From a bacterium (lineage in GTDB: Bacteria; Myxococcota; UBA727; JAUIJE01): 64,000 nucleotides of DNA. Shown piece after piece: positions 1 through 64,000 of this stretch. Location of the stretch: assembly GCA_030431455.1 (NCBI GenBank), contig JAUIJE010000013.1, forward strand, positions 124,001 to 188,000. Reading direction: 5' to 3'. Each line of letters opens with the position of its first letter. Positions within the stretch are counted from its first letter, which is position 1. The position numbers and the translations under genes are program-made. Under the pieces are notes generated by a model. That model saw only the letters and a program-made list of their open reading frames with translations, was not told the origin of the DNA and searched no databases.

Positions 1-1034
1 GGGCCCTCCGCCGCGGGGGGCGCGTCGGTGACGAAGGGCTCGACCTGCTCGTCCGGGTTGCCAAAACATTCCACCAATCCCCCCCGCAGCGCGCACCCCC
101 ACTCGTTGCCGGTGGCGACCGCGTCGTAGCCGTTGCCCGCGGGCGCGGGCGGGGGGACCAATCCCCAACACTCGATGTGTCCGTCGTCGGCGGCCACCGC
201 ACACGCCCCGTTCCAGCCCACCGAGACCTGGCTGTAGACCCCGCCGGGGGGATCAGCCACATTGGGGGTGGGGCAATAGAGCGTTTGGTCATCGAGCGAG
301 ACCGCGCAGAAGTCGCCCTGGTTCCCGCTGATCTGCGACGCGTACACCTCCTCGCCGTCGTCGACCGGGGGCTCCAGCGGCATGATCGACCAACAGCGCA
401 CGCGGTGTTCGGGGGTGAGGATGCACCGGTACCCGTTGCCCGCCACCACCGCGATGGCGGTCTCGGCCGGGGCGGGGTCGGGATAGATCGGCATACACAC
501 GTGGATGCCGCCAACCTTGATGATGCACAGGTCCCCGGACGCGAGCGCGATGTCGCGTACATCCACATTGGCGGGGCTGTTCAACGGCTGCCCCCAACAG
601 CGGACGGTGCCGTATTTGGTCAGACCGCAGCTGGAGTTCCACGACACGATCACCTTGCACCAAGGACCGTCGCCGGGAAAATCACACCCCGATCCCCAAC
701 TCCCGACGTCGGGCCCCGCCGCGTCGCCAAAGCCGGCGTCCCGCGGGCCGGCGTCCGCCCCCGCATCCACACCCCCGGCCGCGTCTTGGCGGGCCACGTC
801 GGCCGCGCCCGCGTCGCGGTCGACCACCACGTCCGCGTCCCGGGGCCCCCCGTCCCGGTCGGCCGGGCCCGCGTCCTGGGGCGCAGCCGCGCACGTCCCC
901 TCGAGCACGCAGATCCCGTCACAACATTCGTACCCGGTCTCGCCGCACGGACAGGGCAGCCCCTCGAGCTCCACCGGACAGCCACCGAGCCACCCCCCCG
1001 CCACCGCGAGGCAGGCCGCGACCATCGCTCTCAT
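1..1034 (-). CDS. RCC1-like repeat lipoprotein, 3' end outside window
   Basis: The reading frame stays open to the window edge, so the C-terminus is missing. It starts at ATG 1034, whose ATGA overlaps the stop of the caspase-like gene upstream, indicating translational coupling. The N-terminus is a lipoprotein signal with lipobox LGGC (Cys about 19), then a Cys-rich stretch (PCPCGETGYECC) and a low-complexity DAG/RDA linker of about 60 residues, presumably a spacer from the membrane. The remainder has repeated blocks of the type G-N-x-x-x-C-A/I-L ... V/I-x-C-W-G (for example RCWG, ECWG, GCALRGG), the pattern of RCC1/BLIP-II seven-bladed propellers common in myxobacterial lipoproteins. The role is probably surface binding or scaffolding; no catalytic motif is visible. 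Family assignment is by repeat pattern only. Confidence 0.8.
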   Translation of the reverse strand, partial: MRAMVAACLAVAGGWLGGCPVELEGLPCPCGETGYECCDGICVLEGTCAAAPQDAGPADRDGGPRDADVVVDRDAGAADVARQDAAGGVDAGADAGPRDAGFGDAAGPDVGSWGSGCDFPGDGPWCKVIVSWNSSCGLTKYGTVRCWGQPLNSPANVDVRDIALASGDLCIIKVGGIHVCMPIYPDPAPAETAIAVVAGNGYRCILTPEHRVRCWSIMPLEPPVDDGEEVYASQISGNQGDFCAVSLDDQTLYCPTPNVADPPGGVYSQVSVGWNGACAVAADDGHIECWGLVPPPAPAGNGYDAVATGNEWGCALRGGLVECFGNPDEQVEPFVTDAPPAAEG

Positions 1035-2527
1035 TCCACCGGCCACAGCAACAGGGTCGCCCCCGTCGCCAATGTCAATGCACCGGCCGCCACCGCCACC
1101 ACCCCGGCCACGTCGAGGCCGAGGATCACCGCGTTGGCGGTGGCCGCGTCTTCCCCGGTGGGGCCCATCCCGCCCGGGCGCCAGGGCACCACCCCCGCCT
1201 CCAGGCTCTGGGCGATGAAGAACGCCCCCCCGAGCATGGCCGCCCCCGCCGCCCCCACCGCGGCCGCGCTGATGAGCAGACCCACCCCGGTGAAGGCCAA
1301 GCCCCCCGGTCCTTGGGCCGGGCCCACGCCCCCCACCGACGAGAACTCGAAGGCGGCCACGTCCTCGGGCCCAAAGGTCTCCGCGAACACCAATGAAAAT
1401 GCATGATGGGCCGCGCCCCGTCCCCGGGCCGAGGGCGGTCGCGGCGAAAACGCGCTCAAGCGCACCGTGCCCGGCATCGGGACCACCTCATACTCCACGT
1501 CCTCGTCGACGCTGCGCACGAAGAGCACATCCTCTCGCGGGCGCAACAAGCGCACCGCGACCCCGGGCGCGTTGTGGAAGTCGGCCAGCCGCACCCCGCT
1601 CTCGGTCTCGACAAAATACCGCGCGGCCAGCCCGCCATCGATCTCCAGGACCTGGGCCTTCACGTCGCGCAGGTCGACCAACACAGAGTCATTGGCGGGG
1701 GCCCGGGCGTGCAGCTGGGGGCGGTACTTCTGATTGGGGATCGCCCCGTTGGCGGTATCCACAAAAGCCGCCAACTCCCGGTAGGTGATGCGCCCGTCCT
1801 GGTCGGCGTCCGCCGCCCCGTACAGACCCGAGCGCACCTCGTGGGAGAACACCCCGGCCTGAAACGCGTCCCATTCGTGGCTCTCCGCCGCCGACGACGT
1901 CGACAAGATGAGCCCCACCTTGCGCCCGTCCGCGAGGGTGGCCATCTTGGAAAAGCCCTCCGCGGAGCGTCGTGCCCCCCCGGCCCCGCGGTCGTACGCG
2001 AGGAAGTACGAGTGGCAGGCGTCGACGATGAGGTGCATGTGGTCTGCGCCCATCGGCTTGACCACCCGGTCGAGCAGGTCATCGCCGAACAGCCGCCCGT
2101 CCTCGAGGGTGATGTACCCCTTGCCGTTGTCGACGCTGCCGTGGCCGGCGTAGACGAAGTAGAGCACCGTGGTCTGGCCCTTGGCTTTGGCCTCGGCGAT
2201 GTCGCCCCGCAACAAGCCGAGCACGGCGGCGAAGTCGGCCTCCCGGGGGCGGTGGGCCATGCGCGCGGCGTCGGGGTGCAGGCGCGCGGTGCTCTCGTCG
2301 AAGCGGGTGAGCAGGTAGGGCCGCGCCCCGATGGCGGAGAACAAATCGAAGTAGCGCGCGGCGTCGTCGTCGGCGTATTGCAGCGGGGCCAGGTCCTCGT
2401 CCATCGGCTGGTTGGTGCCCACGATCAGGGCGAACGCGGCCGTCCCCGGTGCTTTGACCGCGGCTTGGGACGGGGCGCTGAACAAGGTCAGCAGGCTCCA
2501 CGCGGCCAACAGGGCGCCGCTCCGCAT
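1031..2527 (-). CDS. Secreted caspase-family (C14-like) cysteine protease with C-terminal membrane segments
   Basis: A 498-aa protein with a signal peptide (residues 1-22). The caspase fold is shown by FALIVGTNQ (32-40), the catalytic-His motif YAGHG (His129) and the catalytic-Cys motif VDACHS (Cys171), both placed as in metacaspase/C14 domains. An EF-hand-like calcium loop (DADQDGRITYRE, 240-251) follows the protease domain. Two hydrophobic segments near the C-terminus (about 405-440 and 465-495) probably anchor it, so the protease should face the periplasm. Metacaspases are often calcium-activated, so the EF-hand is meaningful, though this is inference. It overlaps the downstream RCC1-like lipoprotein gene by 4 bases, so the two are probably made together. 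Substrate unknown. Confidence 0.85.
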   Translation of the reverse strand: MRSGALLAAWSLLTLFSAPSQAAVKAPGTAAFALIVGTNQPMDEDLAPLQYADDDAARYFDLFSAIGARPYLLTRFDESTARLHPDAARMAHRPREADFAAVLGLLRGDIAEAKAKGQTTVLYFVYAGHGSVDNGKGYITLEDGRLFGDDLLDRVVKPMGADHMHLIVDACHSYFLAYDRGAGGARRSAEGFSKMATLADGRKVGLILSTSSAAESHEWDAFQAGVFSHEVRSGLYGAADADQDGRITYRELAAFVDTANGAIPNQKYRPQLHARAPANDSVLVDLRDVKAQVLEIDGGLAARYFVETESGVRLADFHNAPGVAVRLLRPREDVLFVRSVDEDVEYEVVPMPGTVRLSAFSPRPPSARGRGAAHHAFSLVFAETFGPEDVAAFEFSSVGGVGPAQGPGGLAFTGVGLLISAAAVGAAGAAMLGGAFFIAQSLEAGVVPWRPGGMGPTGEDAATANAVILGLDVAGVVAVAAGALTLATGATLLLWPVE

Positions 2528-2648
2528 GATCGACCTCCGGGCGTTCCTTTTTTGTGTAGCAGGGCGGCGCCGGGATGACAGCGGGGTCCGGGCGGGCGCG
2601 TGGGCCGGATCTTTCCGCTGCCGGCGCCCACCGTGTCAAAGGTTGTAC

Positions 2649-3476
2649 ATGCGCGCCCCCCTCTTGTTTTGCTGGCTTGTCCTCGCGAGCTCCGCCGCCG
2701 CCACCCCCGCGGACCCGGTCGAACAAGAGCCCAGCGCGCCCCCTGCCCAGGCGGCCCCCGACCGCGCCCCCCCGCCGCAGCTGACCCCGCCCCCCGCGTT
2801 GCCCAAGGGCGCGGCCGACGCCCCCGCCGGGCTCGACCTGCACGAGCCGGTGGCCGCGGACATGCTGAACCCCGCGATCGGCGCGGGCACCGGGTGCGTC
2901 GCGTGCGGGGGGCCGACCACGCTGGTGGGCCTGCTCAGCGGGGCCGCCGGGGTCGGCGGGGTGCTCGCGTTCTTCAGCCTCCTGCCCCCGCCCGTGGCGG
3001 TGCTGCTGTTCGGCGCCGGCACCTGTGTGGGGGTGCCGTGCCTGGCGTTGGCGGGGCCGGCCGCGATCAGCGGTTCGCTCGCCGGCACCTTGGCCGGCGC
3101 CCAATGGAACGGCCCGCGCAAAAACGTCGTCGCGCCGGTCATCGCCACCCTGCCCGCCCTCGGCGTGGCCTGTGCCGGGTCCGCCCTTGGGGCCTGGGCC
3201 ACGTTTGCGTTCCTGCCCGCCGCCCTGGGCATGAACCAGGGCGAGATGCGGGCGCTGGGCGCGGTGTTGGCGGTCTCGTTTTTGGCCACCCTGCTGTCCG
3301 GGCCCCTCGCCGCCGCGCTCGCGGTGGGGGCGGACGCGGTCTACGGGGGCGGCGAGGTCGCGCCGGGGGCCCTGGTCGACGACGGCGCGGACCTCGCGGA
3401 CGATGCGCCCGCGCCGGCGGCGCCCCGCCGGGTGCAGAAGACGGCCCGGTCTGCGCCAAAAACCATGTATTTTTAA
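2649..3476 (+). CDS. Hypothetical exported Gly/Ala-rich membrane protein
   Basis: A 275-aa protein divergent from the caspase-like gene. ATG 2649 was chosen because it opens directly into a signal peptide (MRAPLLFCWLVLASSAAA); the longer upstream open frame has no secretory character. A Pro-rich linker (about 20-60) is followed by a Cys-x2-Cys (CVACGG) and at least four long Gly/Ala/Leu hydrophobic stretches, then a short charged tail. I do not recognise the family. It could be a small multi-spanning inner-membrane protein. A hairpin with T-run follows at 3560-3585. Confidence 0.6.
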   Translation: MRAPLLFCWLVLASSAAATPADPVEQEPSAPPAQAAPDRAPPPQLTPPPALPKGAADAPAGLDLHEPVAADMLNPAIGAGTGCVACGGPTTLVGLLSGAAGVGGVLAFFSLLPPPVAVLLFGAGTCVGVPCLALAGPAAISGSLAGTLAGAQWNGPRKNVVAPVIATLPALGVACAGSALGAWATFAFLPAALGMNQGEMRALGAVLAVSFLATLLSGPLAAALAVGADAVYGGGEVAPGALVDDGADLADDAPAPAAPRRVQKTARSAPKTMYF

Positions 3477-3559
3477 GTAGTTACGGGGTCTTACCCCGGC
3501 CTGGCCGCGCCCGCGGCCCGGGTCCGCGCGCCACGTGCCGTAACATTGCCCGGCCTTGG

Positions 3560-3585
3560 CCGCCCGGACGGGTGGGTGGTTTTTT
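3560..3585 (+). terminator. Likely rho-independent terminator
   Basis: An imperfect hairpin (CCGCCC / GGGTGG with loop GGAC, one G-T pair) is followed within a few bases by a run of six T. It lies between the hypothetical membrane protein and the ABC-F gene and would isolate the latter. A weaker hairpin (CGGGGT-CTT-ACCCCG near 3495) precedes it without a T-run. Confidence 0.5.
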
Positions 3586-3671
3586 GCTGTCGCTTTGCTA
3601 CGAGAATCGGAGCGCCCGGTGGGGCGCATCGATTTTTCTGCAGTTGAGAGTTTTGTTTTCAGGAGGCCGCG

Positions 3672-5294
3672 ATGCTGGTCGTGCGCGATGTCAGCCAGAA
3701 CTACGGCGACAAGATGTTGTTCGACAATGTCAATGAAACGTTCACCCCCGGGAAGCGCTACGGCCTCACCGGACCCAACGGGGCGGGCAAGTCGACGTTC
3801 ATGAAGTTCCTCGCCGGGCTCGAGGAGCCGCAGCGGGGGGGCGTGTCGCGGCCCAAGAAGACGTCCATCCTGCGCCAGGACCACTACGCCTACGACGAGA
3901 ACAAGGTCATCGACACGGTGATCATGGGCAACAAGCACCTCTTCGACGCGATGCAAAAGAAAGAGGCGATCCTCAAGAAGAGTGAGGAGACGGGCGAGTT
4001 CACCGAGGAGATGGGCATCGAGCTCGGCGAGCTCGAGGGCACCATCGCCGAGGAGGATGGCTACGCGGCGGAGGCGGAAGCGGCCAAGCTCCTCGAGGGT
4101 CTGGGCATCCCCGAGAACCAACACCAGGAGCTGATGAAGAATCTCTCCGGCGGACTCAAGCTCCGGGCCCTGCTCGCGCAGTCGTTGTTCGGCAAGCCGG
4201 ACTGCCTGCTCCTCGACGAGCCCACCAACCACCTCGACATCGACTCCATCCACTGGCTGGAGAAGTTCCTGCTCGACTACAGCGGGATCCTGATCGTGAT
4301 CAGCCACGACCGGCACTTCCTCAACGCGGTGACCACCCACATCGCCGACATCGATTACGAACAGATCATCGTCTACACCGGCAACTACGACGACATGGTC
4401 CTGCAAAAGTCACAGATTCGGGGCCGGGTCGAGTCGGAGAACGATCAGAAAGCCAAAAAGGTCGCCCAGCTCAAGGAGTTCGTGGCCAAGTTCGGCGCCG
4501 GCACCCGGGCCAGCCAGGTGCAAAGCCGCAAAAAAGAGATCGAAAAGCTCCAGCCCAACGCGCTCAAAAAATCGAACATCAAGCGCCCTTGGATCCGCTT
4601 CGAAATTGGTGACAAGCCGTCGGGCAAACACGTGCTGCGGGTCGAGGGCCTGTCCAAACGATTCGTCGAAAAGGGCAAACCCGACATCGTGATTTGCGAC
4701 AACCTCGACCTGCTGTTGATGCGGGGGGACAAGCTCGCGATCATCGGCCCGTCCGGCATCGGCAAGACCACGTTGATCAAGCTCCTCCTCGACCAAGTGG
4801 CCAAGGACGCGGGCGAGGTGGTGTGGGGCCACGAGACCCGGGTCGGCTACTTCGCCCAGGATCACCGCGAGGGCGTGCCCGAGGAAGTACCATTGTGGCA
4901 GTATCTGTTGAGCTTCGACGAGGACGCCACCCGCGAGGACGTGCGCAAGCTGCTCGGCCGCATGCTGTTCTCGGGCGAAGAGGGCGAAAAGCTCACCCAC
5001 GTGCTCAGCGGGGGCGAAACCGCGCGCTTGTTGTTCGCCAAGTTGATGCTCCTGAAAAACAACGTGCTCATCTTCGACGAGCCCACCAACCACCTCGACC
5101 TCGAGGCGATCACCGCGCTGCGGGACGCGATCAAGGCGTTCGAGGGCACGGTCATCTTCGTGACCCACGACCGCGACCTCGTCGAGTCCGCCGCCACCCG
5201 CATCCTCGCCCTCGGCGCGCGCGGGCACGATGACTTCAACGGCTCGTGGGCGGAGTTCAAGGAGAAGGTCGGCGACATGCGTCTCGACCGGTGA
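3672..5294 (+). CDS. ybiT: ABC-F family ATPase, YbiT-like
   Basis: A soluble 540-aa protein with two ABC domains and no membrane segments. Walker A motifs are GPNGAGKST (34-42) and GPSGIGKTT; signatures are NLSGG and VLSGGE; Walker B motifs LLLDEPTNH and LIFDEPTNH each run into the ABC-F hallmark DEPTNHLD. Between the domains is the charged linker (P-site tRNA interaction motif region) rich in Lys/Gln/Arg. The N-terminus (MLVVRDVSQNYGDK) and motif IRFE align with E. coli YbiT as I recall it better than with EttA or Uup. ABC-F proteins bind the ribosomal E site and modulate translation of difficult peptides. Start is ATG 3672 behind a strong AGGAGG. Single gene, terminator upstream. Confidence 0.93.
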   Translation: MLVVRDVSQNYGDKMLFDNVNETFTPGKRYGLTGPNGAGKSTFMKFLAGLEEPQRGGVSRPKKTSILRQDHYAYDENKVIDTVIMGNKHLFDAMQKKEAILKKSEETGEFTEEMGIELGELEGTIAEEDGYAAEAEAAKLLEGLGIPENQHQELMKNLSGGLKLRALLAQSLFGKPDCLLLDEPTNHLDIDSIHWLEKFLLDYSGILIVISHDRHFLNAVTTHIADIDYEQIIVYTGNYDDMVLQKSQIRGRVESENDQKAKKVAQLKEFVAKFGAGTRASQVQSRKKEIEKLQPNALKKSNIKRPWIRFEIGDKPSGKHVLRVEGLSKRFVEKGKPDIVICDNLDLLLMRGDKLAIIGPSGIGKTTLIKLLLDQVAKDAGEVVWGHETRVGYFAQDHREGVPEEVPLWQYLLSFDEDATREDVRKLLGRMLFSGEEGEKLTHVLSGGETARLLFAKLMLLKNNVLIFDEPTNHLDLEAITALRDAIKAFEGTVIFVTHDRDLVESAATRILALGARGHDDFNGSWAEFKEKVGDMRLDR

Positions 5295-5346
5295 CACGCC
5301 CCCGGCCCGCGGGCCGGCTTGCTACACTCGGCGGCGGAGGGGACCT

Positions 5347-6417
5347 ATGCCTTACCGCCGCCGTTTTTTTGTGGGCTTCGCCGCCTTGGTGTTGCTGGCC
5401 AGCGCGTTCGCGATCGCGGTGGGCCCGGGGCCCCAGCCTGCGACCATTCCCTACCGGGGCCACCTCGACCTCGGCGGCACCCCGCTCAACAGTGAAGTGA
5501 CATTGCAGTTCGAGCTGTTCGACGACCCCAACCCGGCGAGCAGCTCCCTCAGCTGGAACGAGACCCACGTGGTCACCCCCGCCGCGGGCAAGTTCGCCGT
5601 GCTCCTCGGGGCCACCACCCCCGTCCCCGACGACGCCTTTCGCGCCGCCGCCCTCTACCTCCGCATCAGCGTCAACGGCAGCCAGCTCACCGGCCTCCAG
5701 CCCATCCTCCCCGTCGCCTCGGCCCATCGCGCGGATCGGGCCGACAACCTCCAGGCCACCGAGGCCACCGTCACCGGGACCCTCGCGGGCAACGTCATCA
5801 GCGCCACCAGCCTCGGCGCGGTCTCGGCCAACGTCGGCGACCTCACCGCCACCACCCTCACCGTCGACGACGGCCACGCCGCCGCCCTCACCGTCGACGC
5901 GATCTACACCCTCAACGACGCGGCCAACGAGAGCGCCTACCCCGTCAGTGCCAAGCGTTGGACCGTGCGCGCCGACTACGACCCGGCCTACAGCACCAAC
6001 AACCGCACCTCCCGGGCCATCCCCCTCGACGTGGCCCGCGTGCACGACATGTGCGGCGATGAGGACGGGTGCTGGCTCCGGCTGGTCATGGCCAACTACA
6101 ACGGCACCGCCATCGCCCAGACCCACGCCTCCGCCCCCCCGGTGCACTTTCACGTCAACCCCAGCAACGGCGCCTGGCGGATCCCCAACAACGCCGAGAG
6201 CACGGTCACCGACGCCAACATCATGTTTGCCCCCATCACCGGCACCGACGGCGACGGCAGCACCGAACACGTCCTGCGGGCCTGGGACTGTTATTTCACC
6301 GACGCCCTCTACGCCCCGGGGGGCACCAGCCAAGGCGATCCGAGCCCGGGCTTCATGCTCCTCAACTACACCTCGTCGTCGTACGACGCCGACTGCCTCC
6401 TCATCATCGACGACTGA
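5347..6417 (+). CDS. Hypothetical secreted protein
   Basis: A 356-aa protein. ATG 5347 was chosen because it follows GGAGGGGA and opens into a signal peptide (about 1-25). The mature part begins with PYRGHLDLGGTPLNSEVTLQFELFD, a beta-rich pattern seen at the N-termini of many bacterial secreted proteins that carry tail-fiber-like or collagen-like middles. A repetitive Thr/Ala/Leu segment (about 140-180) is followed by a domain with several Cys and aromatic residues. No enzyme motif seen. A TACACT -10-like hexamer at 5323 lies just upstream, and a perfect 16-nt palindrome (CCGGCCCGCGGGCCGG, 5302-5317) separates it from the ABC-F gene. Function unknown. Confidence 0.7.
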   Translation: MPYRRRFFVGFAALVLLASAFAIAVGPGPQPATIPYRGHLDLGGTPLNSEVTLQFELFDDPNPASSSLSWNETHVVTPAAGKFAVLLGATTPVPDDAFRAAALYLRISVNGSQLTGLQPILPVASAHRADRADNLQATEATVTGTLAGNVISATSLGAVSANVGDLTATTLTVDDGHAAALTVDAIYTLNDAANESAYPVSAKRWTVRADYDPAYSTNNRTSRAIPLDVARVHDMCGDEDGCWLRLVMANYNGTAIAQTHASAPPVHFHVNPSNGAWRIPNNAESTVTDANIMFAPITGTDGDGSTEHVLRAWDCYFTDALYAPGGTSQGDPSPGFMLLNYTSSSYDADCLLIIDD

Positions 6418-6531
6418 TCGCGTGGGGGTTGTCGGCCCCAAGCGCGTCAGCGGGCCCATCCATTCCCGACGATCTCACCTTGGTGACCCAGCACATGCGC
6501 GCCCTTGCCTGCGCGGCCCAAAGACACCACC

Positions 6532-7479
6532 ATGCGCGTCATGGACGCGGTCGCGGTGCACGGGGTCGAAAAGCGGTTCGGGGGCGTACAGGCCTTGCGG
6601 GGCGTGAGCCTCACCATCCCCCAGGGCAGTAGCTTTGGGCTCATCGGGCCCAACGGCGCGGGCAAGACCACCCTGATCAAGATTCTGCTCGGCATCACCC
6701 TCAAGTCCGCCGGCGACGTCACCGTGCTCGGCGGCGACCCCGAGTCGGTGGGCGTGCGCCGCAAGGTCGGCTACCTCCCCGAGCGGCTGACGCTGCCCCC
6801 CGCGTTCACCCCGGTGCAGTTTTTGCGCGGTGTGGCCCGGGTCAAGCGGCTGCCCAGCAACCTCCGCGAACAGCGCATCGTGGAGATGCTCGAGCTGGTG
6901 GGTCTCGAACGGACCGCCTGGACGCGCAAGTGCGGGAAGTTCTCCAAGGGGATGAAACAACGCACCGGCCTGGCCGCGGCCATGCTCGGCGACCCCGCGC
7001 TGCTCATCCTCGACGAGCCCACCGACGGCATCGACCCCCTCGGCCGGGCCGAGATCCGTGACGCGATTTTGGCCGCCAAGGCCCGGGGGGCGACGATTTT
7101 TCTCAACAGCCATCTGCTCGCCGAGACCGAGCGGGTGTGCGACCACGTCGCGATCATGCACCAGGGCCGGGTGGTCCAGACCGGCGGCATGCAGCAACTT
7201 TGCGCGCAGGGGGCCTTCCGGGTGCGCTTTGCCCCTGAGCACGGGGACAAGGCGGACGCGGTGGCCCTCGGCTTCGCCGAGCAGCCGGATGGCTGGTGGC
7301 ATTTTCAGGCCGAGGACGCGGCGTCGTTCAACGCTGCCCTCGCCCAAGCGATCGGCAAAGGCTTGGTCGCCATCGAGGTCACCCAGCGCATGCGCGACCT
7401 CGAGCAGGTGTTGGCCGAGACGGTGCGGGGCCAGGCCGGGCCGAAGCCGCCGGCGGCGACGGCCGGAGGCGCGGCATGA
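6532..7479 (+). CDS. ABC transporter ATP-binding protein
   Basis: A 315-aa cytoplasmic ATPase of the ABC-2 exporter type. Walker A GPNGAGKTT (39-47), variant signature FSKGMKQR, Walker B LLILDEPTDGID and a His switch in NSHLLAE are all present. The FSKGM signature variant is typical of CcmA/NatA-type ATPases paired with ABC-2 permeases. The C-terminal third is an accessory region ending in a Pro/Ala tail. Start is uncertain: ATG 6532, ATG 6541 and a TTG at 6505 are in frame and none has a clear Shine-Dalgarno; I chose 6532. First gene of a three-gene operon with the permease at 7493 and the anchored protein at 8334. Confidence 0.9.
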   Translation: MRVMDAVAVHGVEKRFGGVQALRGVSLTIPQGSSFGLIGPNGAGKTTLIKILLGITLKSAGDVTVLGGDPESVGVRRKVGYLPERLTLPPAFTPVQFLRGVARVKRLPSNLREQRIVEMLELVGLERTAWTRKCGKFSKGMKQRTGLAAAMLGDPALLILDEPTDGIDPLGRAEIRDAILAAKARGATIFLNSHLLAETERVCDHVAIMHQGRVVQTGGMQQLCAQGAFRVRFAPEHGDKADAVALGFAEQPDGWWHFQAEDAASFNAALAQAIGKGLVAIEVTQRMRDLEQVLAETVRGQAGPKPPAATAGGAA

Positions 7480-7492
7480 GCCGGGAGACGGC

Positions 7493-8326
7493 ATGAACGT
7501 GTTGGTGGTGGCGATGGACGTGGTGCGGGAGGCCTTCGCCCGCAAGATGATCCTCGCCCTGTTTGGTGCTGTGACATTGGGTCTGCTCGGCCTGCTGTTC
7601 GCCCTCGATCTCGAGGTGACCCAAGGGGCGTTGGCCGCGGGACGGCTGTTCGGCAAAGACCTCGACACGTCCATCATCCCCGTCGACGTGGCCATCCAGC
7701 ACATCTACCAAGCGCTGGCCTACGTGGTGTTCTACGTGGGGCTGTTCTTCGGCGCGGTGGTGAGCGGGGGCATCGCCGCCGACCTGCTCGCGCCGGGGCG
7801 GGTGGAGTTCTTGCTCGCCTTGCCCATCCGCCGCACGGAGCTGTTGCTCGGCACCTACCTCGGGGTGATGTTCATCGCGCTGTGCGGCACCAGCCTCGCG
7901 GTGTTTGGCACCACCGCGATCATCTATGCCAAGGCAGGGGTGGTCACCCCGGCCCCGCTGTTCGGCGCGGGCATGGCGGTGCTGTCCTTCGCCCCCGTCT
8001 ACGCGCTGATGCTGCTTTGCACAGTTGTGGTCCGCAGCAGCGTGCTCGCCATCGCCGCGGGCCTCGGCCTGTACTTCGGGGGGCTGTTCGCGAGTTTCCC
8101 CGAGCGCATCGGGGCCTTGCTCGAGCAGGGCCTGAGCCGTGACATCATCGAGGGGGCGATGTCCCTGCTGCCCAAGTTCGCCCTCCTCGGCCAAGTGGCG
8201 GGGGACGCGGCCCTGCGCAACCCCGAGAACCCCGTGGCCGCGGGCCCGTTGGTGTTCGGGGCCCTGGCCTTCACCGCCGCGGTGTTGGCGCTCGCCACAT
8301 TTTGGTTCACCGGCAAGGACTATTGA
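7493..8326 (+). CDS. ABC-2 type transporter permease
   Basis: A 277-aa integral membrane protein with about six transmembrane helices. An amphipathic N-terminus and long first hydrophobic segment (LALFGAVTLGLLGLLFAL) are followed by a periplasmic loop and the helices around VVFYVGLFFGAVVSGGIAADLL. The loop RVEFLLALPIRRTELLLGTYLG is the characteristic ABC-2 coupling region (compare LaLPiSR..ll.gK in the NosY/NatB group). Start ATG 7493 has GGGAGA upstream and lies 13 bases after the ATPase stop. The cargo cannot be told from sequence. Confidence 0.88.
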   Translation: MNVLVVAMDVVREAFARKMILALFGAVTLGLLGLLFALDLEVTQGALAAGRLFGKDLDTSIIPVDVAIQHIYQALAYVVFYVGLFFGAVVSGGIAADLLAPGRVEFLLALPIRRTELLLGTYLGVMFIALCGTSLAVFGTTAIIYAKAGVVTPAPLFGAGMAVLSFAPVYALMLLCTVVVRSSVLAIAAGLGLYFGGLFASFPERIGALLEQGLSRDIIEGAMSLLPKFALLGQVAGDAALRNPENPVAAGPLVFGALAFTAAVLALATFWFTGKDY

Positions 8327-8333
8327 GGAGCCC

Positions 8334-9485
8334 ATGAAAAAAAGCAGAATCATTGCCCTGGCGGTGTTCGTGGTGTGTTTGGGCCTGGCGTTTTTCATCG
8401 CCCGGGAAGGCGACCAAGATCGCGCGGAGACCCCGACCACCGCCGGCCCCGACGTGGTGTTCCCCCGGGAGGACTTCCGGCGCCCGCTGCCCAAGCGAGC
8501 ACGCCAAAAACCGGTGGCCCGGGACGCCCCCCTCGACGTGGCCCGGGCCCAGCGCGACCGGCGCAAAGGGCCCGACCCCCTCGAGGCCGCGGTGGCGGTG
8601 GGCGGCGACAAGGGCGCGGTGTTCGTGGAGGTCAACGCGCTCCAGGAGACGCCCCTGGTGAAAAAGATGCTGCGCTGTCGGGGCCAAGACGCCGAAGGGG
8701 CCCTGCAGCGCATTCAGGAGAAGATCGGCCTCGACCCCACCCGCGACATCGATCGGGTGGCGCTCACCGACGGGGTGGTGGCGGCCTCGGGCTTTTTCGA
8801 CAACCTGACCATGCCCAGCGAGCTGGGCGAGGGCACCCCCTTGGGCGACGATGCCACCCTGTACGAAATCAAGGACGACAACGGCGAGATGTTGCACGTG
8901 GCCCGCCTGTCCAATGACATGCTGTTGTTCGGCAACAGTGAAAAGCAGGTCAAGGACGCGGTGGGCCGGGTGCGGGGCGAGGTCCCGGTCCCGGCCACGA
9001 GCCTGCCGGTGTCAGGGGCGATGGGCGATGTCTACGGCCGGATGTCGGGCCCGTTCATCGCCGGTCTGCTCGCCACCTCGCAAAATCCCATGGCCCAACG
9101 CGCGGCCGAGCTCATCCAAGACGGCATGGTGCGCGCCACCGTCGGCGAGCACGTCGCGATGTCGATGGACTTTTCCGCCACCGACGAGGCCTCGGCCGAG
9201 GACCTCTCGCGCACCCTCGGGGGCCTCATCGCCGCCGGCCGGCTGCAGGCGGTCCAGGAGAACGACAAAGTGCTCGAGCGGCTCTTGGAAAAAGCGCGGG
9301 TCAAGCCCACCGACGGCGGCCGGTTCGAGCTCGACCTCGCCCTGCCCGGCGACCTGATGCTGGACGCCATGGGCTGTGATGCGGACGGCACCCCCAAAGG
9401 CGGCGACCCCCCGCCGGACCCCGCCGCGGCCCGGCCCGACCCCGCCCCCCCTGAGGCGACCGACGACGAGCCCGCGCCCGAATAG
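8334..9485 (+). CDS. Membrane-anchored periplasmic protein of the ABC exporter operon
   Basis: A 383-aa protein starting at ATG 8334 behind GAGGAG, 7 bases after the permease stop. It has a short cytoplasmic start (MKKSR), one transmembrane helix (about 5-22) with no signal-peptidase site, then a soluble periplasmic region of about 310 residues with alternating helices and strands, and a Pro/Asp-rich acidic tail (about 345-383). I recognise no domain. Position in the operon suggests an accessory or substrate-facing subunit of the exporter, which is inference. Confidence 0.75.
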   Translation: MKKSRIIALAVFVVCLGLAFFIAREGDQDRAETPTTAGPDVVFPREDFRRPLPKRARQKPVARDAPLDVARAQRDRRKGPDPLEAAVAVGGDKGAVFVEVNALQETPLVKKMLRCRGQDAEGALQRIQEKIGLDPTRDIDRVALTDGVVAASGFFDNLTMPSELGEGTPLGDDATLYEIKDDNGEMLHVARLSNDMLLFGNSEKQVKDAVGRVRGEVPVPATSLPVSGAMGDVYGRMSGPFIAGLLATSQNPMAQRAAELIQDGMVRATVGEHVAMSMDFSATDEASAEDLSRTLGGLIAAGRLQAVQENDKVLERLLEKARVKPTDGGRFELDLALPGDLMLDAMGCDADGTPKGGDPPPDPAAARPDPAPPEATDDEPAPE

Positions 9486-9509
9486 ACCGCATGACGCGCC
9501 CAGACCCGC

Positions 9510-11171
9510 TCAGCGACGGGTGGCCTCGACCAGCACCACGTACTCGCCCCCCGGCCGCTTGGGCAACGTGCCTTGGCAGGTGGCGATGGACAGGGTGTGG
9601 GCGTCGCTCTGCATGATGTCCTTGAACCGCCACACGTCGGCGGGCAACACCACGTTCGACACAATGTAGTTGTACCGAACCTTGGCGTAGCGGCCCCCCG
9701 CGGCCTTCTGCAGCGACGGGTCCAGCACCTCAAACGCGTCCGGGGCGACGCCCCCCGCGCACACCTGGTCGGCGTAGCCGGCCAACGCCGCGTCGAGCTT
9801 GGGGTCCTGGGCGAACGGCAGCTTGCCCCCTTTTTGCCGCCGCCGGTTGAACGCGTTGAACAGCTTCTCCCGTTCCTTCTCGGGATTGAGCTTGCCCACC
9901 GGCTGGGCGTAGACAAAGTCGAACGCGTAGAGGCCCTTTTCGGCCGGAGCCACCCCCACCCCGACGTGGGTGGTGCGACGATCGAGCAACACCCGCTGCA
10001 CCGAGGGCGAGAGCAGGTCGTACCAGACCTGCTCCTCCACCGAGGTGAACACCCCCGCGAGGTGGCCCATGCGCCGGGTGGGAAAACCCGCCTGGGCCAT
10101 TTCTTCGGCCATGGCGTGGCCGGCCTGGGGTTTGCCGGTCTTCGCCGCGTGGGCGGCGAGACCATCGGCGCGGGTCTGGATGCCGGAATGTATCTGGAAC
10201 GCGGGCAGCCCCGCGTCGGTCCGCGCCTTCTGGTACAGCTCGATGAGCCGGGCCTTGACCGCCCCCTCCCCCGCGGGGTTTGGCGGGGGGGCGGCGATGA
10301 ACGCGTCGGGTGCATCCGGGGCCGGCCCCACGTACACCGGGAACATCGCCAGCGAGCGTTGCCACCGGTCGTCGTCGCTGTACACCGCGCGCTGGCGGCC
10401 AATGATCTCGACGTAATGGGCCCCGGGGGTCGCGGGCGCGGTGAAGCGCGCGGTGAACACGCCGTCCACCGCCTCGAGCGGGACGGACACGACCTGGCCC
10501 CCCTCGCGGTGAAGCAGCGCCAGGTCCTCGACCTCTTCTTGGAGGGTGCCTGTCACCGTGACCTCGGCCCCGGGCTCGACGCTGCGCGGAATGTCCCCGA
10601 GCACCACCGGCAACCCCGCGAACACCACCACCTGGGCGGTGCGGTCACCGGCCGCGGGGGCGCGGGCGATGCCGAACGCCACCGGCCCTTTCATGTCCTT
10701 GACCAGGGCCGCGTGGGCCGCGGCCTGCTGGTCGAGGTGGGTGTCGGCCCCGGGCCCGGTGAACACGTCGGCGCGCAGACCCACCGAGTGGGTCCCGAGC
10801 CCGAAGCGCCACAGCAGCCATTGTTGCAATGTCTCTGCAGGGAGCTGGTTGCGCTCGGCCACGGTCGCGGCCATGACCTGCGCGACGTGGTCGAGGTGGG
10901 GCAGGTAGGTGACCTGGGCCCGGCGCTCGGCCGGGAGCGCGTCGAGGAACGGTTGGTGAATCAGCTGGGGCGCCCCCGGGTGCGCCGCGTAGCTGGCCAC
11001 TTGGGTGGCCATCGCCGCGCTCGCTTGGGACGCGGGAATCTCCCGCACCGGTTCGGTGGTGGGGCGGTAGGCCGGCCCCGACGGGGTGCTCGCGCACCCG
11101 CCCCAGGCGGATGCCCCGACGAGCACGAGGAGGACAGAACAGACGCGGCGGGAGATGGTCAGACAGGTCAT
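9510..11171 (-). CDS. Lipoprotein with CAP-like (SCP/PR-1) C-terminal domain
   Basis: A 553-aa protein. ATG 11171 was chosen because it opens into a lipoprotein signal ending in lipobox AWGGC; the longer open frame upstream is on the shoulder of another gene. The first half is mainly beta-stranded with a stretch resembling an Ig-like ligand-binding module (AEVTVTGTLQEEVEDLALL). The second half has the order of a CAP domain: LIELYQKARTDAGLP, a paired helix containing GHAMAEEM, then SVEEQVWYDLLSPSVQRVLLDRRTTHVGVGV, matching the family's W-x-x-S-x-x-H-x-x-x-[IL]-L ... VGVG pattern but with the usual second His replaced (SPSVQ). No partner gene nearby; convergent with the exporter operon. Confidence 0.72.
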   Translation of the reverse strand: MTCLTISRRVCSVLLVLVGASAWGGCASTPSGPAYRPTTEPVREIPASQASAAMATQVASYAAHPGAPQLIHQPFLDALPAERRAQVTYLPHLDHVAQVMAATVAERNQLPAETLQQWLLWRFGLGTHSVGLRADVFTGPGADTHLDQQAAAHAALVKDMKGPVAFGIARAPAAGDRTAQVVVFAGLPVVLGDIPRSVEPGAEVTVTGTLQEEVEDLALLHREGGQVVSVPLEAVDGVFTARFTAPATPGAHYVEIIGRQRAVYSDDDRWQRSLAMFPVYVGPAPDAPDAFIAAPPPNPAGEGAVKARLIELYQKARTDAGLPAFQIHSGIQTRADGLAAHAAKTGKPQAGHAMAEEMAQAGFPTRRMGHLAGVFTSVEEQVWYDLLSPSVQRVLLDRRTTHVGVGVAPAEKGLYAFDFVYAQPVGKLNPEKEREKLFNAFNRRRQKGGKLPFAQDPKLDAALAGYADQVCAGGVAPDAFEVLDPSLQKAAGGRYAKVRYNYIVSNVVLPADVWRFKDIMQSDAHTLSIATCQGTLPKRPGGEYVVLVEATRR

Positions 11172-11231
11172 GACCGGTCGCTTTTCACCGTCGTGGGGCG
11201 GCCGCAACCAGGCCTGGGCTATCATGGCGCC

Positions 11232-11735
11232 ATGGACGGCCCTGCTCCGCCTGCGCCCCCGTCGACCGCGCTCACCGCGTTCGCCCGCGACGCCCCGGCC
11301 CCGGACCGCCGGCGCACCCTGGCCGAACACCACCGCCGCCGCCGCCGGGTGACCCGCTGGTACGGACTGGGCGTCGGCCCCGCCATCGCGTGCGCGGTCT
11401 GGTTGCTGGCGCGCTTCGGGGGGCTGCACCCCAAGGACTGGGCCGACCTGTTGTTGTGGGTGATGGTGCCCGCGCCGGTCCTGGCCGGGGTGGCGCTCGA
11501 GGTCCATCTCCGCCGCAGCCTGTCGCGCGCCCTCGGCCAAGCCGTGCCCGGACAGCTCATCGACGCGGGCCTGCAGGCGGTGGCCGAGCTGCGGAACCGT
11601 TACCCCGGCCCCCTGTCCGAACGCGCCGCCGCGGAGGAGCGGCTCTTCGCCGCCACCGTGCTCAGCCACCTGCCCGCGGCGGGGCCGGGGGCGGTCAACG
11701 ACGACGACGACCGCGACGGGCCGGCCGGCGGCTGA
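11232..11735 (+). CDS. Small hypothetical membrane protein
   Basis: A 167-aa protein with a Pro-rich, then Arg/His-rich cytoplasmic N-terminus (about 1-40), two transmembrane helices (about 43-62 and 70-90) and a helical C-terminus ending in a DDDDRD acidic patch. The TATCAT hexamer at 11220-11225 lies 6 bases before the ATG and there is no Shine-Dalgarno, so the mRNA could be leaderless. The 3' end overlaps the helicase gene on the other strand by 41 bases. Divergent from the CAP-like lipoprotein gene. Confidence 0.55.
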   Translation: MDGPAPPAPPSTALTAFARDAPAPDRRRTLAEHHRRRRRVTRWYGLGVGPAIACAVWLLARFGGLHPKDWADLLLWVMVPAPVLAGVALEVHLRRSLSRALGQAVPGQLIDAGLQAVAELRNRYPGPLSERAAAEERLFAATVLSHLPAAGPGAVNDDDDRDGPAGG

Positions 11736-14067
11736 AACGCCCGTCGTCGGTGGCGGCGAAGCCGAGGGCGCCCAAGACCTCGCCCACCTCGGCTTGGCTG
11801 GCGGCAAGCCGCGAACACCAGGACTCGTCGAGGACGAAGGGCCCGGTTCGGGCGGCTTTTTGGGCCAAGCCGGCGACCTTCTCCAGCGCGTCGATGCGGT
11901 ACCGCTTGCCCCCGATGGGAGCAAAGCCGAGCACCCAGCCCTCGTCCCCCCGCACCGCGTCGCGCCCCACCGAGGTCTGGGTCGGCGCCACCGGGACCGG
12001 CCCCACCGGCTGCTGGTGCCAAAGCTTGGCCACCGCCCAGCGCCACGCGAACGGCACCACCCCCGCGCGGTACCGCAGGCTCACGGTGCGCTGGCCGATG
12101 CGCACCCCGAGGCCGCGCAGCGCTCGCTTGTCGTCGGGGGTCAACGCCTGCAGCGCGGGCGACAGGTCGCGGCGGCCCGACACCCCGAACCGCTCCGCGA
12201 GCAAATACAACAGCGCGTTGACCCGGCCCCCGGACCGCTCGCGCTCGGCCGCGGGCAGCGCCCCGAACACCTCTTCGAGGCGCAGGTTGGTCACCGCCTG
12301 CAGCTTGTGCCGCACGTCCTCGGTGCGCTCGGCCAACAGGTCGTCCAGGGTGACCGCGACCTCCGGACCGTAGCGGCGCTTGCCCCGGGTGAGGCGGCCC
12401 ACCCGGGCGCCATCGAAGCACAATGTGTCTTGATCAAGCGTGAACCGGTCTACGTCGGCATCGAGCAACGCGTCCACCCGGGCGTGCATCCTCGACGACA
12501 ACGCCCGCCGGGCCAGGCGGAGGCGGTCCCGGTCGGCCCCGCCGTCGCTGGTCACGGTGAGCCCGTCGATGCGGGCCACCACTTGGCCCTCTATGCGGGC
12601 GGTGCCGTTTTCGTCCACCTCGAGCAGCCCGGACAGTTCGTCGTCTGTGCGCCGCACCGCCACCCGCTTGAGCTCATCCACAAACCGCGCGGTGAGCCGG
12701 TCGTGCAAGGCATCGCTCACCCGCTCTTCGACCTCCGCGGCCATCGCCTGGTACCGCGCGGGGTGAGCGGTCCAGTCCGCGCGGTGGGCGACATAGGCCC
12801 AGGTCCGCACGTCGCTGAGGCGCACGGTGAGCGCGTCGGTGTCGACGTCGACGTCGCCCAACCGGGACAGGGCCCGCTCGATCACCGCGTCGGGCACCGC
12901 CCCGCGGTCCCGCAGGTGGATGTACAGCTGCCGGCAAAACCGGGCGTGCCCGTCGTCGAGGTTGCGCCGGTAGTCGGGGACCTGACACACCGCCCAGAGC
13001 CGGCGCACGTCGGCTTCGCGCAGGCCCGGCCCCGCCACCTTGGGGTCTTGGGCCAGCCGTTCGAAGGTGAGCTGGTCCACCCCGCCCGCGGCCCGCCGGG
13101 CCCGGGCCATGGGGGGCGGCCGGCGCAGGCTATCCACCAATGTCTCGATGCTCGTGTAGTCGAGGTCGGTGTTGCGGTACCACACGAACGGCACCGGATC
13201 GAACGCGTGCTCCTCGATGGCGCGCACCACCTCGTCCGACAGCGGCGCGGCCTCGTCACAGGTGCCGAAGGTTCCGTCCCGCTGATTGCGGCCGGCCCGG
13301 CCCGCGACCTGGGCGAGCTCGGCCGCGGACAGCCCCCGGATGCGCTCCCCGTCAAACTTGCGGGTCCGGGCGAAGGCCACGTGCTGGATGTCGAGGTTGA
13401 GCCCCATGCCCACCGCGTCGGTGGCCACGAGCACGTCGACGCGCCCCGACTGGAACAGCTCCACTTGGGCGTTGCGCGCCCGCGGGGACAAGGCCCCGAG
13501 CACCACCGCCGCGCCCCCGCGCTTCTGGCGCACCTTCTCCGCCAGCCGGTACACCTCCTGGGCGGAGAACGCGATCACACAGCTGCGCGCGGGCAGCGAC
13601 GAGAGCGAGGCGTGGCCGAGATGGCGAAGCGCCGAGCGCCGGGGCCGGTGCTCGACCTGGGCGTGGGGCACGATGTCCGAGAGCACATCCTGCACGGTGT
13701 CCGCCCCGCAGAACATCGTCTCCCGCGTGCCCCGGGCCTGGAGCATGCGCGCGGTGAACACGTGGCCACGCTTTTTGTGCCCGCACAGTTGAATCTCGTC
13801 GACGCCGACAAAGGCCACCGGCCGATCGGGCATCGCCTCGGTGGTGCTCAACCAATAGTCGGGACGGGCGGGCACGATGCGCTCTTCCCCCGTCACCAAC
13901 GCCACGCGGTCGGGGCCCAGCCGGGCCACCAGGCGGTCGTAGTTTTCCCGGGCCAACAGCCGCAAGGGAAAGCCCATCACCCCGGTGGGGTGGGTGAGCA
14001 TGCGCGACATCGCGTGGTGGGTTTTCCCGGTGTTGGTGGGGCCCAACACCGCCGAGACCAATGTCAC
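11695..14067 (-). CDS. Suv3-type superfamily 2 RNA helicase
   Basis: A 790-aa helicase resembling mitochondrial/alphaproteobacterial SUPV3L1 (Suv3). Motif I is GPTNTGKT (9-16), the Suv3 form rather than the usual AxTGSGKT; motif II is DEIQ (90-93), again Suv3-specific. Later come SAQEVYRLAEKV, ATDAVGMGLNLDIQHV (motif V) and QVAGRAGR (motif VI). The C-terminal half is largely helical, includes the Suv3 C-terminal region, and ends in a very basic tail (RRGRRRR) likely to bind RNA. In mitochondria Suv3 unwinds structured RNA for a 3'-5' exonuclease; a degradosome-like role here is inferred. It is downstream of, and co-directional with, the TPR and YidD-like genes. Confidence 0.88.
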   Translation of the reverse strand: MTLVSAVLGPTNTGKTHHAMSRMLTHPTGVMGFPLRLLARENYDRLVARLGPDRVALVTGEERIVPARPDYWLSTTEAMPDRPVAFVGVDEIQLCGHKKRGHVFTARMLQARGTRETMFCGADTVQDVLSDIVPHAQVEHRPRRSALRHLGHASLSSLPARSCVIAFSAQEVYRLAEKVRQKRGGAAVVLGALSPRARNAQVELFQSGRVDVLVATDAVGMGLNLDIQHVAFARTRKFDGERIRGLSAAELAQVAGRAGRNQRDGTFGTCDEAAPLSDEVVRAIEEHAFDPVPFVWYRNTDLDYTSIETLVDSLRRPPPMARARRAAGGVDQLTFERLAQDPKVAGPGLREADVRRLWAVCQVPDYRRNLDDGHARFCRQLYIHLRDRGAVPDAVIERALSRLGDVDVDTDALTVRLSDVRTWAYVAHRADWTAHPARYQAMAAEVEERVSDALHDRLTARFVDELKRVAVRRTDDELSGLLEVDENGTARIEGQVVARIDGLTVTSDGGADRDRLRLARRALSSRMHARVDALLDADVDRFTLDQDTLCFDGARVGRLTRGKRRYGPEVAVTLDDLLAERTEDVRHKLQAVTNLRLEEVFGALPAAERERSGGRVNALLYLLAERFGVSGRRDLSPALQALTPDDKRALRGLGVRIGQRTVSLRYRAGVVPFAWRWAVAKLWHQQPVGPVPVAPTQTSVGRDAVRGDEGWVLGFAPIGGKRYRIDALEKVAGLAQKAARTGPFVLDESWCSRLAASQAEVGEVLGALGFAATDDGRFSRRPARRGRRRR

Positions 14068-14110
14068 TGGATACCTCGCGAGCCGGTTGGCGCGAGGCCG
14101 CGCCGCGCGC

Positions 14111-15328
14111 TCAGAAGCTGGCGCCGAACCGGATCAGGTTGCCGGGCAACGCCTCGTGTCGGTCCGCGAACGCATCCATGGTCGGGAGCTCACGGCTCTG
14201 GCCGTAGTCGGCGATGATCTGGTCGCGCCAGTTGCGGACCACGTCGCGGTTGTGTTTGTACGCGCCGGAAATCGCGCCAAAGACCCCGCCCGAGTACCAG
14301 CCGAGCTCCATGAACGTCAGGATGATGGCCGGGCCCCATTGTCCCTGCACCCAGGCCAAGACCGCGGCCACGATGAACAGCGCGTTCCACGAGAGGCTGG
14401 TGATGCCGATCATCCATTGCCCGAGATAGAAGTGACCGAGACCGGGCACCAGGGAGAGCGCCCCGGCGAGCAACACGTTTTTGGTGGCAAGCGAGTCTTC
14501 TTTGTCGAGCAGGCCCACCACGCCCTCCGCCTCCTCGGCGTGGTGGCCTTGGGCCTTGGCGATCTGGGCAAAAATCTCGCGGGCCTTCTCGAGCTCGCCG
14601 GCGTCGAAGTGGCCCCAGGCGAGCAGCCAGGTGGCCTCTTCCCGGAGGTCGACGTCGGTGTCGCTGTCCTCGGCCAAGAGGCGGAACCGGGGCTTGGCCA
14701 ACTCCGGGCGCCCGTCGAGAAGGTAGGCCCGGCCCGACCCGAACAGCGCGGTCCTGCGCAGCTGCAAATTCGTGGTGCGGGCCGCGACCCCGTCGAGCTG
14801 GCGGCCGGCCGCGTCCCATTGCTCGCCGCGCAACAGCGCTTCGCCCACCGCGAGGGCGGCCCGGGGGGCGTGGTCGCCGCGCCCTTTGACCATGTACAAA
14901 AAGCGCCGGTATTCACTGATCGAGCGGTACCAGTCCCCGTCGAGGAAGAGGTGGTCGGCGTAGGCGAGCACGCCTTTGGCGTCCTTGGGCGTCACGTACG
15001 GATCGGGGGGCGGAGCCGGCTTTTTCGGCTTGGCCTTGGGGGGCGCGGGGCGTTTGCCTTCGCCCGCCTCGTCGTCGAACGCAGAGGTGTATTCCTCGGT
15101 CGCGGCCTTGCCCCCGTCCGATTTTTTGTCCGCCTTCTTGTCGGCTTTTTTGTCCGCCTCGGCCGGGCCCGGCGTCTTCTGCTGCGCGCTGCGGGTGGGG
15201 CGGGACTCGGTGGGGTCGGCGATCTCCGCGCCCCCCGCGGGCTCGCGGTTGACGAGGTCGGGGTCGTCTTCAGGCCGAACGCCTTGTTGGGACACGGCCA
15301 ACGCCAGAGCGGCAAAGAGTGCGAGCAT
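14111..15328 (-). CDS. TPR-repeat membrane protein with TM2/DUF5683-like tail
   Basis: A 405-aa protein. ATG 15328 was chosen because GGAGG lies 7 bases upstream and the frame opens into a signal peptide (MLALFAALALAVS). A charged low-complexity linker with three DKKA-type repeats (about 55-80) and a Pro/Lys stretch precede helix pairs resembling TPRs (about 130-270). The C-terminus has PGLGHFYLGQWMIG, the pattern that opens TM2/DUF5683-type membrane modules, followed by two or three transmembrane helices and a cytoplasmic tail. It lies between the YidD-like gene (79 bases away) and the helicase (43 bases). TPR proteins beside YidD-like genes suggest envelope-protein assembly; this is contextual. 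Confidence 0.75.
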   Translation of the reverse strand: MLALFAALALAVSQQGVRPEDDPDLVNREPAGGAEIADPTESRPTRSAQQKTPGPAEADKKADKKADKKSDGGKAATEEYTSAFDDEAGEGKRPAPPKAKPKKPAPPPDPYVTPKDAKGVLAYADHLFLDGDWYRSISEYRRFLYMVKGRGDHAPRAALAVGEALLRGEQWDAAGRQLDGVAARTTNLQLRRTALFGSGRAYLLDGRPELAKPRFRLLAEDSDTDVDLREEATWLLAWGHFDAGELEKAREIFAQIAKAQGHHAEEAEGVVGLLDKEDSLATKNVLLAGALSLVPGLGHFYLGQWMIGITSLSWNALFIVAAVLAWVQGQWGPAIILTFMELGWYSGGVFGAISGAYKHNRDVVRNWRDQIIADYGQSRELPTMDAFADRHEALPGNLIRFGASF

Positions 15329-15406
15329 CGCGTTCCTCCGGCGTGCCGGCATGGCCCCCACAGCCCCGTTGGTCAAGGACCGTCGGGGGTGCGTGCGCGC
15401 GGCCGG

Positions 15407-16057
15407 TCAGTCGACGGTGATCGGGGTGGTCGAGGGCACGCTGGTGTCGAGGTCGTCGGACATCTCCAGCGGTTGTTCGGGCACTTGATGGGGAAAGCCG
15501 GTGAAGTTCGCGTCGTCGGTCCAGAACACATAGTTGTCGACCGGGTCGAGGTGGCGCACCTGCCCCCAACCTTCGACCTGGGGAAGGGTCCGCACCGCCG
15601 AGCTCTCCGGTGGTTGGATCACCCGGTCGAGCCCCATGAGGATGCCGACGGGCCCATACCGCCCCACCGCTTGGGCCGCGAAGCGCGAACACGTCGGCAG
15701 GTGTTGGCACTTGGCCCCGTCCACCTTGGTCAAAAAGTTCGAGTAGACCAGCGCGGCGAGGAACATCGGGTTGCTGCTCATCGAGCCTTTGTACTCGTTG
15801 ACCGAGACCAGCACCGTCTCGGGCACGTCGGGGTCGGCCCGCAACGGCGGCGGGGGCGGCCCCTCGCCGGGCACCTTGCCCGCGTCGCCCACCGCGGGGT
15901 GTTTGAACCGATCGAGGCCCTTGGTCTTCTGCCGGGTCACCGAGCGCTTGGCCCCGGCGTCCCACGGACCGAAGGGCTCTTTGGCCGAGAGGGGACCGGA
16001 CGCGAACAACGCGACGGCGAGGGCCACGGGGGCGAACAGGCGAACACGACCGAACAT
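15407..16057 (-). CDS. Secreted protein with YidD-like core
   Basis: A 216-aa protein. ATG 16057 opens into a clear signal peptide (MFGRVRLFAPVALAVALFASGPLSA). The centre, about residues 105-145, reads LVYSNFLTKVDGAKCQHLPTCSRFAAQAV...GILMGLDRV, which follows the YidD pattern (two Cys, the second in P-T-C-S-x-[YF]-A-x-[EQ]-A-[VI], then a Gly-rich turn and a final helix). YidD proteins are about 75-100 aa, sit at the inner face of the membrane and aid YidC-dependent insertion. Here the motif is embedded between a Pro-rich N-terminal region and a 60-residue C-terminal extension and preceded by a cleavable signal, so the job may differ. Confidence 0.72.
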   Translation of the reverse strand: MFGRVRLFAPVALAVALFASGPLSAKEPFGPWDAGAKRSVTRQKTKGLDRFKHPAVGDAGKVPGEGPPPPPLRADPDVPETVLVSVNEYKGSMSSNPMFLAALVYSNFLTKVDGAKCQHLPTCSRFAAQAVGRYGPVGILMGLDRVIQPPESSAVRTLPQVEGWGQVRHLDPVDNYVFWTDDANFTGFPHQVPEQPLEMSDDLDTSVPSTTPITVD

Positions 16058-16082
16058 GGGCGCATCATACGGATTTGCCCTC

Positions 16083-16120
16083 TTTGGCAAAGCCAAATCC
16101 GGCCCGCGACGATCGCGGGC
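16083..16120. promoter_or_regulatory. Paired inverted repeats in a divergent promoter region
   Basis: Between the YidD-like gene (minus) and the mannose-1-phosphate guanylyltransferase gene (plus) lie two perfect inverted repeats: TTTGGC-AAA-GCCAAA (16083-16097) and GCCCGCGA-CGA-TCGCGGGC (16102-16120). A -10-like TACGCT follows at 16133-16138, 7 bases before the ATG of the downstream gene. The second repeat could be an operator or an RNA hairpin. No factor can be named. Confidence 0.4.
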
Positions 16121-16145
16121 GGTGGTTTTGGGCTACGCTGCGCCG

Positions 16146-17207
16146 ATGGTCGACGTCACCTACATCATCTTGGCCGGCGGGGCGGGGACGAGGTTGTGGC
16201 CGCTGTCGACCGCCGACCGGCCCAAGCAGTTCCTCGCGTTGTCCGGGCCCCGCACGTTGCTGCAGCAGGCGGTGGATCGCGTCGTCGAGCGGGCCTCGCC
16301 CGACGACGTGTTTGTGATCACCGCGTCCCGGTTTGTCGGGCTGTGCCAAGCCCAGCTGCCCGAGCTGGCCCCCGCCCACATCCTCGGCGAGCCCATGCGC
16401 CGCGACACCGCCGCGGCGGTGCTGTGGGGCACGCTCCTCGCCGAAGCGCGCCGCCCGGGGGGCAAGGTGGTGGTGCTCACCGCCGACCACGTGATCGAAC
16501 CCGCGGCCGCGTTGCACGACGACATCGAAGCCGCCTTGGCCCGGGCCGACAGCGGCGAGGTCGTGACCTTTGGCATCGTGCCCGACCACGCGTCCACCGC
16601 GTTCGGCTACCTCGACGTCGAGGGCGCGGACAAGGTCAGCCGGGTGCGGCGGTTTGTGGAAAAGCCCGACCTGCAGACCGCCCGGGGGTACGTCGAGGAC
16701 GGACACCACCTGTGGAACAGCGGGATGTTCGTGTTTCGCTCCAGTGACATGTGCGAGGCGTTCGCCGCCCACCTCCCCGGCCACCTCGCGGCCCTGCGCC
16801 CGGCGGTGGCGGACGGGGGCGAAGACGCGATGCGGGACGCGTTCGCCGCGCTGGCCAAGGTCAGCATCGACTACGGCATCATGGAGAAACTGAGCGCGGT
16901 GGCGGCGGTGCGGGCGGGCTTTTCGTGGAAAGACCTGGGCACGTTCTTGGCGCTCGAGCCGCTGTTTGTCCCCGACGCGCAGGGCAACCGCGGGCGGGGG
17001 GCGATCATCGCCGAGCAGGCCGCGCACAATCTCATTGTGTGCGAGGACGAGACCGAGACGGTGGTGTTGCTCGGGGTCTCTGACCTCGTGGTGGTGCGGT
17101 CCGCGGGCCGTACGTTGGTGATGGACAAGAGCCGGTCCGGCGCGCTCAAGGGCGTGGTCGAGGGCCTGCCCGAGGCGCTGTTGGTGCGCGCCGACAAGGA
17201 GGGCTGA
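16146..17207 (+). CDS. manC: Mannose-1-phosphate guanylyltransferase (GDP-mannose pyrophosphorylase)
   Basis: A 353-aa cytoplasmic nucleotidyltransferase that makes GDP-mannose from GTP and mannose-1-phosphate. The signature LAGGAGTRLWPLS is at 9-21, then RPKQFLAL, the metal-site motif LTADHVI, and the FVEKPD motif of sugar-nucleotide pyrophosphorylases; NSGMFVF and WKDLGTF are typical of the ManC/RfbM family. The length matches the short form, without the C-terminal phosphomannose isomerase cupin. The 1-base overlap of its stop with the next start couples it to phosphomannomutase. No Shine-Dalgarno; the ATG is 7 bases from a -10-like hexamer. Confidence 0.93.
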   Translation: MVDVTYIILAGGAGTRLWPLSTADRPKQFLALSGPRTLLQQAVDRVVERASPDDVFVITASRFVGLCQAQLPELAPAHILGEPMRRDTAAAVLWGTLLAEARRPGGKVVVLTADHVIEPAAALHDDIEAALARADSGEVVTFGIVPDHASTAFGYLDVEGADKVSRVRRFVEKPDLQTARGYVEDGHHLWNSGMFVFRSSDMCEAFAAHLPGHLAALRPAVADGGEDAMRDAFAALAKVSIDYGIMEKLSAVAAVRAGFSWKDLGTFLALEPLFVPDAQGNRGRGAIIAEQAAHNLIVCEDETETVVLLGVSDLVVVRSAGRTLVMDKSRSGALKGVVEGLPEALLVRADKEG

Positions 17208-18583
17208 TGGCCCGCGACGTTCTGCTTCCCTGCGTCAAGACCTACGACATCCGGGGCAAGGTGCCCGAGGACCTCGACGAGGGCATCGCCGAACGCATCG
17301 GGCGCGCCTACGTGGCCCACTTCGGCGCCCGCAAGGTCGTGGTCGGGCGCGACGTGCGCGACAGCGGGCCCGCGTTGACCCAAGCTCTGATCCGCGGCCT
17401 GTGCGCCCAGGGCGCGGACGTCATCGACCTCGGCATGATCGGGACCGAGGTCATGTATTTTGGCGCGTTCTCCCTCGAGGCCGAGGGCGTGGACGGCGGC
17501 ATCGTGGTCACCGCCTCGCACAACCCCATGGGCTACAACGGGATGAAGCTCGTGACCAAAGGCGCGGTCCCGGTCAGCGGCGACAGCGGCCTGTACGACA
17601 TCGAACGCCTCGCGCACGCCCGCGACTTCCCCGCCCCCACCCGGACGGGCGGCGTCACCACCCGCGACATCACCGCGTCCTACGTCGAACACCTCCTGGG
17701 CTACGTCGACAAAGGTTCGCTTCGCCCCCTCAAGGTCGTCACCAACCCCGGCCACGGCGCGGCCGGTCCGTTCCTCGACGCGGTGGCCGCCCACCTCCCC
17801 CTGGAGCTCATCCGCATTCACCACGCCCCCGACGGCACGTTCCCCGCGGGCGTGCCCAACCCCCTCGAAGAGCACAACCGCGCCCCCACCATCGCCGCGG
17901 TGCAGCAACATGGGGCCGACCTCGGGCTCGCCTGGGACGGAGACTTTGACCGCTGCTTCTTCTTCGACGAGACCGGGGCGTTCGTCGACGGCTACTACGT
18001 GGTCGGCCTGTTCGCGGGCTTGATGCTCGAGGGCCAACCCCCGGGCACCAAGATCATCCACGACCCCCGCCTCACCTGGAACACCGTCGATGTCGTGCAA
18101 CAACATGGCGGGACCCCGGTGGCGTGCAAGACCGGCCATGCGTTCATCAAAGAACGCATGCGCCAAGAGGACGCCGTCTACGGCGGGGAAATGAGCGCGC
18201 ACCACTACTTCCGGCGCTTCGCCTACTGCGACAGCGGCATGATCCCCTGGCTGCTCATGGCCGGGCTGCTCTCCCAAGACGACCGCCCCCTGTCCGCCCA
18301 CATCGCCGACATGAAGGCGCGCTACCCCATCAGCGGCGAAATCAACCGCCACACCGAGCACAAAGACGAGGCCATCGCCCTGGTCGAACAGACCTACGGA
18401 AAAGGCGCCACCGTCTCTCATCTCGACGGGCTCTCGCTCGAGCACGACACCTGGCGGTTGTCGCTGCGCAAGAGCAACACCGAGCCCGTGCTCCGTCTCA
18501 ACCTCGAGACCCGGCAGGACCCCGCCCTGCTCGCGCGCATGACCGAAGACGTGCTCGCCCTCATCGACGGCCTGGGACAATGA
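17207..18583 (+). CDS. manB: Phosphomannomutase/phosphoglucomutase
   Basis: A 458-aa alpha-D-phosphohexomutase that interconverts mannose-6-phosphate and mannose-1-phosphate, supplying the preceding guanylyltransferase. All four family loops are visible: the phosphoserine loop TASHNPMGYNG (Ser104), the metal loop DGDFDR (Asp244, 246, 248), the sugar-binding loop GEMSAHHYF, and the phosphate loop RKSNTEPVLR. Length matches AlgC/ManB. Start ATG 17207 overlaps the upstream stop by 1 base and its own stop overlaps the MuiA-like gene by 4 bases. Confidence 0.95.
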   Translation: MARDVLLPCVKTYDIRGKVPEDLDEGIAERIGRAYVAHFGARKVVVGRDVRDSGPALTQALIRGLCAQGADVIDLGMIGTEVMYFGAFSLEAEGVDGGIVVTASHNPMGYNGMKLVTKGAVPVSGDSGLYDIERLAHARDFPAPTRTGGVTTRDITASYVEHLLGYVDKGSLRPLKVVTNPGHGAAGPFLDAVAAHLPLELIRIHHAPDGTFPAGVPNPLEEHNRAPTIAAVQQHGADLGLAWDGDFDRCFFFDETGAFVDGYYVVGLFAGLMLEGQPPGTKIIHDPRLTWNTVDVVQQHGGTPVACKTGHAFIKERMRQEDAVYGGEMSAHHYFRRFAYCDSGMIPWLLMAGLLSQDDRPLSAHIADMKARYPISGEINRHTEHKDEAIALVEQTYGKGATVSHLDGLSLEHDTWRLSLRKSNTEPVLRLNLETRQDPALLARMTEDVLALIDGLGQ

Positions 18584-20700
18584 CCATGCAGGATGCCGCG
18601 CACCTCGCCGCCCCCATCGCCCGCGTGACCGTGCACCCCAACGGGGCCCTGGTCGAACGCCGGGCCACCGCCCCCGCCGGCGCCCACCAGATCGCCGACC
18701 TCCCCCTGCTGTTCTCATCGGGCACGCTGCGGGTCCGGGCCGAACGCGGACGGGTCAGCGGACTGCAGGAGACCTGCACCCTCACCCGCCACGGCGACAC
18801 CGCCCCCGATGCCCACGAGGCGGACATCATCACCTTGACCCAAAAGCTCGAGACCCTCCGGGCCCGGGCCCGCACCATCAAGGACGCCCTCAAGGCGCTC
18901 CAGAGCGTCGGCCCCCAGCCGCGGCCCACCGAGGCCCCCATCGCCCGGCCCCAGGCCCAAGGCTGGCTGTCCTTTTTGTCCCTGCGCGACTCTTTCCTCG
19001 AGCGTTACCGGGACGAACAGCGCGCCCTCCAGGACGAGCTCGTGCCTTTGCAGGAACATTTGACCCTGCTGCGCCAAACCAAAGACGCCCCCCGCCCCGC
19101 CCCGGTGTTCACCCGTGGGCTGGCCTTCGCCCTCAGCGAGGACAGCCCGGTGGTGGTCGACTACTTCGTGCCCGCCGCCACCTGGGTGCCGACCTACGCC
19201 CTCCACGCCGACGACGACGCCACCGCCACGTTGCACCTCTTCGCGATGGTGGCCCAGGCCAGCGGCGAAAGCTGGACCGACGTCGACCTCGCCTTTTCCA
19301 CCGCCCCCCTCATTCGCCAAAGCCGGCTCCCCGACCTGCCGAGCTGGCGCATCGGGCGCGCCCAACCCGCGCCCAAGCCGGCCTATCGGCCGTTGCCCCC
19401 GGGCCTCTCGACGCTGTTCGCGGCCTACGACCACGCGGTTCAGAACGCGCGGGTGGTGCGCGACCAGCCGCCCCCCACGCCGTCGCCCGCCCCCCGGTCC
19501 CCGCCCTCGCCCCCGCCCCACCTCGACCGGGTGCGCGGCCTCGTCGAAGAGGTCTCCGCCGCGGACCTTGACGACATGTCCGACGACGACGCGGCGATTG
19601 AGTTTGACGAGGCCCCGACGTTGTCCGCCTCGGTGGACATGGTCGCGGGGGGCCCGCCGCCGGCGGCGATGGCCGCGGCGGCCCCGATCATGGCCCAAGA
19701 AGCGGCCGTGCCCCTCGCGCGCCGGCGGGCGGCGAAAAAGGGCGGGCCCCCGCGCGGCGCCGCCGGCGGGGCGATGGCCGACGACATCGAAAGCCTGGCC
19801 GCGGATGTCGCCGTCGACCAGCGGCCCGACGTCAACGCCGCCTACCTGCGGATGAGCGGCCCGGACGAATCCCGGCGGGGCCAACTTGTCGCCGTCCACG
19901 ACGAGGCGTTTTTGGCCACGCTGCTCGAAGACCACCAACCCGCGGACACCGCCGCGCTGTCCCGGGCCTACCGCGCGCGGCAGGACGCGATGCGCCGGCT
20001 CCACAACCGCCCCCTCCCCCGCGGCACAGTCTCATTGGGGAGCGGGGCCGCCCGCACCGTGTTCGCCCCCTCGCGCCCCGCCACCGTTGGCCCCGACGGC
20101 ACCTTCCACCGGGTCCTGGCCTGGTCCCAAGCCCTCCCCAGCGAACACTCCCTGCTCGCGGTGCCCCAAGCCGGCCTCGACGTGTACCGCCGGTGCCAGC
20201 TCGCCCCGCCCGCGGTCCCGCTCCCCGCCGGCCCCCTCGAGGTCTACGAGCGCGGCGCTTTTTTGGTGAGCAGCAACCTGTCCGGGGTCGGCGGGGGCGA
20301 GCCCATCGACCTCAGCCTCGGGGTCGAACCCACCGTGCGCTTGGTCGATCACGTGGTCCGCGCCGACGAGAGCGAGACCGGCCTGGTGGGCAAAAAGGCC
20401 CGCATCGAGACCCACGTCTCCACCCAGGTCCGCTCGGCCAAGGCCACCCCGGTGTCCATCGCCCTGCACGGCCGCCTGCCCGTGCCCGCGGCCCAGGCCG
20501 CCGACGAGGTCGACGTCGAGTGGCTCGGATCCAGCCACGAGCACCGCCCCACCGATCGCGCCCCCGACGGCTCCCGGCTCGAGGGCGGGTTTGCCATCCA
20601 CCTCGTGGTCGAGCCCGGCACCACCACCGCGGTGACCTACCGCTACGCCATCACCCTCCCGGCCAAGGCCGAGCTCGTGGGAGGCAACCGCCGTGACTGA
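18580..20700 (+). CDS. Mucoidy inhibitor MuiA family protein (DUF4139), long form
   Basis: A 706-aa protein without a signal peptide, translationally coupled to the phosphomannomutase gene (ATGA overlap). The N-terminus (VTVHPNGALVERRAT...AGAHQIADLP) matches the DUF4140 domain that opens MuiA-family proteins. A helical segment (about 85-165) precedes the first part of DUF4139: DYFVPAATWVPTYALHAD (about 193-210) and GESWTDVDLAFSTAP (about 229-243). A low-complexity insert rich in Pro, Ala and acidic residues (about 290-420) divides the domain, as is common in this family. The C-terminal part is beta-rich. MuiA was named for suppressing mucoidy in Shigella; its biochemical activity is unknown to me. 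The link to GDP-mannose genes supports a polysaccharide-related job. Confidence 0.82.
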   Translation: MTMQDAAHLAAPIARVTVHPNGALVERRATAPAGAHQIADLPLLFSSGTLRVRAERGRVSGLQETCTLTRHGDTAPDAHEADIITLTQKLETLRARARTIKDALKALQSVGPQPRPTEAPIARPQAQGWLSFLSLRDSFLERYRDEQRALQDELVPLQEHLTLLRQTKDAPRPAPVFTRGLAFALSEDSPVVVDYFVPAATWVPTYALHADDDATATLHLFAMVAQASGESWTDVDLAFSTAPLIRQSRLPDLPSWRIGRAQPAPKPAYRPLPPGLSTLFAAYDHAVQNARVVRDQPPPTPSPAPRSPPSPPPHLDRVRGLVEEVSAADLDDMSDDDAAIEFDEAPTLSASVDMVAGGPPPAAMAAAAPIMAQEAAVPLARRRAAKKGGPPRGAAGGAMADDIESLAADVAVDQRPDVNAAYLRMSGPDESRRGQLVAVHDEAFLATLLEDHQPADTAALSRAYRARQDAMRRLHNRPLPRGTVSLGSGAARTVFAPSRPATVGPDGTFHRVLAWSQALPSEHSLLAVPQAGLDVYRRCQLAPPAVPLPAGPLEVYERGAFLVSSNLSGVGGGEPIDLSLGVEPTVRLVDHVVRADESETGLVGKKARIETHVSTQVRSAKATPVSIALHGRLPVPAAQAADEVDVEWLGSSHEHRPTDRAPDGSRLEGGFAIHLVVEPGTTTAVTYRYAITLPAKAELVGGNRRD

Positions 20701-22237
20701 CCCCGTGACGTTCCAATCCGATGATTTCCCCATCGTCAAAGTGACCGCCTACGAGGACCGCAGCGAGGTCGTGCGGCGCGGCCGGGTGAGCTTGGGCGCG
20801 GGCCGCAACCGGGTCGTGCTCCAGGGCCTCTCGGCCCTCGTGGACGCCACCCGGACCAAAGCCCAGGGCCAGGGCATCGATGTGTTCCTCGAGAACGTGC
20901 AGCTCGCCCCCTTCGTGCGCGCCACCCGCCCCGCCGACGACGAGGCCCGCGAGCAACAGCGCCGCGATCGCGACCGGCAAGCGTTCGAGGTCAAGGTGCT
21001 GCAACAACAGCTCGAAGACAAAACCAACGCCCGGGCCCACGCCCTGACCACCCTGCAACAGGCCCTCACCCGTCTCGGGGAATGCCTGTTCGTCGAGGCC
21101 CTCGACGAGGCCGCGATGGGCAAGTTGGTGGAATCACTCCAGGCCGACCTGCGCCGGCGCGACGACCAGCTCGCGGCCCTGCGGGACCGCATCCGCGAAC
21201 AGCTCACCGCCCTCGAGGCCCTCGAGGCCCAAAGCCGCCCCACCGAAAAGCCGCGCGGGACGTTCACCGACCTGGAGTTCACCCTGTGGTCCGACACCGC
21301 CCAGGAAGGCGAACTCCTCGTCACCTATGTCATTCCCTGCGCGGTGTGGCGCCCGCGGCACACCGCCCAGCTGGTGGGCACCACGCTCACCTGGACCGCC
21401 CAGGCCACGGTGTGGCAACGCACCGGCGAAGACTGGCACGACGTCGAGCTGGTGCTCTCCACCGCCCGCCCCTCCCAGGGCGCGGCCTTGCCCCAGCTCC
21501 ACGAGGACCGGCTGCGGTACCGCGTCAAGACCCGGGAAGAGCGCAAAACCGTACGGGTGCAGCATCGATTTGCCGCGGCCCAAAAAGACGCCGCCCCCGA
21601 TGTGGCCCCCGGGGTCTACGACGGAGGCGAGCCCCGGGACTTCACCGTGCCCGAGCGGGTCACGATCAAAAGCCACGGCCGCCCGGTGCCGGTCACCATC
21701 GACGAACAGAGCGCGGCCTGTGTCCCCCGCCGCCTCGCCCGCCCCACGTTGTCGTCCTTGGTGTTCGTGTTCGCGGACACCCAAAACCCCTTCGCCTTTC
21801 CCCTCCTCGCCGGCCCCGTCACCTTGTCCCTCGACGGCAACTACATGGGGGTGGGCGACATCCCCTACGTCGGCGCGCACGAGTCGTTCTCGTTGCCGTT
21901 TGGCTCGGACGACCGCTTCCACATCGCGCTCCACCGCGAGCGCATTCACGAGAAGCGGACCTTGGGCAAGGACCGCGACCATTTCGTTCAGCGCGCGGAG
22001 GTCGTCTACGACGGCGAGGAGCCGCTGCTGGTCGACGTGCAACTCATGGTCCCGGTGAGCGAGATCGACGCCCTGCGGATCAAGACCAGCGAGGCCCACA
22101 GCAGCGGGGCCTGGACCGCCGACGACAATGGGCATGTCACTGTACAGTGCGATCTCGGGCCCGGGGACCGGCGCACCGTCGAGGTGGGGTTCTATTTTGA
22201 CGCGGGGTCGGACGTGCAGATCCCCAACCCTTGGTGA
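20693..22237 (+). CDS. Mucoidy inhibitor MuiA family protein (DUF4139), short form
   Basis: A 514-aa second MuiA-type protein, not a close duplicate of its neighbour. Start is GTG 20693, with GGGAGG upstream and an 8-base overlap with the previous gene. A DUF4140-like N-terminus (VTAYEDRSEVVRRGRV...NRVVLQGLSA) is followed by about 100 residues of predicted coiled coil (about 80-180) and the DUF4139 motifs YVIPCAVWRPRH (about 212) and GEDWHDVELVLSTARP (about 244-259). It lacks the long Pro/Ala insert. It ends in a beta-rich domain. Two divergent MuiA proteins in tandem suggest a heteromeric complex; this is inference. Confidence 0.82.
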   Translation: MTDPVTFQSDDFPIVKVTAYEDRSEVVRRGRVSLGAGRNRVVLQGLSALVDATRTKAQGQGIDVFLENVQLAPFVRATRPADDEAREQQRRDRDRQAFEVKVLQQQLEDKTNARAHALTTLQQALTRLGECLFVEALDEAAMGKLVESLQADLRRRDDQLAALRDRIREQLTALEALEAQSRPTEKPRGTFTDLEFTLWSDTAQEGELLVTYVIPCAVWRPRHTAQLVGTTLTWTAQATVWQRTGEDWHDVELVLSTARPSQGAALPQLHEDRLRYRVKTREERKTVRVQHRFAAAQKDAAPDVAPGVYDGGEPRDFTVPERVTIKSHGRPVPVTIDEQSAACVPRRLARPTLSSLVFVFADTQNPFAFPLLAGPVTLSLDGNYMGVGDIPYVGAHESFSLPFGSDDRFHIALHRERIHEKRTLGKDRDHFVQRAEVVYDGEEPLLVDVQLMVPVSEIDALRIKTSEAHSSGAWTADDNGHVTVQCDLGPGDRRTVEVGFYFDAGSDVQIPNPW

Positions 22238-22240
22238 CGA

Positions 22241-22657
22241 TCAGCCCACCACCGTGACCGAGACTTTGCGGCGGTGGGGGGCGGCCCGGTGCTCGAACAA
22301 GAACACCCCTTGCCAGGTGCCGAGATCGCACCGCCCGCCCACCACCGGGATGCACAGCGACGTGGCGGTGAGCACCGACCGAACGTGCGCGGACATGTCG
22401 TCCGGCCCCTCGGCGGTGTGGGTGTACAGCGCGTCCCCGTCGGGGACGAGCCGGGTCAAAAACGCGTCGAGGTCGCGCTGCACGTCGGGGTCCGCGTTCT
22501 CGTTGATGATCAGCGAACAGCTGGTGTGATGCACAAACACTGTGCAGAGGCCGACGTCGCGCCCCGCGGCCCGGACCGCGGACTGCACCTCGGCGGTGAT
22601 GCTCTGGGTTCCGCGCCCGGCGGTGGACACGGTGAACGTGTGGTGGTGCGCGGCCAT
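22241..22657 (-). CDS. yjbQ: YjbQ family protein (UPF0047)
   Basis: A 138-aa protein of full family length. The conserved patterns are FVHHTSCSLIINENADPDV (about 41-59) and GTWQGVFLFEHR near the C-terminus. Some family members complement thiamine-phosphate synthase mutants, but the true role is unclear. The stop lies 3 bases from the stop of the convergent MuiA-like gene; it is 6 bases downstream of the Mpo1-like gene and probably cotranscribed with it. Confidence 0.9.
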   Translation of the reverse strand: MAAHHHTFTVSTAGRGTQSITAEVQSAVRAAGRDVGLCTVFVHHTSCSLIINENADPDVQRDLDAFLTRLVPDGDALYTHTAEGPDDMSAHVRSVLTATSLCIPVVGGRCDLGTWQGVFLFEHRAAPHRRKVSVTVVG

Positions 22658-22663
22658 CCTGAA

Positions 22664-23215
22664 TCAGGCCTGGGCGGGCGCGCCCCCGACGTTGATGTCC
22701 TCGTGCTTGATCGCGGCCGGGGCGGGGGCCCCCTCGCCGCGGTCCTTGCCGCCGTACTTGAAGTCCCAGATCGGGCCGGCCAAGAACGAGAGCGGGTCGT
22801 CGGCGAAGGCGGGGGCGTTCTTTTCGTAAAAGCCGTGCCCAATGAAATTGCTGATCCAGCCGGCGGTGAACGCGCTCGCGCTCACGAACCACAACGGGCG
22901 GTAGGGCGAGAAGATCAACAGCCCCACCGCGCCGCCCACGATCATGGGGATGCCGATGACGTGCAGCTTGCGGTTCACCGGGTGGTGGTGGGTCTGCTCA
23001 TAAAAGCTGATCGCTTCTTCCCAGCGGTCGGCCAACGTGCCCTCGAACTCGGGGTGGGCCTCGCGCCACGCCTTTTCGATGCCCATCGCGCCTTTGGCGA
23101 ACATGGTCAGGCCCACCACTTTGCGGCCCGCGAGCAGGGCGAGCATGCCCCCCGCGGTGTACGCGACATTGCGGGACTTTTCCGAGGGCAGCAGCGACAC
23201 GAGTTTTTTCAGCAT
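22664..23215 (-). CDS. Mpo1-like / DUF962 family membrane protein
   Basis: A 183-aa protein. ATG 23215 was chosen because GGAGG sits 6 bases upstream. The motif order FYEQTHHHPVNRKLHVIGIP (71-90) and FIGHGFYEKNAPA (124-136) matches Mpo1/YGL010w: two conserved His in H-x-x-x-x-N-x-x-x-H and the second site GH-x-x-x-E-x-x-x-P-A. Yeast Mpo1 is an iron-dependent dioxygenase that alpha-oxidises 2-hydroxy fatty acids. Two or three hydrophobic helices surround the motifs. The first 45 residues are an extra hydrophobic N-terminal segment. A TACAAC -10-like hexamer lies on this strand at 23238-23243. Confidence 0.8.
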   Translation of the reverse strand: MLKKLVSLLPSEKSRNVAYTAGGMLALLAGRKVVGLTMFAKGAMGIEKAWREAHPEFEGTLADRWEEAISFYEQTHHHPVNRKLHVIGIPMIVGGAVGLLIFSPYRPLWFVSASAFTAGWISNFIGHGFYEKNAPAFADDPLSFLAGPIWDFKYGGKDRGEGAPAPAAIKHEDINVGGAPAQA

Positions 23216-23272
23216 GGGGCCTCCAACCGTGCCTCCGTTGTATCGCGCCCGCCCGACTCGTAAAGGGGGGCC

Positions 23273-24454
23273 ATGACCCGGCGCCTGTACCTCGATGACC
23301 CCCACCTGATGACATTCGATGCCACCGTGCGGGACGTCGCCCCCGCGGGCGAACACCTCGCCGTGGTCCTCGACCAAAGCGCGTTCTACCCCGAGTCGGG
23401 CGGCCAACTCCCCGACCGCGGGACCCTGCAAGCGCACCGGGTGCTCGATGTCCAGGTGCACGCCGACGGCACCGTGGTCCACACCGTGCAATGGCCCGAC
23501 GCCGACGGCCTCCGGGTCGGCGATGGCGTGCGCGGGGTGGTCGATCGTCACCACCGACGGTCCCAAATGGCACTGCACACCGCCCAGCACATGTTGTCCC
23601 AGGCGCTCTATCTCGAGCTCCTCGCCGACACTGTCTCCGCCCGGCTGTCCGAAGCCAGCGCCACCATCGACCTGAACATCGCCGACGCCACCGACGCCGG
23701 GCTCGACAAAGCGGCCCAGGCGGTCAACGCCCTCATCGACGACGACGTGGCCGTGCGGGCGATTTTCCCCACCCCCGAGGAGCTCGCCGCCCTGCCGCTG
23801 CGCAGCCCCCCCAAGGTCACCGACAACATCCGCGTCATCGCGGTCCAGGACTTCGACGTCACCCCCTGCGGCGGGACCCACGTCGAGCGCACCGCCCAAA
23901 TTGGGTTCGTTCACCTCACCAAGACCGAACGGGTCAAGAAGTCGCTGCGCGTGCACTTCACCGCCGGGCCGCCGGGCCGCGACCACCTCTTCGCCCGCGA
24001 CCACATCGTGCAGCAGCTGTGCGACAAGCTCACCTGCGGCGCGCCCGATCTGCCCGACGTGCTCGACAAACAGCTCGCCCAGCTCAAGGCCCAACGCCAG
24101 GAGCTCGGCCAGCTCTGGCGGGCGCTGGCCGACGCCGAGGGCCGGACCTGGCTGACCGCAAAAGACCCGGTCCTGGTGGTCGAGCTCGCGGACAAAGACC
24201 CCGCTTACCTCGCCGCCCTCCAAGGGGTGTTTCGCACCCACCAGCGCCCCGCGGTCATCGTGCACCAGACCGCGGAGGCCACCGACGTGTTGCTCACCTC
24301 CCCCGACCCCGCCGCCCTCGACTGCGGGGCCACGATGAAGGCGCTGGCCGTGGCCCTCGGGGGCAAAGGCGGGGGCAAACCCGACAACGCCCGCGGCCGC
24401 CTCCCCGCCCCCGCCGCCGACGTGGCCCGGGCGGTGCGACAGCAGCTCAGCTGA
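23273..24454 (+). CDS. alaX: Alanyl-tRNA editing protein AlaX, long form with C-terminal domain
   Basis: A 393-aa protein that should hydrolyse mischarged Ser-tRNA(Ala). It has the AlaRS editing-domain zinc ligands HTAQH (His102, His106) and CGGTH (Cys199, His203), with the N-terminal FYPESGGQLPDRG element (39-50) of AlaX-L. After a helical linker (about 240-290), the C-terminal region ends with GGKGGGKPDNARG, the DHHA1-type motif of alanyl-tRNA synthetase C-Ala domains. It lacks the aminoacylation domain, so it is not AlaRS itself. Divergent from the Mpo1-like gene. Confidence 0.9.
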   Translation: MTRRLYLDDPHLMTFDATVRDVAPAGEHLAVVLDQSAFYPESGGQLPDRGTLQAHRVLDVQVHADGTVVHTVQWPDADGLRVGDGVRGVVDRHHRRSQMALHTAQHMLSQALYLELLADTVSARLSEASATIDLNIADATDAGLDKAAQAVNALIDDDVAVRAIFPTPEELAALPLRSPPKVTDNIRVIAVQDFDVTPCGGTHVERTAQIGFVHLTKTERVKKSLRVHFTAGPPGRDHLFARDHIVQQLCDKLTCGAPDLPDVLDKQLAQLKAQRQELGQLWRALADAEGRTWLTAKDPVLVVELADKDPAYLAALQGVFRTHQRPAVIVHQTAEATDVLLTSPDPAALDCGATMKALAVALGGKGGGKPDNARGRLPAPAADVARAVRQQLS

Positions 24455-24504
24455 GCGCCGAACGCCCGATTTCACCTTCCGGGCCCAACGTGGCAAAAGC
24501 GGGT

Positions 24505-25191
24505 ATGGCCCGCGGACGACGACGACAGCCTCGCCAAGCCCGCTCTCGCGCCCTCGTCGATGCCATCGTCGAGGCCGCGACCCAGCTGTTGGCCGACAGC
24601 GAGAACGACCCCAACAAGCTCTCGGTCAAGGCCATCGCCCGCCGCGCCGGGGTCGGCATCGGCTCGGTGTATGAGTATTTCTCTGACCGCGACGGCATCA
24701 TCGACGCGATCATCGATCGCCTCGCGGACATCAACTTCAGCAAGCTGTCGCGGGTGCTCGACGAGCACGCCGACGAGCCGATCTACGAGGCCTTCGTGGC
24801 CCTGATGGACGCGAGCGCGGCCGCCTACCTCGACGCCGAGCGGTTGACCCGGTTCTCGTTCAAGACCGCGATGCGCTTCGACCGCATGGACTTTGTCATC
24901 CGCGAGCGCGACCGCTTCACCAAGCTCATCGCCGACCGCATCATGCTCGACTACCCCCGGGCCGGCCGCACCCAAGCGGAGCACAGCGCCCTCGCCGCCA
25001 CCGAAGCGCTCAGTGGCATTGTGATGGGCGAGCTGTACCGCAAAGCCGACCCCGCCCGCCGGGCCGCGCTGCGCGAAGCCATGCTCCGTTTTGTGCGCAG
25101 CGAGGTCGACTTCCTCCGGGCCCGCCACGACGAGGCGCTGGCCACAGCCGAATCCGGACCGCCGGTGCGCGACGACGCGCTCAGCGATTGA
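24505..25191 (+). CDS. TetR/AcrR family transcriptional regulator
   Basis: A 228-aa regulator. The N-terminal helix-turn-helix spans about 15-65 and contains SVKAIARRAGVGIGSVYEYFSDRDGIIDAI, the TetR pattern in which V-x-x-G-S-[VL]-Y-x-[YH]-F is diagnostic. The remainder is the helical ligand/dimerisation domain. A GTG at 24490 is in frame and would add five residues; neither start has a clear Shine-Dalgarno. The 3' end overlaps the convergent L,D-transpeptidase-like gene by 11 bases. A GTGACC-ACT-GGTCAC palindrome upstream of that neighbour is a possible target. Confidence 0.9.
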   Translation: MARGRRRQPRQARSRALVDAIVEAATQLLADSENDPNKLSVKAIARRAGVGIGSVYEYFSDRDGIIDAIIDRLADINFSKLSRVLDEHADEPIYEAFVALMDASAAAYLDAERLTRFSFKTAMRFDRMDFVIRERDRFTKLIADRIMLDYPRAGRTQAEHSALAATEALSGIVMGELYRKADPARRAALREAMLRFVRSEVDFLRARHDEALATAESGPPVRDDALSD

Positions 25192-26032
25192 TCAGGGTAT
25201 AGCCAACGGTGCCGGGGTTGCCGTCGGCGTGCAGGTCCGACCAAAACCGGTTGAAATCGTCGGGGGCCAAGGTCTGGCATCCCGCGCTCCCGGTCATGTT
25301 GCGGCCCCCGGCGTGGAACAGCATCGAGTTCCCGCCCCCCGACGTGCGGCCATCGTTGAATCGCCCGTCCTGGTTGGTGTCGCGCTCGACCCGGAAGTCG
25401 CTCGTGGGCCGAAGCACGCGCCCGAGCCGCTGGCTCCGCCCCGTCCGGTATTCATAATAGCCTGCGGGCATGCGGCCTTGGTCGCGCCGGCCGTCGCCGT
25501 TGACGTCCACCCCCTGCCGCCCGCGGTACCGCGCGCTCGGTTCGGTGTTGGACGCAAACTCCCGCACGTGGGGGTTGCCCGCCTCATCGCGCCACAACAT
25601 CGCGGTGGTGTCGTCGTAGCGGCCCAGGCCGCCGTTTTCGTCCGCGTCGGTCTCGGTCCGCAGCGACACAATGTTTCTGTGTCCCGGCGCGTCGTTGAAG
25701 GTGCCGCCGTGTTGCTCGATGAGGCCCCGGTAGTGATCGAACCTCTGGGCCTCGGTCATGGTCGAGGTGTCGGCCTCGATGTCCGCCACCGCCTGGGCCT
25801 CGGGGGGCGCGGTCTGCGCCTCGAGCTGGGCCCGCCGCTGCGCTTCCTGGCCTTGGGCCATGCGCCGGCTGCCGGCCACCGTGGCGCCGGCGGCGCGCGC
25901 GGGCACTGGGGGCTCGGCCACCGGCGCGGGCGCGGCGGCATCGGGCGCGCGGGCCGCGGGCGGCGGCACCGGGACCGCATCGATCACCGGTTGGTAGGGG
26001 AGCTGCACTTTGGGGGCGACAACCGTGGGCAT
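25181..26032 (-). CDS. Secreted protein with L,D-transpeptidase-like C-terminal motif
   Basis: A 283-aa protein. ATG 26032 was chosen because GGAGG is 8 bases upstream. The first 90 residues are Pro/Ala-rich with no obvious signal peptide; a helical segment follows, then a repeat-poor domain. Near the C-terminus SMLFHAGGRNMTGSAGCQTL places a His about ten residues before S-x-G-C, the same order as the YkuD-type H-x-x-x-x-x-S-x-G-C active site, though the spacing and surroundings are not standard. It also has two DVNGDGRRD/DTNQDGRFND segments like dockerin or EF-hand calcium loops. Enzyme identity is therefore tentative. Confidence 0.62.
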   Translation of the reverse strand: MPTVVAPKVQLPYQPVIDAVPVPPPAARAPDAAAPAPVAEPPVPARAAGATVAGSRRMAQGQEAQRRAQLEAQTAPPEAQAVADIEADTSTMTEAQRFDHYRGLIEQHGGTFNDAPGHRNIVSLRTETDADENGGLGRYDDTTAMLWRDEAGNPHVREFASNTEPSARYRGRQGVDVNGDGRRDQGRMPAGYYEYRTGRSQRLGRVLRPTSDFRVERDTNQDGRFNDGRTSGGGNSMLFHAGGRNMTGSAGCQTLAPDDFNRFWSDLHADGNPGTVGYTLINR

Positions 26033-26060
26033 ACACAACCTCCACGGCGAGTGTGGCATA

Positions 26061-26075
26061 GTGACCACTGGTCAC
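26061..26075. promoter_or_regulatory. Palindromic operator candidate
   Basis: The perfect inverted repeat GTGACC-ACT-GGTCAC begins 29 bases upstream of the start codon at 26032. Its form, GACC-N3-GGTC, is typical of TetR-type operators, and a TetR gene lies on the other side of the same gene. The link is inferred. Confidence 0.45.
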
Positions 26076-26124
26076 AAAATCGGGCGCGCGGGGCGGCCCG
26101 GTCCACGGGACCGGTAACATCCTG

Positions 26125-26173
26125 ATAAAAAAAGGGTTTTTCCGCAGCGTCGGCCGGCCCCACCGGGCCGGTC
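26125..26173 (-). terminator. Likely terminator downstream of the small 26264-26533 gene
   Basis: Reading on the minus strand, a hairpin formed by GACCGGCCC and GGGCCGGCC (26151-26173) is followed about ten bases on by an A5-CCC-T7 element ending near 26125. The stretch 26033-26263 holds otherwise only the palindrome above and no gene. Confidence 0.45.
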
Positions 26174-26263
26174 GGGTTTGCCCACCGGGGTGTCTGGCGC
26201 GGGCGGGGGGAGCGCGGCCGCGCACCCGACGGTTCGGATTTTGCCGCCGCGCGGCGGTGGCGT

Positions 26264-26533
26264 CTATTTGCCGCCGTAGCGCACGGTCATTTGGGTGGGC
26301 TGGACCCGCACGGATTGAATCTGGGCGAACGGGATCACCAACTCGTCGTCGCCGAGCAGGCGAAAGGTCACGTAGTCGACGCCTATTTCGCAGATGGCGT
26401 GGCGCGAATCCATGCGGATGTTGTCCGGCCCCTGGAACACGATCTTGCGGTCGAGCTGGGACGCGAGCTGGAACAGCTCGAACAGGCCCTTCTTTTTGTT
26501 GGCGCGGACTTCGTTTTGCTGGGCGTCGGACAT
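26264..26533 (-). CDS. Small conserved-looking cytoplasmic protein, unknown
   Basis: An 89-aa protein with strong GGAGGTGAG ribosome binding site. A Lys-rich helical N-terminus (KKKGLFELFQLASQLDR) is followed by at least four predicted short strands: KIVFQ, ICEIGVDYVTFRLL, ELVIPFAQIQSVRV, MTVRY. That plan is compatible with a small Sm-like or PilZ-like barrel, and a weak echo of the Hfq Sm fold can be seen, but no diagnostic Hfq residues are present. No membrane segment. Own promoter likely, with TACAAC on the minus strand near 26560. Confidence 0.65.
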   Translation of the reverse strand: MSDAQQNEVRANKKKGLFELFQLASQLDRKIVFQGPDNIRMDSRHAICEIGVDYVTFRLLGDDELVIPFAQIQSVRVQPTQMTVRYGGK

Positions 26534-26586
26534 CGCGGCTCACCTCCGGCCGCGGTTGTACCAGACGTCAGCCGGTCAACCCAGGG

Positions 26587-27492
26587 TCACCGAGACCGGC
26601 GCCGCCCCGCAAGACACAGCAGCCCAACCAACGCCCCGATGGGCCAGCGGGCCGCCCGCGGTGGGGTGCACGCGCACCCGCCCACGTCCTCCACCGGCGG
26701 CGTCTCGTCGGGGAGGGCGCCGCGCGTTGTCTGGTCTTCGAATGTCAGGTCGCTGGGATCGATGTGCAGCGCGGGACTGCGCGATCGGTTGCCCGCCGCG
26801 TCAACGGCCACCAGCCAATAGGACCCGGCGTTCCACGCAGGCGAGATGGCGCCGCGGACCTCCGCCGGGGCACCGGGCGCCAGCGACAGGCGGGTGGCTA
26901 CGCCGTCCCTGTCGAGTTGTTCCCATACCTCGACCGCGGCCACGTAGCTTTCGTCGTCGGTGACGGCGTACGAAAAATCGAGAATGTAGGGGTGTGCAGG
27001 GTGCCTTCCGCATTCGGACACTTCTGTGTCGACGCGCCGCATGCTCACGGACAGTTCTCCCGCAAAACGGGGCCCTCGGTCGTCGACCCCCTCGTCGGTC
27101 ACCACCGTGACCGGAGCTCGGTACTCGTCCGGAGGAGGGAACGGGAACACGTTCACATCTGAAGGTGGCACGAACCGGAATGTGTACCGGGTCAACGGCT
27201 CCAGCACCTCGGAGACATCCGCGGTTGTGGTGCGGTTGTCTTCCACCTTGGTCGAGACCCGGCCGACCTCTTCGCCGTCTCGTTCGACCACCACGTCGAT
27301 GGCCCCCACCGGCGCCCCCCACTCGTTTTGGATCGCTCGCAGAATCAGGTTTGTGGGAACGGGGTTTGCGCCATGCGCGGGCGACAAATCGCCCGGCATG
27401 CCCCGCGCCCCGGACGGCGGCTGGCTGCACGGCCAGGCCGCTGACGCGCCCAGCATTCCGATGACGAACGATGCTGTGGCCGGTCCCCGCAT
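26587..27492 (-). CDS. Secreted Ig-like-fold protein with MYXO-CTERM-like sorting tail
   Basis: A 301-aa protein. ATG 27492 gives a signal peptide (ATASFVIGMLGASAAWP); an in-frame GTG at 27507 is the alternative. Two beta-rich modules occupy the middle, the first with LTRYTFRFVPP and the second with SYWLVAVDAAGNRSRSPAL, typical of fibronectin/Ig-like strands. The end, GGCACTPPRAARWPIGALVGLLCLAGRRRSR, is a Cys-containing spacer, a hydrophobic helix and an Arg cluster: the tripartite MYXO-CTERM pattern recognised by rhombosortase-like/myxosortase enzymes for surface display. The protein at 35470-36336 has the same architecture. Confidence 0.72.
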   Translation of the reverse strand: MRGPATASFVIGMLGASAAWPCSQPPSGARGMPGDLSPAHGANPVPTNLILRAIQNEWGAPVGAIDVVVERDGEEVGRVSTKVEDNRTTTADVSEVLEPLTRYTFRFVPPSDVNVFPFPPPDEYRAPVTVVTDEGVDDRGPRFAGELSVSMRRVDTEVSECGRHPAHPYILDFSYAVTDDESYVAAVEVWEQLDRDGVATRLSLAPGAPAEVRGAISPAWNAGSYWLVAVDAAGNRSRSPALHIDPSDLTFEDQTTRGALPDETPPVEDVGGCACTPPRAARWPIGALVGLLCLAGRRRSR

Positions 27493-27514
27493 GGGATGAC
27501 GATACACAACGACA

Positions 27515-27537
27515 AAGCCCGGCGCAGGGCCGGGCTT
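27515..27537 (-). terminator. Hairpin terminator of the histone-like gene
   Basis: AAGCCCGGC and GCCGGGCTT pair perfectly around a GCAGG loop, 27 bases past the stop of the minus-strand gene ending at 27564. The minus-strand sequence after it is TTGTCGTTGTG, only moderately T-rich. Confidence 0.55.
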
Positions 27538-27563
27538 GTGTCCTCACCACGCGTGGGGTGTGC

Positions 27564-28577
27564 CTAGGCCGCCGCCGAGTAGCGCTGGCCGGTCTGGGCC
27601 TGGCGCACCGCCCGGCGCAGGCGCGCGACCTCCGCGGGGCGCAGCTCCTTCATCCGGCGGTCGAGCACCGGCTTGGCCCGGTGGCTGTGCGAGCTGCCCA
27701 GGGCGGGCAGCACCGCTTCGGCGAAGAGCGCCACGTCCCGGGGCAGGCACTTGCCGAGCAGGTCGACCAGACCGCCCGCCAATGTCCGTGCATAGTCGGG
27801 GCCGGCCGCGCACATCGCCGCGAGCAGGCGCACCGCCGCGGCTTGGGCCGCGTCGGCTTCCTCGTGGGCGGTGGCCAAGAACTGCCAGAACAGGTCGCGG
27901 TGCTCCCACAGGTCGTCGACCACACGGTGACCGACCGGCGACAGCGCGCACATGATGCTCGGCAGCATCTCTTCGGCGCCCTCGTTGATGAGGCGCACCA
28001 GGCGCTCCATCTCGTCTTCGATGAGGTGGGGCTCGCGGGTGCCGACCTCGGCCAGCACCTTGCCCGCGTCGGGGCCGTGCACGTCGTCGCGGCTCTCGAG
28101 GATGTCCACCAGGGCGCCGATGGCCGCGGTGTCATCGTTGAAGCAGATGTCGGCGGCGAGCTCGAGGTTGGGGAGGTCGTCGTAGCGGTTGCAGCTCACC
28201 GACAAGCGCAATGCAATTTCATTCTGACGGGCTTCGCGCTTGGCCTCGCGCTTCATCGCCTCGTCTTCGCCGGCGAGCTCTTGCATCATCATTTCCTCGG
28301 CGATCGACGACACCGGGGCGAGACGCACATGCTCGGTCTGGGATTTTTTGCTGCGGGCTTTTTTGACCGTGCGCTTGGGCGCGGCTTTGGTGGCGGTCTT
28401 CTTCTTCACCACTCTTTTCTTGGCGACCTTCTTGGCGACTTTTTTCTTGGCGGTTTTCTTGGCGACGGTTTTGGTTTTCGCGGACGTGTTGGCAGCTTTC
28501 TTTTTGACGGTCGTTTTCTTGGTCTGGGCTTTTCGTTTTTGGGTTGTCTTCTTCGCTTTTGCTTTCGTTGCAGCCAC
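27564..28577 (-). CDS. Histone-H1-like Lys-rich protein fused to HEAT-like helical domain
   Basis: A 337-aa protein. GTG 28577 was chosen because AGAGGTGG lies upstream and it starts exactly at the basic domain; an in-frame GTG at 28643 is possible. Residues 1-85 are a Lys/Ala/Thr tail of histone-H1/AlgP type, with tandem KKTA, KKVAKK and KKTATK units. The remainder (about 110-337) is all helical, with pairs such as AAIGALVDILESRDD, ERLVRLINEGAEEMLPSIMCAL and AAAVRLLAAMC resembling HEAT/ARM repeats. The tail should bind DNA or RNA and the helical body proteins. The lysine codons are mixed, so the repeat is old. Confidence 0.8.
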   Translation of the reverse strand: MAATKAKAKKTTQKRKAQTKKTTVKKKAANTSAKTKTVAKKTAKKKVAKKVAKKRVVKKKTATKAAPKRTVKKARSKKSQTEHVRLAPVSSIAEEMMMQELAGEDEAMKREAKREARQNEIALRLSVSCNRYDDLPNLELAADICFNDDTAAIGALVDILESRDDVHGPDAGKVLAEVGTREPHLIEDEMERLVRLINEGAEEMLPSIMCALSPVGHRVVDDLWEHRDLFWQFLATAHEEADAAQAAAVRLLAAMCAAGPDYARTLAGGLVDLLGKCLPRDVALFAEAVLPALGSSHSHRAKPVLDRRMKELRPAEVARLRRAVRQAQTGQRYSAAA

Positions 28578-28643
28578 GCTTGCCACCTCTTCGCACAGTT
28601 GCCGGCCGGGGGAGCCGGTTGGTGGGTCCAGGTAGGAATCCAC

Positions 28644-28657
28644 CTACATCAATGTAG
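28644..28657. promoter_or_regulatory. Palindrome in the 340-bp promoter region of the histone-like gene
   Basis: CTACAT-CA-ATGTAG is a perfect inverted repeat 67 bases upstream of GTG 28577. The rest of the gap 28578-28917 is distinctly more AT-rich than its surroundings. On the minus strand it holds TTGAGG-N17-CAAAAT near 28775-28798 as a weak promoter candidate and no credible gene. Confidence 0.35.
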
Positions 28658-28917
28658 ACACCGGAAAGGGCTGCGGTTTGACCCGCGGGTTTTCACTGGT
28701 CTGCACTGAAATTACGCGTTGCGTATACCACACCAACCCCAACTTGAAACCCTCTTCCGGGTGGGGACGATTTTGACCCAGATCGGACAACCCCTCAAAA
28801 AATCTTCGGTTTGGGCGGATCTCTGGGCGCAGAGAAGACAACGAATGGCACGTCGTGTCCATTCCCGACCGTTTGGCCGACCCGCTGGTCAGTCCCCTTT
28901 GGCGTGCAAAGTCCGGC

Positions 28918-30213
28918 CTACGAACGGGGCGAAAGCCGGGTGATCTCACCCATATACGGGTGCAGCGCGGCCGGTACATCGATGGTGCCATCCGCCCGCT
29001 GGAAGTTCTCCATGATCGCGACCAGCGTGCGCCCCACCGCCAACCCGCTGCCGTTCAAGGTGGTGATCGGCTGGGGTTTGGGCCGTTTCTTGGCCCCCGG
29101 GTCCCCGGCCGGTCGGTACCGGATCTTGGCCCGCCGCGCCTGGAAGCTGCCGAATGAGGAGCACGACGAAATCTCGCGGTACGTCGCCTGCGAGGGCAAC
29201 CACACCTCGAGGTCGAAGGTGCGCTCGGCGCCAAAGCCCATGTCGCCCGCGCAGAGCTCCACCACGCGATGGGCCAGGCCGAGCTTCTCAAGCAGGGTGC
29301 TGGCGTGCTCGACCATGCGCGACAGCTCCGCCTCGGCTTGGTCCGCGGTGCAAAAGCGCACCATCTCGACCTTGTCGAACTGGTGCTGGCGGATGAGCCC
29401 CCGGGTGTCCCGCCCCGCCGACCCCGCCTCGGCCCGGAAACAAGGGGTGTGGGCGACGTAGCGCTTGGGCAGCTCGGCTTCGTCGAGGATTTCGTCGGCG
29501 TGGAAGTTGGTGATCGAGACCTCGGCGGTGGGGATCAAGAACAACCGGCGCTCGCCGTGGGTGAGGGAAAACGCGTCCTCCTCAAACTTCGGCAGCTGGG
29601 TGGTGCCGATCATCGCCTGTTCCCCGACGAGGTACGGGGTCCACAGCTCGGTGTCTCCGTGGTCGAGGTGGAAGTTCAAAAAGAACGTGGTGATGGCGCG
29701 GTTGAGGCGGCAGAGGTCGCCCTGCAGATACGCAAAGCGCGATCCAGACACTTTGGCGGCGCGCTCGACGTCGACCATGCCGAGGTTCTCGCCCAGGGTC
29801 TGGTGGTCGAGGGGCTCGAAATCAAACCCCGGCGGCTCGAGCACGCGCTTGACCTCGCGGTTGTCCTCCTCCGATGAACCATCGGGGACGCCTTCTGCAG
29901 GCACATTGGGAATCATCAACAACATCTGCTCGAGGTCCTGCTCGATGGTCTTGAGCTCGGCCTCGTGTTCCTTGATGCGCCCGGAGAGATCCTTGAGGGC
30001 GGCCCGTTGTTGGTCGATGACCGCCTTGTCCGCGCCCTTCATCTTTTGGTTGGCTTCGTTGCGTTGGTGTTGGAGCGCCTCGGTGGACATGATCAGGGTG
30101 CGGCGCTTGTGGTTGAGCGCGAGCACGTCGTCCAGGCCCTCGATGTCGCCGCGCCGCAGCAAGCCGCGTTTGGTGCCTTCGGGGTCTTTTTCCAGGGCTT
30201 TCAGATCGAGCAT
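28918..30213 (-). CDS. serS: Seryl-tRNA synthetase
   Basis: A 431-aa class II synthetase that charges tRNA(Ser). ATG 30213 was chosen because GGAGG precedes it and MLDLKALEKDP is the family N-terminus. The long antiparallel coiled-coil tRNA-binding arm spans about 30-100. Motif 2 is FRAEAGSAGRDTRGLIRQHQF and motif 3 is NGSGLAVGRTLVAIMEN; the TAEVSI serine-binding loop is also present. Full length for the family. The C-terminus continues to PYMGEITRLSPRS without a eukaryotic-type extension. Confidence 0.96.
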   Translation of the reverse strand: MLDLKALEKDPEGTKRGLLRRGDIEGLDDVLALNHKRRTLIMSTEALQHQRNEANQKMKGADKAVIDQQRAALKDLSGRIKEHEAELKTIEQDLEQMLLMIPNVPAEGVPDGSSEEDNREVKRVLEPPGFDFEPLDHQTLGENLGMVDVERAAKVSGSRFAYLQGDLCRLNRAITTFFLNFHLDHGDTELWTPYLVGEQAMIGTTQLPKFEEDAFSLTHGERRLFLIPTAEVSITNFHADEILDEAELPKRYVAHTPCFRAEAGSAGRDTRGLIRQHQFDKVEMVRFCTADQAEAELSRMVEHASTLLEKLGLAHRVVELCAGDMGFGAERTFDLEVWLPSQATYREISSCSSFGSFQARRAKIRYRPAGDPGAKKRPKPQPITTLNGSGLAVGRTLVAIMENFQRADGTIDVPAALHPYMGEITRLSPRS

Positions 30214-30385
30214 GACCGCCTCCACACACGGAGACCTGGCCTCCGCCGGGTGCCCAGCTAACGCCCTCAGAGCGCTTTTCCAAGCCCTCTGGCCGATTTG
30301 CCCCCGGATCACTCACGCCCGCGAAGGGCGGAGGGTCTTTGGGCTGATGATGACGCACGCCCTCACATGGGAAAGAGTCCCCCGC

Positions 30386-30964
30386 ATGAGCTCCGAGGAC
30401 GCGGACGACCCGCTCCAGCCGCTGATGGACGCCGCCAAGGGGGGCGACGAGCGCGCCTTCGCCGAGCTGTGCACGGTGATGCGGCCCCGCCTCTACCGGG
30501 TCGCGCTCGCCGTGCTCAAAGACCCCGCCGCCGCCGACGACATCGCCCAGGAGGCGCTGGTCCGCGCGCTCAGAAAGCGCTGGATGTTTCAGGGCCGGGG
30601 CACGGTCAAAGGCTGGATGACCACCATCGCGCTCAACCTCGCCAAGAACCGCCTGCGCGACGCCGGACGACGACGGGCGTTGCTGCGCGAAGACCGAGGC
30701 AGCGCCGAAGCGCTCACCGTGGCCGAGGCCCCCCGCTCCCCGAGCCAGGCCCTCGACGAGGACCGCCGGCGCACCGCCCTGTGGGACGCGGTGGGCGCGC
30801 TCCCCGACAAGCAGCGCGACGTGGTTCGCCTGCGCCTGCTCGGCGAGCTGTCCTTCAAAGACATTGGCCGCACCCTCGACATGCGCGAGGACGCCGCCCG
30901 CCAGAGCTTCGCCGCGGCCAAGAAGATCCTCACCCGCACCCTGCGCGAACAGGAGGCAGCATGA
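30386..30964 (+). CDS. ECF-type RNA polymerase sigma factor
   Basis: A 192-aa sigma-70 family regulator. Region 2 is DDIAQEALVRALRKRWMFQGRGTVKGWMTTIALNLAKNRLRD (about 53-95); region 4 with the recognition helix is about 135-180 (LPDKQRDVVRLRLLGELSFKDIGRTLDM). No region 1 or 3, so it is ECF. ATG 30386 was chosen on family length; ATGs at 30347 and 30350 are in frame behind GGAGGG and would add 12-13 residues. Its stop overlaps the anti-sigma-like gene by 4 bases. Confidence 0.9.
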   Translation: MSSEDADDPLQPLMDAAKGGDERAFAELCTVMRPRLYRVALAVLKDPAAADDIAQEALVRALRKRWMFQGRGTVKGWMTTIALNLAKNRLRDAGRRRALLREDRGSAEALTVAEAPRSPSQALDEDRRRTALWDAVGALPDKQRDVVRLRLLGELSFKDIGRTLDMREDAARQSFAAAKKILTRTLREQEAA

Positions 30965-31440
30965 CCCGCCCAGACCTGCTCGACGCCGACGAGCGCGCCC
31001 TCGCCGATGCGCTGTACGGCGAGGTAGAGCCCCCCAGCACCGACGCCCAGTTCATCGCCGCGGTGCGCCAGCGCCGCGACCGGCCCCGGCGTCCGCTGTT
31101 CACCTTTGCCCTGCCCCTCGCCGGTGCCGCCGCCGCCGCGGCCGCGTTTTTGGTCAGCCCCGCCGAGCCCCCCCCCGCCCCCGAGGCGCTGTCCGGGGCC
31201 GCGCTGTACGCGTCCTCGGCCCCCGTGGTCGACGAGTGGATCGACGACGACCTCGCCTACGAGGACGACCTCGACGACGGCCTGGGCGAAGCCGAGCTCG
31301 TCGCCCTCGATGAGGACGAAGACCTCCTCGACGAGGACCCCTTGGATTCCGCCAGCACCGCGACCCTGCTCGCCCTGTCGTCGGTGCTGGATGAAAAACT
31401 GTCGCGCCACCCGCGACCACACACTGGAGACCCCCGATGA
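30961..31440 (+). CDS. Putative membrane anti-sigma factor
   Basis: A 159-aa protein coupled to the sigma gene by an ATGA overlap. The cytoplasmic N-terminus (about 1-43) has an arrangement suitable for sigma binding but lacks a HxxxCxxC zinc motif. A single transmembrane helix (about 46-66) is followed by a strongly acidic periplasmic segment with many Asp/Glu. The assignment rests on gene order and topology. Its stop overlaps the Spy-like gene by 4 bases. Confidence 0.65.
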   Translation: MTRPDLLDADERALADALYGEVEPPSTDAQFIAAVRQRRDRPRRPLFTFALPLAGAAAAAAAFLVSPAEPPPAPEALSGAALYASSAPVVDEWIDDDLAYEDDLDDGLGEAELVALDEDEDLLDEDPLDSASTATLLALSSVLDEKLSRHPRPHTGDPR

Positions 31441-32054
31441 CACACACCCACCGTTTCTTCGCCGCTGTGGCCGCGGTGTCCGCCCTGGCCCTGTTCGCCC
31501 CCGCCCCCGCGCACGCCGCCTCCCCCGACGGGGTCCGCGTGGCCCAACGCGACGGAAAAAAACATGGCAAGCGCCACAAATGGAAACAGATGACCCCGGA
31601 GCAGCAGGCCACGGTCCGCGCCGAGGTCGAACGCAAAATCGACACCTACGTCACCGTCGAGCTCGCCTCGGAATTGGGACTGTCCAATGACAAGGCGCTC
31701 AAGCTCTCGGCCGCCCTCAAGGGCATGCGCGAAAAGCGCCACGCCAAACGCGGGGCGGTCAAGGAGGAGATGAAAACCCTGCGGGAGATGGTCGACGGCG
31801 GCGCGCCCGACGCGGCCCTGAAAAAACAGATGCAAGCGGTGATGGCGGCCAAAGCCCAAGCCAAAGCCGGCAAGGCCGAAGAGCTGTTGACCGCCACCGA
31901 GAGCTTCCTCACCACCCAGGAGCAAGCCAAGCTCCTGCTCGCCACCCCGCGCATCCGCCACGACGTCAAACGCATGATGCGGCAGGCCCGCCACCAAGCC
32001 ACCGGCCCCGGTGACGGCGACCGCGCGGGCAAACGCGGCCGACGCGGCCGCTGA
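31437..32054 (+). CDS. Spy/CpxP-like periplasmic protein
   Basis: A 205-aa protein with signal peptide (about 1-27). The mature part is entirely helical and highly basic, with a DGKKHGKRHKWKQMTPEQQATVR start and a long amphipathic hairpin. The MTPEQQATVR motif recalls the LTxxQ motifs of Spy/CpxP/heavy-metal-resistance proteins, which are stress-induced periplasmic chaperones. The C-terminus is Arg/Gly-rich. As the third gene of the sigma/anti-sigma operon it may sense or relieve envelope stress. A strong terminator follows. Confidence 0.75.
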   Translation: MTHTHRFFAAVAAVSALALFAPAPAHAASPDGVRVAQRDGKKHGKRHKWKQMTPEQQATVRAEVERKIDTYVTVELASELGLSNDKALKLSAALKGMREKRHAKRGAVKEEMKTLREMVDGGAPDAALKKQMQAVMAAKAQAKAGKAEELLTATESFLTTQEQAKLLLATPRIRHDVKRMMRQARHQATGPGDGDRAGKRGRRGR

Positions 32055-32086
32055 CACCCCCCCGACGAGCGGTCTTTTTGGCCGCG

Positions 32087-32128
32087 ACCGGGCCGGCGGC
32101 GATGCGCGCCCCGGCCCGGTCTTTTTTT
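32087..32128 (+). terminator. Rho-independent terminator
   Basis: A perfect 10-bp stem (ACCGGGCCGG / CCGGCCCGGT) around a 14-base loop is followed by CTTTTTTT. It ends the sigma/anti-sigma/Spy-like operon. Confidence 0.88.
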
Positions 32129-32189
32129 GCCCGCCCGCGCCCGGTGCCCTTCTGTGCGATAACCGGGTCATGCGCACAGGACACGCGCC

Positions 32190-34517
32190 TTGACCCTCAT
32201 CGGTCACGCCGTCTCCGGCGCGGCGATCTACACCGCGCTGCGGCCGTGGGGGCACCAAAAGAGCCTGTTCGGTCTGCCGCAGGGCTGGGCTTTCTGGCTC
32301 GCGGTGTTGGTGCCGTTGCTGCCCGACCTGGACGCGTTCTCCGCGATTTGGTGGGACCCCGACCACGTCGTCGCCCACCGCGGCCTGAGCCACTCGCTGC
32401 TCGTCGGCGCCGCCCTCTCGCTCGTCGGGGTGCTCGGGCTGCAAGCCACCGGCCGGATGAACGGCGGCCGCCGCACGTTCCTGCTCGCGACGGGGTTCTT
32501 TTCGCTGCTGTTCGCCAGCCACGGCTGCACCGACGCGATGACCGACGGGGGCAAGGGGGTGATGCTGGGTTGGCCGGTGTCGGACGCGCGCACGTTCTTG
32601 CCCTGGCGACCGCTCCCCGCCGCGCCCCTGTCCACCACGCTGGTGCGCACCCAGTGGACGGAGAAACAACGCCGGGCCATGGCGCGGTACCGCAAGCGGG
32701 TTCTCGACGACGACACCACCCACAACCTGCTCAAGCGCGCCGCGGTCTCCCTCGACGACGACCCCACCGAGGCGCGCCGCCTCGCGCTGGTGGGCATCGC
32801 GCTCACCGAGGTCCTGGTCTTCGCCCCGCTGTTCTTCATCGGCTGGTGGCGCCGACGACGGCGCCCCCCCGAGCCCCCCCCCATCGAATACAAACGCCTG
32901 GCCACCATCACCGCGTGGGTGGTGCCCAAACCCAACCGCACGGTGGGCGCGGTGTTGGCGTCGGCGTGCGGGGTGGTGTTCGTCATCGGCCTGGTGTTTT
33001 CGCGGGCTCCCCACCTCGGGCTCGAGCACAGTCGCATTGTGTTGGTGGACGGTCACTTCACCCCCGCGTTCATCATTCGCCCCAAGACCGACACCGTCCC
33101 CGCCCCCTATGCCCTGTTGCTCCACGACTGGCGCAGCGGGCACGAGGCGATGCTGCCCTTCGCCCGCATGCTCGGGCGCAACGGGCTCGAGGTGGTGAGC
33201 GTGGACTGGCTTGGCCACTCCGCCCACCGCACCCCCCTCGACCTCTCGTGTCCTCCCGACCGCGCGCCGCCGTGCCGCCTCGACGAGGAGCGCGTGCTGC
33301 GCCGGCAGCTGGACAACATCCTCGCCGCCTTGCAGAACGTGCGCCGGTTCTCCGGGCGCCCGATCATTCTCATCGGCCACGAGCTGGGCGCCCGGGCCGC
33401 GCTGCGGGCCCAGCACCCCGCGGTCACCGCCCGGGTGGCCTTGGCCACCGACATCGACGAGCGCCGCTTCTCGGGCAACGCCCTCATCCTCGCCCCGCGC
33501 CACGCCCGGCGTGACCTCCCCGCCCGGATCAAGGTGGGCCGGATCGTGGGCGACACCCGGGCGGGCAAGGCCTACGCGGTGCATTTTCATTCCCTGTCTT
33601 CCTCCGGCTTTCTGCACGACGAGGACATCAACCGCCGGGTCCTGGACTGGGTCCAGACCACCACCGGCGAGCGGCTCGCCCCCCCCGGCGCCCCCGATGG
33701 GGACGACGAGCCGGACCTCCGCCCCTTGGTCGGCCGCAGCCTGCTCGCGGTGCTTTTCGGTTTGTTGTTCGCCCTCGCTTGTCTGCACTTTTTGCTCTCG
33801 CTGTTCACCGAGGCGGTCCCCCGCGTGCTCGACCGCCGGGCCAACCTCGCCCGGCCGCTGGTGGCGTTCTTTTGTTGCCTGGTGGGCCTGCTCGCCAGCG
33901 CGCGCCATTTCGGGGCCTGGGCCGACAGCGGCCCGATCTGGCTGTGGGCCGAAGAGGGCCTGCTCATTCCCCCCGGGCTGTTCACGTTTTTGCTCTGGGG
34001 CGCTATCCCCTATTTGACGGCTCTGCTCCTCAAGACCCGCGGGGACCCGGAGGGACGGTCGGTGCTCATCCCGCGCCCCCTGCCCTTGCTCGCGGTGCTC
34101 CTCGCCGTGACCCTCCACGGGGTGCTGGTCCTCGGGGTCGCCGATGGCGCGCTCGCGCCGGTGTCGGTGCCGGTGTTTCGCGTGGGGCGGTGGGCGCTGT
34201 TCACCGCGATGCTCTTCCCTTTTGCCCGGGTGGTGCAGGACGTCGGGCCGCAGGCCTTGCGGCCGGGACCGTGGGCGACGCGCCTGTTGTTGCGCTGCGG
34301 GCTGTGGGCGGGGGCGGCCGCGCTGCTCGCGTACGGCCGCAGCACCGTCGACGAACGCACCCTGGCATTGGTCGGGGCCGCGGTCGTCGGCGAAGCGTTC
34401 GGGGCCGTGGTCCAGCGGCACACCGGCTCCCGGTTCGCGGCGGCGCTGACCGTGGCCACCATTTGTGCGGCCGCGTTTGCCGCGCTCTACCCGATGCTGG
34501 TCGCGACCTCGGCGTGA
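32190..34517 (+). CDS. YdjM-type membrane metallohydrolase fused to an alpha/beta hydrolase and membrane domain
   Basis: A 775-aa multi-domain membrane protein with start TTG 32190 (AGGA upstream; no ATG available). The N-terminal 190 residues match the YdjM/LexA-binding inner-membrane hydrolase pattern: GHAVSGAAIY, LLPDLDAF, HRGLSHSLL (the H-R-G-x-[ST]-H metal motif) and a later SHGCTDAMTDG. After a transmembrane helix, residues about 270-490 resemble an alpha/beta hydrolase: YALLLHDWRSGHEAM, then IILIGHELGARAAL, where the nucleophile elbow G-x-S-x-G is replaced by G-H-E-L-G, so activity is doubtful. The C-terminal 270 residues have about seven transmembrane helices. Unusual fusion. Confidence 0.75.
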   Translation: MTLIGHAVSGAAIYTALRPWGHQKSLFGLPQGWAFWLAVLVPLLPDLDAFSAIWWDPDHVVAHRGLSHSLLVGAALSLVGVLGLQATGRMNGGRRTFLLATGFFSLLFASHGCTDAMTDGGKGVMLGWPVSDARTFLPWRPLPAAPLSTTLVRTQWTEKQRRAMARYRKRVLDDDTTHNLLKRAAVSLDDDPTEARRLALVGIALTEVLVFAPLFFIGWWRRRRRPPEPPPIEYKRLATITAWVVPKPNRTVGAVLASACGVVFVIGLVFSRAPHLGLEHSRIVLVDGHFTPAFIIRPKTDTVPAPYALLLHDWRSGHEAMLPFARMLGRNGLEVVSVDWLGHSAHRTPLDLSCPPDRAPPCRLDEERVLRRQLDNILAALQNVRRFSGRPIILIGHELGARAALRAQHPAVTARVALATDIDERRFSGNALILAPRHARRDLPARIKVGRIVGDTRAGKAYAVHFHSLSSSGFLHDEDINRRVLDWVQTTTGERLAPPGAPDGDDEPDLRPLVGRSLLAVLFGLLFALACLHFLLSLFTEAVPRVLDRRANLARPLVAFFCCLVGLLASARHFGAWADSGPIWLWAEEGLLIPPGLFTFLLWGAIPYLTALLLKTRGDPEGRSVLIPRPLPLLAVLLAVTLHGVLVLGVADGALAPVSVPVFRVGRWALFTAMLFPFARVVQDVGPQALRPGPWATRLLLRCGLWAGAAALLAYGRSTVDERTLALVGAAVVGEAFGAVVQRHTGSRFAAALTVATICAAAFAALYPMLVATSA

Positions 34518-34659
34518 GCGACGGGGGCTGGCCCCGCAGATCACGACATGCCTGTCACGGTTTCGACCGCCCAACGCCCAACGCACCGCCCGCATCGGCG
34601 CCCGCGCGCGGTTTGCGATTTGGTGCGGTGGTTGCATTCGGGTGCGGCGGAGGAATGAC

Positions 34660-35460
34660 ATGATCAAGAATGAAGCGATGGGGTGGCGGTCGTTGGTGTT
34701 GGGTTTGACGACGGTGGGGGCGCTTTGGAGCGTGGCCTGCACCGAACGGGTGGGGTCGGAGGACATCAACATCGGGGACGGCGACGGCGACGGCGACGGT
34801 GACGGGGACGGCGACGGCGACGGCGACGGCGCGGTGTACGCGGTGTTCTCGGCCACCCGCGCGGCCGGCCAAAGCGACACCACGCTGTCCGCCGCGCTCA
34901 AGGTCGGTGGCCCCCAGTCCAATGTGTATGTGGAGATCGAGGGCGACGATCAACTGTACGGGCTGCACAACGGCACCCGCATCGAGCTTCCCCCGGTGGC
35001 GAACATCATCGACCCCGACCTCATCACCTACGGCGACGACTTCGCGGACATCGCCCCCGGCGACAGCTTGGCGCTGGTTTTTCAGCGTGGCGAATCGGTC
35101 TACGACGAGACCACGGTCACGATGCCCGCCGCGCCCACCCTGGCCAGCCCGGCCGACGGCGCGACCTTCCGCATCGACGAGGACTTGGTGCTGACCTGGG
35201 CCGCCGAAGCCGGGACCAACATCGTGGCCACCCTCGACGGCACCTGCATCGAGGAATACATCACCGACGCCGCGGCCGACGAGGGCACGGTGACCATCCC
35301 CGCGGGCACCTTGCAAGAGGAGAGCGAGGCCCCCGGCCAGGCCTGCGACGTGCTCGTCGAGCTGCGCCGCACCACGCCCGGCAGCGCCGATCCCGTGTTC
35401 CAAGGCGGGTCCATCCGGGCCGAGGCCGAGGCCACCCTGACCTTGACCCGCGCGCCGTAG
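34660..35460 (+). CDS. Lipoprotein with (Gly-Asp)n linker
   Basis: A 266-aa protein. ATG 34660 has GGAGGAA upstream and opens into a signal peptide with lipobox WSVAC. Residues about 38-56 are nine consecutive Gly-Asp pairs, presumably a flexible acidic spacer. The globular part is all-beta, with segments such as APTLASPADGATFRIDEDLVLTWAAE that look like one or two Ig-like or fibronectin-type folds and two Cys that could form a disulfide. Nine bases separate it from the MYXO-CTERM protein downstream, and the two may be co-expressed. Confidence 0.75.
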   Translation: MIKNEAMGWRSLVLGLTTVGALWSVACTERVGSEDINIGDGDGDGDGDGDGDGDGDGAVYAVFSATRAAGQSDTTLSAALKVGGPQSNVYVEIEGDDQLYGLHNGTRIELPPVANIIDPDLITYGDDFADIAPGDSLALVFQRGESVYDETTVTMPAAPTLASPADGATFRIDEDLVLTWAAEAGTNIVATLDGTCIEEYITDAAADEGTVTIPAGTLQEESEAPGQACDVLVELRRTTPGSADPVFQGGSIRAEAEATLTLTRAP

Positions 35461-35469
35461 GGGCAAGCC

Positions 35470-36336
35470 ATGCTCGCACTTGTCTTGCTCACCCTGGCGA
35501 CGAGCAGCGACCCCGAACCGCCCTATGACATCCACGATGTGTTCGAGGCGGTTCCGCGGTCGGGCGAGACCGATCTCCCGGTGAACACGCGGCTGTTCCT
35601 CGGGCCGGGGGTCGCCTCTTCCCTGTTTCAGATCGAACGCTTGGCCGAGGACGACCAACCCGTTCTGTTGTGGGAAGAAGGCCAGCGCTTGGCGTACGGC
35701 CAGTCGGTTGAGCTCGACGTGGGCCTGCGCCGGGAGGTCACCGTGCGCGCCCACGGGTGGGCCGAGGACGCCGACGCGGACGACTACGTCGACACCGTGC
35801 TTGGGTTGAGCGATGTCGAGGACCTTGACCCGCCGACGGTCGAGGGCAGCCTGCGGCTCGAGGGCGTTCGCAACCGGGAGCGCGACGGCGCGCTCTGCGC
35901 GCCGGTGGTGGGCACGTGTCCCCCGCCGACCACGTGGCACTCGTTCCGCGTGATTGTGCCCCCCGCCGCGGATGCCTCGCGGTTGGCCTACTACGGCGTG
36001 GTGGTGTTTGACGAGGGAAGCACCGCCGGGGCCGTGGGGGGCGGGAGGACGTTCGCGGCCCCGAAAGAACGCGCCAGCGGCGACGATGTCTCCATCTACA
36101 CCGAGGTGTTCTATCCCGCCGGCACCACCGAACGGCTCCAGGTCCGCGTCACCGTGTCGGACATCGCGGGCAACATCACGACCTACGACCCCCTGTTCGT
36201 CGATGTCGCCGACCTGCTCGCCGAGGACCCCCTCGGCGCCTGCGCGTGCGCGCGCCCGGCCACAAGTCCCGCTTGGGGTCTCGCGGTGCTCGTCCCCCTT
36301 TTCTTCTGTACGCGTCGACGCCAGACGGGGGCATGA
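35470..36336 (+). CDS. Secreted Ig-like protein with MYXO-CTERM-like tail
   Basis: A 288-aa protein with a short hydrophobic N-terminal signal (about 1-14) and two beta-rich modules. RSGETDLPVNTRLFLGPG resembles the opening of bacterial Ig-like domains, and YYGVVVFDEGS...YTEVFYPAGTTERLQVRVTVSDIAGN a second module. The C-terminus, LGACACARPATSPAWGLAVLVPLFFCTRRRQ, has the Cys spacer, hydrophobic helix and Arg cluster of MYXO-CTERM, as in the protein at 26587-27492. Its stop overlaps the start of the NAT-like gene by 4 bases. Confidence 0.72.
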   Translation: MLALVLLTLATSSDPEPPYDIHDVFEAVPRSGETDLPVNTRLFLGPGVASSLFQIERLAEDDQPVLLWEEGQRLAYGQSVELDVGLRREVTVRAHGWAEDADADDYVDTVLGLSDVEDLDPPTVEGSLRLEGVRNRERDGALCAPVVGTCPPPTTWHSFRVIVPPAADASRLAYYGVVVFDEGSTAGAVGGGRTFAAPKERASGDDVSIYTEVFYPAGTTERLQVRVTVSDIAGNITTYDPLFVDVADLLAEDPLGACACARPATSPAWGLAVLVPLFFCTRRRQTGA

Positions 36337-37091
36337 CCGGTCTGCCGCTGCCCGCGCCCCTCCTCGAAGTCTGGCGCACCTTCGACGACTTCCCCATGGA
36401 GACCCTGACCAAGGCCTGGGTGGCCAAGACCCACGGCCCGCGCCAACGCACCGTCGAGGAGATGGAGCGTCACCGGAAAAAGACCGGGGCGAGCGGCAAC
36501 TGCTTCGACCTCGCCCTCTGGCTGCAACACCGCTTGCACCGAGCCGGCCTCGGCGCGGACATCATCAGCGACCGCATCGCCGACAAAGACGCCCACGTGG
36601 CCGTGCTCGCCCACGTCGAAGGCCGCGCGTTCCTGTGCGACCTCGGCGACATGTGGCTGCACCCTTTGGCCCTCGACCTCGACACCACGACCCCGGTGAG
36701 CGGCCTGTTCCCCGCGGCGCGCATCCGTCACCACATCGCGGGCGACACCCTCACCGTCTCCTACCACCGCCCGGGGGACAAGGCCTCGTCCCAATCCTAC
36801 TGTCTGCGTGCCGTGACGGACGCCGAGCTCGCCCACGCCACCGCGGTCAACCAAGCCTACCTCGCGCAACTCCTGGTGGAGGTGCGTGACTTTTCAGACC
36901 AGTCGCATTGGGAGTTCGCCGACCACGAGAGCCGGCGCAGCACCGACCACGGCCTGTTCGACGAACCCTTGGCCGAATCCTACGCCGCCTGGGCCACCCG
37001 CATCGCCGCCCGCACCGGCATGCGCGCGGACTACGTCGAGGCGTGCCTGGAAGCGTTCGCCGCCCTCACCACGTCACCGTCTGCCAACTGA
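36333..37091 (+). CDS. Arylamine N-acetyltransferase/transglutaminase-like Cys-His-Asp protein
   Basis: A 252-aa cytoplasmic protein coupled to the MYXO-CTERM gene (ATGA overlap). Its core GNCFDLALWLQHRLHRAG (Cys57), DAHVAVLAHVEGRAFLCDLGDMW (His88, Asp103) has the spacing and context of the NAT catalytic triad (G-x-C-[FY]-[ED] ... H-x-x-x-[VL]-x-x-x-x-x-x-[YF]-x-x-D-[VL]-G). The usual N-terminal RVPFEN block is missing, so it is probably a divergent NAT or papain-like relative. Substrate unknown. Its 3' end overlaps the next minus-strand gene by 26 bases. Confidence 0.7.
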   Translation: MTGLPLPAPLLEVWRTFDDFPMETLTKAWVAKTHGPRQRTVEEMERHRKKTGASGNCFDLALWLQHRLHRAGLGADIISDRIADKDAHVAVLAHVEGRAFLCDLGDMWLHPLALDLDTTTPVSGLFPAARIRHHIAGDTLTVSYHRPGDKASSQSYCLRAVTDAELAHATAVNQAYLAQLLVEVRDFSDQSHWEFADHESRRSTDHGLFDEPLAESYAAWATRIAARTGMRADYVEACLEAFAALTTSPSAN

Positions 37092-37668
37092 ACCGCACGA
37101 CATTGGGCACCCCCAGCCCCGTCGGGTTGTACCGCCAGCGCGCCTTGACCCGCAGCGTGCGCCGCTTGTCCCCATTGCGCCGGCTCCCCCAATCCCAGGT
37201 GTGCTCCACCGCCACCTGTTGCCGGGTCGATCGCACCGACCGCTCGGCGCCGTGGCGGTCCCGGAGGGCGGTCAGCAGGTCGGTCAAGATCTGTTCGTGG
37301 GTCGCTTCGTCGACGTCGTTGGTCTCCGCCCGGCACTCGATCCGGCCGCGCCCGTCGTCGCTCTCGCGTCGTTCGCAAGAAAAGTCGTGCCCGGCGAGCT
37401 CAATGGCATCGCTCCGGCGGTAGGGCGCGTCCATCGACAAGCCGAGCACGTCGTCAAAGAAGCTCACGCAATCGGCCCGCGCCTCGCAGGCGGTGGGCGT
37501 CGCCACCGCCCGCAGGCCCACCGGGGGCGCAGGCTCTTTTTCCCCGGCCGGGGGCGCGGACGCCGCGGTCTGCGCCACCTCCCCCGCCTTCACCGCCCGC
37601 GCCACGGGCACCAACAAAATAAACCCCAGGCTCAGCGAGAGCCCCAAATGAAATAGATACATCTTCAT
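37066..37668 (-). CDS. Hypothetical secreted protein
   Basis: A 200-aa protein with a signal anchor or signal peptide (MKMYLFHLGLSLSLGFILLVPVARA), a Pro/Ala linker, and a mature domain with four Cys (EARADCVSFFDD ... FSCERRES ... IECRAE) and a beta-rich basic C-terminus (LRVKARWRYNPTGLGVPNVV). Not recognised. The hairpin GCCCC-ATGAAC-GGGGC follows the upstream gene at about 37675-37690. Confidence 0.62.
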   Translation of the reverse strand: MKMYLFHLGLSLSLGFILLVPVARAVKAGEVAQTAASAPPAGEKEPAPPVGLRAVATPTACEARADCVSFFDDVLGLSMDAPYRRSDAIELAGHDFSCERRESDDGRGRIECRAETNDVDEATHEQILTDLLTALRDRHGAERSVRSTRQQVAVEHTWDWGSRRNGDKRRTLRVKARWRYNPTGLGVPNVVRFSWQTVTW

Positions 37669-37707
37669 GCCGCCCCATGAACGGGGCCGCGCACGATTCG
37701 ATCTCGG

Positions 37708-38256
37708 CTATTTCACCCGGGTCAGGGACATGCCGAACGACGGCCGCCATACGCCCGGTTTTGGCGAGAACGCCCCCTCCTCGGTCCAGGTGTCCCCTTG
37801 GCAGGTCAGGGTGTAGCGAACGGTGCCGTGGGGAACCTTGAGCTCCCACGAGAACGAGCCCGGACCGAGGACTTTGCCTTGGGCCTGGGTGTGGCGACCG
37901 TCGACGAGCCAAGACGAAAACCGCAACGATCCATCGGGGGCGTTGCTCACCACCGCGAACGCGTGGTGCACGACGTCGTTGGTCTTCTTGTCTCGACCCA
38001 CACCTTCGATGGTGAGCAAGGCATGTCCCAAGCGCGGTTCGACCGTCTCGGTCTGGGCGAACTGTTCCTTCTTCCCCTGCCGATTGAGGATCCAGCCTTC
38101 GCCCTGCCAACGGCCCGCGAAGCACGCCAACTGCGACACCGGCTGCGGGGCCGCAGGACCCGGCGGACCCGGCACGTTGGGGGCGGAGAGCCCCGGCCCG
38201 GCGGTGATCAGGGCGGCGAGGGCAATCGCCGACGACACACATACAGCACGGATCAT
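37708..38256 (-). CDS. Secreted DUF1579-like (lipocalin-fold) protein
   Basis: A 182-aa protein with start ATG 38256 (GAGGAG upstream) and a signal peptide (about 1-25). After a Pro-rich spacer, QLACFAGRWQGEGWI begins a beta-barrel-like domain with alternate strands (HHAFAVVSNAPDGSLRFSSWLVDG; GSFSWELKVPHGTVRYTLTC; DTWTEEGAFS). The L-x-x-F-x-G-x-W-x-G-x-G opening and W/G spacing match DUF1579-like proteins. Ligand unknown. Confidence 0.7.
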   Translation of the reverse strand: MIRAVCVSSAIALAALITAGPGLSAPNVPGPPGPAAPQPVSQLACFAGRWQGEGWILNRQGKKEQFAQTETVEPRLGHALLTIEGVGRDKKTNDVVHHAFAVVSNAPDGSLRFSSWLVDGRHTQAQGKVLGPGSFSWELKVPHGTVRYTLTCQGDTWTEEGAFSPKPGVWRPSFGMSLTRVK

Positions 38257-38389
38257 GGTTGCTCTCCTCAGTTTCCACGTGTTGGTTGGGCTTGGCCGAT
38301 AACAAAGACCTCGACGACTATACGCCCCCTGACCCACGAGCGGCGAGCATGCCTCCCCACCGCGCCACGGGCGCGCGCAAAGCGATAAA

Positions 38390-38421
38390 GCCCCAGCCCC
38401 CGCGGGAGCCGGAGCTGGGGC
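38390..38421 (-). terminator. Terminator of the VOC-ArsR-AHSA1 operon
   Basis: GCCCCAGC and GCTGGGGC form an 8-bp stem around a 16-base, partly self-paired loop. On the minus strand TTTATCGCTTTG follows. It lies about 80 bases beyond the AHSA1 stop; the gap 38257-38502 holds nothing else. Confidence 0.5.
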
Positions 38422-38502
38422 GCGTGGCTCGTCGCGCCCGCACAAGACGGCGCCGCCGCGCGCGCGGTTCTCCATCGTGTGCCGACGTTCTGCACCAGCC
38501 CG

Positions 38503-38994
38503 TCAGCCGGCGCGGACCTCGTCGAGCAACGCCTCGAGCAGGTCGTAGCCTTCGCCCAACCCCTCGTCCATCGGCGAGCGCAACACGCGATCACGTGCCT
38601 GTTCACTGCTGTACAACAGGTGCAGCTCGAGGCGCGTGGCCCGCGGGCCCTCCTCGTGCAGGGACGTGGTCACCACCGATTCGCCCCCCGTCCAGTCCTC
38701 GTCAAAGGTCTCGCGGTGCACGATGCGCGAACAGGGCACAAGCTCGACGAAAGTCCCGCGAATGCCCATGCGCCAGTCGTCGCTGGCCCGGGTCCACTCG
38801 TAGCGAAAGGTGCCGCCCACCCGGGCGTCGACCTCGCACACCGCCCAGTCCATGCGCGCGGTCCCGAGCCAGCGCTGAATCAGCGCAGGCTCGAGATGGG
38901 CGCGGTACACGAGCTCGCGCGGGGCCGCGAAGCGCCGGGTCACGACGATGGCGCGCTCGCCCACCGAATCCACCCGCAATGCTTGTGCACTCAT
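38503..38994 (-). CDS. AHSA1-type SRPBCC domain protein
   Basis: A 163-aa START/Bet v1-fold protein. The N-terminal strand IVVTRRFAAPRELVYRAHLEPALIQRWLG and the later GGTFRYEW and FVELVPCSRIVHRETF blocks are the AHSA1 (Hsp90 co-activator homology) pattern. Such proteins are commonly paired with ArsR-type regulators, as here: start ATG 38994 overlaps the ArsR stop by 4 bases. The ligand is unknown. Confidence 0.88.
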   Translation of the reverse strand: MSAQALRVDSVGERAIVVTRRFAAPRELVYRAHLEPALIQRWLGTARMDWAVCEVDARVGGTFRYEWTRASDDWRMGIRGTFVELVPCSRIVHRETFDEDWTGGESVVTTSLHEEGPRATRLELHLLYSSEQARDRVLRSPMDEGLGEGYDLLEALLDEVRAG

Positions 38995-39338
38995 GGCTCG
39001 TCCTCGTCAGAAGGGGGCGTGAGCCGCTGCATCTCCTCGAGCAGCCCGTCCAACTGAGCATAGCTGTCTTCCCAGAACCGCCGAAAGCCGTACAAGTACC
39101 GCGTGGCCTCTTGCAATGGTTCTGCTTCGATTTGGCGCGGCCGGTAGTTGCCCACCTGCGCTTGCGAAACCAGCCCCGCCTCCTCGAGCACGCGCAGATG
39201 GCGCGACACCGCGGGCTGGCTGATGGGAAGCGGCGCGGCCAGCTCCGTGACCGTGGCCGCCCCTGCGCTCAGCCGCGCGAGGATCGCCCGCCGGTAGGGG
39301 TCCGCGAGGGCGGCAAAGGTGGCGTCGAGGTTCTGCAC
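38991..39338 (-). CDS. ArsR/SmtB-type winged-helix regulator
   Basis: A 115-aa regulator. ALADPYRRAILARLSAGAATVTELAAPLPISQPAVSRHLRVLEEAGLV is the classic ArsR winged helix with the recognition helix SQPAVSRHL. No Cys/His metal site of the ELCVCDL type is visible, so it belongs to the non-metal subgroup usually found beside AHSA1 genes. It lies 9 bases after the VOC gene and should bind the palindrome at 39761. Confidence 0.92.
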   Translation of the reverse strand: MQNLDATFAALADPYRRAILARLSAGAATVTELAAPLPISQPAVSRHLRVLEEAGLVSQAQVGNYRPRQIEAEPLQEATRYLYGFRRFWEDSYAQLDGLLEEMQRLTPPSDEDEP

Positions 39339-39347
39339 CGCTTGGCC

Positions 39348-39719
39348 CTATTTCTTGTTCAGCTGGTGGAGGATGATGGCGTTGCCGTCCGGGTCCAGCA
39401 CCGGCACCATCCGGCAGTTGGGCCCATGGATGGGGGTCTCGACCTCGACCTGAGCCCCGGCCGCGCGCAACTTGTCGGTGAGCGCGTCGAGGTCCTCGAC
39501 CTCGAACGCGATGGTCCCGCCGCCTTCGGCGCCCGGCTTGGCCTTGGTGGCGTTGGACAAGGCAAAGCAGCCCCCGCCCGGCAGGTCGTACTCGATCCAG
39601 AACATTCCGCCCTGGCCGCCGTGGGCCCCGACCTCGAGGCCCAGCTGCCCCTCATAGAAATCACGCGCCACCTGCGCATCGGCCACCGGGTACACGGTGA
39701 ACGCCACCTTCTTCAGCAT
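39348..39719 (-). CDS. VOC (glyoxalase/bleomycin-resistance) family protein
   Basis: A 123-aa single-domain protein. ATG 39719 was chosen because GAGGAG precedes it. The two beta-alpha-beta-beta-beta repeats of the VOC fold are visible: VAFTVYPVADAQVARDFYEGQLGL and GGTIAFEVEDLDALTDKLRAAGAQVEVE, with the closing VLDPDGNAIILHQ. First gene of the operon with ArsR and AHSA1. Confidence 0.9.
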   Translation of the reverse strand: MLKKVAFTVYPVADAQVARDFYEGQLGLEVGAHGGQGGMFWIEYDLPGGGCFALSNATKAKPGAEGGGTIAFEVEDLDALTDKLRAAGAQVEVETPIHGPNCRMVPVLDPDGNAIILHQLNKK

Positions 39720-39760
39720 GCTCGACTCCTCTGCGCACCAGTCGCCGGCGCCAAATCTAC

Positions 39761-39776
39761 ATAACAGTTCTGTTAT
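39761..39776. promoter_or_regulatory. ArsR operator candidate
   Basis: ATAACAG-TT-CTGTTAT is a perfect inverted repeat, extended by CTA/TAG on the flanks with one mismatch. It begins 42 bases upstream of the VOC start, overlaps a TATATA/TTATGT promoter-like stretch on the minus strand, and is AT-rich in a GC-rich region. Autoregulation of the operon by its own ArsR protein is the obvious reading. Confidence 0.65.
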
Positions 39777-39782
39777 ATAGAT

Positions 39783-39818
39783 CGAAACAAAAAAAACGGA
39801 CCCCGTAGGGTCCGTTTT
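39783..39818 (-). terminator. groESL operon terminator
   Basis: AAAACGGACCC and GGGTCCGTTTT pair perfectly around CGTA. Read on the minus strand, the hairpin is followed by TTTTTTTTGTT, so it terminates transcripts from groEL. Confidence 0.88.
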
Positions 39819-39906
39819 GGGTTCTGACGAATGGTCGTCGGACCTGATTCGATTTTTGGGCCTCGCGAGGCCGTCGAGGGCAAGGCGGGTCCGAGGCGCG
39901 GAGCAA

Positions 39907-39942
39907 GCGAACGAAGTTCGCCCAAGCAACGCGAAGCGTTGC
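39907..39942. repeat. Two adjacent GAA-triloop hairpins after groEL
   Basis: GCGAAC-GAA-GTTCGC (39907-39921) and GCAACGC-GAA-GCGTTGC (39926-39942) are two perfect inverted repeats 4 bases apart, in the 200-bp 3' region between groEL and its terminator. They look like a REP-type unit or an mRNA-stabilising structure. The rest of 39720-40021 is non-coding. Confidence 0.6.
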
Positions 39943-40021
39943 CGAGCGTACATGACGCACGTGAGCGAGCACCGCAGGACCCAACGCAGCCATTCGGCGG
40001 CCGCAGCAGGTCAGACGCCCA

Positions 40022-41695
<1,674 letters not shown>

Positions 41696-41759
41696 TCACG
41701 CCACCTTCAGTGGCATTGTTGGGGCGTGGCCCCGAAGAGTTGAAATAGGGAAAAGCGGC

Positions 41760-42056
41760 TCAGCTGAGGACGCCGAGGAGGTCGTCTTCGCGGAGGAGAA
41801 GGAAGGTCTCGCCTTCGATCTTGATCTCGGTCTCGGCGTATTTGCCGAACAGCACCTTGTCGCCGACCTTGACGCTCATCTCGCGCACGCTGCCATCGTC
41901 GAGGACCTTGCCGTTGCCGGTGGCCACGATCTCGCCCTCGAGGGGCTTCTCTTTGGCGTTGTCGGGGATGATGATGCCGCCCTTGGTGGTGGTCTCGCTG
42001 GCGAGACGCTTGACCAGGACCCGATCGTAGAGGGGACGAACCTTCGGTTTAGCCAT
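41760..42056 (-). CDS. groES: Co-chaperonin GroES (10 kDa)
   Basis: A 98-aa protein of family length. It begins [21 protein letters not shown] and has the mobile loop [26 protein letters not shown] and the closing [18 protein letters not shown] 42056 was chosen because AGGAG lies 8 bases upstream. First gene of groESL; CIRCE lies 59 bases upstream. Confidence 0.97.
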
Positions 42057-42114
42057 GATGAGAACTCCTGCCCCAAAGGGCGCGTGGGAAACTGCGGGCG
42101 GGGCGCGGGAGATC

Positions 42115-42139
42115 TGGCACTCTCCGCGCCCGAGTGCCA
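42115..42139. promoter_or_regulatory. CIRCE-like HrcA operator
   Basis: TGGCACTC-N9-GAGTGCCA matches the CIRCE consensus (TTAGCACTC-N9-GAGTGCTAA) in both arms and in spacer length; A-to-G changes at the outer positions are symmetric. It sits between the putative promoter and groES. HrcA repression during normal growth is the expected regulation; no hrcA gene is in the window. Confidence 0.92.
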
Positions 42140-42147
42140 ACGCGGCC

Positions 42148-42175
42148 ACCGTAGACCCATGTAGGAGGGGGTCAA
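42148..42175 (-). promoter_or_regulatory. Putative groESL promoter
   Basis: On the minus strand, TTGACC (42170-42175) and TACGGT (42148-42153) are separated by 16 bases and lie immediately upstream of CIRCE, the normal arrangement for HrcA-controlled sigma-70 promoters. The rest of the gap 42057-42379 shows an AT-rich patch near 42213-42240 but no gene. Confidence 0.6.
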
Positions 42176-42379
42176 CCCCGGATCGCGGGATGCGGCGAAT
42201 CCCCCTAAGCCCCTAAAAAGTATGCTGATTTGTTTTGACTGAGGGGGCCCGGCCCCGGTGCGGGGTCTCGGTACATCTGACCACACGATTTGTTGAGCTA
42301 AATCAAAGCGTTAGGCGACGCCGTGAGTGTGACGACCGAAATATGGACTGATAAACTCGCCTTCAGGAGGGTTGTTTCC

Positions 42380-42997
42380 GTGCTGACGCCGCAGACGAGC
42401 ATTCGAGAGTATTTCCGTGAGGCCCTGGGGACCGCGATGAAAGAGCGGTCCGTGCCCCTGACCGAGCAGGCCCAGGTCTACCTGGTCCATCTGTTGTGCG
42501 AGTTTGCCCGCGCGGACAAGGCCTTCGCCGGCACCGACCACGGCGAGAGCCCCGCCCTCGCCCTGATGCTCCAGCGCGCCCAAGAGGCAGAGCCCCAAGA
42601 AGCGGTCCGCATCTACAAACACATGGGCGACAGCTCGCTCTACCTCACCGGCTTTTTCGCCGACGCCACCGCCCACGCGGTGGTCAGTCGCGACTACTAC
42701 TTGTCCATGGGCGAGACCGCGTACTCGTCGGTCGCCAGCTTCCTGCGCAGCAGCGCCGCCACCTCCAGCGCGTTGTTCGCCGAGCTGGCCGACCAGTTCA
42801 CCCGGCTGGTGGACCTGCTCGCCGCGGTCAGCCTGCACGGCGAAAAGAACTCCGCCGAGCAGCTCTCGGACGAAAAGCTCCTCGCCCTCGTCGACCGTTA
42901 CCGCCGCACCGGCAACCCCGAGCTGCTCGAGGCCCTCAAAGCCCACGGCGTGGTCCTGAAGCCCGGCGTGCAAGGCGGCAACGACCTCGTGAACTGA
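42380..42997 (+). CDS. Hypothetical all-helical cytoplasmic protein
   Basis: A 205-aa protein. GTG 42380 was chosen because AGGAGGG lies 8 bases upstream; the open frame reaches back to 42323 without a better start. No signal peptide or membrane helix. It is almost wholly helical, with conserved-looking motifs YFREALGTAM, YLVHLLCEFARADK, YKHMGDSSLYLTGFFAD and AELADQFTRLVDLLAAVS. The KHMGDSSLYLTGF pattern is one I associate with uncharacterised deltaproteobacterial proteins, but I cannot name a family. Divergent from groES. Confidence 0.75.
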   Translation: MLTPQTSIREYFREALGTAMKERSVPLTEQAQVYLVHLLCEFARADKAFAGTDHGESPALALMLQRAQEAEPQEAVRIYKHMGDSSLYLTGFFADATAHAVVSRDYYLSMGETAYSSVASFLRSSAATSSALFAELADQFTRLVDLLAAVSLHGEKNSAEQLSDEKLLALVDRYRRTGNPELLEALKAHGVVLKPGVQGGNDLVN

Positions 42998-43063
42998 CTC
43001 TACGTGGCTGGCGCCACGTGAGGGTCGAGCGAGGCGGAGACCATTCCCCATCGAACCGCTGGG

Positions 43064-43087
43064 GCTCGCAAACTTGTTTGTGCGAGC
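43064..43087. other. Strong intergenic hairpin between convergent genes
   Basis: GCTCGCA and TGCGAGC pair, with an inner AAC/GTT extension around a short loop. Together with ACGTGGC-TGGC-GCCACGT just after the stop at 42997 and a GGCGCC pair near 43130, it makes the gap 42998-43175 highly structured. It may serve as a bidirectional terminator, although no T-run is present. Confidence 0.4.
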
Positions 43088-43175
43088 TGCTCCACACGCG
43101 TCGGGTCGTTCGCGTGCAGTGGCACTGTTTGGCGCCCTTGCGCTGTGGGGCGCCCCGGCACGGTGTGCCGGCAGG

Positions 43176-43901
43176 CTACGGCGGGATGCGCCAGATTTGG
43201 AGGGTGTAGCCGCCGATGTCGGTGGTCACCGCGGTGACGATCAACGTCGTGTCTCCCGGGGGCACATAGATCGCGCAATCGGGGCTGCCGGTGCAGTGCA
43301 GCCCCGCGCTCGTGCCGTTGCTGACGTTGACCGTCCACGTGCCGCCCCCACCGCCGACGATGGACGCGCAGAACGGGTCGCCGGGGGTCACGTCCCGGAA
43401 ATAGCTGTCGGGCGTGCCCACTGACGCACTGTCTGAAATCGTCTCCACCACCAAGCCCGGCTCGTTGCACGTCACCGCTGGCAACCCGGCATCCGGACCA
43501 CCCGCATCCGGAACGCCCGCGTCGACCCCCGCATCGGGGGCGCCGGCATCCACGCCGCCCGCGTCGATCACCCCGCCATCCCCATCCCCATCGCCAGAAG
43601 AACCGGCGTCGGCGGCTCCGCCGTCCGACGGTTCTTCCAAGCCGCCGTCAGGCGGCCAGTCCCCATCTCCATCTCCGTCACCATCCCCATCCCCATCGCC
43701 AGAAGAACCGGCGTCGGCGGCTCCGCCGTCCGACGGTTCTTCCAAGCCGCCGTCAGGCGGCCAGTCTCCATCGCCGTTGCCGCCGTCCTCGCCCGCGCCG
43801 GCGTCGAGCAAGGTCGGATCGACACAGGCCGAACCGCACCCGGTCAGGAAGGCCATCACCGCCACCAAAAGAACCCACCACCGCATGCTCGGCATCTGCA
43901 T
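43176..43901 (-). CDS. Lipoprotein with duplicated Asp/Gly-rich linker
   Basis: A 241-aa protein. The start ATG 43901 has AGGAG upstream. Lipobox LTGC is followed by a linker of about 100 residues rich in Asp, Gly, Ala and Pro, including GD repeats and DAG motifs. The block WPPDGGLEEPSDGGAADAGSSGDGDGD occurs twice. The C-terminal 90 residues are beta-rich with four Cys (TCNEPGLVVE, FCASIVGG, LHCTGSPDCAIYV), probably a small disulfide-bonded domain. Surface exposure is inferred from linker type. Confidence 0.75.
   Translation of the reverse strand: MQMPSMRWWVLLVAVMAFLTGCGSACVDPTLLDAGAGEDGGNGDGDWPPDGGLEEPSDGGAADAGSSGDGDGDGDGDGDGDWPPDGGLEEPSDGGAADAGSSGDGDGDGGVIDAGGVDAGAPDAGVDAGVPDAGGPDAGLPAVTCNEPGLVVETISDSASVGTPDSYFRDVTPGDPFCASIVGGGGGTWTVNVSNGTSAGLHCTGSPDCAIYVPPGDTTLIVTAVTTDIGGYTLQIWRIPP
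43576..43765. repeat. 85-bp perfect tandem duplication inside the lipoprotein linker
   Basis: Bases 43576-43660 and 43681-43765 are identical over 85 positions, offset by 105 bases (35 codons), so the reading frame is kept. Identity at synonymous sites shows the duplication is recent. Confidence 0.9.
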
Positions 43902-44003
43902 CGTTCTGCTCCTGCGTCGGGGCAGCATACTCCCCGGCGCCGAGCGCTTGGATGTTTGCTGGCACGTCGTGCGATTCGCGAATGGCCTCGGGTCCCGGAT
44001 CTG

Positions 44004-45065
44004 TCAGCCGCCGCAGCCGTTCTGGCTTGTCACAGTTTGCCACACCACCGGCACGCCGGTGCCGGGCACATCCTGGAATGCCAATGGCCAGCTTTGACAC
44101 CACCACGACCCACATTGGCTTTGCCGCTGGACGTGGGTGTGCGGCCCCGTCGACCAACCCGTGCCCCCGCTGTGCCCCACGAGCTGCCCGCGCACGACCC
44201 CATCCCCCAATTGCACGTCGGCGCGGTTGAGGTGCAGGTAGAGCGTGGCGCTGCCATCGCTGTGGCCGAGCACCACGTAGTTCACGTGGTTGGCGCATTC
44301 GGCGCCGCCGCCGTTGTAGCAGGGGTGGCCAGGGGTGATGTCGGTCTTGGCCATGAGCACGACGCCGTGGTCCATGGCCAGCAACGGGGTGTTCAGCGGC
44401 AGGCCAAAGTCGAACGCGTAGTTGGCAATGCCATTGTGCGAGTAGGCGCTGCTGTTGCCCTGGGTGACGGTGGTGCTGGTGCCGCAGGTCAGGGGGAGCA
44501 AAAATCCCGCGGTGGGTTCGGGCGGTGTCTCGTCGGTGCAGGTGGCGTAGACCGCGGAGATGTAGCCGGTGACGGCGGCGGTCTCGATCTGCCACCACCA
44601 GGTCTCGCCCGAGATGGCCTCGCCCTCTGTGCCGCTGAGCGCGGCGACGGTTTGGCCCTCCACGAGGGTGCCCACCGGCGCGCCGGAGGTGTCCGGCGTC
44701 GGGCGAACATTCAGTGGATAGCCGGCGGTGCCGGTCACCTGCACGAAGGGACAGGCGGGCGCGGGTTCGGGGGCGGGCTCCGGTTCGGGGGCGGGCTCCG
44801 GCTCCGGCGCTGGGGAAGGTTGTGGCTCCGGCTCGGAGGAAGGTTGTGGCTCCGGCTCGGGGGAAGGTTGCGGCTCCGGCTCGGGCGTGAGCTCGGGCTC
44901 GGGCAGGACCTCAGGCCCGGGACCGGCGTCGACGGGCGGCGCACCGGCGTCGAACCCCCACGCGATCGGCCCGTCCGGGCTGTCGCCGGTGTGGTCGGGG
45001 CCGCAAGCGAGCACGAGGAAGACGAAGGCGGCGGTGGCGGCGGAGAGCAGGAAGGGCGTTTTCAT
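44004..45065 (-). CDS. Lipoprotein with SH3b and M23 (LytM) peptidase domains
   Basis: A 353-aa protein with lipobox LVLAC (Cys21), then a Pro/Glu linker in which PEPEPQPS-type units recur (about 50-105). An SH3b-like domain (about 110-165: [29 protein letters not shown]) precedes an M23 peptidase domain: [12 protein letters not shown] (metal His and Asp), [16 protein letters not shown] and the H-x-H motif in GPHTHVQ. The active-site set looks complete. It would bind and cut peptidoglycan cross-links or act in divisome control. A promoter with direct repeats lies upstream, and it is divergent from the iron operon. Confidence 0.87.
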
Positions 45066-45074
45066 GGGGTCCCC

Positions 45075-45120
45075 AGATAGTTATCTAGCTATCTAGTTGC
45101 ACGCTAACGACTTCTGTCAA
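45075..45120 (-). promoter_or_regulatory. Promoter region of the M23 lipoprotein gene with repeats
   Basis: On the minus strand a perfect TTGACA -35 (45115-45120) precedes an AT-rich stretch carrying the direct repeat TATCTAG-C-TATCTAG (45082-45096) and the overlapping palindrome AGATAGTTATCT (45075-45086). These overlap the expected -10 and early leader, so they may be operator sites. No regulator can be assigned. Confidence 0.5.
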
Positions 45121-45231
45121 TCGGGCGGGGGCCGGCCCTGGGGGCGGCTTTCCGCGGGAGACCGCCCCCCTGACGGTGCCGGCGTGCCGCGGACGGATTC
45201 GCTTGCCGCTGTCCATGTGGTGTGGCAGGAA

Positions 45232-45262
45232 GATAATGTTGATTCTCATTCTCATAATCAAC
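45232..45262 (+). promoter_or_regulatory. Fur box candidate
   Basis: GATAATG is followed by GTTGATT-N11-AATCAAC, and the interior TCTCATTCTCAT gives the repeated NAT-A/T-AT-like hexamers of ferric-uptake-regulator sites. It is strongly AT-rich against the background and ends 43 bases before the first gene of the DUF4856-imelysin-HTTM operon. Iron-repressed expression is predicted. Confidence 0.72.
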
Positions 45263-45304
45263 AAAAACGGAAGTGACCGTTCGCCTGAGGTTGGAGTTCG
45301 CACC

Positions 45305-46783
45305 ATGCAACGCGTTTTGTTCTCACTTTGGTTGGCCGCGCTCCCTGCCGGCGCCCTGCTGATCACCGCCTGCCCCACGGAGCCTGGAGACGGAGATGGA
45401 GATGGCGACGGAGATGGCGACGGAGATGGAGACGGAGACGGAGACGGAGACGGAGATCCAGGCACCTACGCGTTCACCAGCAAGTTCGGCACCGGCAGCA
45501 GTGTGTCCTACGGCGGCCAGGCGTCGCGCCACCTTCTCATCGAGGAGATGAAGGGGTTCATCGGCACATTGGACGAAAACAGTGCCATTGCGCTTGCCCA
45601 CGAGGACATCATGGCGTCGTTGGTGTTCTTCTATGACTACGCCAACGCGGGGGGCACGGGCGAAGACACCCTGACGGTGACGCTTCCCGGCGACGGCTCC
45701 CTCGAGGAGTCCACCTTCGGGGAGGTGGGCGGAACCACCAGCTTGAAAGAGAAGATGCCGGGCATCAACATCGCCTGGGACGCCGGCGTGCTCGGCTACA
45801 AGGACGGCACCATGACCCCCGACGAGGTCGTGCTCGACATGTTCGACCAGTACGCCACCCTGGTGAACGGCCGCGCCCTCGACAGCGCCAACTTGCCCCA
45901 GGACCCGTTCGGCAATGACATTGCCAAGGCCTACGTCAGCCCCGCCGGCGTCGATCACCGCGAGCTGATCCAAAAGTTCCTCGGGGTGGTCCCGTACTCC
46001 CAGGCCACGGACAAGTACATCGACGACGGCGCAGATGGTTCGGGATTGCCCAGCGACAACACCGCGCTGGTCGAGGACAAGCCCTACACCGCCCTCGAGC
46101 ACGTGTGGGACGAAGCCTTCGGCTACTTCGGCGCCGCCCGCGACTACGATCTGTACACCGACGACGAAATCGCGGGCGCGGCCGACACCGAGCGGGGCCT
46201 CGGCTACTACGACACCGACGGCGATGGCCAGATCAGCCTCTACACCGAGGTGAACAAAGGCCACGCGGTCAACGCGGCCAAACGCGACCGGGGGGTGACC
46301 GGCCTGGACCTCACCGCGCAAGCCTTCGACGCGTTCATGGCCGGGCGCACGTTGATCGCTGAGAACGAGGCCCTGGACAGCGCCCAAATGGCCACCCTCG
46401 AGGGCCACCGTGACCAAGCGGTGCAAGCGTGGGAACACGCCATCGCCGCCACCGTCATCCACTACATCAACGACACCGTGGGGGACATGGACCGCTTCGA
46501 CAATCCCTGCGACACCCCCGACGAGGAGGACTGCTATCGCTTCCTCGACCACGCCAAACACTGGTCGGAGATGAAGGGCTTTGCCCTGATTCTGCAGTTC
46601 AACCCGCACTCCCCGTTGACCACCGCCGACCTCACCGACCTCTACGCCGCGATGGGGGACGCGCCGGTGTTGCCCGGCGCCGACGCCCAGACCGTCGCCG
46701 ACCACCGCGCGGGCCTGCTCGCCGCCCGCGACGCCCTCGGCACCGCCGAGGGCTTTTCCCCCGCCCACGTGGAAGCTTGGTAG
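45305..46783 (+). CDS. DUF4856-like lipoprotein of the iron operon
   Basis: A 492-aa lipoprotein (lipobox LITAC, Cys23) with 12 consecutive Gly-Asp pairs right after the lipidation site. The body is helical: SGQ-like opening (GGQASRHLLIEEMKGFI), a conserved-looking YTALEHVWDEAFGYFGAARDY block and LDHAKHWSEMKGFALILQFNPHSPL. These blocks match what I remember of DUF4856 proteins, which in Bacteroidetes lie beside imelysin and HTTM genes. Start ATG 45305, TTGGAG upstream. Probably an outer-membrane iron- or heme-related binding protein; ligand unproven. Confidence 0.78.
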   Translation: MQRVLFSLWLAALPAGALLITACPTEPGDGDGDGDGDGDGDGDGDGDGDGDPGTYAFTSKFGTGSSVSYGGQASRHLLIEEMKGFIGTLDENSAIALAHEDIMASLVFFYDYANAGGTGEDTLTVTLPGDGSLEESTFGEVGGTTSLKEKMPGINIAWDAGVLGYKDGTMTPDEVVLDMFDQYATLVNGRALDSANLPQDPFGNDIAKAYVSPAGVDHRELIQKFLGVVPYSQATDKYIDDGADGSGLPSDNTALVEDKPYTALEHVWDEAFGYFGAARDYDLYTDDEIAGAADTERGLGYYDTDGDGQISLYTEVNKGHAVNAAKRDRGVTGLDLTAQAFDAFMAGRTLIAENEALDSAQMATLEGHRDQAVQAWEHAIAATVIHYINDTVGDMDRFDNPCDTPDEEDCYRFLDHAKHWSEMKGFALILQFNPHSPLTTADLTDLYAAMGDAPVLPGADAQTVADHRAGLLAARDALGTAEGFSPAHVEAW

Positions 46784-46792
46784 GAGGCCACG

Positions 46793-47971
46793 ATGAAATT
46801 CTCCTTGCTCCCCCTGGTCGCGATGGTTGGTGTCACCGCCGCTTGTCCCAAAAGCACCGGCCAAGAGCCTGAGCCCGAGGTCGCGTTCAGCCGATCGCAA
46901 CTGCTCGAGAACCTCGCCGATGGGGTGTTCGTGCCCACGTACCAGGGGTTCGTCGACGCCAGCGGCGTGCTCGTCGACCGCGCCCGCACCTATGCCGCCG
47001 CCACCGGGGACGCCCGAGCCGCCGCCCGCGCGGACGCGCAGACCGCGTTCCTCGATGCCCACGCGGTGTGGCAACGCGCAGACCTCTACCAAGTCGGCCC
47101 CGCGGCGCCGTCCTACCGCCCCGGGGGCCAGAACATCCGCGATGAAATCTATTCGTTCCACGACGGCGTCAACCCCTGCGCGGTGGACCAACAGCTCGTG
47201 GCCAACGAGTTCGGCGCCGCCGGCTACTTCGACCAGCGGCTCATCCCCACCAAGGGCCTGGACGCCCTCGAGTACGTGCTGTTTTACGACGGGGCCGACA
47301 ACCAATGTCCGCCGCCCGCCACCATCAACACCAGCGGCGCGTGGGCCGCGCTGACCCCGGCCGAGCTCGGCACCCGACGAGAACGCTATGCCGAAGCATT
47401 GAGCCAGCATCTGCACACCCAGGCCCAACGGTTGGTGCAGGCCTGGTCCCCGGAGGGCGACGATTTCCGCAAGGAGTTCCTCGCCCGCGGCGAGACCTTC
47501 AGCTCAGAACGCGACGCCCTCGATGCGGCGTTCGCCGCGCTCTACTACCTGGAGCTGTTCACCAAAGACCGCAAGTTGTCTGTGCCCATCGGGCTGCATG
47601 TGGATTGTGCCGCCGCCCCCTGCCCCGAGTTCGCGGAGTCCTTGTGGTCGGCGGCGTCCACCCGCCACATCGAACAAAACCTCATCGCGTTCCGCGACGC
47701 ATTTTCAGGCAACGGAGGCTACGGTTGGTCGGACGCGCTCGTCGCCGAGGGCGCCGAGGAGCTGGCCACCCGCATGACCAGCCACCTCGACGCGGCCATC
47801 GCGTTGGTGAACGCCGAGACCCGCTCGGTGGATGAGCTGGTGCGCTCCGACCCAGAGCAGGCGCAACGCATCTACGAGGCGGTGAAGGCGGTGACCGACG
47901 ATCTCAAGAGCCAGTTCATCACCGTGCTCAACCTGAGCGTTCCCGATGAAGGCGCCGGGGACAACGACTGA
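46793..47971 (+). CDS. Imelysin-like (M75) lipoprotein
   Basis: A 392-aa protein (AGGAGG, 5 bases before ATG 46793) with lipobox TAAC. The imelysin fold is suggested by long helices and the opening FVPTYQGFVDAS, RADAQTAFLDAHAVWQRAD, and the motif GLDALEYVLF. In classical imelysin peptidases the corresponding G-x-H-x-x-E motif binds metal; here His is replaced by Asp (GLDALE), as in many imelysin-like binding proteins. Such proteins are iron-regulated and often act as iron or heme chaperones. Second gene of the operon. Confidence 0.83.
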   Translation: MKFSLLPLVAMVGVTAACPKSTGQEPEPEVAFSRSQLLENLADGVFVPTYQGFVDASGVLVDRARTYAAATGDARAAARADAQTAFLDAHAVWQRADLYQVGPAAPSYRPGGQNIRDEIYSFHDGVNPCAVDQQLVANEFGAAGYFDQRLIPTKGLDALEYVLFYDGADNQCPPPATINTSGAWAALTPAELGTRRERYAEALSQHLHTQAQRLVQAWSPEGDDFRKEFLARGETFSSERDALDAAFAALYYLELFTKDRKLSVPIGLHVDCAAAPCPEFAESLWSAASTRHIEQNLIAFRDAFSGNGGYGWSDALVAEGAEELATRMTSHLDAAIALVNAETRSVDELVRSDPEQAQRIYEAVKAVTDDLKSQFITVLNLSVPDEGAGDND

Positions 47972-47978
47972 GACCACG

Positions 47979-49337
47979 ATGAACGCGGTGTCTGCTCAAC
48001 CCCTGGGCCGTGACCGGCGGTGGCGTCGGTGGGCGCAGCGCGAGGTGTCGCTCGCCTCGCTGGCCGCGTTCCGCGTCCTGTTCGGGGCGGTGCTGCTCGT
48101 TGGCACCCTGCGTTTTCTCGGCCGCGGCTGGATCGAAAAGCAGTACGTCGAGCCCACGTTCTTTTTCAAGTACTGGGGCTTTTCCTTCATCGAGGTGTGG
48201 AGCCCGACCGGTCTCTACCTCCACTTTTCCGCAATGGCATTGTGCGCGGCCCTGATCTGCCTGGGGCTGTTCTACCGCGTGGCCACCGTCGGGTTCACCC
48301 TGCTGTTCGCCTACGCCGAGCTGATGGACGTCACCAACTACCTCAACCACTACATGCTGGTGATTTGGCTCTGTTTGTTGCTGTGCGTGAGCCCGGCGCA
48401 CGGCATGTGGTCGCTCGACGCCTGGCGCGCGCCGCGGCTGCGCCGCCACACCGTCCCCCTGTTCCTGCTTGTCACCTTTCGCGCCCAGGTCGCGGTGGTC
48501 TATCTGTACGCCGCCTGGGCCAAGGTCGGCGCCGATTGGCTGCTGCATGGGCAGCCCCTCGACATCTGGCTCTCGTCCCGCTCCGACATGTGGCTGGTGG
48601 GTCCGTTGTTCACGTTGCCGGCGACGCCGCTGGTGATGTCTTGGGCGGGTTTTTTGTACGACGCGACCATCGTCCTCTGGTTGAGCATCCCGCGCACCCG
48701 CCCGGTGGCGTACCTCGTCGTGCTTGGTTTTCATGGGTTCACCGGGGCGCTGTTCGACATCGGCATGTTCCCGGGCATCATGAGCGTGGCCACGTTGCTT
48801 TTCTTTTCCCCGTCGTGGCCGCTCCGGTTTGTCCCCCACCGCGCCCCGCCGACGACAAACCCGCGGCGGCCCGCTTGGCTCGCCCCGCTGTTGATGGGGT
48901 TTTTGCTCGTGCAGGTGCTTCTGCCCGCGCGGCACGTGCTCTACGGCGGCGACGTGCTCTGGCACGAACAGGGCATGCGGTACGCGTGGAAGGTCATGGT
49001 GCGCGAAAAGGCGGGCAGCGTGACCTATCGCGTCGTCGCCCGCGACGGCCACCGCACCTGGCATGTCGCGCCCACCGACTACCTCACCTGGCGACAGGCC
49101 AACGAGATGAGCGGCCAGCCCGACCTGATTCTCCAGCTCGGCCAACACATCGCCTGGGATTTTGCCCGCCGCGGGCGCGGCGACGTCGCGGTCTACGTCG
49201 ACGCGCTGGTGTCGCTCAATGGCCGCGCGGCCGCGCGCCTCATCGATCCTGGGGTCGATCTCACCACGGTGACCGATGGCATCGCACGCCACGCCTGGAT
49301 TCTGCCCGCCCCGGCCAGTCCCCCGCTCGGCGGCTGA
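47979..49337 (+). CDS. HTTM domain membrane protein
   Basis: A 452-aa protein with about nine transmembrane helices. The pattern [23 protein letters not shown]...[21 protein letters not shown] matches the horizontally transferred transmembrane (HTTM / vitamin-K-dependent gamma-carboxylase) family, as does [17 protein letters not shown] and [12 protein letters not shown]. The C-terminal 140 residues are soluble and periplasmic. HTTM genes accompany DUF4856 and imelysin genes in other phyla; function unknown, perhaps covalent modification or transport of iron complexes. Start ATG 47979, 7 bases after the imelysin stop. Confidence 0.85.
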
Positions 49338-49393
49338 CCGGTGGACTGGCCGATGGGACGCAGCCGGGTACAGTACCGGTGGTTGGGGGTCCT

Positions 49394-50992
49394 ATGCGGT
49401 TTTGGTGGCTTTTGGTGGTGATGATCGGCGCGGCGTCCACGGGTTGCCCGGGGAGCAGCACGGACGCGGGCCCCGAGCCCGAGGATGATGCAGGCGACGA
49501 ATGCCCCATCGGGAGCGAAGCTTGCCCCTGCACCCAGGGCGGCGCCTGTGACGAAGGGCTGACCTGTCTGAGCAACTTCTGCGTCGACGCCAGCGGCGAC
49601 GGCGATGGAGACGGCGATGGGGATGGAGACGGCGATGGGGATGGGGACGGAGACGGGGATGGGGACGGCGACGGGGATGGGGACGGAGATGGCGACGGGG
49701 ACGGCGACGGGGATGGAGACGGAGATGGCGACGGCGACGGAGACGGAGACGGCGACGGAGACGGCGACGGAGATGGAGACGGAGACGGGGATGGAGACGG
49801 CGACGGTGATGGGGATGGAGACGGAGACGGCGACGGAGACGGCGATGGAGACGGCGATGGGGACGGCGACGGGGACCTGTATTTCGATTGCAGCACGGTG
49901 CCGGAGGCCCCCGTCACCCAGACCGTGACCGGCGCGCGGGGCTATCACGGCCTGCTCATCGACGAGGACGGCTGGATGATCGGAGCGGACGATGGCGGCA
50001 ACCTCATGCGCGCCACCCGCACCGGCGACGTGCAGTTGTTCGTGCCCGGCGCCGGCCGGGGCCAACAGATGGCGTGGCTGTCGTCGGACAGCTTCGCGTG
50101 GGCCGCGGAGAACGATGCGTTGCAGCGCATGCACGCGTCCGGCGGAACCGAACTCATCACCGCCGGGCTCAATGCGTATGCAGTGGTCAAAGGCCGCGAC
50201 GGTTTGCTTTACACCATCCAGGACTACACCGCGCCGGTCTCCGACGTGGTCCGGGTGGACCCCGCCACCGGCGAGTCCGAGGTGTGGCTCGACTGGGACG
50301 TCGACGGGCCGGGGGACGGCGACCCGCACAGCCTCGCGTTCAACCGCGAAAACAACCGGATGTTCATCGGGACCATCTACAGCGGGACGATCTTCGTCGT
50401 GGAGCTCGACAACCAGCTCAACCCCTTGGGTCCGCCGCAGCCGTTCGCCACCGACGTGGGCGGTTGGCATGACGCCATCGCCGTCGACCTCTGCGAGAAC
50501 CTCTACGTGCCCGACTTCTTCTCCTCGACGCTCTTCCGCGTCGACCGGCACGGCCAAGCGGTCGAATACTGGACGGGCGGGTTCGACGCCTACACCCACG
50601 GCCTGCTGTGGGGCACCGGCACGTTCGGGTGGAGCGGTACCGCACTGTACGCTCCCCAGCCCTACAACGACCACAGCGTCATCGAGATCGACGTCGGCGT
50701 GCCCCCGGCGTCCGCCCCCCGCATCGCCATCAACCTCCCCGGCCCGCCCGGCACCGCCGACGCCGGCCCGTCGCCGGACGCGGGCGACCCCCTCGATGGC
50801 GGGTCCCTCGATCAGTGGATCTGTCCCGCGGCCTGGTACAACAGCGGCGGGTCCTGCGATTGCGGATGCGGCATCCGCGACGAAGACTGCGACGGCCCCG
50901 AGCCGGTCACCTGCGCGTATGTCTGGTGCAACCCGCCGGGCGACGGCCAGGGCGGGACGGTCGATCCCACCAACTCCGGGCTCTGCCTGTAG
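49394..50992 (+). CDS. Propeller-like lipoprotein with a 94-residue (Gly-Asp)47 linker
   Basis: A 532-aa protein with lipobox ASTGC, an early Cys-rich segment ([22 protein letters not shown]) and 47 uninterrupted Gly-Asp pairs (about residues 68-161). The globular half (about 170-470) has repeated turns such as [58 protein letters not shown] that resemble SMP-30/NHL-type propeller blades. A Cys-rich tail ([14 protein letters not shown]) closes it. Surface-exposed sensor or lactonase-like protein is possible, but no catalytic residues can be assigned. Confidence 0.75.
49595..49876. repeat. Hexamer minisatellite encoding (Gly-Asp)47
   Basis: Bases 49595-49876 (282 bp, a multiple of 6) follow the GGN-GAY pattern without interruption. 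The third positions vary (GGC/GGA/GGG/GGT, GAC/GAT), so the tract is not a fresh slippage product. Confidence 0.95.
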
Positions 50993-51054
50993 GTCGATCC
51001 GGCACGGTCCCCGGCGGGTTCCGCCGCGCCAGTGTGATCTGGGGCGGAAAATTT

Positions 51055-51088
51055 CGGCCGATCCGCCAGGGTCGGCCGTTTCCGTTTT
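51055..51088 (+). terminator. Likely terminator after the propeller lipoprotein gene
   Basis: CGGCCGA and TCGGCCG pair (with an extra CC/GG) around GCCA, followed by TTTCCGTTTT. Gap 50993-51115 has nothing else. Confidence 0.6.
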
Positions 51089-51115
51089 GGACCTCTTTCG
51101 CTAGCGAGTCACATC

Positions 51116-52399
51116 ATGTCGAAGCATCTCCTTGCCCTCACCTCGTTTTCCCTCGGGTTGCTGGTCTGCCTCGGCTGCCCCCCGCCGGTGGCGTGCAGCG
51201 ATGACGCGACCTGCTTCGAAGGCGAAGCCTGCGTCGATGGATTCTGCGCGCCCAGCCCTGGCGACGGCGACGGAGACGGAGACGGAGATGGGGACGGCGG
51301 CGATGGCGACGGGGACGGCGATGGCGACGGCGACTGCCCCGCGGGCGCCCAGGACTGCGACGGCGACGGCATCTGTGACTACCTCAACCAAAACTCGAAC
51401 CACTGCGGCAGCTGCGGGAATGTATGCGCCACCGGCGTGTGCTCGGGCGGCACCTGCGTCGCCGGCGCCCTCCACGAGAACTTGTCGTACCCGGTGACCA
51501 TCCACCACGAGGGTGGCTACGTGTATTTCGCCGAGGAGGGCAACTCGGGCAGCGAGTCCGGCGCGGTCAAACGGTTCCCGACCTCCAACCCCACCCAAAT
51601 CGAGACGTTGGCCGCGGGCATGGAGTCACCGCGCGGCATCGCCATCGACAACGACGAGCTGTTCTTCATGGAGATGCGCTACCAGGTCGACGACGCTCTT
51701 TGGCACACCAAGAAGGCGGGCCCCCCGACCGAGGCCTCCCGCATCGAAGACGGTTGGGACCTCGAGGGCAGCGGTTCGTCGTTCTTGTACGGGCTCGCCG
51801 CCGGCGAGGGCTATGTCTTCTTCATGGACTACAGCGCGCTGCACCGGCGCGGGCTGCAGTCGGCGGTGATCGAGGAGGTCGACACCGGCGGCTCCTTCGC
51901 CAAGGGCCTGATGTACGACGACGGGTACCTGTTCTTTGTCCAGGCGGGCGTGGTCAAGCGTGTGGACGCCAACTTCGGCGCGCTGCCGACCCCCGAGCCG
52001 ATCGGGCTGGCCAACCTCCCCGACGGGCACACCGGCGTCTACAGCTGGACCCAAGACGAGGATTGGCTGTACTTCGGGTCCAACCCGAGCGCCCGCGAGG
52101 GTGGCATCACCCGGGTCCGCAAAGACGGCGCGATGACCGAGTTCATGGTGCCCGAGGTCAACCCGCTCGACACGTCCTCGGAGGACTGGGCCAAGGCCAG
52201 CGCCCTCGCCTCCGATGGTACGCACCTGTACTACGCGATCACGACGTCGGACGCGCGCATCTACCGCGTCGCGCTCGCGGCCGGGGCCGAGCCTGAGCTC
52301 ATCGCCGAGACCAACAACCCCACCGGCCTCACCGTCGATGATACGTTCGTGTACTGGACGTCCTCCGCCAGCGGTTCGATCTGGCGGTTGGCCAAATAG
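51116..52399 (+). CDS. Propeller-like lipoprotein with interrupted (Gly-Asp)12 linker
   Basis: A 427-aa protein with lipobox CLGC, Cys-rich segment (ACSDDATCFEGEACVDGFC), twelve Gly-Asp pairs with one extra Gly, and another Cys-rich module (CGSCGNVCATGVCSGGTC). The remainder has blade-like repeats: GGYVYFAEEGNSG, DDELFFMEMRY, GEGYVFFMDYS, DEDWLYFGSNPS, DGTHLYYAITTSD, DDTFVYWTSSASGSIWRL. It resembles the protein at 53185 more than the one at 49394. Probable secreted binding propeller. Confidence 0.78.
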   Translation: MSKHLLALTSFSLGLLVCLGCPPPVACSDDATCFEGEACVDGFCAPSPGDGDGDGDGDGDGGDGDGDGDGDGDCPAGAQDCDGDGICDYLNQNSNHCGSCGNVCATGVCSGGTCVAGALHENLSYPVTIHHEGGYVYFAEEGNSGSESGAVKRFPTSNPTQIETLAAGMESPRGIAIDNDELFFMEMRYQVDDALWHTKKAGPPTEASRIEDGWDLEGSGSSFLYGLAAGEGYVFFMDYSALHRRGLQSAVIEEVDTGGSFAKGLMYDDGYLFFVQAGVVKRVDANFGALPTPEPIGLANLPDGHTGVYSWTQDEDWLYFGSNPSAREGGITRVRKDGAMTEFMVPEVNPLDTSSEDWAKASALASDGTHLYYAITTSDARIYRVALAAGAEPELIAETNNPTGLTVDDTFVYWTSSASGSIWRLAK

Positions 52400-52414
52400 A
52401 GGTCTGATTTCAGC

Positions 52415-53188
52415 GTGCGCTCCTTGTCCCTGTTTGTCCTCGTGATGGTGAGCGCCGCCGCCCTGCCCGCGGCCGCCGACGAGAACGCAGCCTGTTCGGT
52501 CGCGTTTATGCCCCTGGACGAAGAGGGCATCGGGGCCCTGGAAGCGCACATCCCGGTGCTGCTGGGCGAGACCATGTCCCACGAGATCGCCGACGTGACC
52601 TCGTGTCGGGTGGTGACCGAGCGCGACATCCGGGCGATGATCGACTACGAGGCCCAAGCCCAGGCCTGCGGCGCCGACACCGCGAGCTGCCTGGCCGAGA
52701 TCGGCGATGCCCTGGGGGTCGATTTTGTGGTGAGCGGCACCGTGGGCAAACTCGGCAACATTTACACCATGAACATCCGCATGGTGGACATCGAGCAGTC
52801 CGCGGTGATCAAACGCTCGCAGCGGGCGGTCACCAACGACCCGAGCCTGCTGCGGCGGGCGGCCCGCGACGTGGCCCGGGAGCTGTTCAACCTGCCCCCG
52901 CTCGACGAGGAAGACGTCGATGTCGTCGAAGGCTCGAGTTTCAGCCACCGGCTCTTGGTGGTGGGGGGCTTTTCCGCGCTGCTCGTCGGGCTTGGCGCGT
53001 TTGTGCTCGGGGGCGCGTCCACCGGCGCGTTGGTGTACCTGATCAGCTTCGAGCGGCGCCCCGCGTTTCAGGGATACAAACAGCCCGCGTCCTTTGTGTT
53101 TCCGTTCGCCGCCACCGTGCTGGCGGTGTCGCTGGTGACCATCCCCGTCGGCACGCTGATGCTGGCCGGCAGCTTTGTGGTGGAATGA
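52415..53188 (+). CDS. Periplasmic protein with TolB-N/FlgO-like domain and two TM helices
   Basis: A 257-aa protein with start GTG 52415 and a signal peptide. The domain VAFMPLDEEGIGALEAHIPVLLGETMSHEI...VVTERDIRAMIDYEA...CGADTASCLAEIGDALGVDFVVSGTVGKLGNIYTMNIRMVDIE follows the pattern of bacterial 'curli/FlgO/TolB-N' type proteins that assess outer-membrane assembly: a Rossmann-like start, EIGDALGVDFVVSGTV and a C-x-A-x-[CS] pair. Two transmembrane helices follow a helical stretch. The stop overlaps the next gene by 4 bases. Confidence 0.68.
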   Translation: MRSLSLFVLVMVSAAALPAAADENAACSVAFMPLDEEGIGALEAHIPVLLGETMSHEIADVTSCRVVTERDIRAMIDYEAQAQACGADTASCLAEIGDALGVDFVVSGTVGKLGNIYTMNIRMVDIEQSAVIKRSQRAVTNDPSLLRRAARDVARELFNLPPLDEEDVDVVEGSSFSHRLLVVGGFSALLVGLGAFVLGGASTGALVYLISFERRPAFQGYKQPASFVFPFAATVLAVSLVTIPVGTLMLAGSFVVE

Positions 53189-54369
53189 CCATGCAGTGGC
53201 ACTGGACGACCGCGTGGGCGATCACCGCCGCCCTGCCGACGCTGTGGGCGTGCGCACCACCCGTCGCGTGCAACCCGGAGTACGGGGGGGCCTGTCCCAC
53301 GGGCATGGTCTGCGACGCCCAAACCGAGTTTTGCGTGAGCGACGGGAGCAACCCCGAACCCGAATCCAACTGCGGCTTCTTCGGGTGCTTCACCCCCGAG
53401 CCCGAGCCCATCGGCAACCTCGAGGACACGTACACGGGCTTTTCCGCCCCCGGCGAGTTGGCGGTGCACAACGGCCGCATCCTCGTCGTCGACCAGGGCG
53501 ACGACTACGGCGACGACTCCAAGGTCGTGTCCCTGACCCCGGGGGGCAACAAAGACAACCTCGCCGCGGGGCTCGGCCTGCTCGCCGGCCTCGCCGCCAC
53601 CGGCAACACCGGGTACGCCACCGACATCGAAAGCGCCGAGATCTACACGTTCGACCTCGAGACCCCGGGGAGCGGCCGGTTGTTTTACCAGTCCGACGAC
53701 TGGAGCGACGACCTCGACGGGTTTGCCCTGGAAGCGGGTTATGTGTTTGCGTCGTTCGACGGGCACGTGCTGCGCATCGATCAAAATGGCGACGCGGTGT
53801 CGGCGAGCGGGTCGCTGTCTGGTTCGGAGTACGTCGCCGCCGGCGGGGGCTACGTGTTCTTCTGGCGGGCGGGCAACATCCTGCGCATCGACGCGGACTT
53901 CACCGGCGATCCCGGCCCGGTGACGATCGCGTCGCCGTCGGGGGGCCTCGACCGTCCCTGGGTCATGCGGGGGGTGACCGACGACGCGGGCTCGGGTGGT
54001 GGCTGGTTGTATATCGCCACCAAAGCCGGCGCCGACGGCCGGGGCCGGCTGTGGCGCACCGGCTTTGACGGCGGAAGCGAGCTGATCCTCGTCGACGGCG
54101 TGGGCGAGGAGCTGCCCGCCGACGAAAGCCCCATCGCGTGGGACATCGCCGCCGACACCGATGGCTACGCGTTTTTGGTCCGGGCGGCCTCGACCTGGTC
54201 CACGCTCCCCACCGAGGTGTTTGCGGCGCGGGGCACCCAAGCCCCGGTGCGCCTGGGCACCGTCGAATCCGGGCACGGCATCGCCCTCACCCCGGACGCG
54301 GTGGTGGTGAGCGAGCGCGATCAGCAGGACGACGAAGTCGGCAGAATACGTGTCTTTTCAAGACCTTAG
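53185..54369 (+). CDS. Propeller-like lipoprotein
   Basis: A 394-aa protein starting at ATG 53185 within an ATGA overlap; ATG 53191 is possible. Lipobox LWAC is followed by a Cys-rich segment (CNPEYGGACPTGMVCDAQTEFC) similar to the other two propeller lipoproteins, but no GD linker, only NPEPESN and PEPEPIG. Repeats include GRILVVDQGDDYGDDSKVVSL, TGNTGYATDIESAEIYTF, EAGYVFASFDGHVLRID, GGGYVFFWRAGNILRID. It lies in tandem with the TolB-N-like protein gene, so the two may work together. Confidence 0.75.
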   Translation: MTMQWHWTTAWAITAALPTLWACAPPVACNPEYGGACPTGMVCDAQTEFCVSDGSNPEPESNCGFFGCFTPEPEPIGNLEDTYTGFSAPGELAVHNGRILVVDQGDDYGDDSKVVSLTPGGNKDNLAAGLGLLAGLAATGNTGYATDIESAEIYTFDLETPGSGRLFYQSDDWSDDLDGFALEAGYVFASFDGHVLRIDQNGDAVSASGSLSGSEYVAAGGGYVFFWRAGNILRIDADFTGDPGPVTIASPSGGLDRPWVMRGVTDDAGSGGGWLYIATKAGADGRGRLWRTGFDGGSELILVDGVGEELPADESPIAWDIAADTDGYAFLVRAASTWSTLPTEVFAARGTQAPVRLGTVESGHGIALTPDAVVVSERDQQDDEVGRIRVFSRP

Positions 54370-54538
54370 GCTGCGTCGCCGCCCCCGCGGGCGGAGCGCC
54401 CCGCCCGCCCGTGCCCCGGGGTGAAAGCCCTTGCCGTTTCGTGTGCGTCTGATACGTACACCCTTCGGATCGATCGCGATCCGGCCGCACGACATTTTGC
54501 GGACCTTAGAGGCGCAGCGGCGCCTGTGGAGATGGGTC

Positions 54539-55012
54539 GTGGCTCAAGTCTCGAATGCGCACATGCGCGAATACGAAACGATTTACATTCTCAAGCCCGA
54601 GATCGACGACGACGCGGCGGTGAGCTTCATCGAAAAGATGAAGGGCCTGGTCGCGAAGAACGGTGGTCAACACGTGCAGGTGACCAACATGGGCCGCCGC
54701 AAGATCGCTTGGGAACGTGATCGCCACCAAAAAGGCATGTTCGTGCAGCACCGCTACCTCGGCCAGCCGGGCATCGTGGCCGAGTACGAGCGCACCCTGG
54801 GCATCGAAGAAGACTGCATCCTCCGCCAGACCGTCGTGCGCCAGCGCGCGGTGGACCCGGCGTCGGTGGCGGCCGAGCCTGACACCATCAAGCCCCCGGT
54901 GACCAAGGAGCCGGTGGCCCCCCGTCGCGATGATCGCGGCGACCGGGGCTACGACCGTGGCTCCTCCCGCTCGTCTCGTGACTACGACGACGACAACAGC
55001 CGCGACGACTGA
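54539..55012 (+). CDS. rpsF: 30S ribosomal protein S6
   Basis: GTG 54539 has GGAG 7 bases upstream; the family's usual N-terminus (MREYETIYILKPEID) begins at ATG 54563, which has no Shine-Dalgarno, so both are possible. The S6 core is complete (KMKGLVAKNGG, VTNMGRRKIAW, IVAEYERTLGIEEDCILRQTVVR). The C-terminal 40 residues form an Arg/Asp/Ser-rich tail (DDRGDRGYDRG). S6 binds S18 in the 30S platform; the rpsR gene is not next to it. The leader 54370-54538 has a weak GC hairpin but no clear promoter. Confidence 0.95.
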   Translation: MAQVSNAHMREYETIYILKPEIDDDAAVSFIEKMKGLVAKNGGQHVQVTNMGRRKIAWERDRHQKGMFVQHRYLGQPGIVAEYERTLGIEEDCILRQTVVRQRAVDPASVAAEPDTIKPPVTKEPVAPRRDDRGDRGYDRGSSRSSRDYDDDNSRDD

Positions 55013-55065
55013 GGTCGCGCCGGCTCGCACCGCATTCATCATCTGGCATTTTCTGGAGTTCAGTC

Positions 55066-55683
55066 ATGGCCGCCAGCGTTCAACTCATTCTCGCCCGCGA
55101 TGTGCCCAACCTGGGCCGCATCGGTGACCTCGTCGCGGTCAAAGCCGGGTACGCCCGCAACTACCTGGTGCCCCAAGGCCTCGCCTACCCCGCGTCGCCC
55201 AAGCGGGTCTCGCAGTTCGAGCACCAAAAGCGCGTGATCGATCACCGCCGGCGTCAGCTGCGCAGCGAGAGCGAAAAGCGCGCCCAAGAGATCGCGGCCC
55301 TGCAGGTCACCCTGACCGCGAAGGTCGGCGAGCAAGGCAAGCTGTTCGGCTCGATCACCTCGCGCGACATCGCCAAGGCCCTCGCCGCCGAAGGCCACGT
55401 CGTCGACCACCGGGACATCAACCTCGAAGGCCCGCTCAAGTCCGTGGGTCTGCACAAGCTCGACCTCCGGCTCGAAGCCGACGTGACCACCCAGATCAAA
55501 GTCGTGGTGGCCCCCGAGGAAGTGTCCGCGGACGAAGCCGAAGCCGAAGCCGAAGCTGCCGCCGATGCGGAAGGCGCGCCCAAGCTGCGGGCCGACGGTG
55601 AGCCCGACCTCGAAGCGGAAGAAGACGCCATCGCCCAAGGCGACGGCGAGCCCGCGCCGAGCGAAGCCGAGCAGCCCGCCTGA
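55066..55683 (+). CDS. rplI: 50S ribosomal protein L9
   Basis: A 205-aa protein with GGAG 9 bases before the ATG. The N-terminal L9 domain is clear (VQLILARDVPNLGRIGDLVAVKAGYARNYLVPQGLA), as are the long connecting helix and the C-terminal domain (KLFGSITSRDIAKAL ... VGLHKLDLRLEADVTTQIKVVV). About 50 extra acidic residues (DEAEAEAEAAADAEG ... EPAPSEAEQPA) follow. L9 stabilises the L1-stalk side of the 50S subunit. Directly after rpsF, 53 bases away. Confidence 0.96.
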   Translation: MAASVQLILARDVPNLGRIGDLVAVKAGYARNYLVPQGLAYPASPKRVSQFEHQKRVIDHRRRQLRSESEKRAQEIAALQVTLTAKVGEQGKLFGSITSRDIAKALAAEGHVVDHRDINLEGPLKSVGLHKLDLRLEADVTTQIKVVVAPEEVSADEAEAEAEAAADAEGAPKLRADGEPDLEAEEDAIAQGDGEPAPSEAEQPA

Positions 55684-55733
55684 TCGTCGTCCGACAACGC
55701 GACCTCGGCGCCTCACTGCGGTAAGGTCGCGTC

Positions 55734-56519
55734 GTGAGTGACATTCGACTGCAAGAAGAACTGGCCGCGAAGCTGGAAAGCTTCGTGCGTGACCAGATCA
55801 TCGCGACCGCGGATCGCGCCTGCGACCTCGCCCACACGTTGCTGCGGCGCGAGGGCAACCTCAGCTACCCCCCGAGCAACGAAATCATCGTCGGGGGCCG
55901 TCCCCTCCGCGGCCCGGTCTCGCGCTCCCTGTGCGAACTGGTGGCCGAGGGCACGGGCCTGCTGTGCGCGGTGTTTCAAGGACACGAGCCGGTGGCGGTG
56001 GCCCCGCGGGAGCTCACCGGGGGCCGGTTCGACATTCCCGACGATGTGGCCACCACCTGTTTGGTGCGCGACGACAGCTTCGTGGGCACCGTCGACATCG
56101 ACGGGCGGCCCATGCTCGTGGCCGCGCGGCCCATCCGCGTCGACGGCCACGCCCGGGGGGTTGTGCTGTGCGGGCAGTTCACCGCGGAAGCCAACACCAC
56201 CCTGCTCGGGCTATCCACGATTCAAGAAGAGATCGTCGAGCTCGCGGAGAAGCTCCAGCGCGAGCGGCAACAGGCGGTGGGCGACTTCTTGAAGTCCATC
56301 CGCAGCATCGCCAAGCGCATCCACTTGTTGGCCCTCAACGCATCGATTCTGTCCGCCCAAGCGGGCGAACATGGGCGGGGCTTTGCCGTGGTCGCGCGCG
56401 AGATCGGCGACCTCGCCGAGCGCACCCGGCAGTCGTCGCAGGAGCTCGAACACTTCCTGGGCCGGGCCGAACCGGATGTGCCCGTCGATCGCCGCCACGG
56501 TGGGCGGCGCACCGCCTAG
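55734..56519 (+). CDS. Soluble Cache-like protein with truncated chemoreceptor signalling tip
   Basis: A 261-aa protein with start GTG 55734, no signal peptide or membrane helix. The first half resembles a single Cache-type sensor ([34 protein letters not shown]). The second half is a helix ending [53 protein letters not shown], the conserved hairpin tip of methyl-accepting chemotaxis proteins. Only about 70 residues of the signalling domain are present, and no methylation helices or HAMP domain. It could interact with CheA/CheW-like partners. -10-like TAAGGT is 6 bases upstream. Confidence 0.78.
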
Positions 56520-56521
56520 TC

Positions 56522-57004
56522 ATGGCCGACAAGCGGGTGTCCCGCCTGGTCAACCTGCTCCAGCGGGGCCGTGGCCTCAGCTACGACAACGCACGGCTGT
56601 TGTTCCGGCGGGCCACGGGACAGACCGCGCCGGCGCAGATGCCATACCGCACCGACCTTGTGTACAAGGCGGGGCAGTTGGCGATCACCCTGCTGTTCAT
56701 CGAGAGCCGGGCGTACCTCAGCGACGCAGCCTACGATCCGTTCACCGACGCGGTCTTCTCGGAGGTCGCGGGGGGCGACAGCGAACGGCTCTACGACATC
56801 GTGCAGGTCTACGGGGGCGCGATCAGTGGCGAAGGGGGCTTCGAGGAGCTGTTCGCCCGCGACCTCGCCGCGGCGATGGTGGGCGAGGTGCATCCCGACG
56901 TGGCCCAGGCCTTCGCCAAGTCCGCGCGGTCGTTGACCAAGATGACCCAGCTTTACTGCGCGATGACGTTCGACGACCGGGTGATGGTGCGGCGGCTGCA
57001 ATAG
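56522..57004 (+). CDS. Hypothetical helical protein coupled to the chemoreceptor-tip gene
   Basis: A 160-aa protein starting 2 bases after the previous stop. All-helical, no signal peptide. Motifs RVSRLVNLLQRGRGLSYDNARLLFRRATG at the start and LYDIVQVYGGAISGEGGFEELFARDLAAAM in the middle; I cannot assign a family. The close spacing suggests a functional partner of the preceding protein. Confidence 0.65.
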   Translation: MADKRVSRLVNLLQRGRGLSYDNARLLFRRATGQTAPAQMPYRTDLVYKAGQLAITLLFIESRAYLSDAAYDPFTDAVFSEVAGGDSERLYDIVQVYGGAISGEGGFEELFARDLAAAMVGEVHPDVAQAFAKSARSLTKMTQLYCAMTFDDRVMVRRLQ

Positions 57005-57070
57005 GGGCCGGTGAGGCCGGCATCGCGGGCCCCCTTCACATGTGACTGCGCAATGGCATTGCAGATGCGT

Positions 57071-57961
57071 TCACCACAACGTCAGCGCGCCGGTCCGGTA
57101 GGACAGCGCCACCCGTACCCCCAGGAGGTTGCGGTCGGTGCCGGCCAGGGGCACGAGGGTCTGGGCCTCGACCCCCAGGCCCCCCCAAATGCGACTGCGC
57201 AGGCCGAAGGCGGCGGACAGGTGGTCCACCGGCCCCTCGCCATAGAACGAGAGGTTCTGCACGTCGGCGGTGAGGTTGACCCAATCGAACAGCAACAGCT
57301 CGCCGCCCACCAGGCCGAACAAGCCCACCCGCGCGGCGGGGTCGCCGAGGCTGACCGAGTACGAGCCCACCCCCGAGACCTGCCCGTGCAGGCGGAAAAA
57401 CGAAAACGGCTCGAACAGCCCGGTGAGGCCGCTGTCGACCCCCACCGGCCAGGCGTTTTGGTACAGGCCCACCGCGGTGGGCAGGGTCAAGCGACCGGTC
57501 ACCGAGGCGGCGAACGCCCCCCGGTTGTAGACGAGGAACGAGCTGCCCACCGAGGTGTCGCCGAGCCCGAGGTGGTAGGCCTGGTAGCCGCTGATGAGGT
57601 ACCGAATCTGGGGCACCTCGGCCGCGCCGAACACTTCCCAACGCTTGGACAGGGCCAGGCTGCCTTCGACCCGGCCCGCGCCCACAATGTAAATGGGCGA
57701 GCCCGACGCGACCTGAATGGTGACGTCCAATCCGTACTTTTCTGCCTCGAGGGTGGCCTGGAGGTGGCCGCCGAGCTTCGCCTCGGTGCGCGGACAGGTC
57801 GCCCGCCCGGTGCCGAGGTCGTTGCGCAACAGGCCCACCGTGACCGGCCCGGTGGTCATGCCCGTCACCGCCCGGTCGCAGGGACCAGCGGCCCGGGCCG
57901 TCGACGAGGGAAAGACGAACAGAAGGCCAAACAGGGCCGAAGCCACAAACGACGTGCGCAT
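57071..57961 (-). CDS. Probable outer-membrane beta-barrel protein
   Basis: A 296-aa protein with signal peptide (about 1-24). The mature part consists of alternating amphipathic strands (VASGSPIYIVGAGRVEGSLALSKRWEVFGAAEVPQIRY; GAFAASVTGRLTLPTAVG; VNLTADVQNLSFYGEG) and ends in GALTLW, with a terminal Trp preceded by a strand, as many BAM substrates do. It begins at ATG 57961, overlapping the stop of the PHP lipoprotein gene by one base, so they are coupled. Confidence 0.72.
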   Translation of the reverse strand: MRTSFVASALFGLLFVFPSSTARAAGPCDRAVTGMTTGPVTVGLLRNDLGTGRATCPRTEAKLGGHLQATLEAEKYGLDVTIQVASGSPIYIVGAGRVEGSLALSKRWEVFGAAEVPQIRYLISGYQAYHLGLGDTSVGSSFLVYNRGAFAASVTGRLTLPTAVGLYQNAWPVGVDSGLTGLFEPFSFFRLHGQVSGVGSYSVSLGDPAARVGLFGLVGGELLLFDWVNLTADVQNLSFYGEGPVDHLSAAFGLRSRIWGGLGVEAQTLVPLAGTDRNLLGVRVALSYRTGALTLW

Positions 57962-60900
57962 CAGTTGTCTCCCTCCGGCAGGCCCGGGGCAGAGAATCCG
58001 GGGTCTCCGTCGAGGTCGAGGATCAGAGGATTGGTGAACGCCAGGGGATAGCCACCGGGGGTGACCGCGACGAAGGGATGGCCGGGCTCGCCCCGGAGGG
58101 GGAGGTCCCGGACCGCGATGGGCCCGGTGCCCCCCGCGCAGCTCTCCGGGGTGTCCCCGTCGTCGAGGGTCCCGTCGCCGTTGATGTCGAGGTCGTCGTC
58201 GTCGACTCTGCCGTCGTCGTTGCGGTCGACATCCGTCCAGTCGACCACGCCATCGCCGTTGTTGTCGATGGTGTCGGGCACACCATCACAGTCGAGGTCG
58301 GCCACCGGGGGCAAAGCCCGCCCCGCCTCGACCACCACCCAAGCGTCCTCGTCGAGGCGCGGGAGGATGTCGTCGAGGGCGATTTCCCGCTCGAGCCGGA
58401 GCAGGCCGGTGGTGCCGTAGGGGTCGCCGGGCGCGGTGATGCCGTCGGTGATGCGCATCGCCAGCGCCCCGTTGACGAACACCCGGACCTCGTCGACGGG
58501 CACCCAGGGCGCGGCTTGGACCCGCACCGTGAGCGGCCCGCTGCCGGGCACGAAGGGCTCCAAGCTCGGGCCGCGGCCCAGGCCCTGGTTGTCGGCCAAG
58601 CTGATGGACACCACCGGTCCGTTGGTGCCGGTCATGCGGCCCTCGCGCACCGCGCGGTTGAAGATCGAGGGCGAGAAGTCGGCTTTGGTGGTGCCGGCGG
58701 TGACCAGGGTGCGCGGGGTGCCCACCACGTTGTCGCGCAATGTGTGTGAATCGGAGTTGGCGGTGCCGGCGCGGAGAATGCCCTGGTTGAGCAGGTAGAA
58801 CCAGAAGGCCCGGTAGGCAAAGAACGACCCGTTGTCGGTGCCGTTCATGACCTCTTGGGTGTGGTAGTCGACGTTGGAGAAGGTGGCCCCGGGGGGCACC
58901 CGCACGAACACCCCCGCCGCGGTGCCGTCGTCGAACAGAGGCAAGGGGTCGAGGAGGTTGAGCCCCAATGCATAGGGAAAGCCGAAGTCGCGTCCCACCG
59001 AGCCCGCGGTCCAGGGGTGGTTCATTTGGATCACGCCGTCGTCGTCGAGCCCGGCGCCGAGCATGCGGGTGAAGAGCAGGCCCGGCTCGGCGTATTCGTC
59101 GTAGGGCGCGCCCCGCCGGGGGGCGTCCAGGTCGATGCGCAAGGGCCAGAAGTTGTAGTGGCCCACGACTTGGGGATAGGAGACCGCGGGGTTGTAGTTG
59201 AACAACGCGTGGCCGGTGGTCTCGAGGCCCACGAGCAGCTTGACCCGGTCGCCCACGTTGAGCTCGTCCATGGCCTGGCGGTAGTCCCAGATCGCGTCGT
59301 GATCGGTGGCGGCGATGACGTCGATGCGTTGGGCCAAGAACGAGCCCACCCGGGTGAGGTCGGGCATGTTGGTGTCGAAAGACTTGGCCCCGTGGACGTG
59401 AAAGTCCGCCGACAATGTCAACGCAGGGAGCAGGTCGGGGAGCGAGGTGAGCGACAGGGTAACGTCCTCGACCTCACCGGCGACGACAGTGACGTCGGCG
59501 TGGGCCAAGGTGGCAAACGGACCCGCGGTGGCGAACAGCTCGTAGCGCCCCGGCGGGACATGGACCTCGTCGTACCCTTCGAAGGTCAAGACCTGGTTGC
59601 AGGCGGGGCTGCCCCCCCAGGTGGGCCCGAGCAGCGGCGCACACTCCGCGTTGGCCAGCGGGTGGCCGTTCCACCGGGCCGCGGTGCGGGTGGCGGTGTC
59701 CACGTCGGCGGGGGTGAAGAACACCTGGGCCTCGTGGGGTATGCCGTCGAGGGTCGAGCGGAGGATCACGCGCCCCGAGGCGGGAACCTCGAGGGTGCCG
59801 ACGTCAAAGTCTGCGGTCCCCACCGACAACGCCTGCTCGACCGCGGTCTTGCCAAAGCTCACCACCCGCAACACGTAGGCCTTGTCCGCGGGGACCCGGG
59901 CCGCGAACGTGCCGTCGCCGGCCACCGCCACGTGGGTCCAGGGCACGAGCAGGCCGTCGGGTTGTCCCGGTTGGCCCTCGAGCAAATACACCGACGCCCG
60001 GTTGAGGCGGGGGGCCACGGCCCATTCGTCGAGGTCGATGGTGCCGGACACGGTCACGAACGCTTCGTCGTACAGCTGTTCGCGCACCGCGAGCGCGAGG
60101 TCGACCCCGGGTTGGGCCAACGTGCCCGCGGCCGCCCCCAAGAAACGTTCGAACACCACATAGTCGCCCCGCGCCACCACCGCGCGCCCGGTGCCGGCCA
60201 GGGACACTTGGGCGGCGTGAAACCCCTCGAGGCTGTCGACGTTGCAACCGACCAGGGCATAGCTGGCGCCGGGCTCGACCGACGCCGCCCCCACCACCCA
60301 GGGCACGTTGCGCATCACCGCGTTGACCGTGCCGAGGCCAAACGGCGGGTGCGTGTAGCCGGTGCCGGGACCGGGGGTGAACGGGCTCGTGGCCCGGTCG
60401 CCCCAATAGAACGCTTCTTGGTTGGACCAGACCACGTCCTCGTCGCTGTCGTTGAGCATCTCGGTGCGCACCCGGATGCCGGGTTCGCAGCTGCGGATTT
60501 CGTAGCGGGTGGCCACGATTTGGCGCGGGTCCTCCATGAGGTGACCGATGACCTGGACCGCGCGCACGTTGTCCTCGTCGGTGAAAAAGCGCATCGAGGT
60601 GTACAGCACCGCGTCGTCGGGGAGCAGGCCGGTGACGTGCTCGATGTGGGGGATGCTGTCGTTGTCATCGCCCCGGGTGGCGAAGTCGGTGATGAACCCG
60701 CCGCTGGGGGCGAAGTAATTGGCATTGCCAATCGCCTCGATCACCACCTCGACCTGGTCGTTGGCGAGGAGCACGTCCCCCACCGCCCCCAACGAATCCA
60801 GTCCGCCCGGCACTTCGCTCCGGTCGCGGATGATGCGCAGGTCGACGAACCCGTCTTCGCAGGAAAAGGACAACGGCTGGCACGGCGACGGCACCTCACA

Positions 60901-60996
60901 GGTATCGACTTCGCCGTTCATGCAGCCCGGGTCGGTACACCCGCTGCTCGCGGCCACCACCCCCCACAGGGCGGCGGCGATGAACACACCTCGCAT
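57961..60996 (-). CDS. Large PHP-domain (CehA/McbA-type) lipoprotein
   Basis: A 1011-aa protein with start ATG 60996 (GAGGAGG upstream) and lipobox ASSGC. The N-terminal 550 residues are beta-rich, including a predicted carbohydrate-binding/Ig-like region. The PHP metal-binding start is SADFHVHGAKSFDTNMPDL (about 590), then VIAATDHDAIWDYRQAM, GLETTG, NHPW and TANSDSHTL, the order of CehA/McbA metallohydrolases. The C-terminal 70 residues have thrombospondin-type-3 calcium loops (DLDCDGVPDTIDNNGDGVVDWTDVDRNDDG). Substrate unknown; carbamate hydrolysis in the named relatives cannot be assumed. Confidence 0.87.
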   Translation of the reverse strand: MRGVFIAAALWGVVAASSGCTDPGCMNGEVDTCEVPSPCQPLSFSCEDGFVDLRIIRDRSEVPGGLDSLGAVGDVLLANDQVEVVIEAIGNANYFAPSGGFITDFATRGDDNDSIPHIEHVTGLLPDDAVLYTSMRFFTDEDNVRAVQVIGHLMEDPRQIVATRYEIRSCEPGIRVRTEMLNDSDEDVVWSNQEAFYWGDRATSPFTPGPGTGYTHPPFGLGTVNAVMRNVPWVVGAASVEPGASYALVGCNVDSLEGFHAAQVSLAGTGRAVVARGDYVVFERFLGAAAGTLAQPGVDLALAVREQLYDEAFVTVSGTIDLDEWAVAPRLNRASVYLLEGQPGQPDGLLVPWTHVAVAGDGTFAARVPADKAYVLRVVSFGKTAVEQALSVGTADFDVGTLEVPASGRVILRSTLDGIPHEAQVFFTPADVDTATRTAARWNGHPLANAECAPLLGPTWGGSPACNQVLTFEGYDEVHVPPGRYELFATAGPFATLAHADVTVVAGEVEDVTLSLTSLPDLLPALTLSADFHVHGAKSFDTNMPDLTRVGSFLAQRIDVIAATDHDAIWDYRQAMDELNVGDRVKLLVGLETTGHALFNYNPAVSYPQVVGHYNFWPLRIDLDAPRRGAPYDEYAEPGLLFTRMLGAGLDDDGVIQMNHPWTAGSVGRDFGFPYALGLNLLDPLPLFDDGTAAGVFVRVPPGATFSNVDYHTQEVMNGTDNGSFFAYRAFWFYLLNQGILRAGTANSDSHTLRDNVVGTPRTLVTAGTTKADFSPSIFNRAVREGRMTGTNGPVVSISLADNQGLGRGPSLEPFVPGSGPLTVRVQAAPWVPVDEVRVFVNGALAMRITDGITAPGDPYGTTGLLRLEREIALDDILPRLDEDAWVVVEAGRALPPVADLDCDGVPDTIDNNGDGVVDWTDVDRNDDGRVDDDDLDINGDGTLDDGDTPESCAGGTGPIAVRDLPLRGEPGHPFVAVTPGGYPLAFTNPLILDLDGDPGFSAPGLPEGDN

Positions 60997-61052
60997 CAGG
61001 CCTCCTCGGCCGTGGCACGGCCGCAGCCGCCGACCATACGACAGGTCTCGGG

Positions 61053-63353
61053 TCAGGCGAAACCACGCCGCCGGCGCCACCACCACTCGGCCGCCGCGAC
61101 CAAACACAACAACGCCACCACCCACGCCTGGTCCCAAATCGGGCGCGAACTCTGGCGGTGAACCTTGCGGCGTTCGTGATCTTCGAAGCGCAGGCTGGTG
61201 GCTTCGTCGAGCCCGACCACCTCGCCGCCGCTGCGCTCGGCCAACGCGCGGGGCAAGCCGTCGCGGGGCTGCAGGTGGCGCGCCTCCAGTGAGCCTTTGC
61301 GCACCACGAAGGCGTCGACGTCGGAGCCGATGGGCCCTTTTTCCGAGGCCCGGGCGTTAACCCGGTAGGGACCGGCGGCGGGGGGATCGAAGGAAAACCG
61401 CGCCGTGCCGTCGGCGCCGCTTTGGGCGCGCAGCACCACGGGCTCGGCCCCGGGCTCGTCGAGGCGGCGCACCTCGAGCACGACGTCGGCGTCCCCCTGG
61501 GGGCGGTACTTGGGATCGAAGGTGCGCACCTCGATGTCCACCGGTTCGCCCTCGAAGGCCACGCTCTGTTCGGCCGCGACCTGGACCCGGGACAGCTCGG
61601 GGTCGCGGATGAGCCAGCGCAAGGCATTGGCGAACAAGCGCCGGTGCACGTCGCCGCGGCCCCCGGCGCCGACGTGGGGCAACGACCAAGTCCAGGTCGA
61701 GTCGGTGAGGATGGCCATGCTGCGGCCGTTCTCGACTTCGCGCACCGCGATGACGGGGTGGGCCTCGCCGTCGGCGTTGAGGAAAGGATGCGACAACAAC
61801 ACCTCGCCCCCCGGGGCGACCCCGCGCACGAGGTTGATGCCGGCGAGGGCGGGAAGCTGGGCAAAGGGATCGTCGCCGCGGCCGAGGTCGCCGAGCTGGG
61901 TGATGGGGTGGGAGCGACCGGCCTTGGTCAACCGGGGGGTGAATCGTTCTTCGTCGATGTGCCCGGGCCCCGGCCACAATGTCACAGGGAGGATATCAGC
62001 GATGGGGGTGTTGTCGTAGGCGCCCTCGGAGAAAGACAAGGACCCGCCGATCATGAGCAGCCCCCCGCCGTTCTTGGTCACGAAGTCGCGGATGTTCGCG
62101 AGGTACATGCCCATTTGGTAGGGGCGATAATTGAAGTCTTGGAGGATCACCACGTCGAAGGTGTGCAGCTGTTCGGTGAACAGCTCCCGGGTGGGGAAGG
62201 GAATGAGGCTCAGCTCCTGGTTTGATGCAGCTGCATTGTCGGACGGGGACCTCAGGATGAAGAACGAGATCAGATCCACCGAGGGGTTCTCTTTGAGCAG
62301 CCGGCGCACGAAGCGCTCGTCCCAACTGGGCCGGCCCGCGACCTGCAGCACCCGGATGCGGTCGCGGATGATTTTGACCGCAAAGTCGAAACGGTTGTTT
62401 TCAACGATGCGTTCCTCGGGGCGCGGGGGACACGACAGCGTGTAGATGTGTTTGCCCGCGGTCTTGGGTTCGAAGGTGAAGTCGACGATGGTCTCGTCGG
62501 TGTCGCTGAGGGTGATCTGTTTGGTGGCGATGGGCTGGCCGTCCTCGGCCAAGGACAGTGGCAAGGTCAGCCCGGAAAAGCCACGGTGCCGCAACACCAC
62601 TTGAAAGGTGAGCGGGTTGCGCACGAACGCGAACTCATCGGCCAGCACCCGATCGATGGCCACATCGCGAAACGCCTCGGGCTGGGCCGCGAGCACGGTG
62701 TGCACCGGCCCCTGCAACCCCTCGACCAGCTTTTGCACGTCTTCGGCCAGCAGCCCGTCGGTGTCGTTGCCATCGGTGAACAGCACCAGGCCCCCCAGCT
62801 TGCCCCGGGCCAATGTGTCTGCGGTCTCGAGCGGGCCGCGCAGCACCGTGCCCGCGCCGGTGGCGGTGGCCGGCGGGGCCTCGGGCATCGCCCGCACCGC
62901 GTCGTCGAACAGCACCAGGTGCGGCCGGTGCGCGGGCTGGGCCTCGAGCTGGGTGTACAGGGCCTGGGCCGCGGCCAACGCGCCGTCGTAGCGCGGCCGG
63001 CCGGACGCCCCGTCGGGCTCGGCCATGGACGCGGAGCTGTCCACCGCGAGGATCACGAGATTGGGCTCGGGGGTGGTGTCCAGGTCGCGCACCCCCGGCT
63101 CGAGGATCACCGCGAACACCAACCCCGCGAGCAGCGCGCGCAGAATGAGCAGGCCCACCACCACCGGACGGGGCGCGCCCCGCACCGCGCGGTAGGACAA
63201 GTAGAGCGCGCCGAGGAGCAGCAGGCCCGCCCCCCACAGGGCATAGCCGGGCCAGCGCGACAAAGAGACCCACTCGGTGATGCGCACCATGCCCTCCGCC
63301 GGCGCCTGCTGGGCCAACAGTGCAGTGACATGGAGGAGGTGCGCGCTCATCAT
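61053..63353 (-). CDS. Membrane protein with VWA and glutamine-amidotransferase-like domains
   Basis: A 766-aa protein. Two transmembrane helices near the N-terminus (about 35-50 and 62-90) are followed by a von Willebrand A domain: ILAVDSSASMAEPDG (the MIDAS D-x-S-x-S) and LVLFTDGNDTDG. A long beta-rich segment precedes a class I glutamine-amidotransferase-like fold (DVVILQDFNYRPY, GGGLLMIGGSLSF), without a catalytic Cys in a GxCxG context. A last transmembrane helix at the C-terminus is followed by an Arg-rich tail (WWWRRRRGFA). Such proteins are common beside DUF4159 and MoxR/DUF58 genes. It overlaps the DUF4159 gene by 4 bases. Confidence 0.85.
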   Translation of the reverse strand: MMSAHLLHVTALLAQQAPAEGMVRITEWVSLSRWPGYALWGAGLLLLGALYLSYRAVRGAPRPVVVGLLILRALLAGLVFAVILEPGVRDLDTTPEPNLVILAVDSSASMAEPDGASGRPRYDGALAAAQALYTQLEAQPAHRPHLVLFDDAVRAMPEAPPATATGAGTVLRGPLETADTLARGKLGGLVLFTDGNDTDGLLAEDVQKLVEGLQGPVHTVLAAQPEAFRDVAIDRVLADEFAFVRNPLTFQVVLRHRGFSGLTLPLSLAEDGQPIATKQITLSDTDETIVDFTFEPKTAGKHIYTLSCPPRPEERIVENNRFDFAVKIIRDRIRVLQVAGRPSWDERFVRRLLKENPSVDLISFFILRSPSDNAAASNQELSLIPFPTRELFTEQLHTFDVVILQDFNYRPYQMGMYLANIRDFVTKNGGGLLMIGGSLSFSEGAYDNTPIADILPVTLWPGPGHIDEERFTPRLTKAGRSHPITQLGDLGRGDDPFAQLPALAGINLVRGVAPGGEVLLSHPFLNADGEAHPVIAVREVENGRSMAILTDSTWTWSLPHVGAGGRGDVHRRLFANALRWLIRDPELSRVQVAAEQSVAFEGEPVDIEVRTFDPKYRPQGDADVVLEVRRLDEPGAEPVVLRAQSGADGTARFSFDPPAAGPYRVNARASEKGPIGSDVDAFVVRKGSLEARHLQPRDGLPRALAERSGGEVVGLDEATSLRFEDHERRKVHRQSSRPIWDQAWVVALLCLVAAAEWWWRRRRGFA

Positions 63354-64000
63354 CGTCGGGTCTTTTTCATGATGAACGGGATGTGCACTTGGTCGGCTTT
63401 GTAATCGAGACAGGTCGCGAGCATCATCACGTTGACCATGAACCGGATCGCGAGCTCACGCTGCCGCGCGCCGCCGGGCTCACAGTCGTACGTCCACGTG
63501 CCGAGGCGGTCCCGCTCGAGCGCGCCGAGCACATCGCAGCGGGTCATCAGCACCATGGCCCGCTGATCGTTCAGTCCCAGGCCCCGCACCGCGGTGTCGG
63601 CCGCGGTCCGGCCCACCACCTCGTCGAGCAGGTAGAAGCTCTTGAACAGCACGTGGTCTTTCGGCGCGGTGGCGAGGGCCTCACCAAAGATGGCGTCGAG
63701 CTCTCGCTCCACCGAGGTCACAAACCCGCAGTCGGGGCGTTGCGCGTCGATGTACAAAAGCCCCCCGAAGCGCAGGTGGCGCAGCAACCGCGCGCGGTCC
63801 TCCTCCCGCCAGGGGGCGAACGATTTTTCGCCGTGCATGACCAACAGCGGGTGGCGAAACAGCGCGGGGTCGGACAACCGCACCTCGCTGGCGTCGCGGG
63901 CCGCGTCGATGCTGGTGCGCCGCGCGGTCTCCCACAGGGCGCGCCGCAGCGCCTCGGGGCGCGGGTCGTCCGCCGACCCGAGGCGCACATGCCCCATGCC
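63350..64000 (-). CDS. DUF4159 family protein, 5' end outside window
   Basis: The frame is open through the window edge; an ATG at 63997 is in frame, but the protein begins there directly in the conserved domain (HVRLGSADDPRPEALRRALWETARRTSI), so an exported N-terminus is probably missing. The rest has LLVMHGEKSFAPW, LRHLRFGGLLYIDA, LFKSFYLLDEVVG and MLATCLDYKADQVHIPFI, which fit DUF4159. Function unknown; operon partner of the VWA protein. Confidence 0.78.
   Translation of the reverse strand, partial: GMGHVRLGSADDPRPEALRRALWETARRTSIDAARDASEVRLSDPALFRHPLLVMHGEKSFAPWREEDRARLLRHLRFGGLLYIDAQRPDCGFVTSVERELDAIFGEALATAPKDHVLFKSFYLLDEVVGRTAADTAVRGLGLNDQRAMVLMTRCDVLGALERDRLGTWTYDCEPGGARQRELAIRFMVNVMMLATCLDYKADQVHIPFIMKKTRR

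What the first reader, a model, noticed from the sequence alone, without database searches (positions are those of the whole stretch)
45232..49337. Putative iron-regulated DUF4856-imelysin-HTTM operon in a Myxococcota-like genome
Seen: three genes with 7-9 bp gaps behind an AT-rich Fur-box-like site (GATAATG plus GTTGATT-N11-AATCAAC). Two products are lipoproteins, the third a multi-spanning HTTM protein. Known: imelysin-like proteins are iron-regulated, and I recall DUF4856/imelysin/HTTM gene sets from Bacteroidetes. Inference: an outer-membrane iron or heme acquisition module with an unexplained HTTM partner, here carrying a (GD)12 linker. This is the best candidate for a little-described system in the window.
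Basis: partly seen in the sequence, partly recalled or inferred. Interest (0 to 1): 0.72.

Follow-up and report, generated by a model that had tools for sequence, protein, structure and literature searches.

The report
Iron-regulated operon with vitamin-K-carboxylase homologue
A bacterium carries an iron-starvation operon in which two surface-type lipoproteins are made next to a relative of the human vitamin-K blood-clotting enzyme with its catalytic residues intact; the same gene set recurs in two bacterial phyla, which suggests bacteria may use vitamin-K chemistry to prepare iron-capturing proteins.

Summary
In detail: three tightly spaced genes (9- and 7-bp gaps) lie behind one Fur-box-like palindrome, the only such site in the 64-kb window. 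Profiles confirm DUF4856, imelysin and HTTM. The 'unexplained HTTM partner' is more than HTTM: it has both the HTTM and lumenal domains of vitamin K-dependent gamma-carboxylase (VKGC/GGCX), with the catalytic base (K218), Glu-pocket N159/H160 and quinone-pocket residues intact. It lacks GGCX's C-terminal part and its C99-C450 disulfide.

The pairing is not local. In 195 genomes of the window's phylum, 69 of 88 VKGC genes directly follow an imelysin. In 248 Bacteroidota genomes, 48 of 66 do, and 35 of 39 DUF4856 genes head a DUF4856-imelysin-VKGC set, usually followed by a TonB-dependent receptor. The window copy lacks that receptor. Published RNA-seq in Riemerella lists a TonB receptor/VKGC/imelysin/hypothetical set as Fur- and iron-regulated, without comment on the carboxylase.

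Every partner imelysin (70/70) ends exactly in D-x-D; imelysin-1 never does. This mark also occurs without VKGC.

Best reading: a Fur-repressed iron-acquisition module whose VKGC-type enzyme, probably menaquinol-driven, modifies a partner lipoprotein. Iron control and enzyme competence are well supported; reaction and substrate are inferred. New variant of a known kind.

The parts
45232..45262 (.). Fur-box-like operator: GATAATG plus palindrome GTTGATT-N11-AATCAAC; core TGATTCTCATTCTCA at 45240-45254, 50 nt upstream of the first ATG
   Evidence: Only match to TGATAATNATTATCA with <=3 mismatches in the window, 0.04 expected; equivalent or better boxes upstream of related operons, e.g. TGAGAATGATTCTCA in L021 and L071
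45305..46783 (+). DUF4856 lipoprotein, 492 aa, lipobox Cys23, (GD)12 linker
   Evidence: PF16148 E=5e-13; gene order conserved in Myxococcota and Bacteroidota; all-helical confident model without a PDB fold match
46793..47971 (+). Imelysin of the IPPA/'imelysin-2' class, lipoprotein (Cys18), GLDALE variant of the GxHxxE motif, C-terminus ...GAGDND
   Evidence: PF09375 E=7e-30; profile match to IPPA 3pf0; fold match to 4ecg, 3pf0 and 7xrx; C-terminal D-x-D in 70/70 complete proteins of the class
47979..49337 (+). VKGC-like integral membrane enzyme (HTTM + VKGC lumenal domain), 452 aa; N123/H124/K182/W187/F251/F259/F264 = GGCX N159/H160/K218/W223/F286/F294/F299
   Evidence: PF05090 E=3e-75, PF22777 E=5e-43; human GGCX phmmer E=5.5e-33; active-site conservation

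Best explanation
A Fur-repressed iron-acquisition operon. When iron is short, the cell makes two outer-membrane-type lipoproteins (DUF4856 and an IPPA-class imelysin) and an inner-membrane VKGC-type enzyme. In relatives these are coupled to a TonB-dependent receptor that carries the captured iron species inward; the receptor for this copy must lie elsewhere or be missing. The VKGC-type enzyme most likely uses menaquinol and O2 (base = K182) to make a strong base on the periplasmic side and modify an acidic side chain of a partner lipoprotein in transit, most simply carboxylating Glu (or Asp) to give a better Fe3+ ligand. Shown here: gene content, order and conservation, the Fur-type operator, the intact quinol/Glu catalytic core, a menaquinone-pathway gene (menD) in the genome, and an imelysin-linked subclass of the enzyme with its own conserved pocket changes. 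Inferred: that it acts on a partner protein, which protein, and that the product is a carboxylated residue.
For: Domains of all three proteins. GGCX homology and residues read against the cryo-EM active site in PMC12589487: N159, H160, K218, W223, F286, F294 and F299 identical in 62/62 imelysin-linked VKGCs. Adjacency to imelysin 69/88 in the window's phylum and 48/66 in Bacteroidota, DUF4856 triads 35/39, genome co-occurrence Fisher p=9e-35 (genomes are related, so this p overstates independence). TonB receptor as next gene in most loci. Fur boxes at many linked operons, none scoring 12/14 or more at the stand-alone VKGCs. Published Fur- and iron-regulated RAYM_09779-09794 set: TonB receptor, VKGC, imelysin, hypothetical (PMC5609570). 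Linked VKGCs need only 2 label changes on the tree against 14.1 shuffled and share N158L, N290T, M401V. A second VKGC operon of the same genome (imelysin-DHOR-imelysin-VKGC) also has a Fur-like box. MenD over its cut-off and a VKOR homologue present.
Against: Residues that hold the Glu backbone in GGCX are changed (N158 to L, R436 to E/Q), as are Y395 (M here), K217 and the C99-C450 disulfide; the C-terminal part of GGCX, with much of the propeptide-binding and arch region, is absent. So substrate recognition must differ and carboxylation cannot be assumed. No Glu was found that is conserved only where VKGC is present. In a few loci a fatty-acid-hydroxylase-type enzyme takes the slot (L021, L023, L105) and L104 has neither. 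The window copy has no TonB receptor in the 64 kb. Expression evidence comes from another phylum, and correspondence of RAYM_09794 to DUF4856 is assumed from position.
Confidence: 0.5

Rival explanations
1. The VKGC-type protein is a menaquinol oxidase/epoxidase that works without a peptide substrate, for example supplying redox chemistry (Fe2+/Fe3+, O2 consumption) for iron handling.
For: Quinone pocket and catalytic base are the best conserved parts, while Glu-backbone residues and the C-terminal substrate-binding part are altered or missing. Fits my recollection that a Leptospira homologue was reported as adapted to a new function (not checked here).
Against: N159 and H160, which hold the Glu side chain in GGCX, are invariant in 62/62; the lumenal domain is kept; strict pairing with a secreted lipoprotein suggests a macromolecular partner.
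Confidence: 0.2
2. The enzyme modifies a small molecule or lipid (for example a metallophore or its lipid anchor) imported or displayed by the lipoprotein/TonB receptor pair, not the proteins themselves.
For: The slot can be taken by a fatty-acid-hydroxylase-family enzyme (L021, L023, L105), another membrane O2-using enzyme; the pocket is changed relative to GGCX.
Against: No biosynthesis genes for such a molecule recur next to the operon in the neighbour clustering; hydroxylase replacement is rare.
Confidence: 0.15
3. Iron-regulated operon whose cargo is not free iron: the TonB receptor and lipoproteins import another ligand (heme, another metal, a glycan-like nutrient) and the Fur control is only circumstantial.
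Against: Imelysin operons are repeatedly Fur- or iron-controlled (PMC3143127, PMC13066512, PMC5609570).
Confidence: 0.15

Closest known systems
Proteobacterial imelysin operon (PA4370-PA4373; here Azospirillum brasilense cytochrome c peroxidase-imelysin-DHOR-imelysin-DUF1513, L110)
   Same: Fur/iron-linked imelysins; the second imelysin is of the same IPPA class and in Azospirillum also ends in D-x-D
   Different: Has a di-haem oxidoreductase and imelysin-1, no VKGC, no DUF4856, no adjacent TonB receptor in the stretch seen
Riemerella anatipestifer RAYM_09779-09794
   Same: TonB receptor, 'vitamin K-dependent gamma-carboxylase', imelysin lipoprotein and a hypothetical protein, regulated by Fur and iron (PMC5609570)
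   Different: Keeps the TonB receptor; whether the hypothetical is DUF4856 was not checked; the carboxylase is listed but not discussed
Human gamma-glutamyl carboxylase GGCX
   Same: HTTM + lumenal domain; K218, N159, H160, W223, F286, F294, F299
   Different: 452 versus 758 residues, no C99-C450 disulfide, N158L, K217A, Y395M, M401V, R436E; no known propeptide-type substrate
EfeUOB ferrous-iron transporter
   Same: Contains an imelysin-fold component; EfeO and EfeM structures are weaker fold matches to the window imelysin
   Different: No EfeU permease or EfeB peroxidase in the operon
Stand-alone bacterial VKGC (e.g. between ribF and serS in Bacteroidota, L089-L093; Paracoccus albus plasmid, L109)
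   Same: Same fold family; catalytic core residues kept in the stand-alone set examined
   Different: No imelysin neighbour, no Fur-like box, N290 and M401 mostly as in human GGCX

Membership tests
Vitamin K-dependent gamma-carboxylase (VKGC) superfamily | HTTM and VKGC lumenal domains over curated cut-offs | tested here: met
   PF05090 253.7 bits (cut-off 27.7), PF22777 147.1 bits (cut-off 27.7)
Vitamin K-dependent gamma-carboxylase (VKGC) superfamily | Catalytic base K218, Glu-side-chain residues N159/H160, quinone pocket F286/F294/F299/W223 | tested here: met
   All identical in the window protein and in 62/62 imelysin-linked homologues (sites from PMC12589487)
GGCX-equivalent propeptide-directed carboxylase | C99-C450 disulfide, K217, R436, Y395 and the C-terminal propeptide-binding/arch region | tested here: not met
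   C99=F, C450=H, K217=A, R436=E, Y395=M; protein ends near GGCX residue 480. Not filed as a GGCX equivalent
GGCX-equivalent propeptide-directed carboxylase | Glu to Gla conversion coupled to vitamin K epoxidation | not testable with these tools
   Needs biochemistry
Imelysin-like, IPPA (PA4372-type) family | M75/imelysin profile and two-bundle fold | tested here: met
   PF09375 E=7e-30; Foldseek to 4ecg, 3pf0, 7xrx, prob 1.00
Imelysin-like, IPPA (PA4372-type) family | GxHxxE motif with the His replaced (GxxxxE) | tested here: met
   GLDALE, residues 155-160 (definition PMC3143127)
DUF4856 (PF16148) | Profile match over the gathering score | tested here: met
   49.2 bits against 22.3, over residues 207-280 only; aligns full length with relatives
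EfeUOB system | EfeU permease and EfeB peroxidase genes present | tested here: not met
   Operon holds only DUF4856, imelysin and VKGC genes
Fur regulon | Fur box upstream | tested here: met
   45240-45254, unique in the window, 0.04 expected
Fur regulon | Fur binding and iron response in this organism | not testable with these tools
   Only a Bacteroidota relative has data (PMC5609570)

The most novel reading that the evidence does not exclude
A bacterial, iron-regulated vitamin-K-dependent protein modification: the VKGC-type enzyme carboxylates (or otherwise oxidatively modifies) acidic residues of a lipoprotein, possibly the universally conserved C-terminal D-x-D of the imelysin partner, to make a high-affinity iron-capture site coupled to a TonB receptor.
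Probability: 0.22. Interest if true: 0.9.

Novelty: new variant of a known kind. Interest (0 to 1): 0.64.

Why it matters
The function of bacterial homologues of the vitamin-K carboxylase is, as far as I could find, unexplained. A tight, phylum-spanning, Fur-linked pairing with one imelysin class gives a concrete substrate shortlist (imelysin, DUF4856, TonB receptor), a physiological condition (iron limitation) and an expected cofactor (menaquinol). That makes two open questions testable together: what IPPA-type imelysins do, and what bacterial VKGCs modify.

Tried and rejected
Heme module: nothing specific found. EfeUOB-like system: no EfeU or EfeB. (GD)12 linker as a system feature: rejected, such linkers recur in this genome's putative lipoproteins. 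DUF4856 as a hidden imelysin relative: no meaningful profile match (probability 15%) and no PDB fold match. VKGC-specific Glu in imelysin as substrate signature: none found; the set without VKGC is small (10) and keeps the same residues. C-terminal D-x-D as a VKGC-only mark: rejected, it also occurs in IPPA 3pf0, Azospirillum and DHOR-type imelysin-2 without VKGC. Futalosine menaquinone route: MqnA/D family absent. Literature searches for imelysin with DUF4856/HTTM, and for bacterial gamma-carboxylase with Leptospira, found no description. One script failed because it read an alignment file as the window and was rerun; the Fur scan does not include the window itself, which was tested.
Full report
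OBSERVATION. The three genes are real: 45305-46783, 46793-47971 and 47979-49337 on the + strand with gaps of 9 and 7 bp. The palindrome GTTGATT-N11-AATCAAC sits at 45238-45262 behind GATAATG; its core TGATTCTCATTCTCA is the only site in the 64-kb window within three mismatches of TGATAATNATTATCA, with 0.04 expected from shuffles. It lies in a locally AT-rich stretch (GC 0.495 for 45200-45304 against 0.688 for the window), 50 nt before the first ATG.

WHAT THE PROTEINS ARE. Pfam places protein 1 in DUF4856, protein 2 in imelysin/M75 and protein 3 in HTTM, and in addition in the lumenal domain of vitamin K-dependent gamma-carboxylase (PF22777, E=5e-43). phmmer against PDB sequences gives human GGCX at 5.5e-33, with both domains aligned. 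Read against the GGCX cryo-EM active site (PMC12589487), the catalytic base K218 is K182 here, the Glu-side-chain residues N159/H160 are N123/H124, and the quinone-pocket residues W223, F286, F294 and F299 are kept; all are identical in 62 of 62 imelysin-linked homologues. What GGCX uses to hold its protein substrate is altered or gone: N158L, K217A, Y395M, R436E, no C99-C450 disulfide, and nothing beyond about residue 480. The core chemistry therefore looks possible, while the substrate must be recognised differently.

CONSERVATION OF THE SET. In the 195 genomes searched of the window's phylum, 88 VKGC genes were found and 69 lie directly downstream of an imelysin on the same strand; many of the rest are on contigs without a held imelysin or are second, stand-alone copies. 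In 248 Bacteroidota genomes the figure is 48 of 66, and 35 of 39 DUF4856 genes head a DUF4856-imelysin-VKGC set. A gene-order map of about 90 loci shows a TonB-dependent receptor as the usual next gene. Variations: imelysin-DHOR-imelysin-VKGC(-TonB receptor) in Mucilaginibacter, in Persicobacter and in a second operon of the window's own genome; a DUF5122 repeat-propeller lipoprotein, identified by Pfam in L044 and by similar sequence in others, upstream in several myxobacterial loci; and a fatty-acid-hydroxylase-family enzyme in the VKGC slot in L021 and L105, or downstream of the receptor in L023. The window copy has no TonB receptor anywhere in the 64 kb. Imelysin-linked VKGCs cluster on the tree (2 label changes against 14.1 in shuffles) and share N158L, N290T and M401V, whereas stand-alone copies mostly keep the human N290 and M401. 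That points to one shared substrate type within the module.

REGULATION. Related operons carry Fur-like boxes, two of them perfect (TGAGAATGATTCTCA), while the stand-alone VKGCs have none scoring 12 of 14 or better; most Bacteroidota operons do not match this proteobacterial consensus above chance, and the Fur motif proposed for Riemerella is indeed different (PMC5609570). In Riemerella anatipestifer a TonB receptor, a 'vitamin K-dependent gamma-carboxylase', an imelysin lipoprotein and a hypothetical protein (RAYM_09779-09794) are listed as Fur- and iron-regulated (PMC5609570). In the passages I read, the paper does not discuss the carboxylase.

THE C-TERMINAL MARK. All 70 complete imelysins of the VKGC-partner class end exactly in D-x-D (DND 34, DGD 26, DTD 5, DAD 3, DSD 2), against 0 of 9 imelysin-1 and 3 true background cases among about 1,200 other frames of 200 aa or more (a fourth listed frame, in L067, is probably the missing imelysin-2 of that operon). 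The solved Psychrobacter IPPA (3pf0) ends in STDGD, where PMC3143127 reports residues 384-389 as disordered, and an Azospirillum homologue ends in ELDGD. The predicted model leaves the tail disordered (pLDDT under 50 for 390-392). The mark is thus a hallmark of this imelysin class, wider than VKGC, and I found no mention of it. It may be a metal-ligand or docking tail; it is one candidate site for modification, but its presence without VKGC argues against VKGC being needed for its function.

MECHANISM. Best supported: Fur releases the operon under iron limitation; DUF4856 and imelysin lipoproteins go to the outer membrane (in Bacteroidota DUF4856 starts with acidic residues after the lipobox that resemble the surface-export signal known from that phylum; surface display here is inferred); the VKGC-type enzyme modifies a partner with menaquinol-derived base chemistry. 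The genome has MenD over its cut-off and a VKOR homologue. Steps shown: gene set, operator, catalytic core, cofactor pathway gene. Steps inferred: substrate, product, iron as ligand. Rivals: a peptide-independent quinol epoxidase role; modification of a small molecule or lipid, favoured by the occasional hydroxylase replacement; or a non-iron cargo.

KNOWN OR NEW. Imelysin iron operons and VKGC enzymes are each known, and the gene set has appeared in one expression table. Its conservation, the intact catalytic core, the linked enzyme subclass and the D-x-D hallmark do not appear described in the papers I could search (open-access PMC only; subscription papers were not available). I rate it a new variant of a known kind, with a substantial upside if protein modification is shown.

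Noticed in passing
window 34450-35457, 49394-50992, 51116-52399; L027 8615-10408; L028 5782-6978: Several putative lipoproteins carry long (GD)n linkers (n = 6 to 47). The largest, (GD)47 at 49394-50992, is the gene directly downstream of the operon. The linker seems a habit of this lineage, perhaps an acidic tether prone to repeat slippage.
   Followed up: partly
L028 (G000:C20:95000-112000) 8011-13087, - strand: Second VKGC operon of the same genome: imelysin-1, di-haem oxidoreductase (DHOR), imelysin-2, VKGC, with a Fur-like box (TGAGAATAATAATCA) and imelysin-2 ending DSDAD.
   Followed up: partly
L027 (G000:C16:707000-724000) 7201-8601: Third, stand-alone VKGC, close to prepilin-like genes and convergent with a (GD)44 lipoprotein; no imelysin and no Fur box nearby.
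   Followed up: partly
L089-L093: Stand-alone VKGC genes of Bacteroidota lie in a conserved ribF-VKGC-serS context (gene names by eye), unrelated to iron; their role is unknown.
   Followed up: no
L021 9950-10924; L023 12470-13405; L105 3409-4404: A fatty-acid-hydroxylase-family membrane enzyme appears in place of VKGC in a few imelysin operons: possible non-orthologous exchange of O2-using membrane enzymes.
   Followed up: partly
window 44007-45065 (-): Divergent lipoprotein-like protein with M23 peptidase and SH3 domains shares the upstream region of the operon.
   Followed up: no
window 45305-46783: DUF4856 gives a confident all-helical model (pLDDT 82) with no significant match among solved structures; possibly an undescribed fold.
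   Followed up: partly
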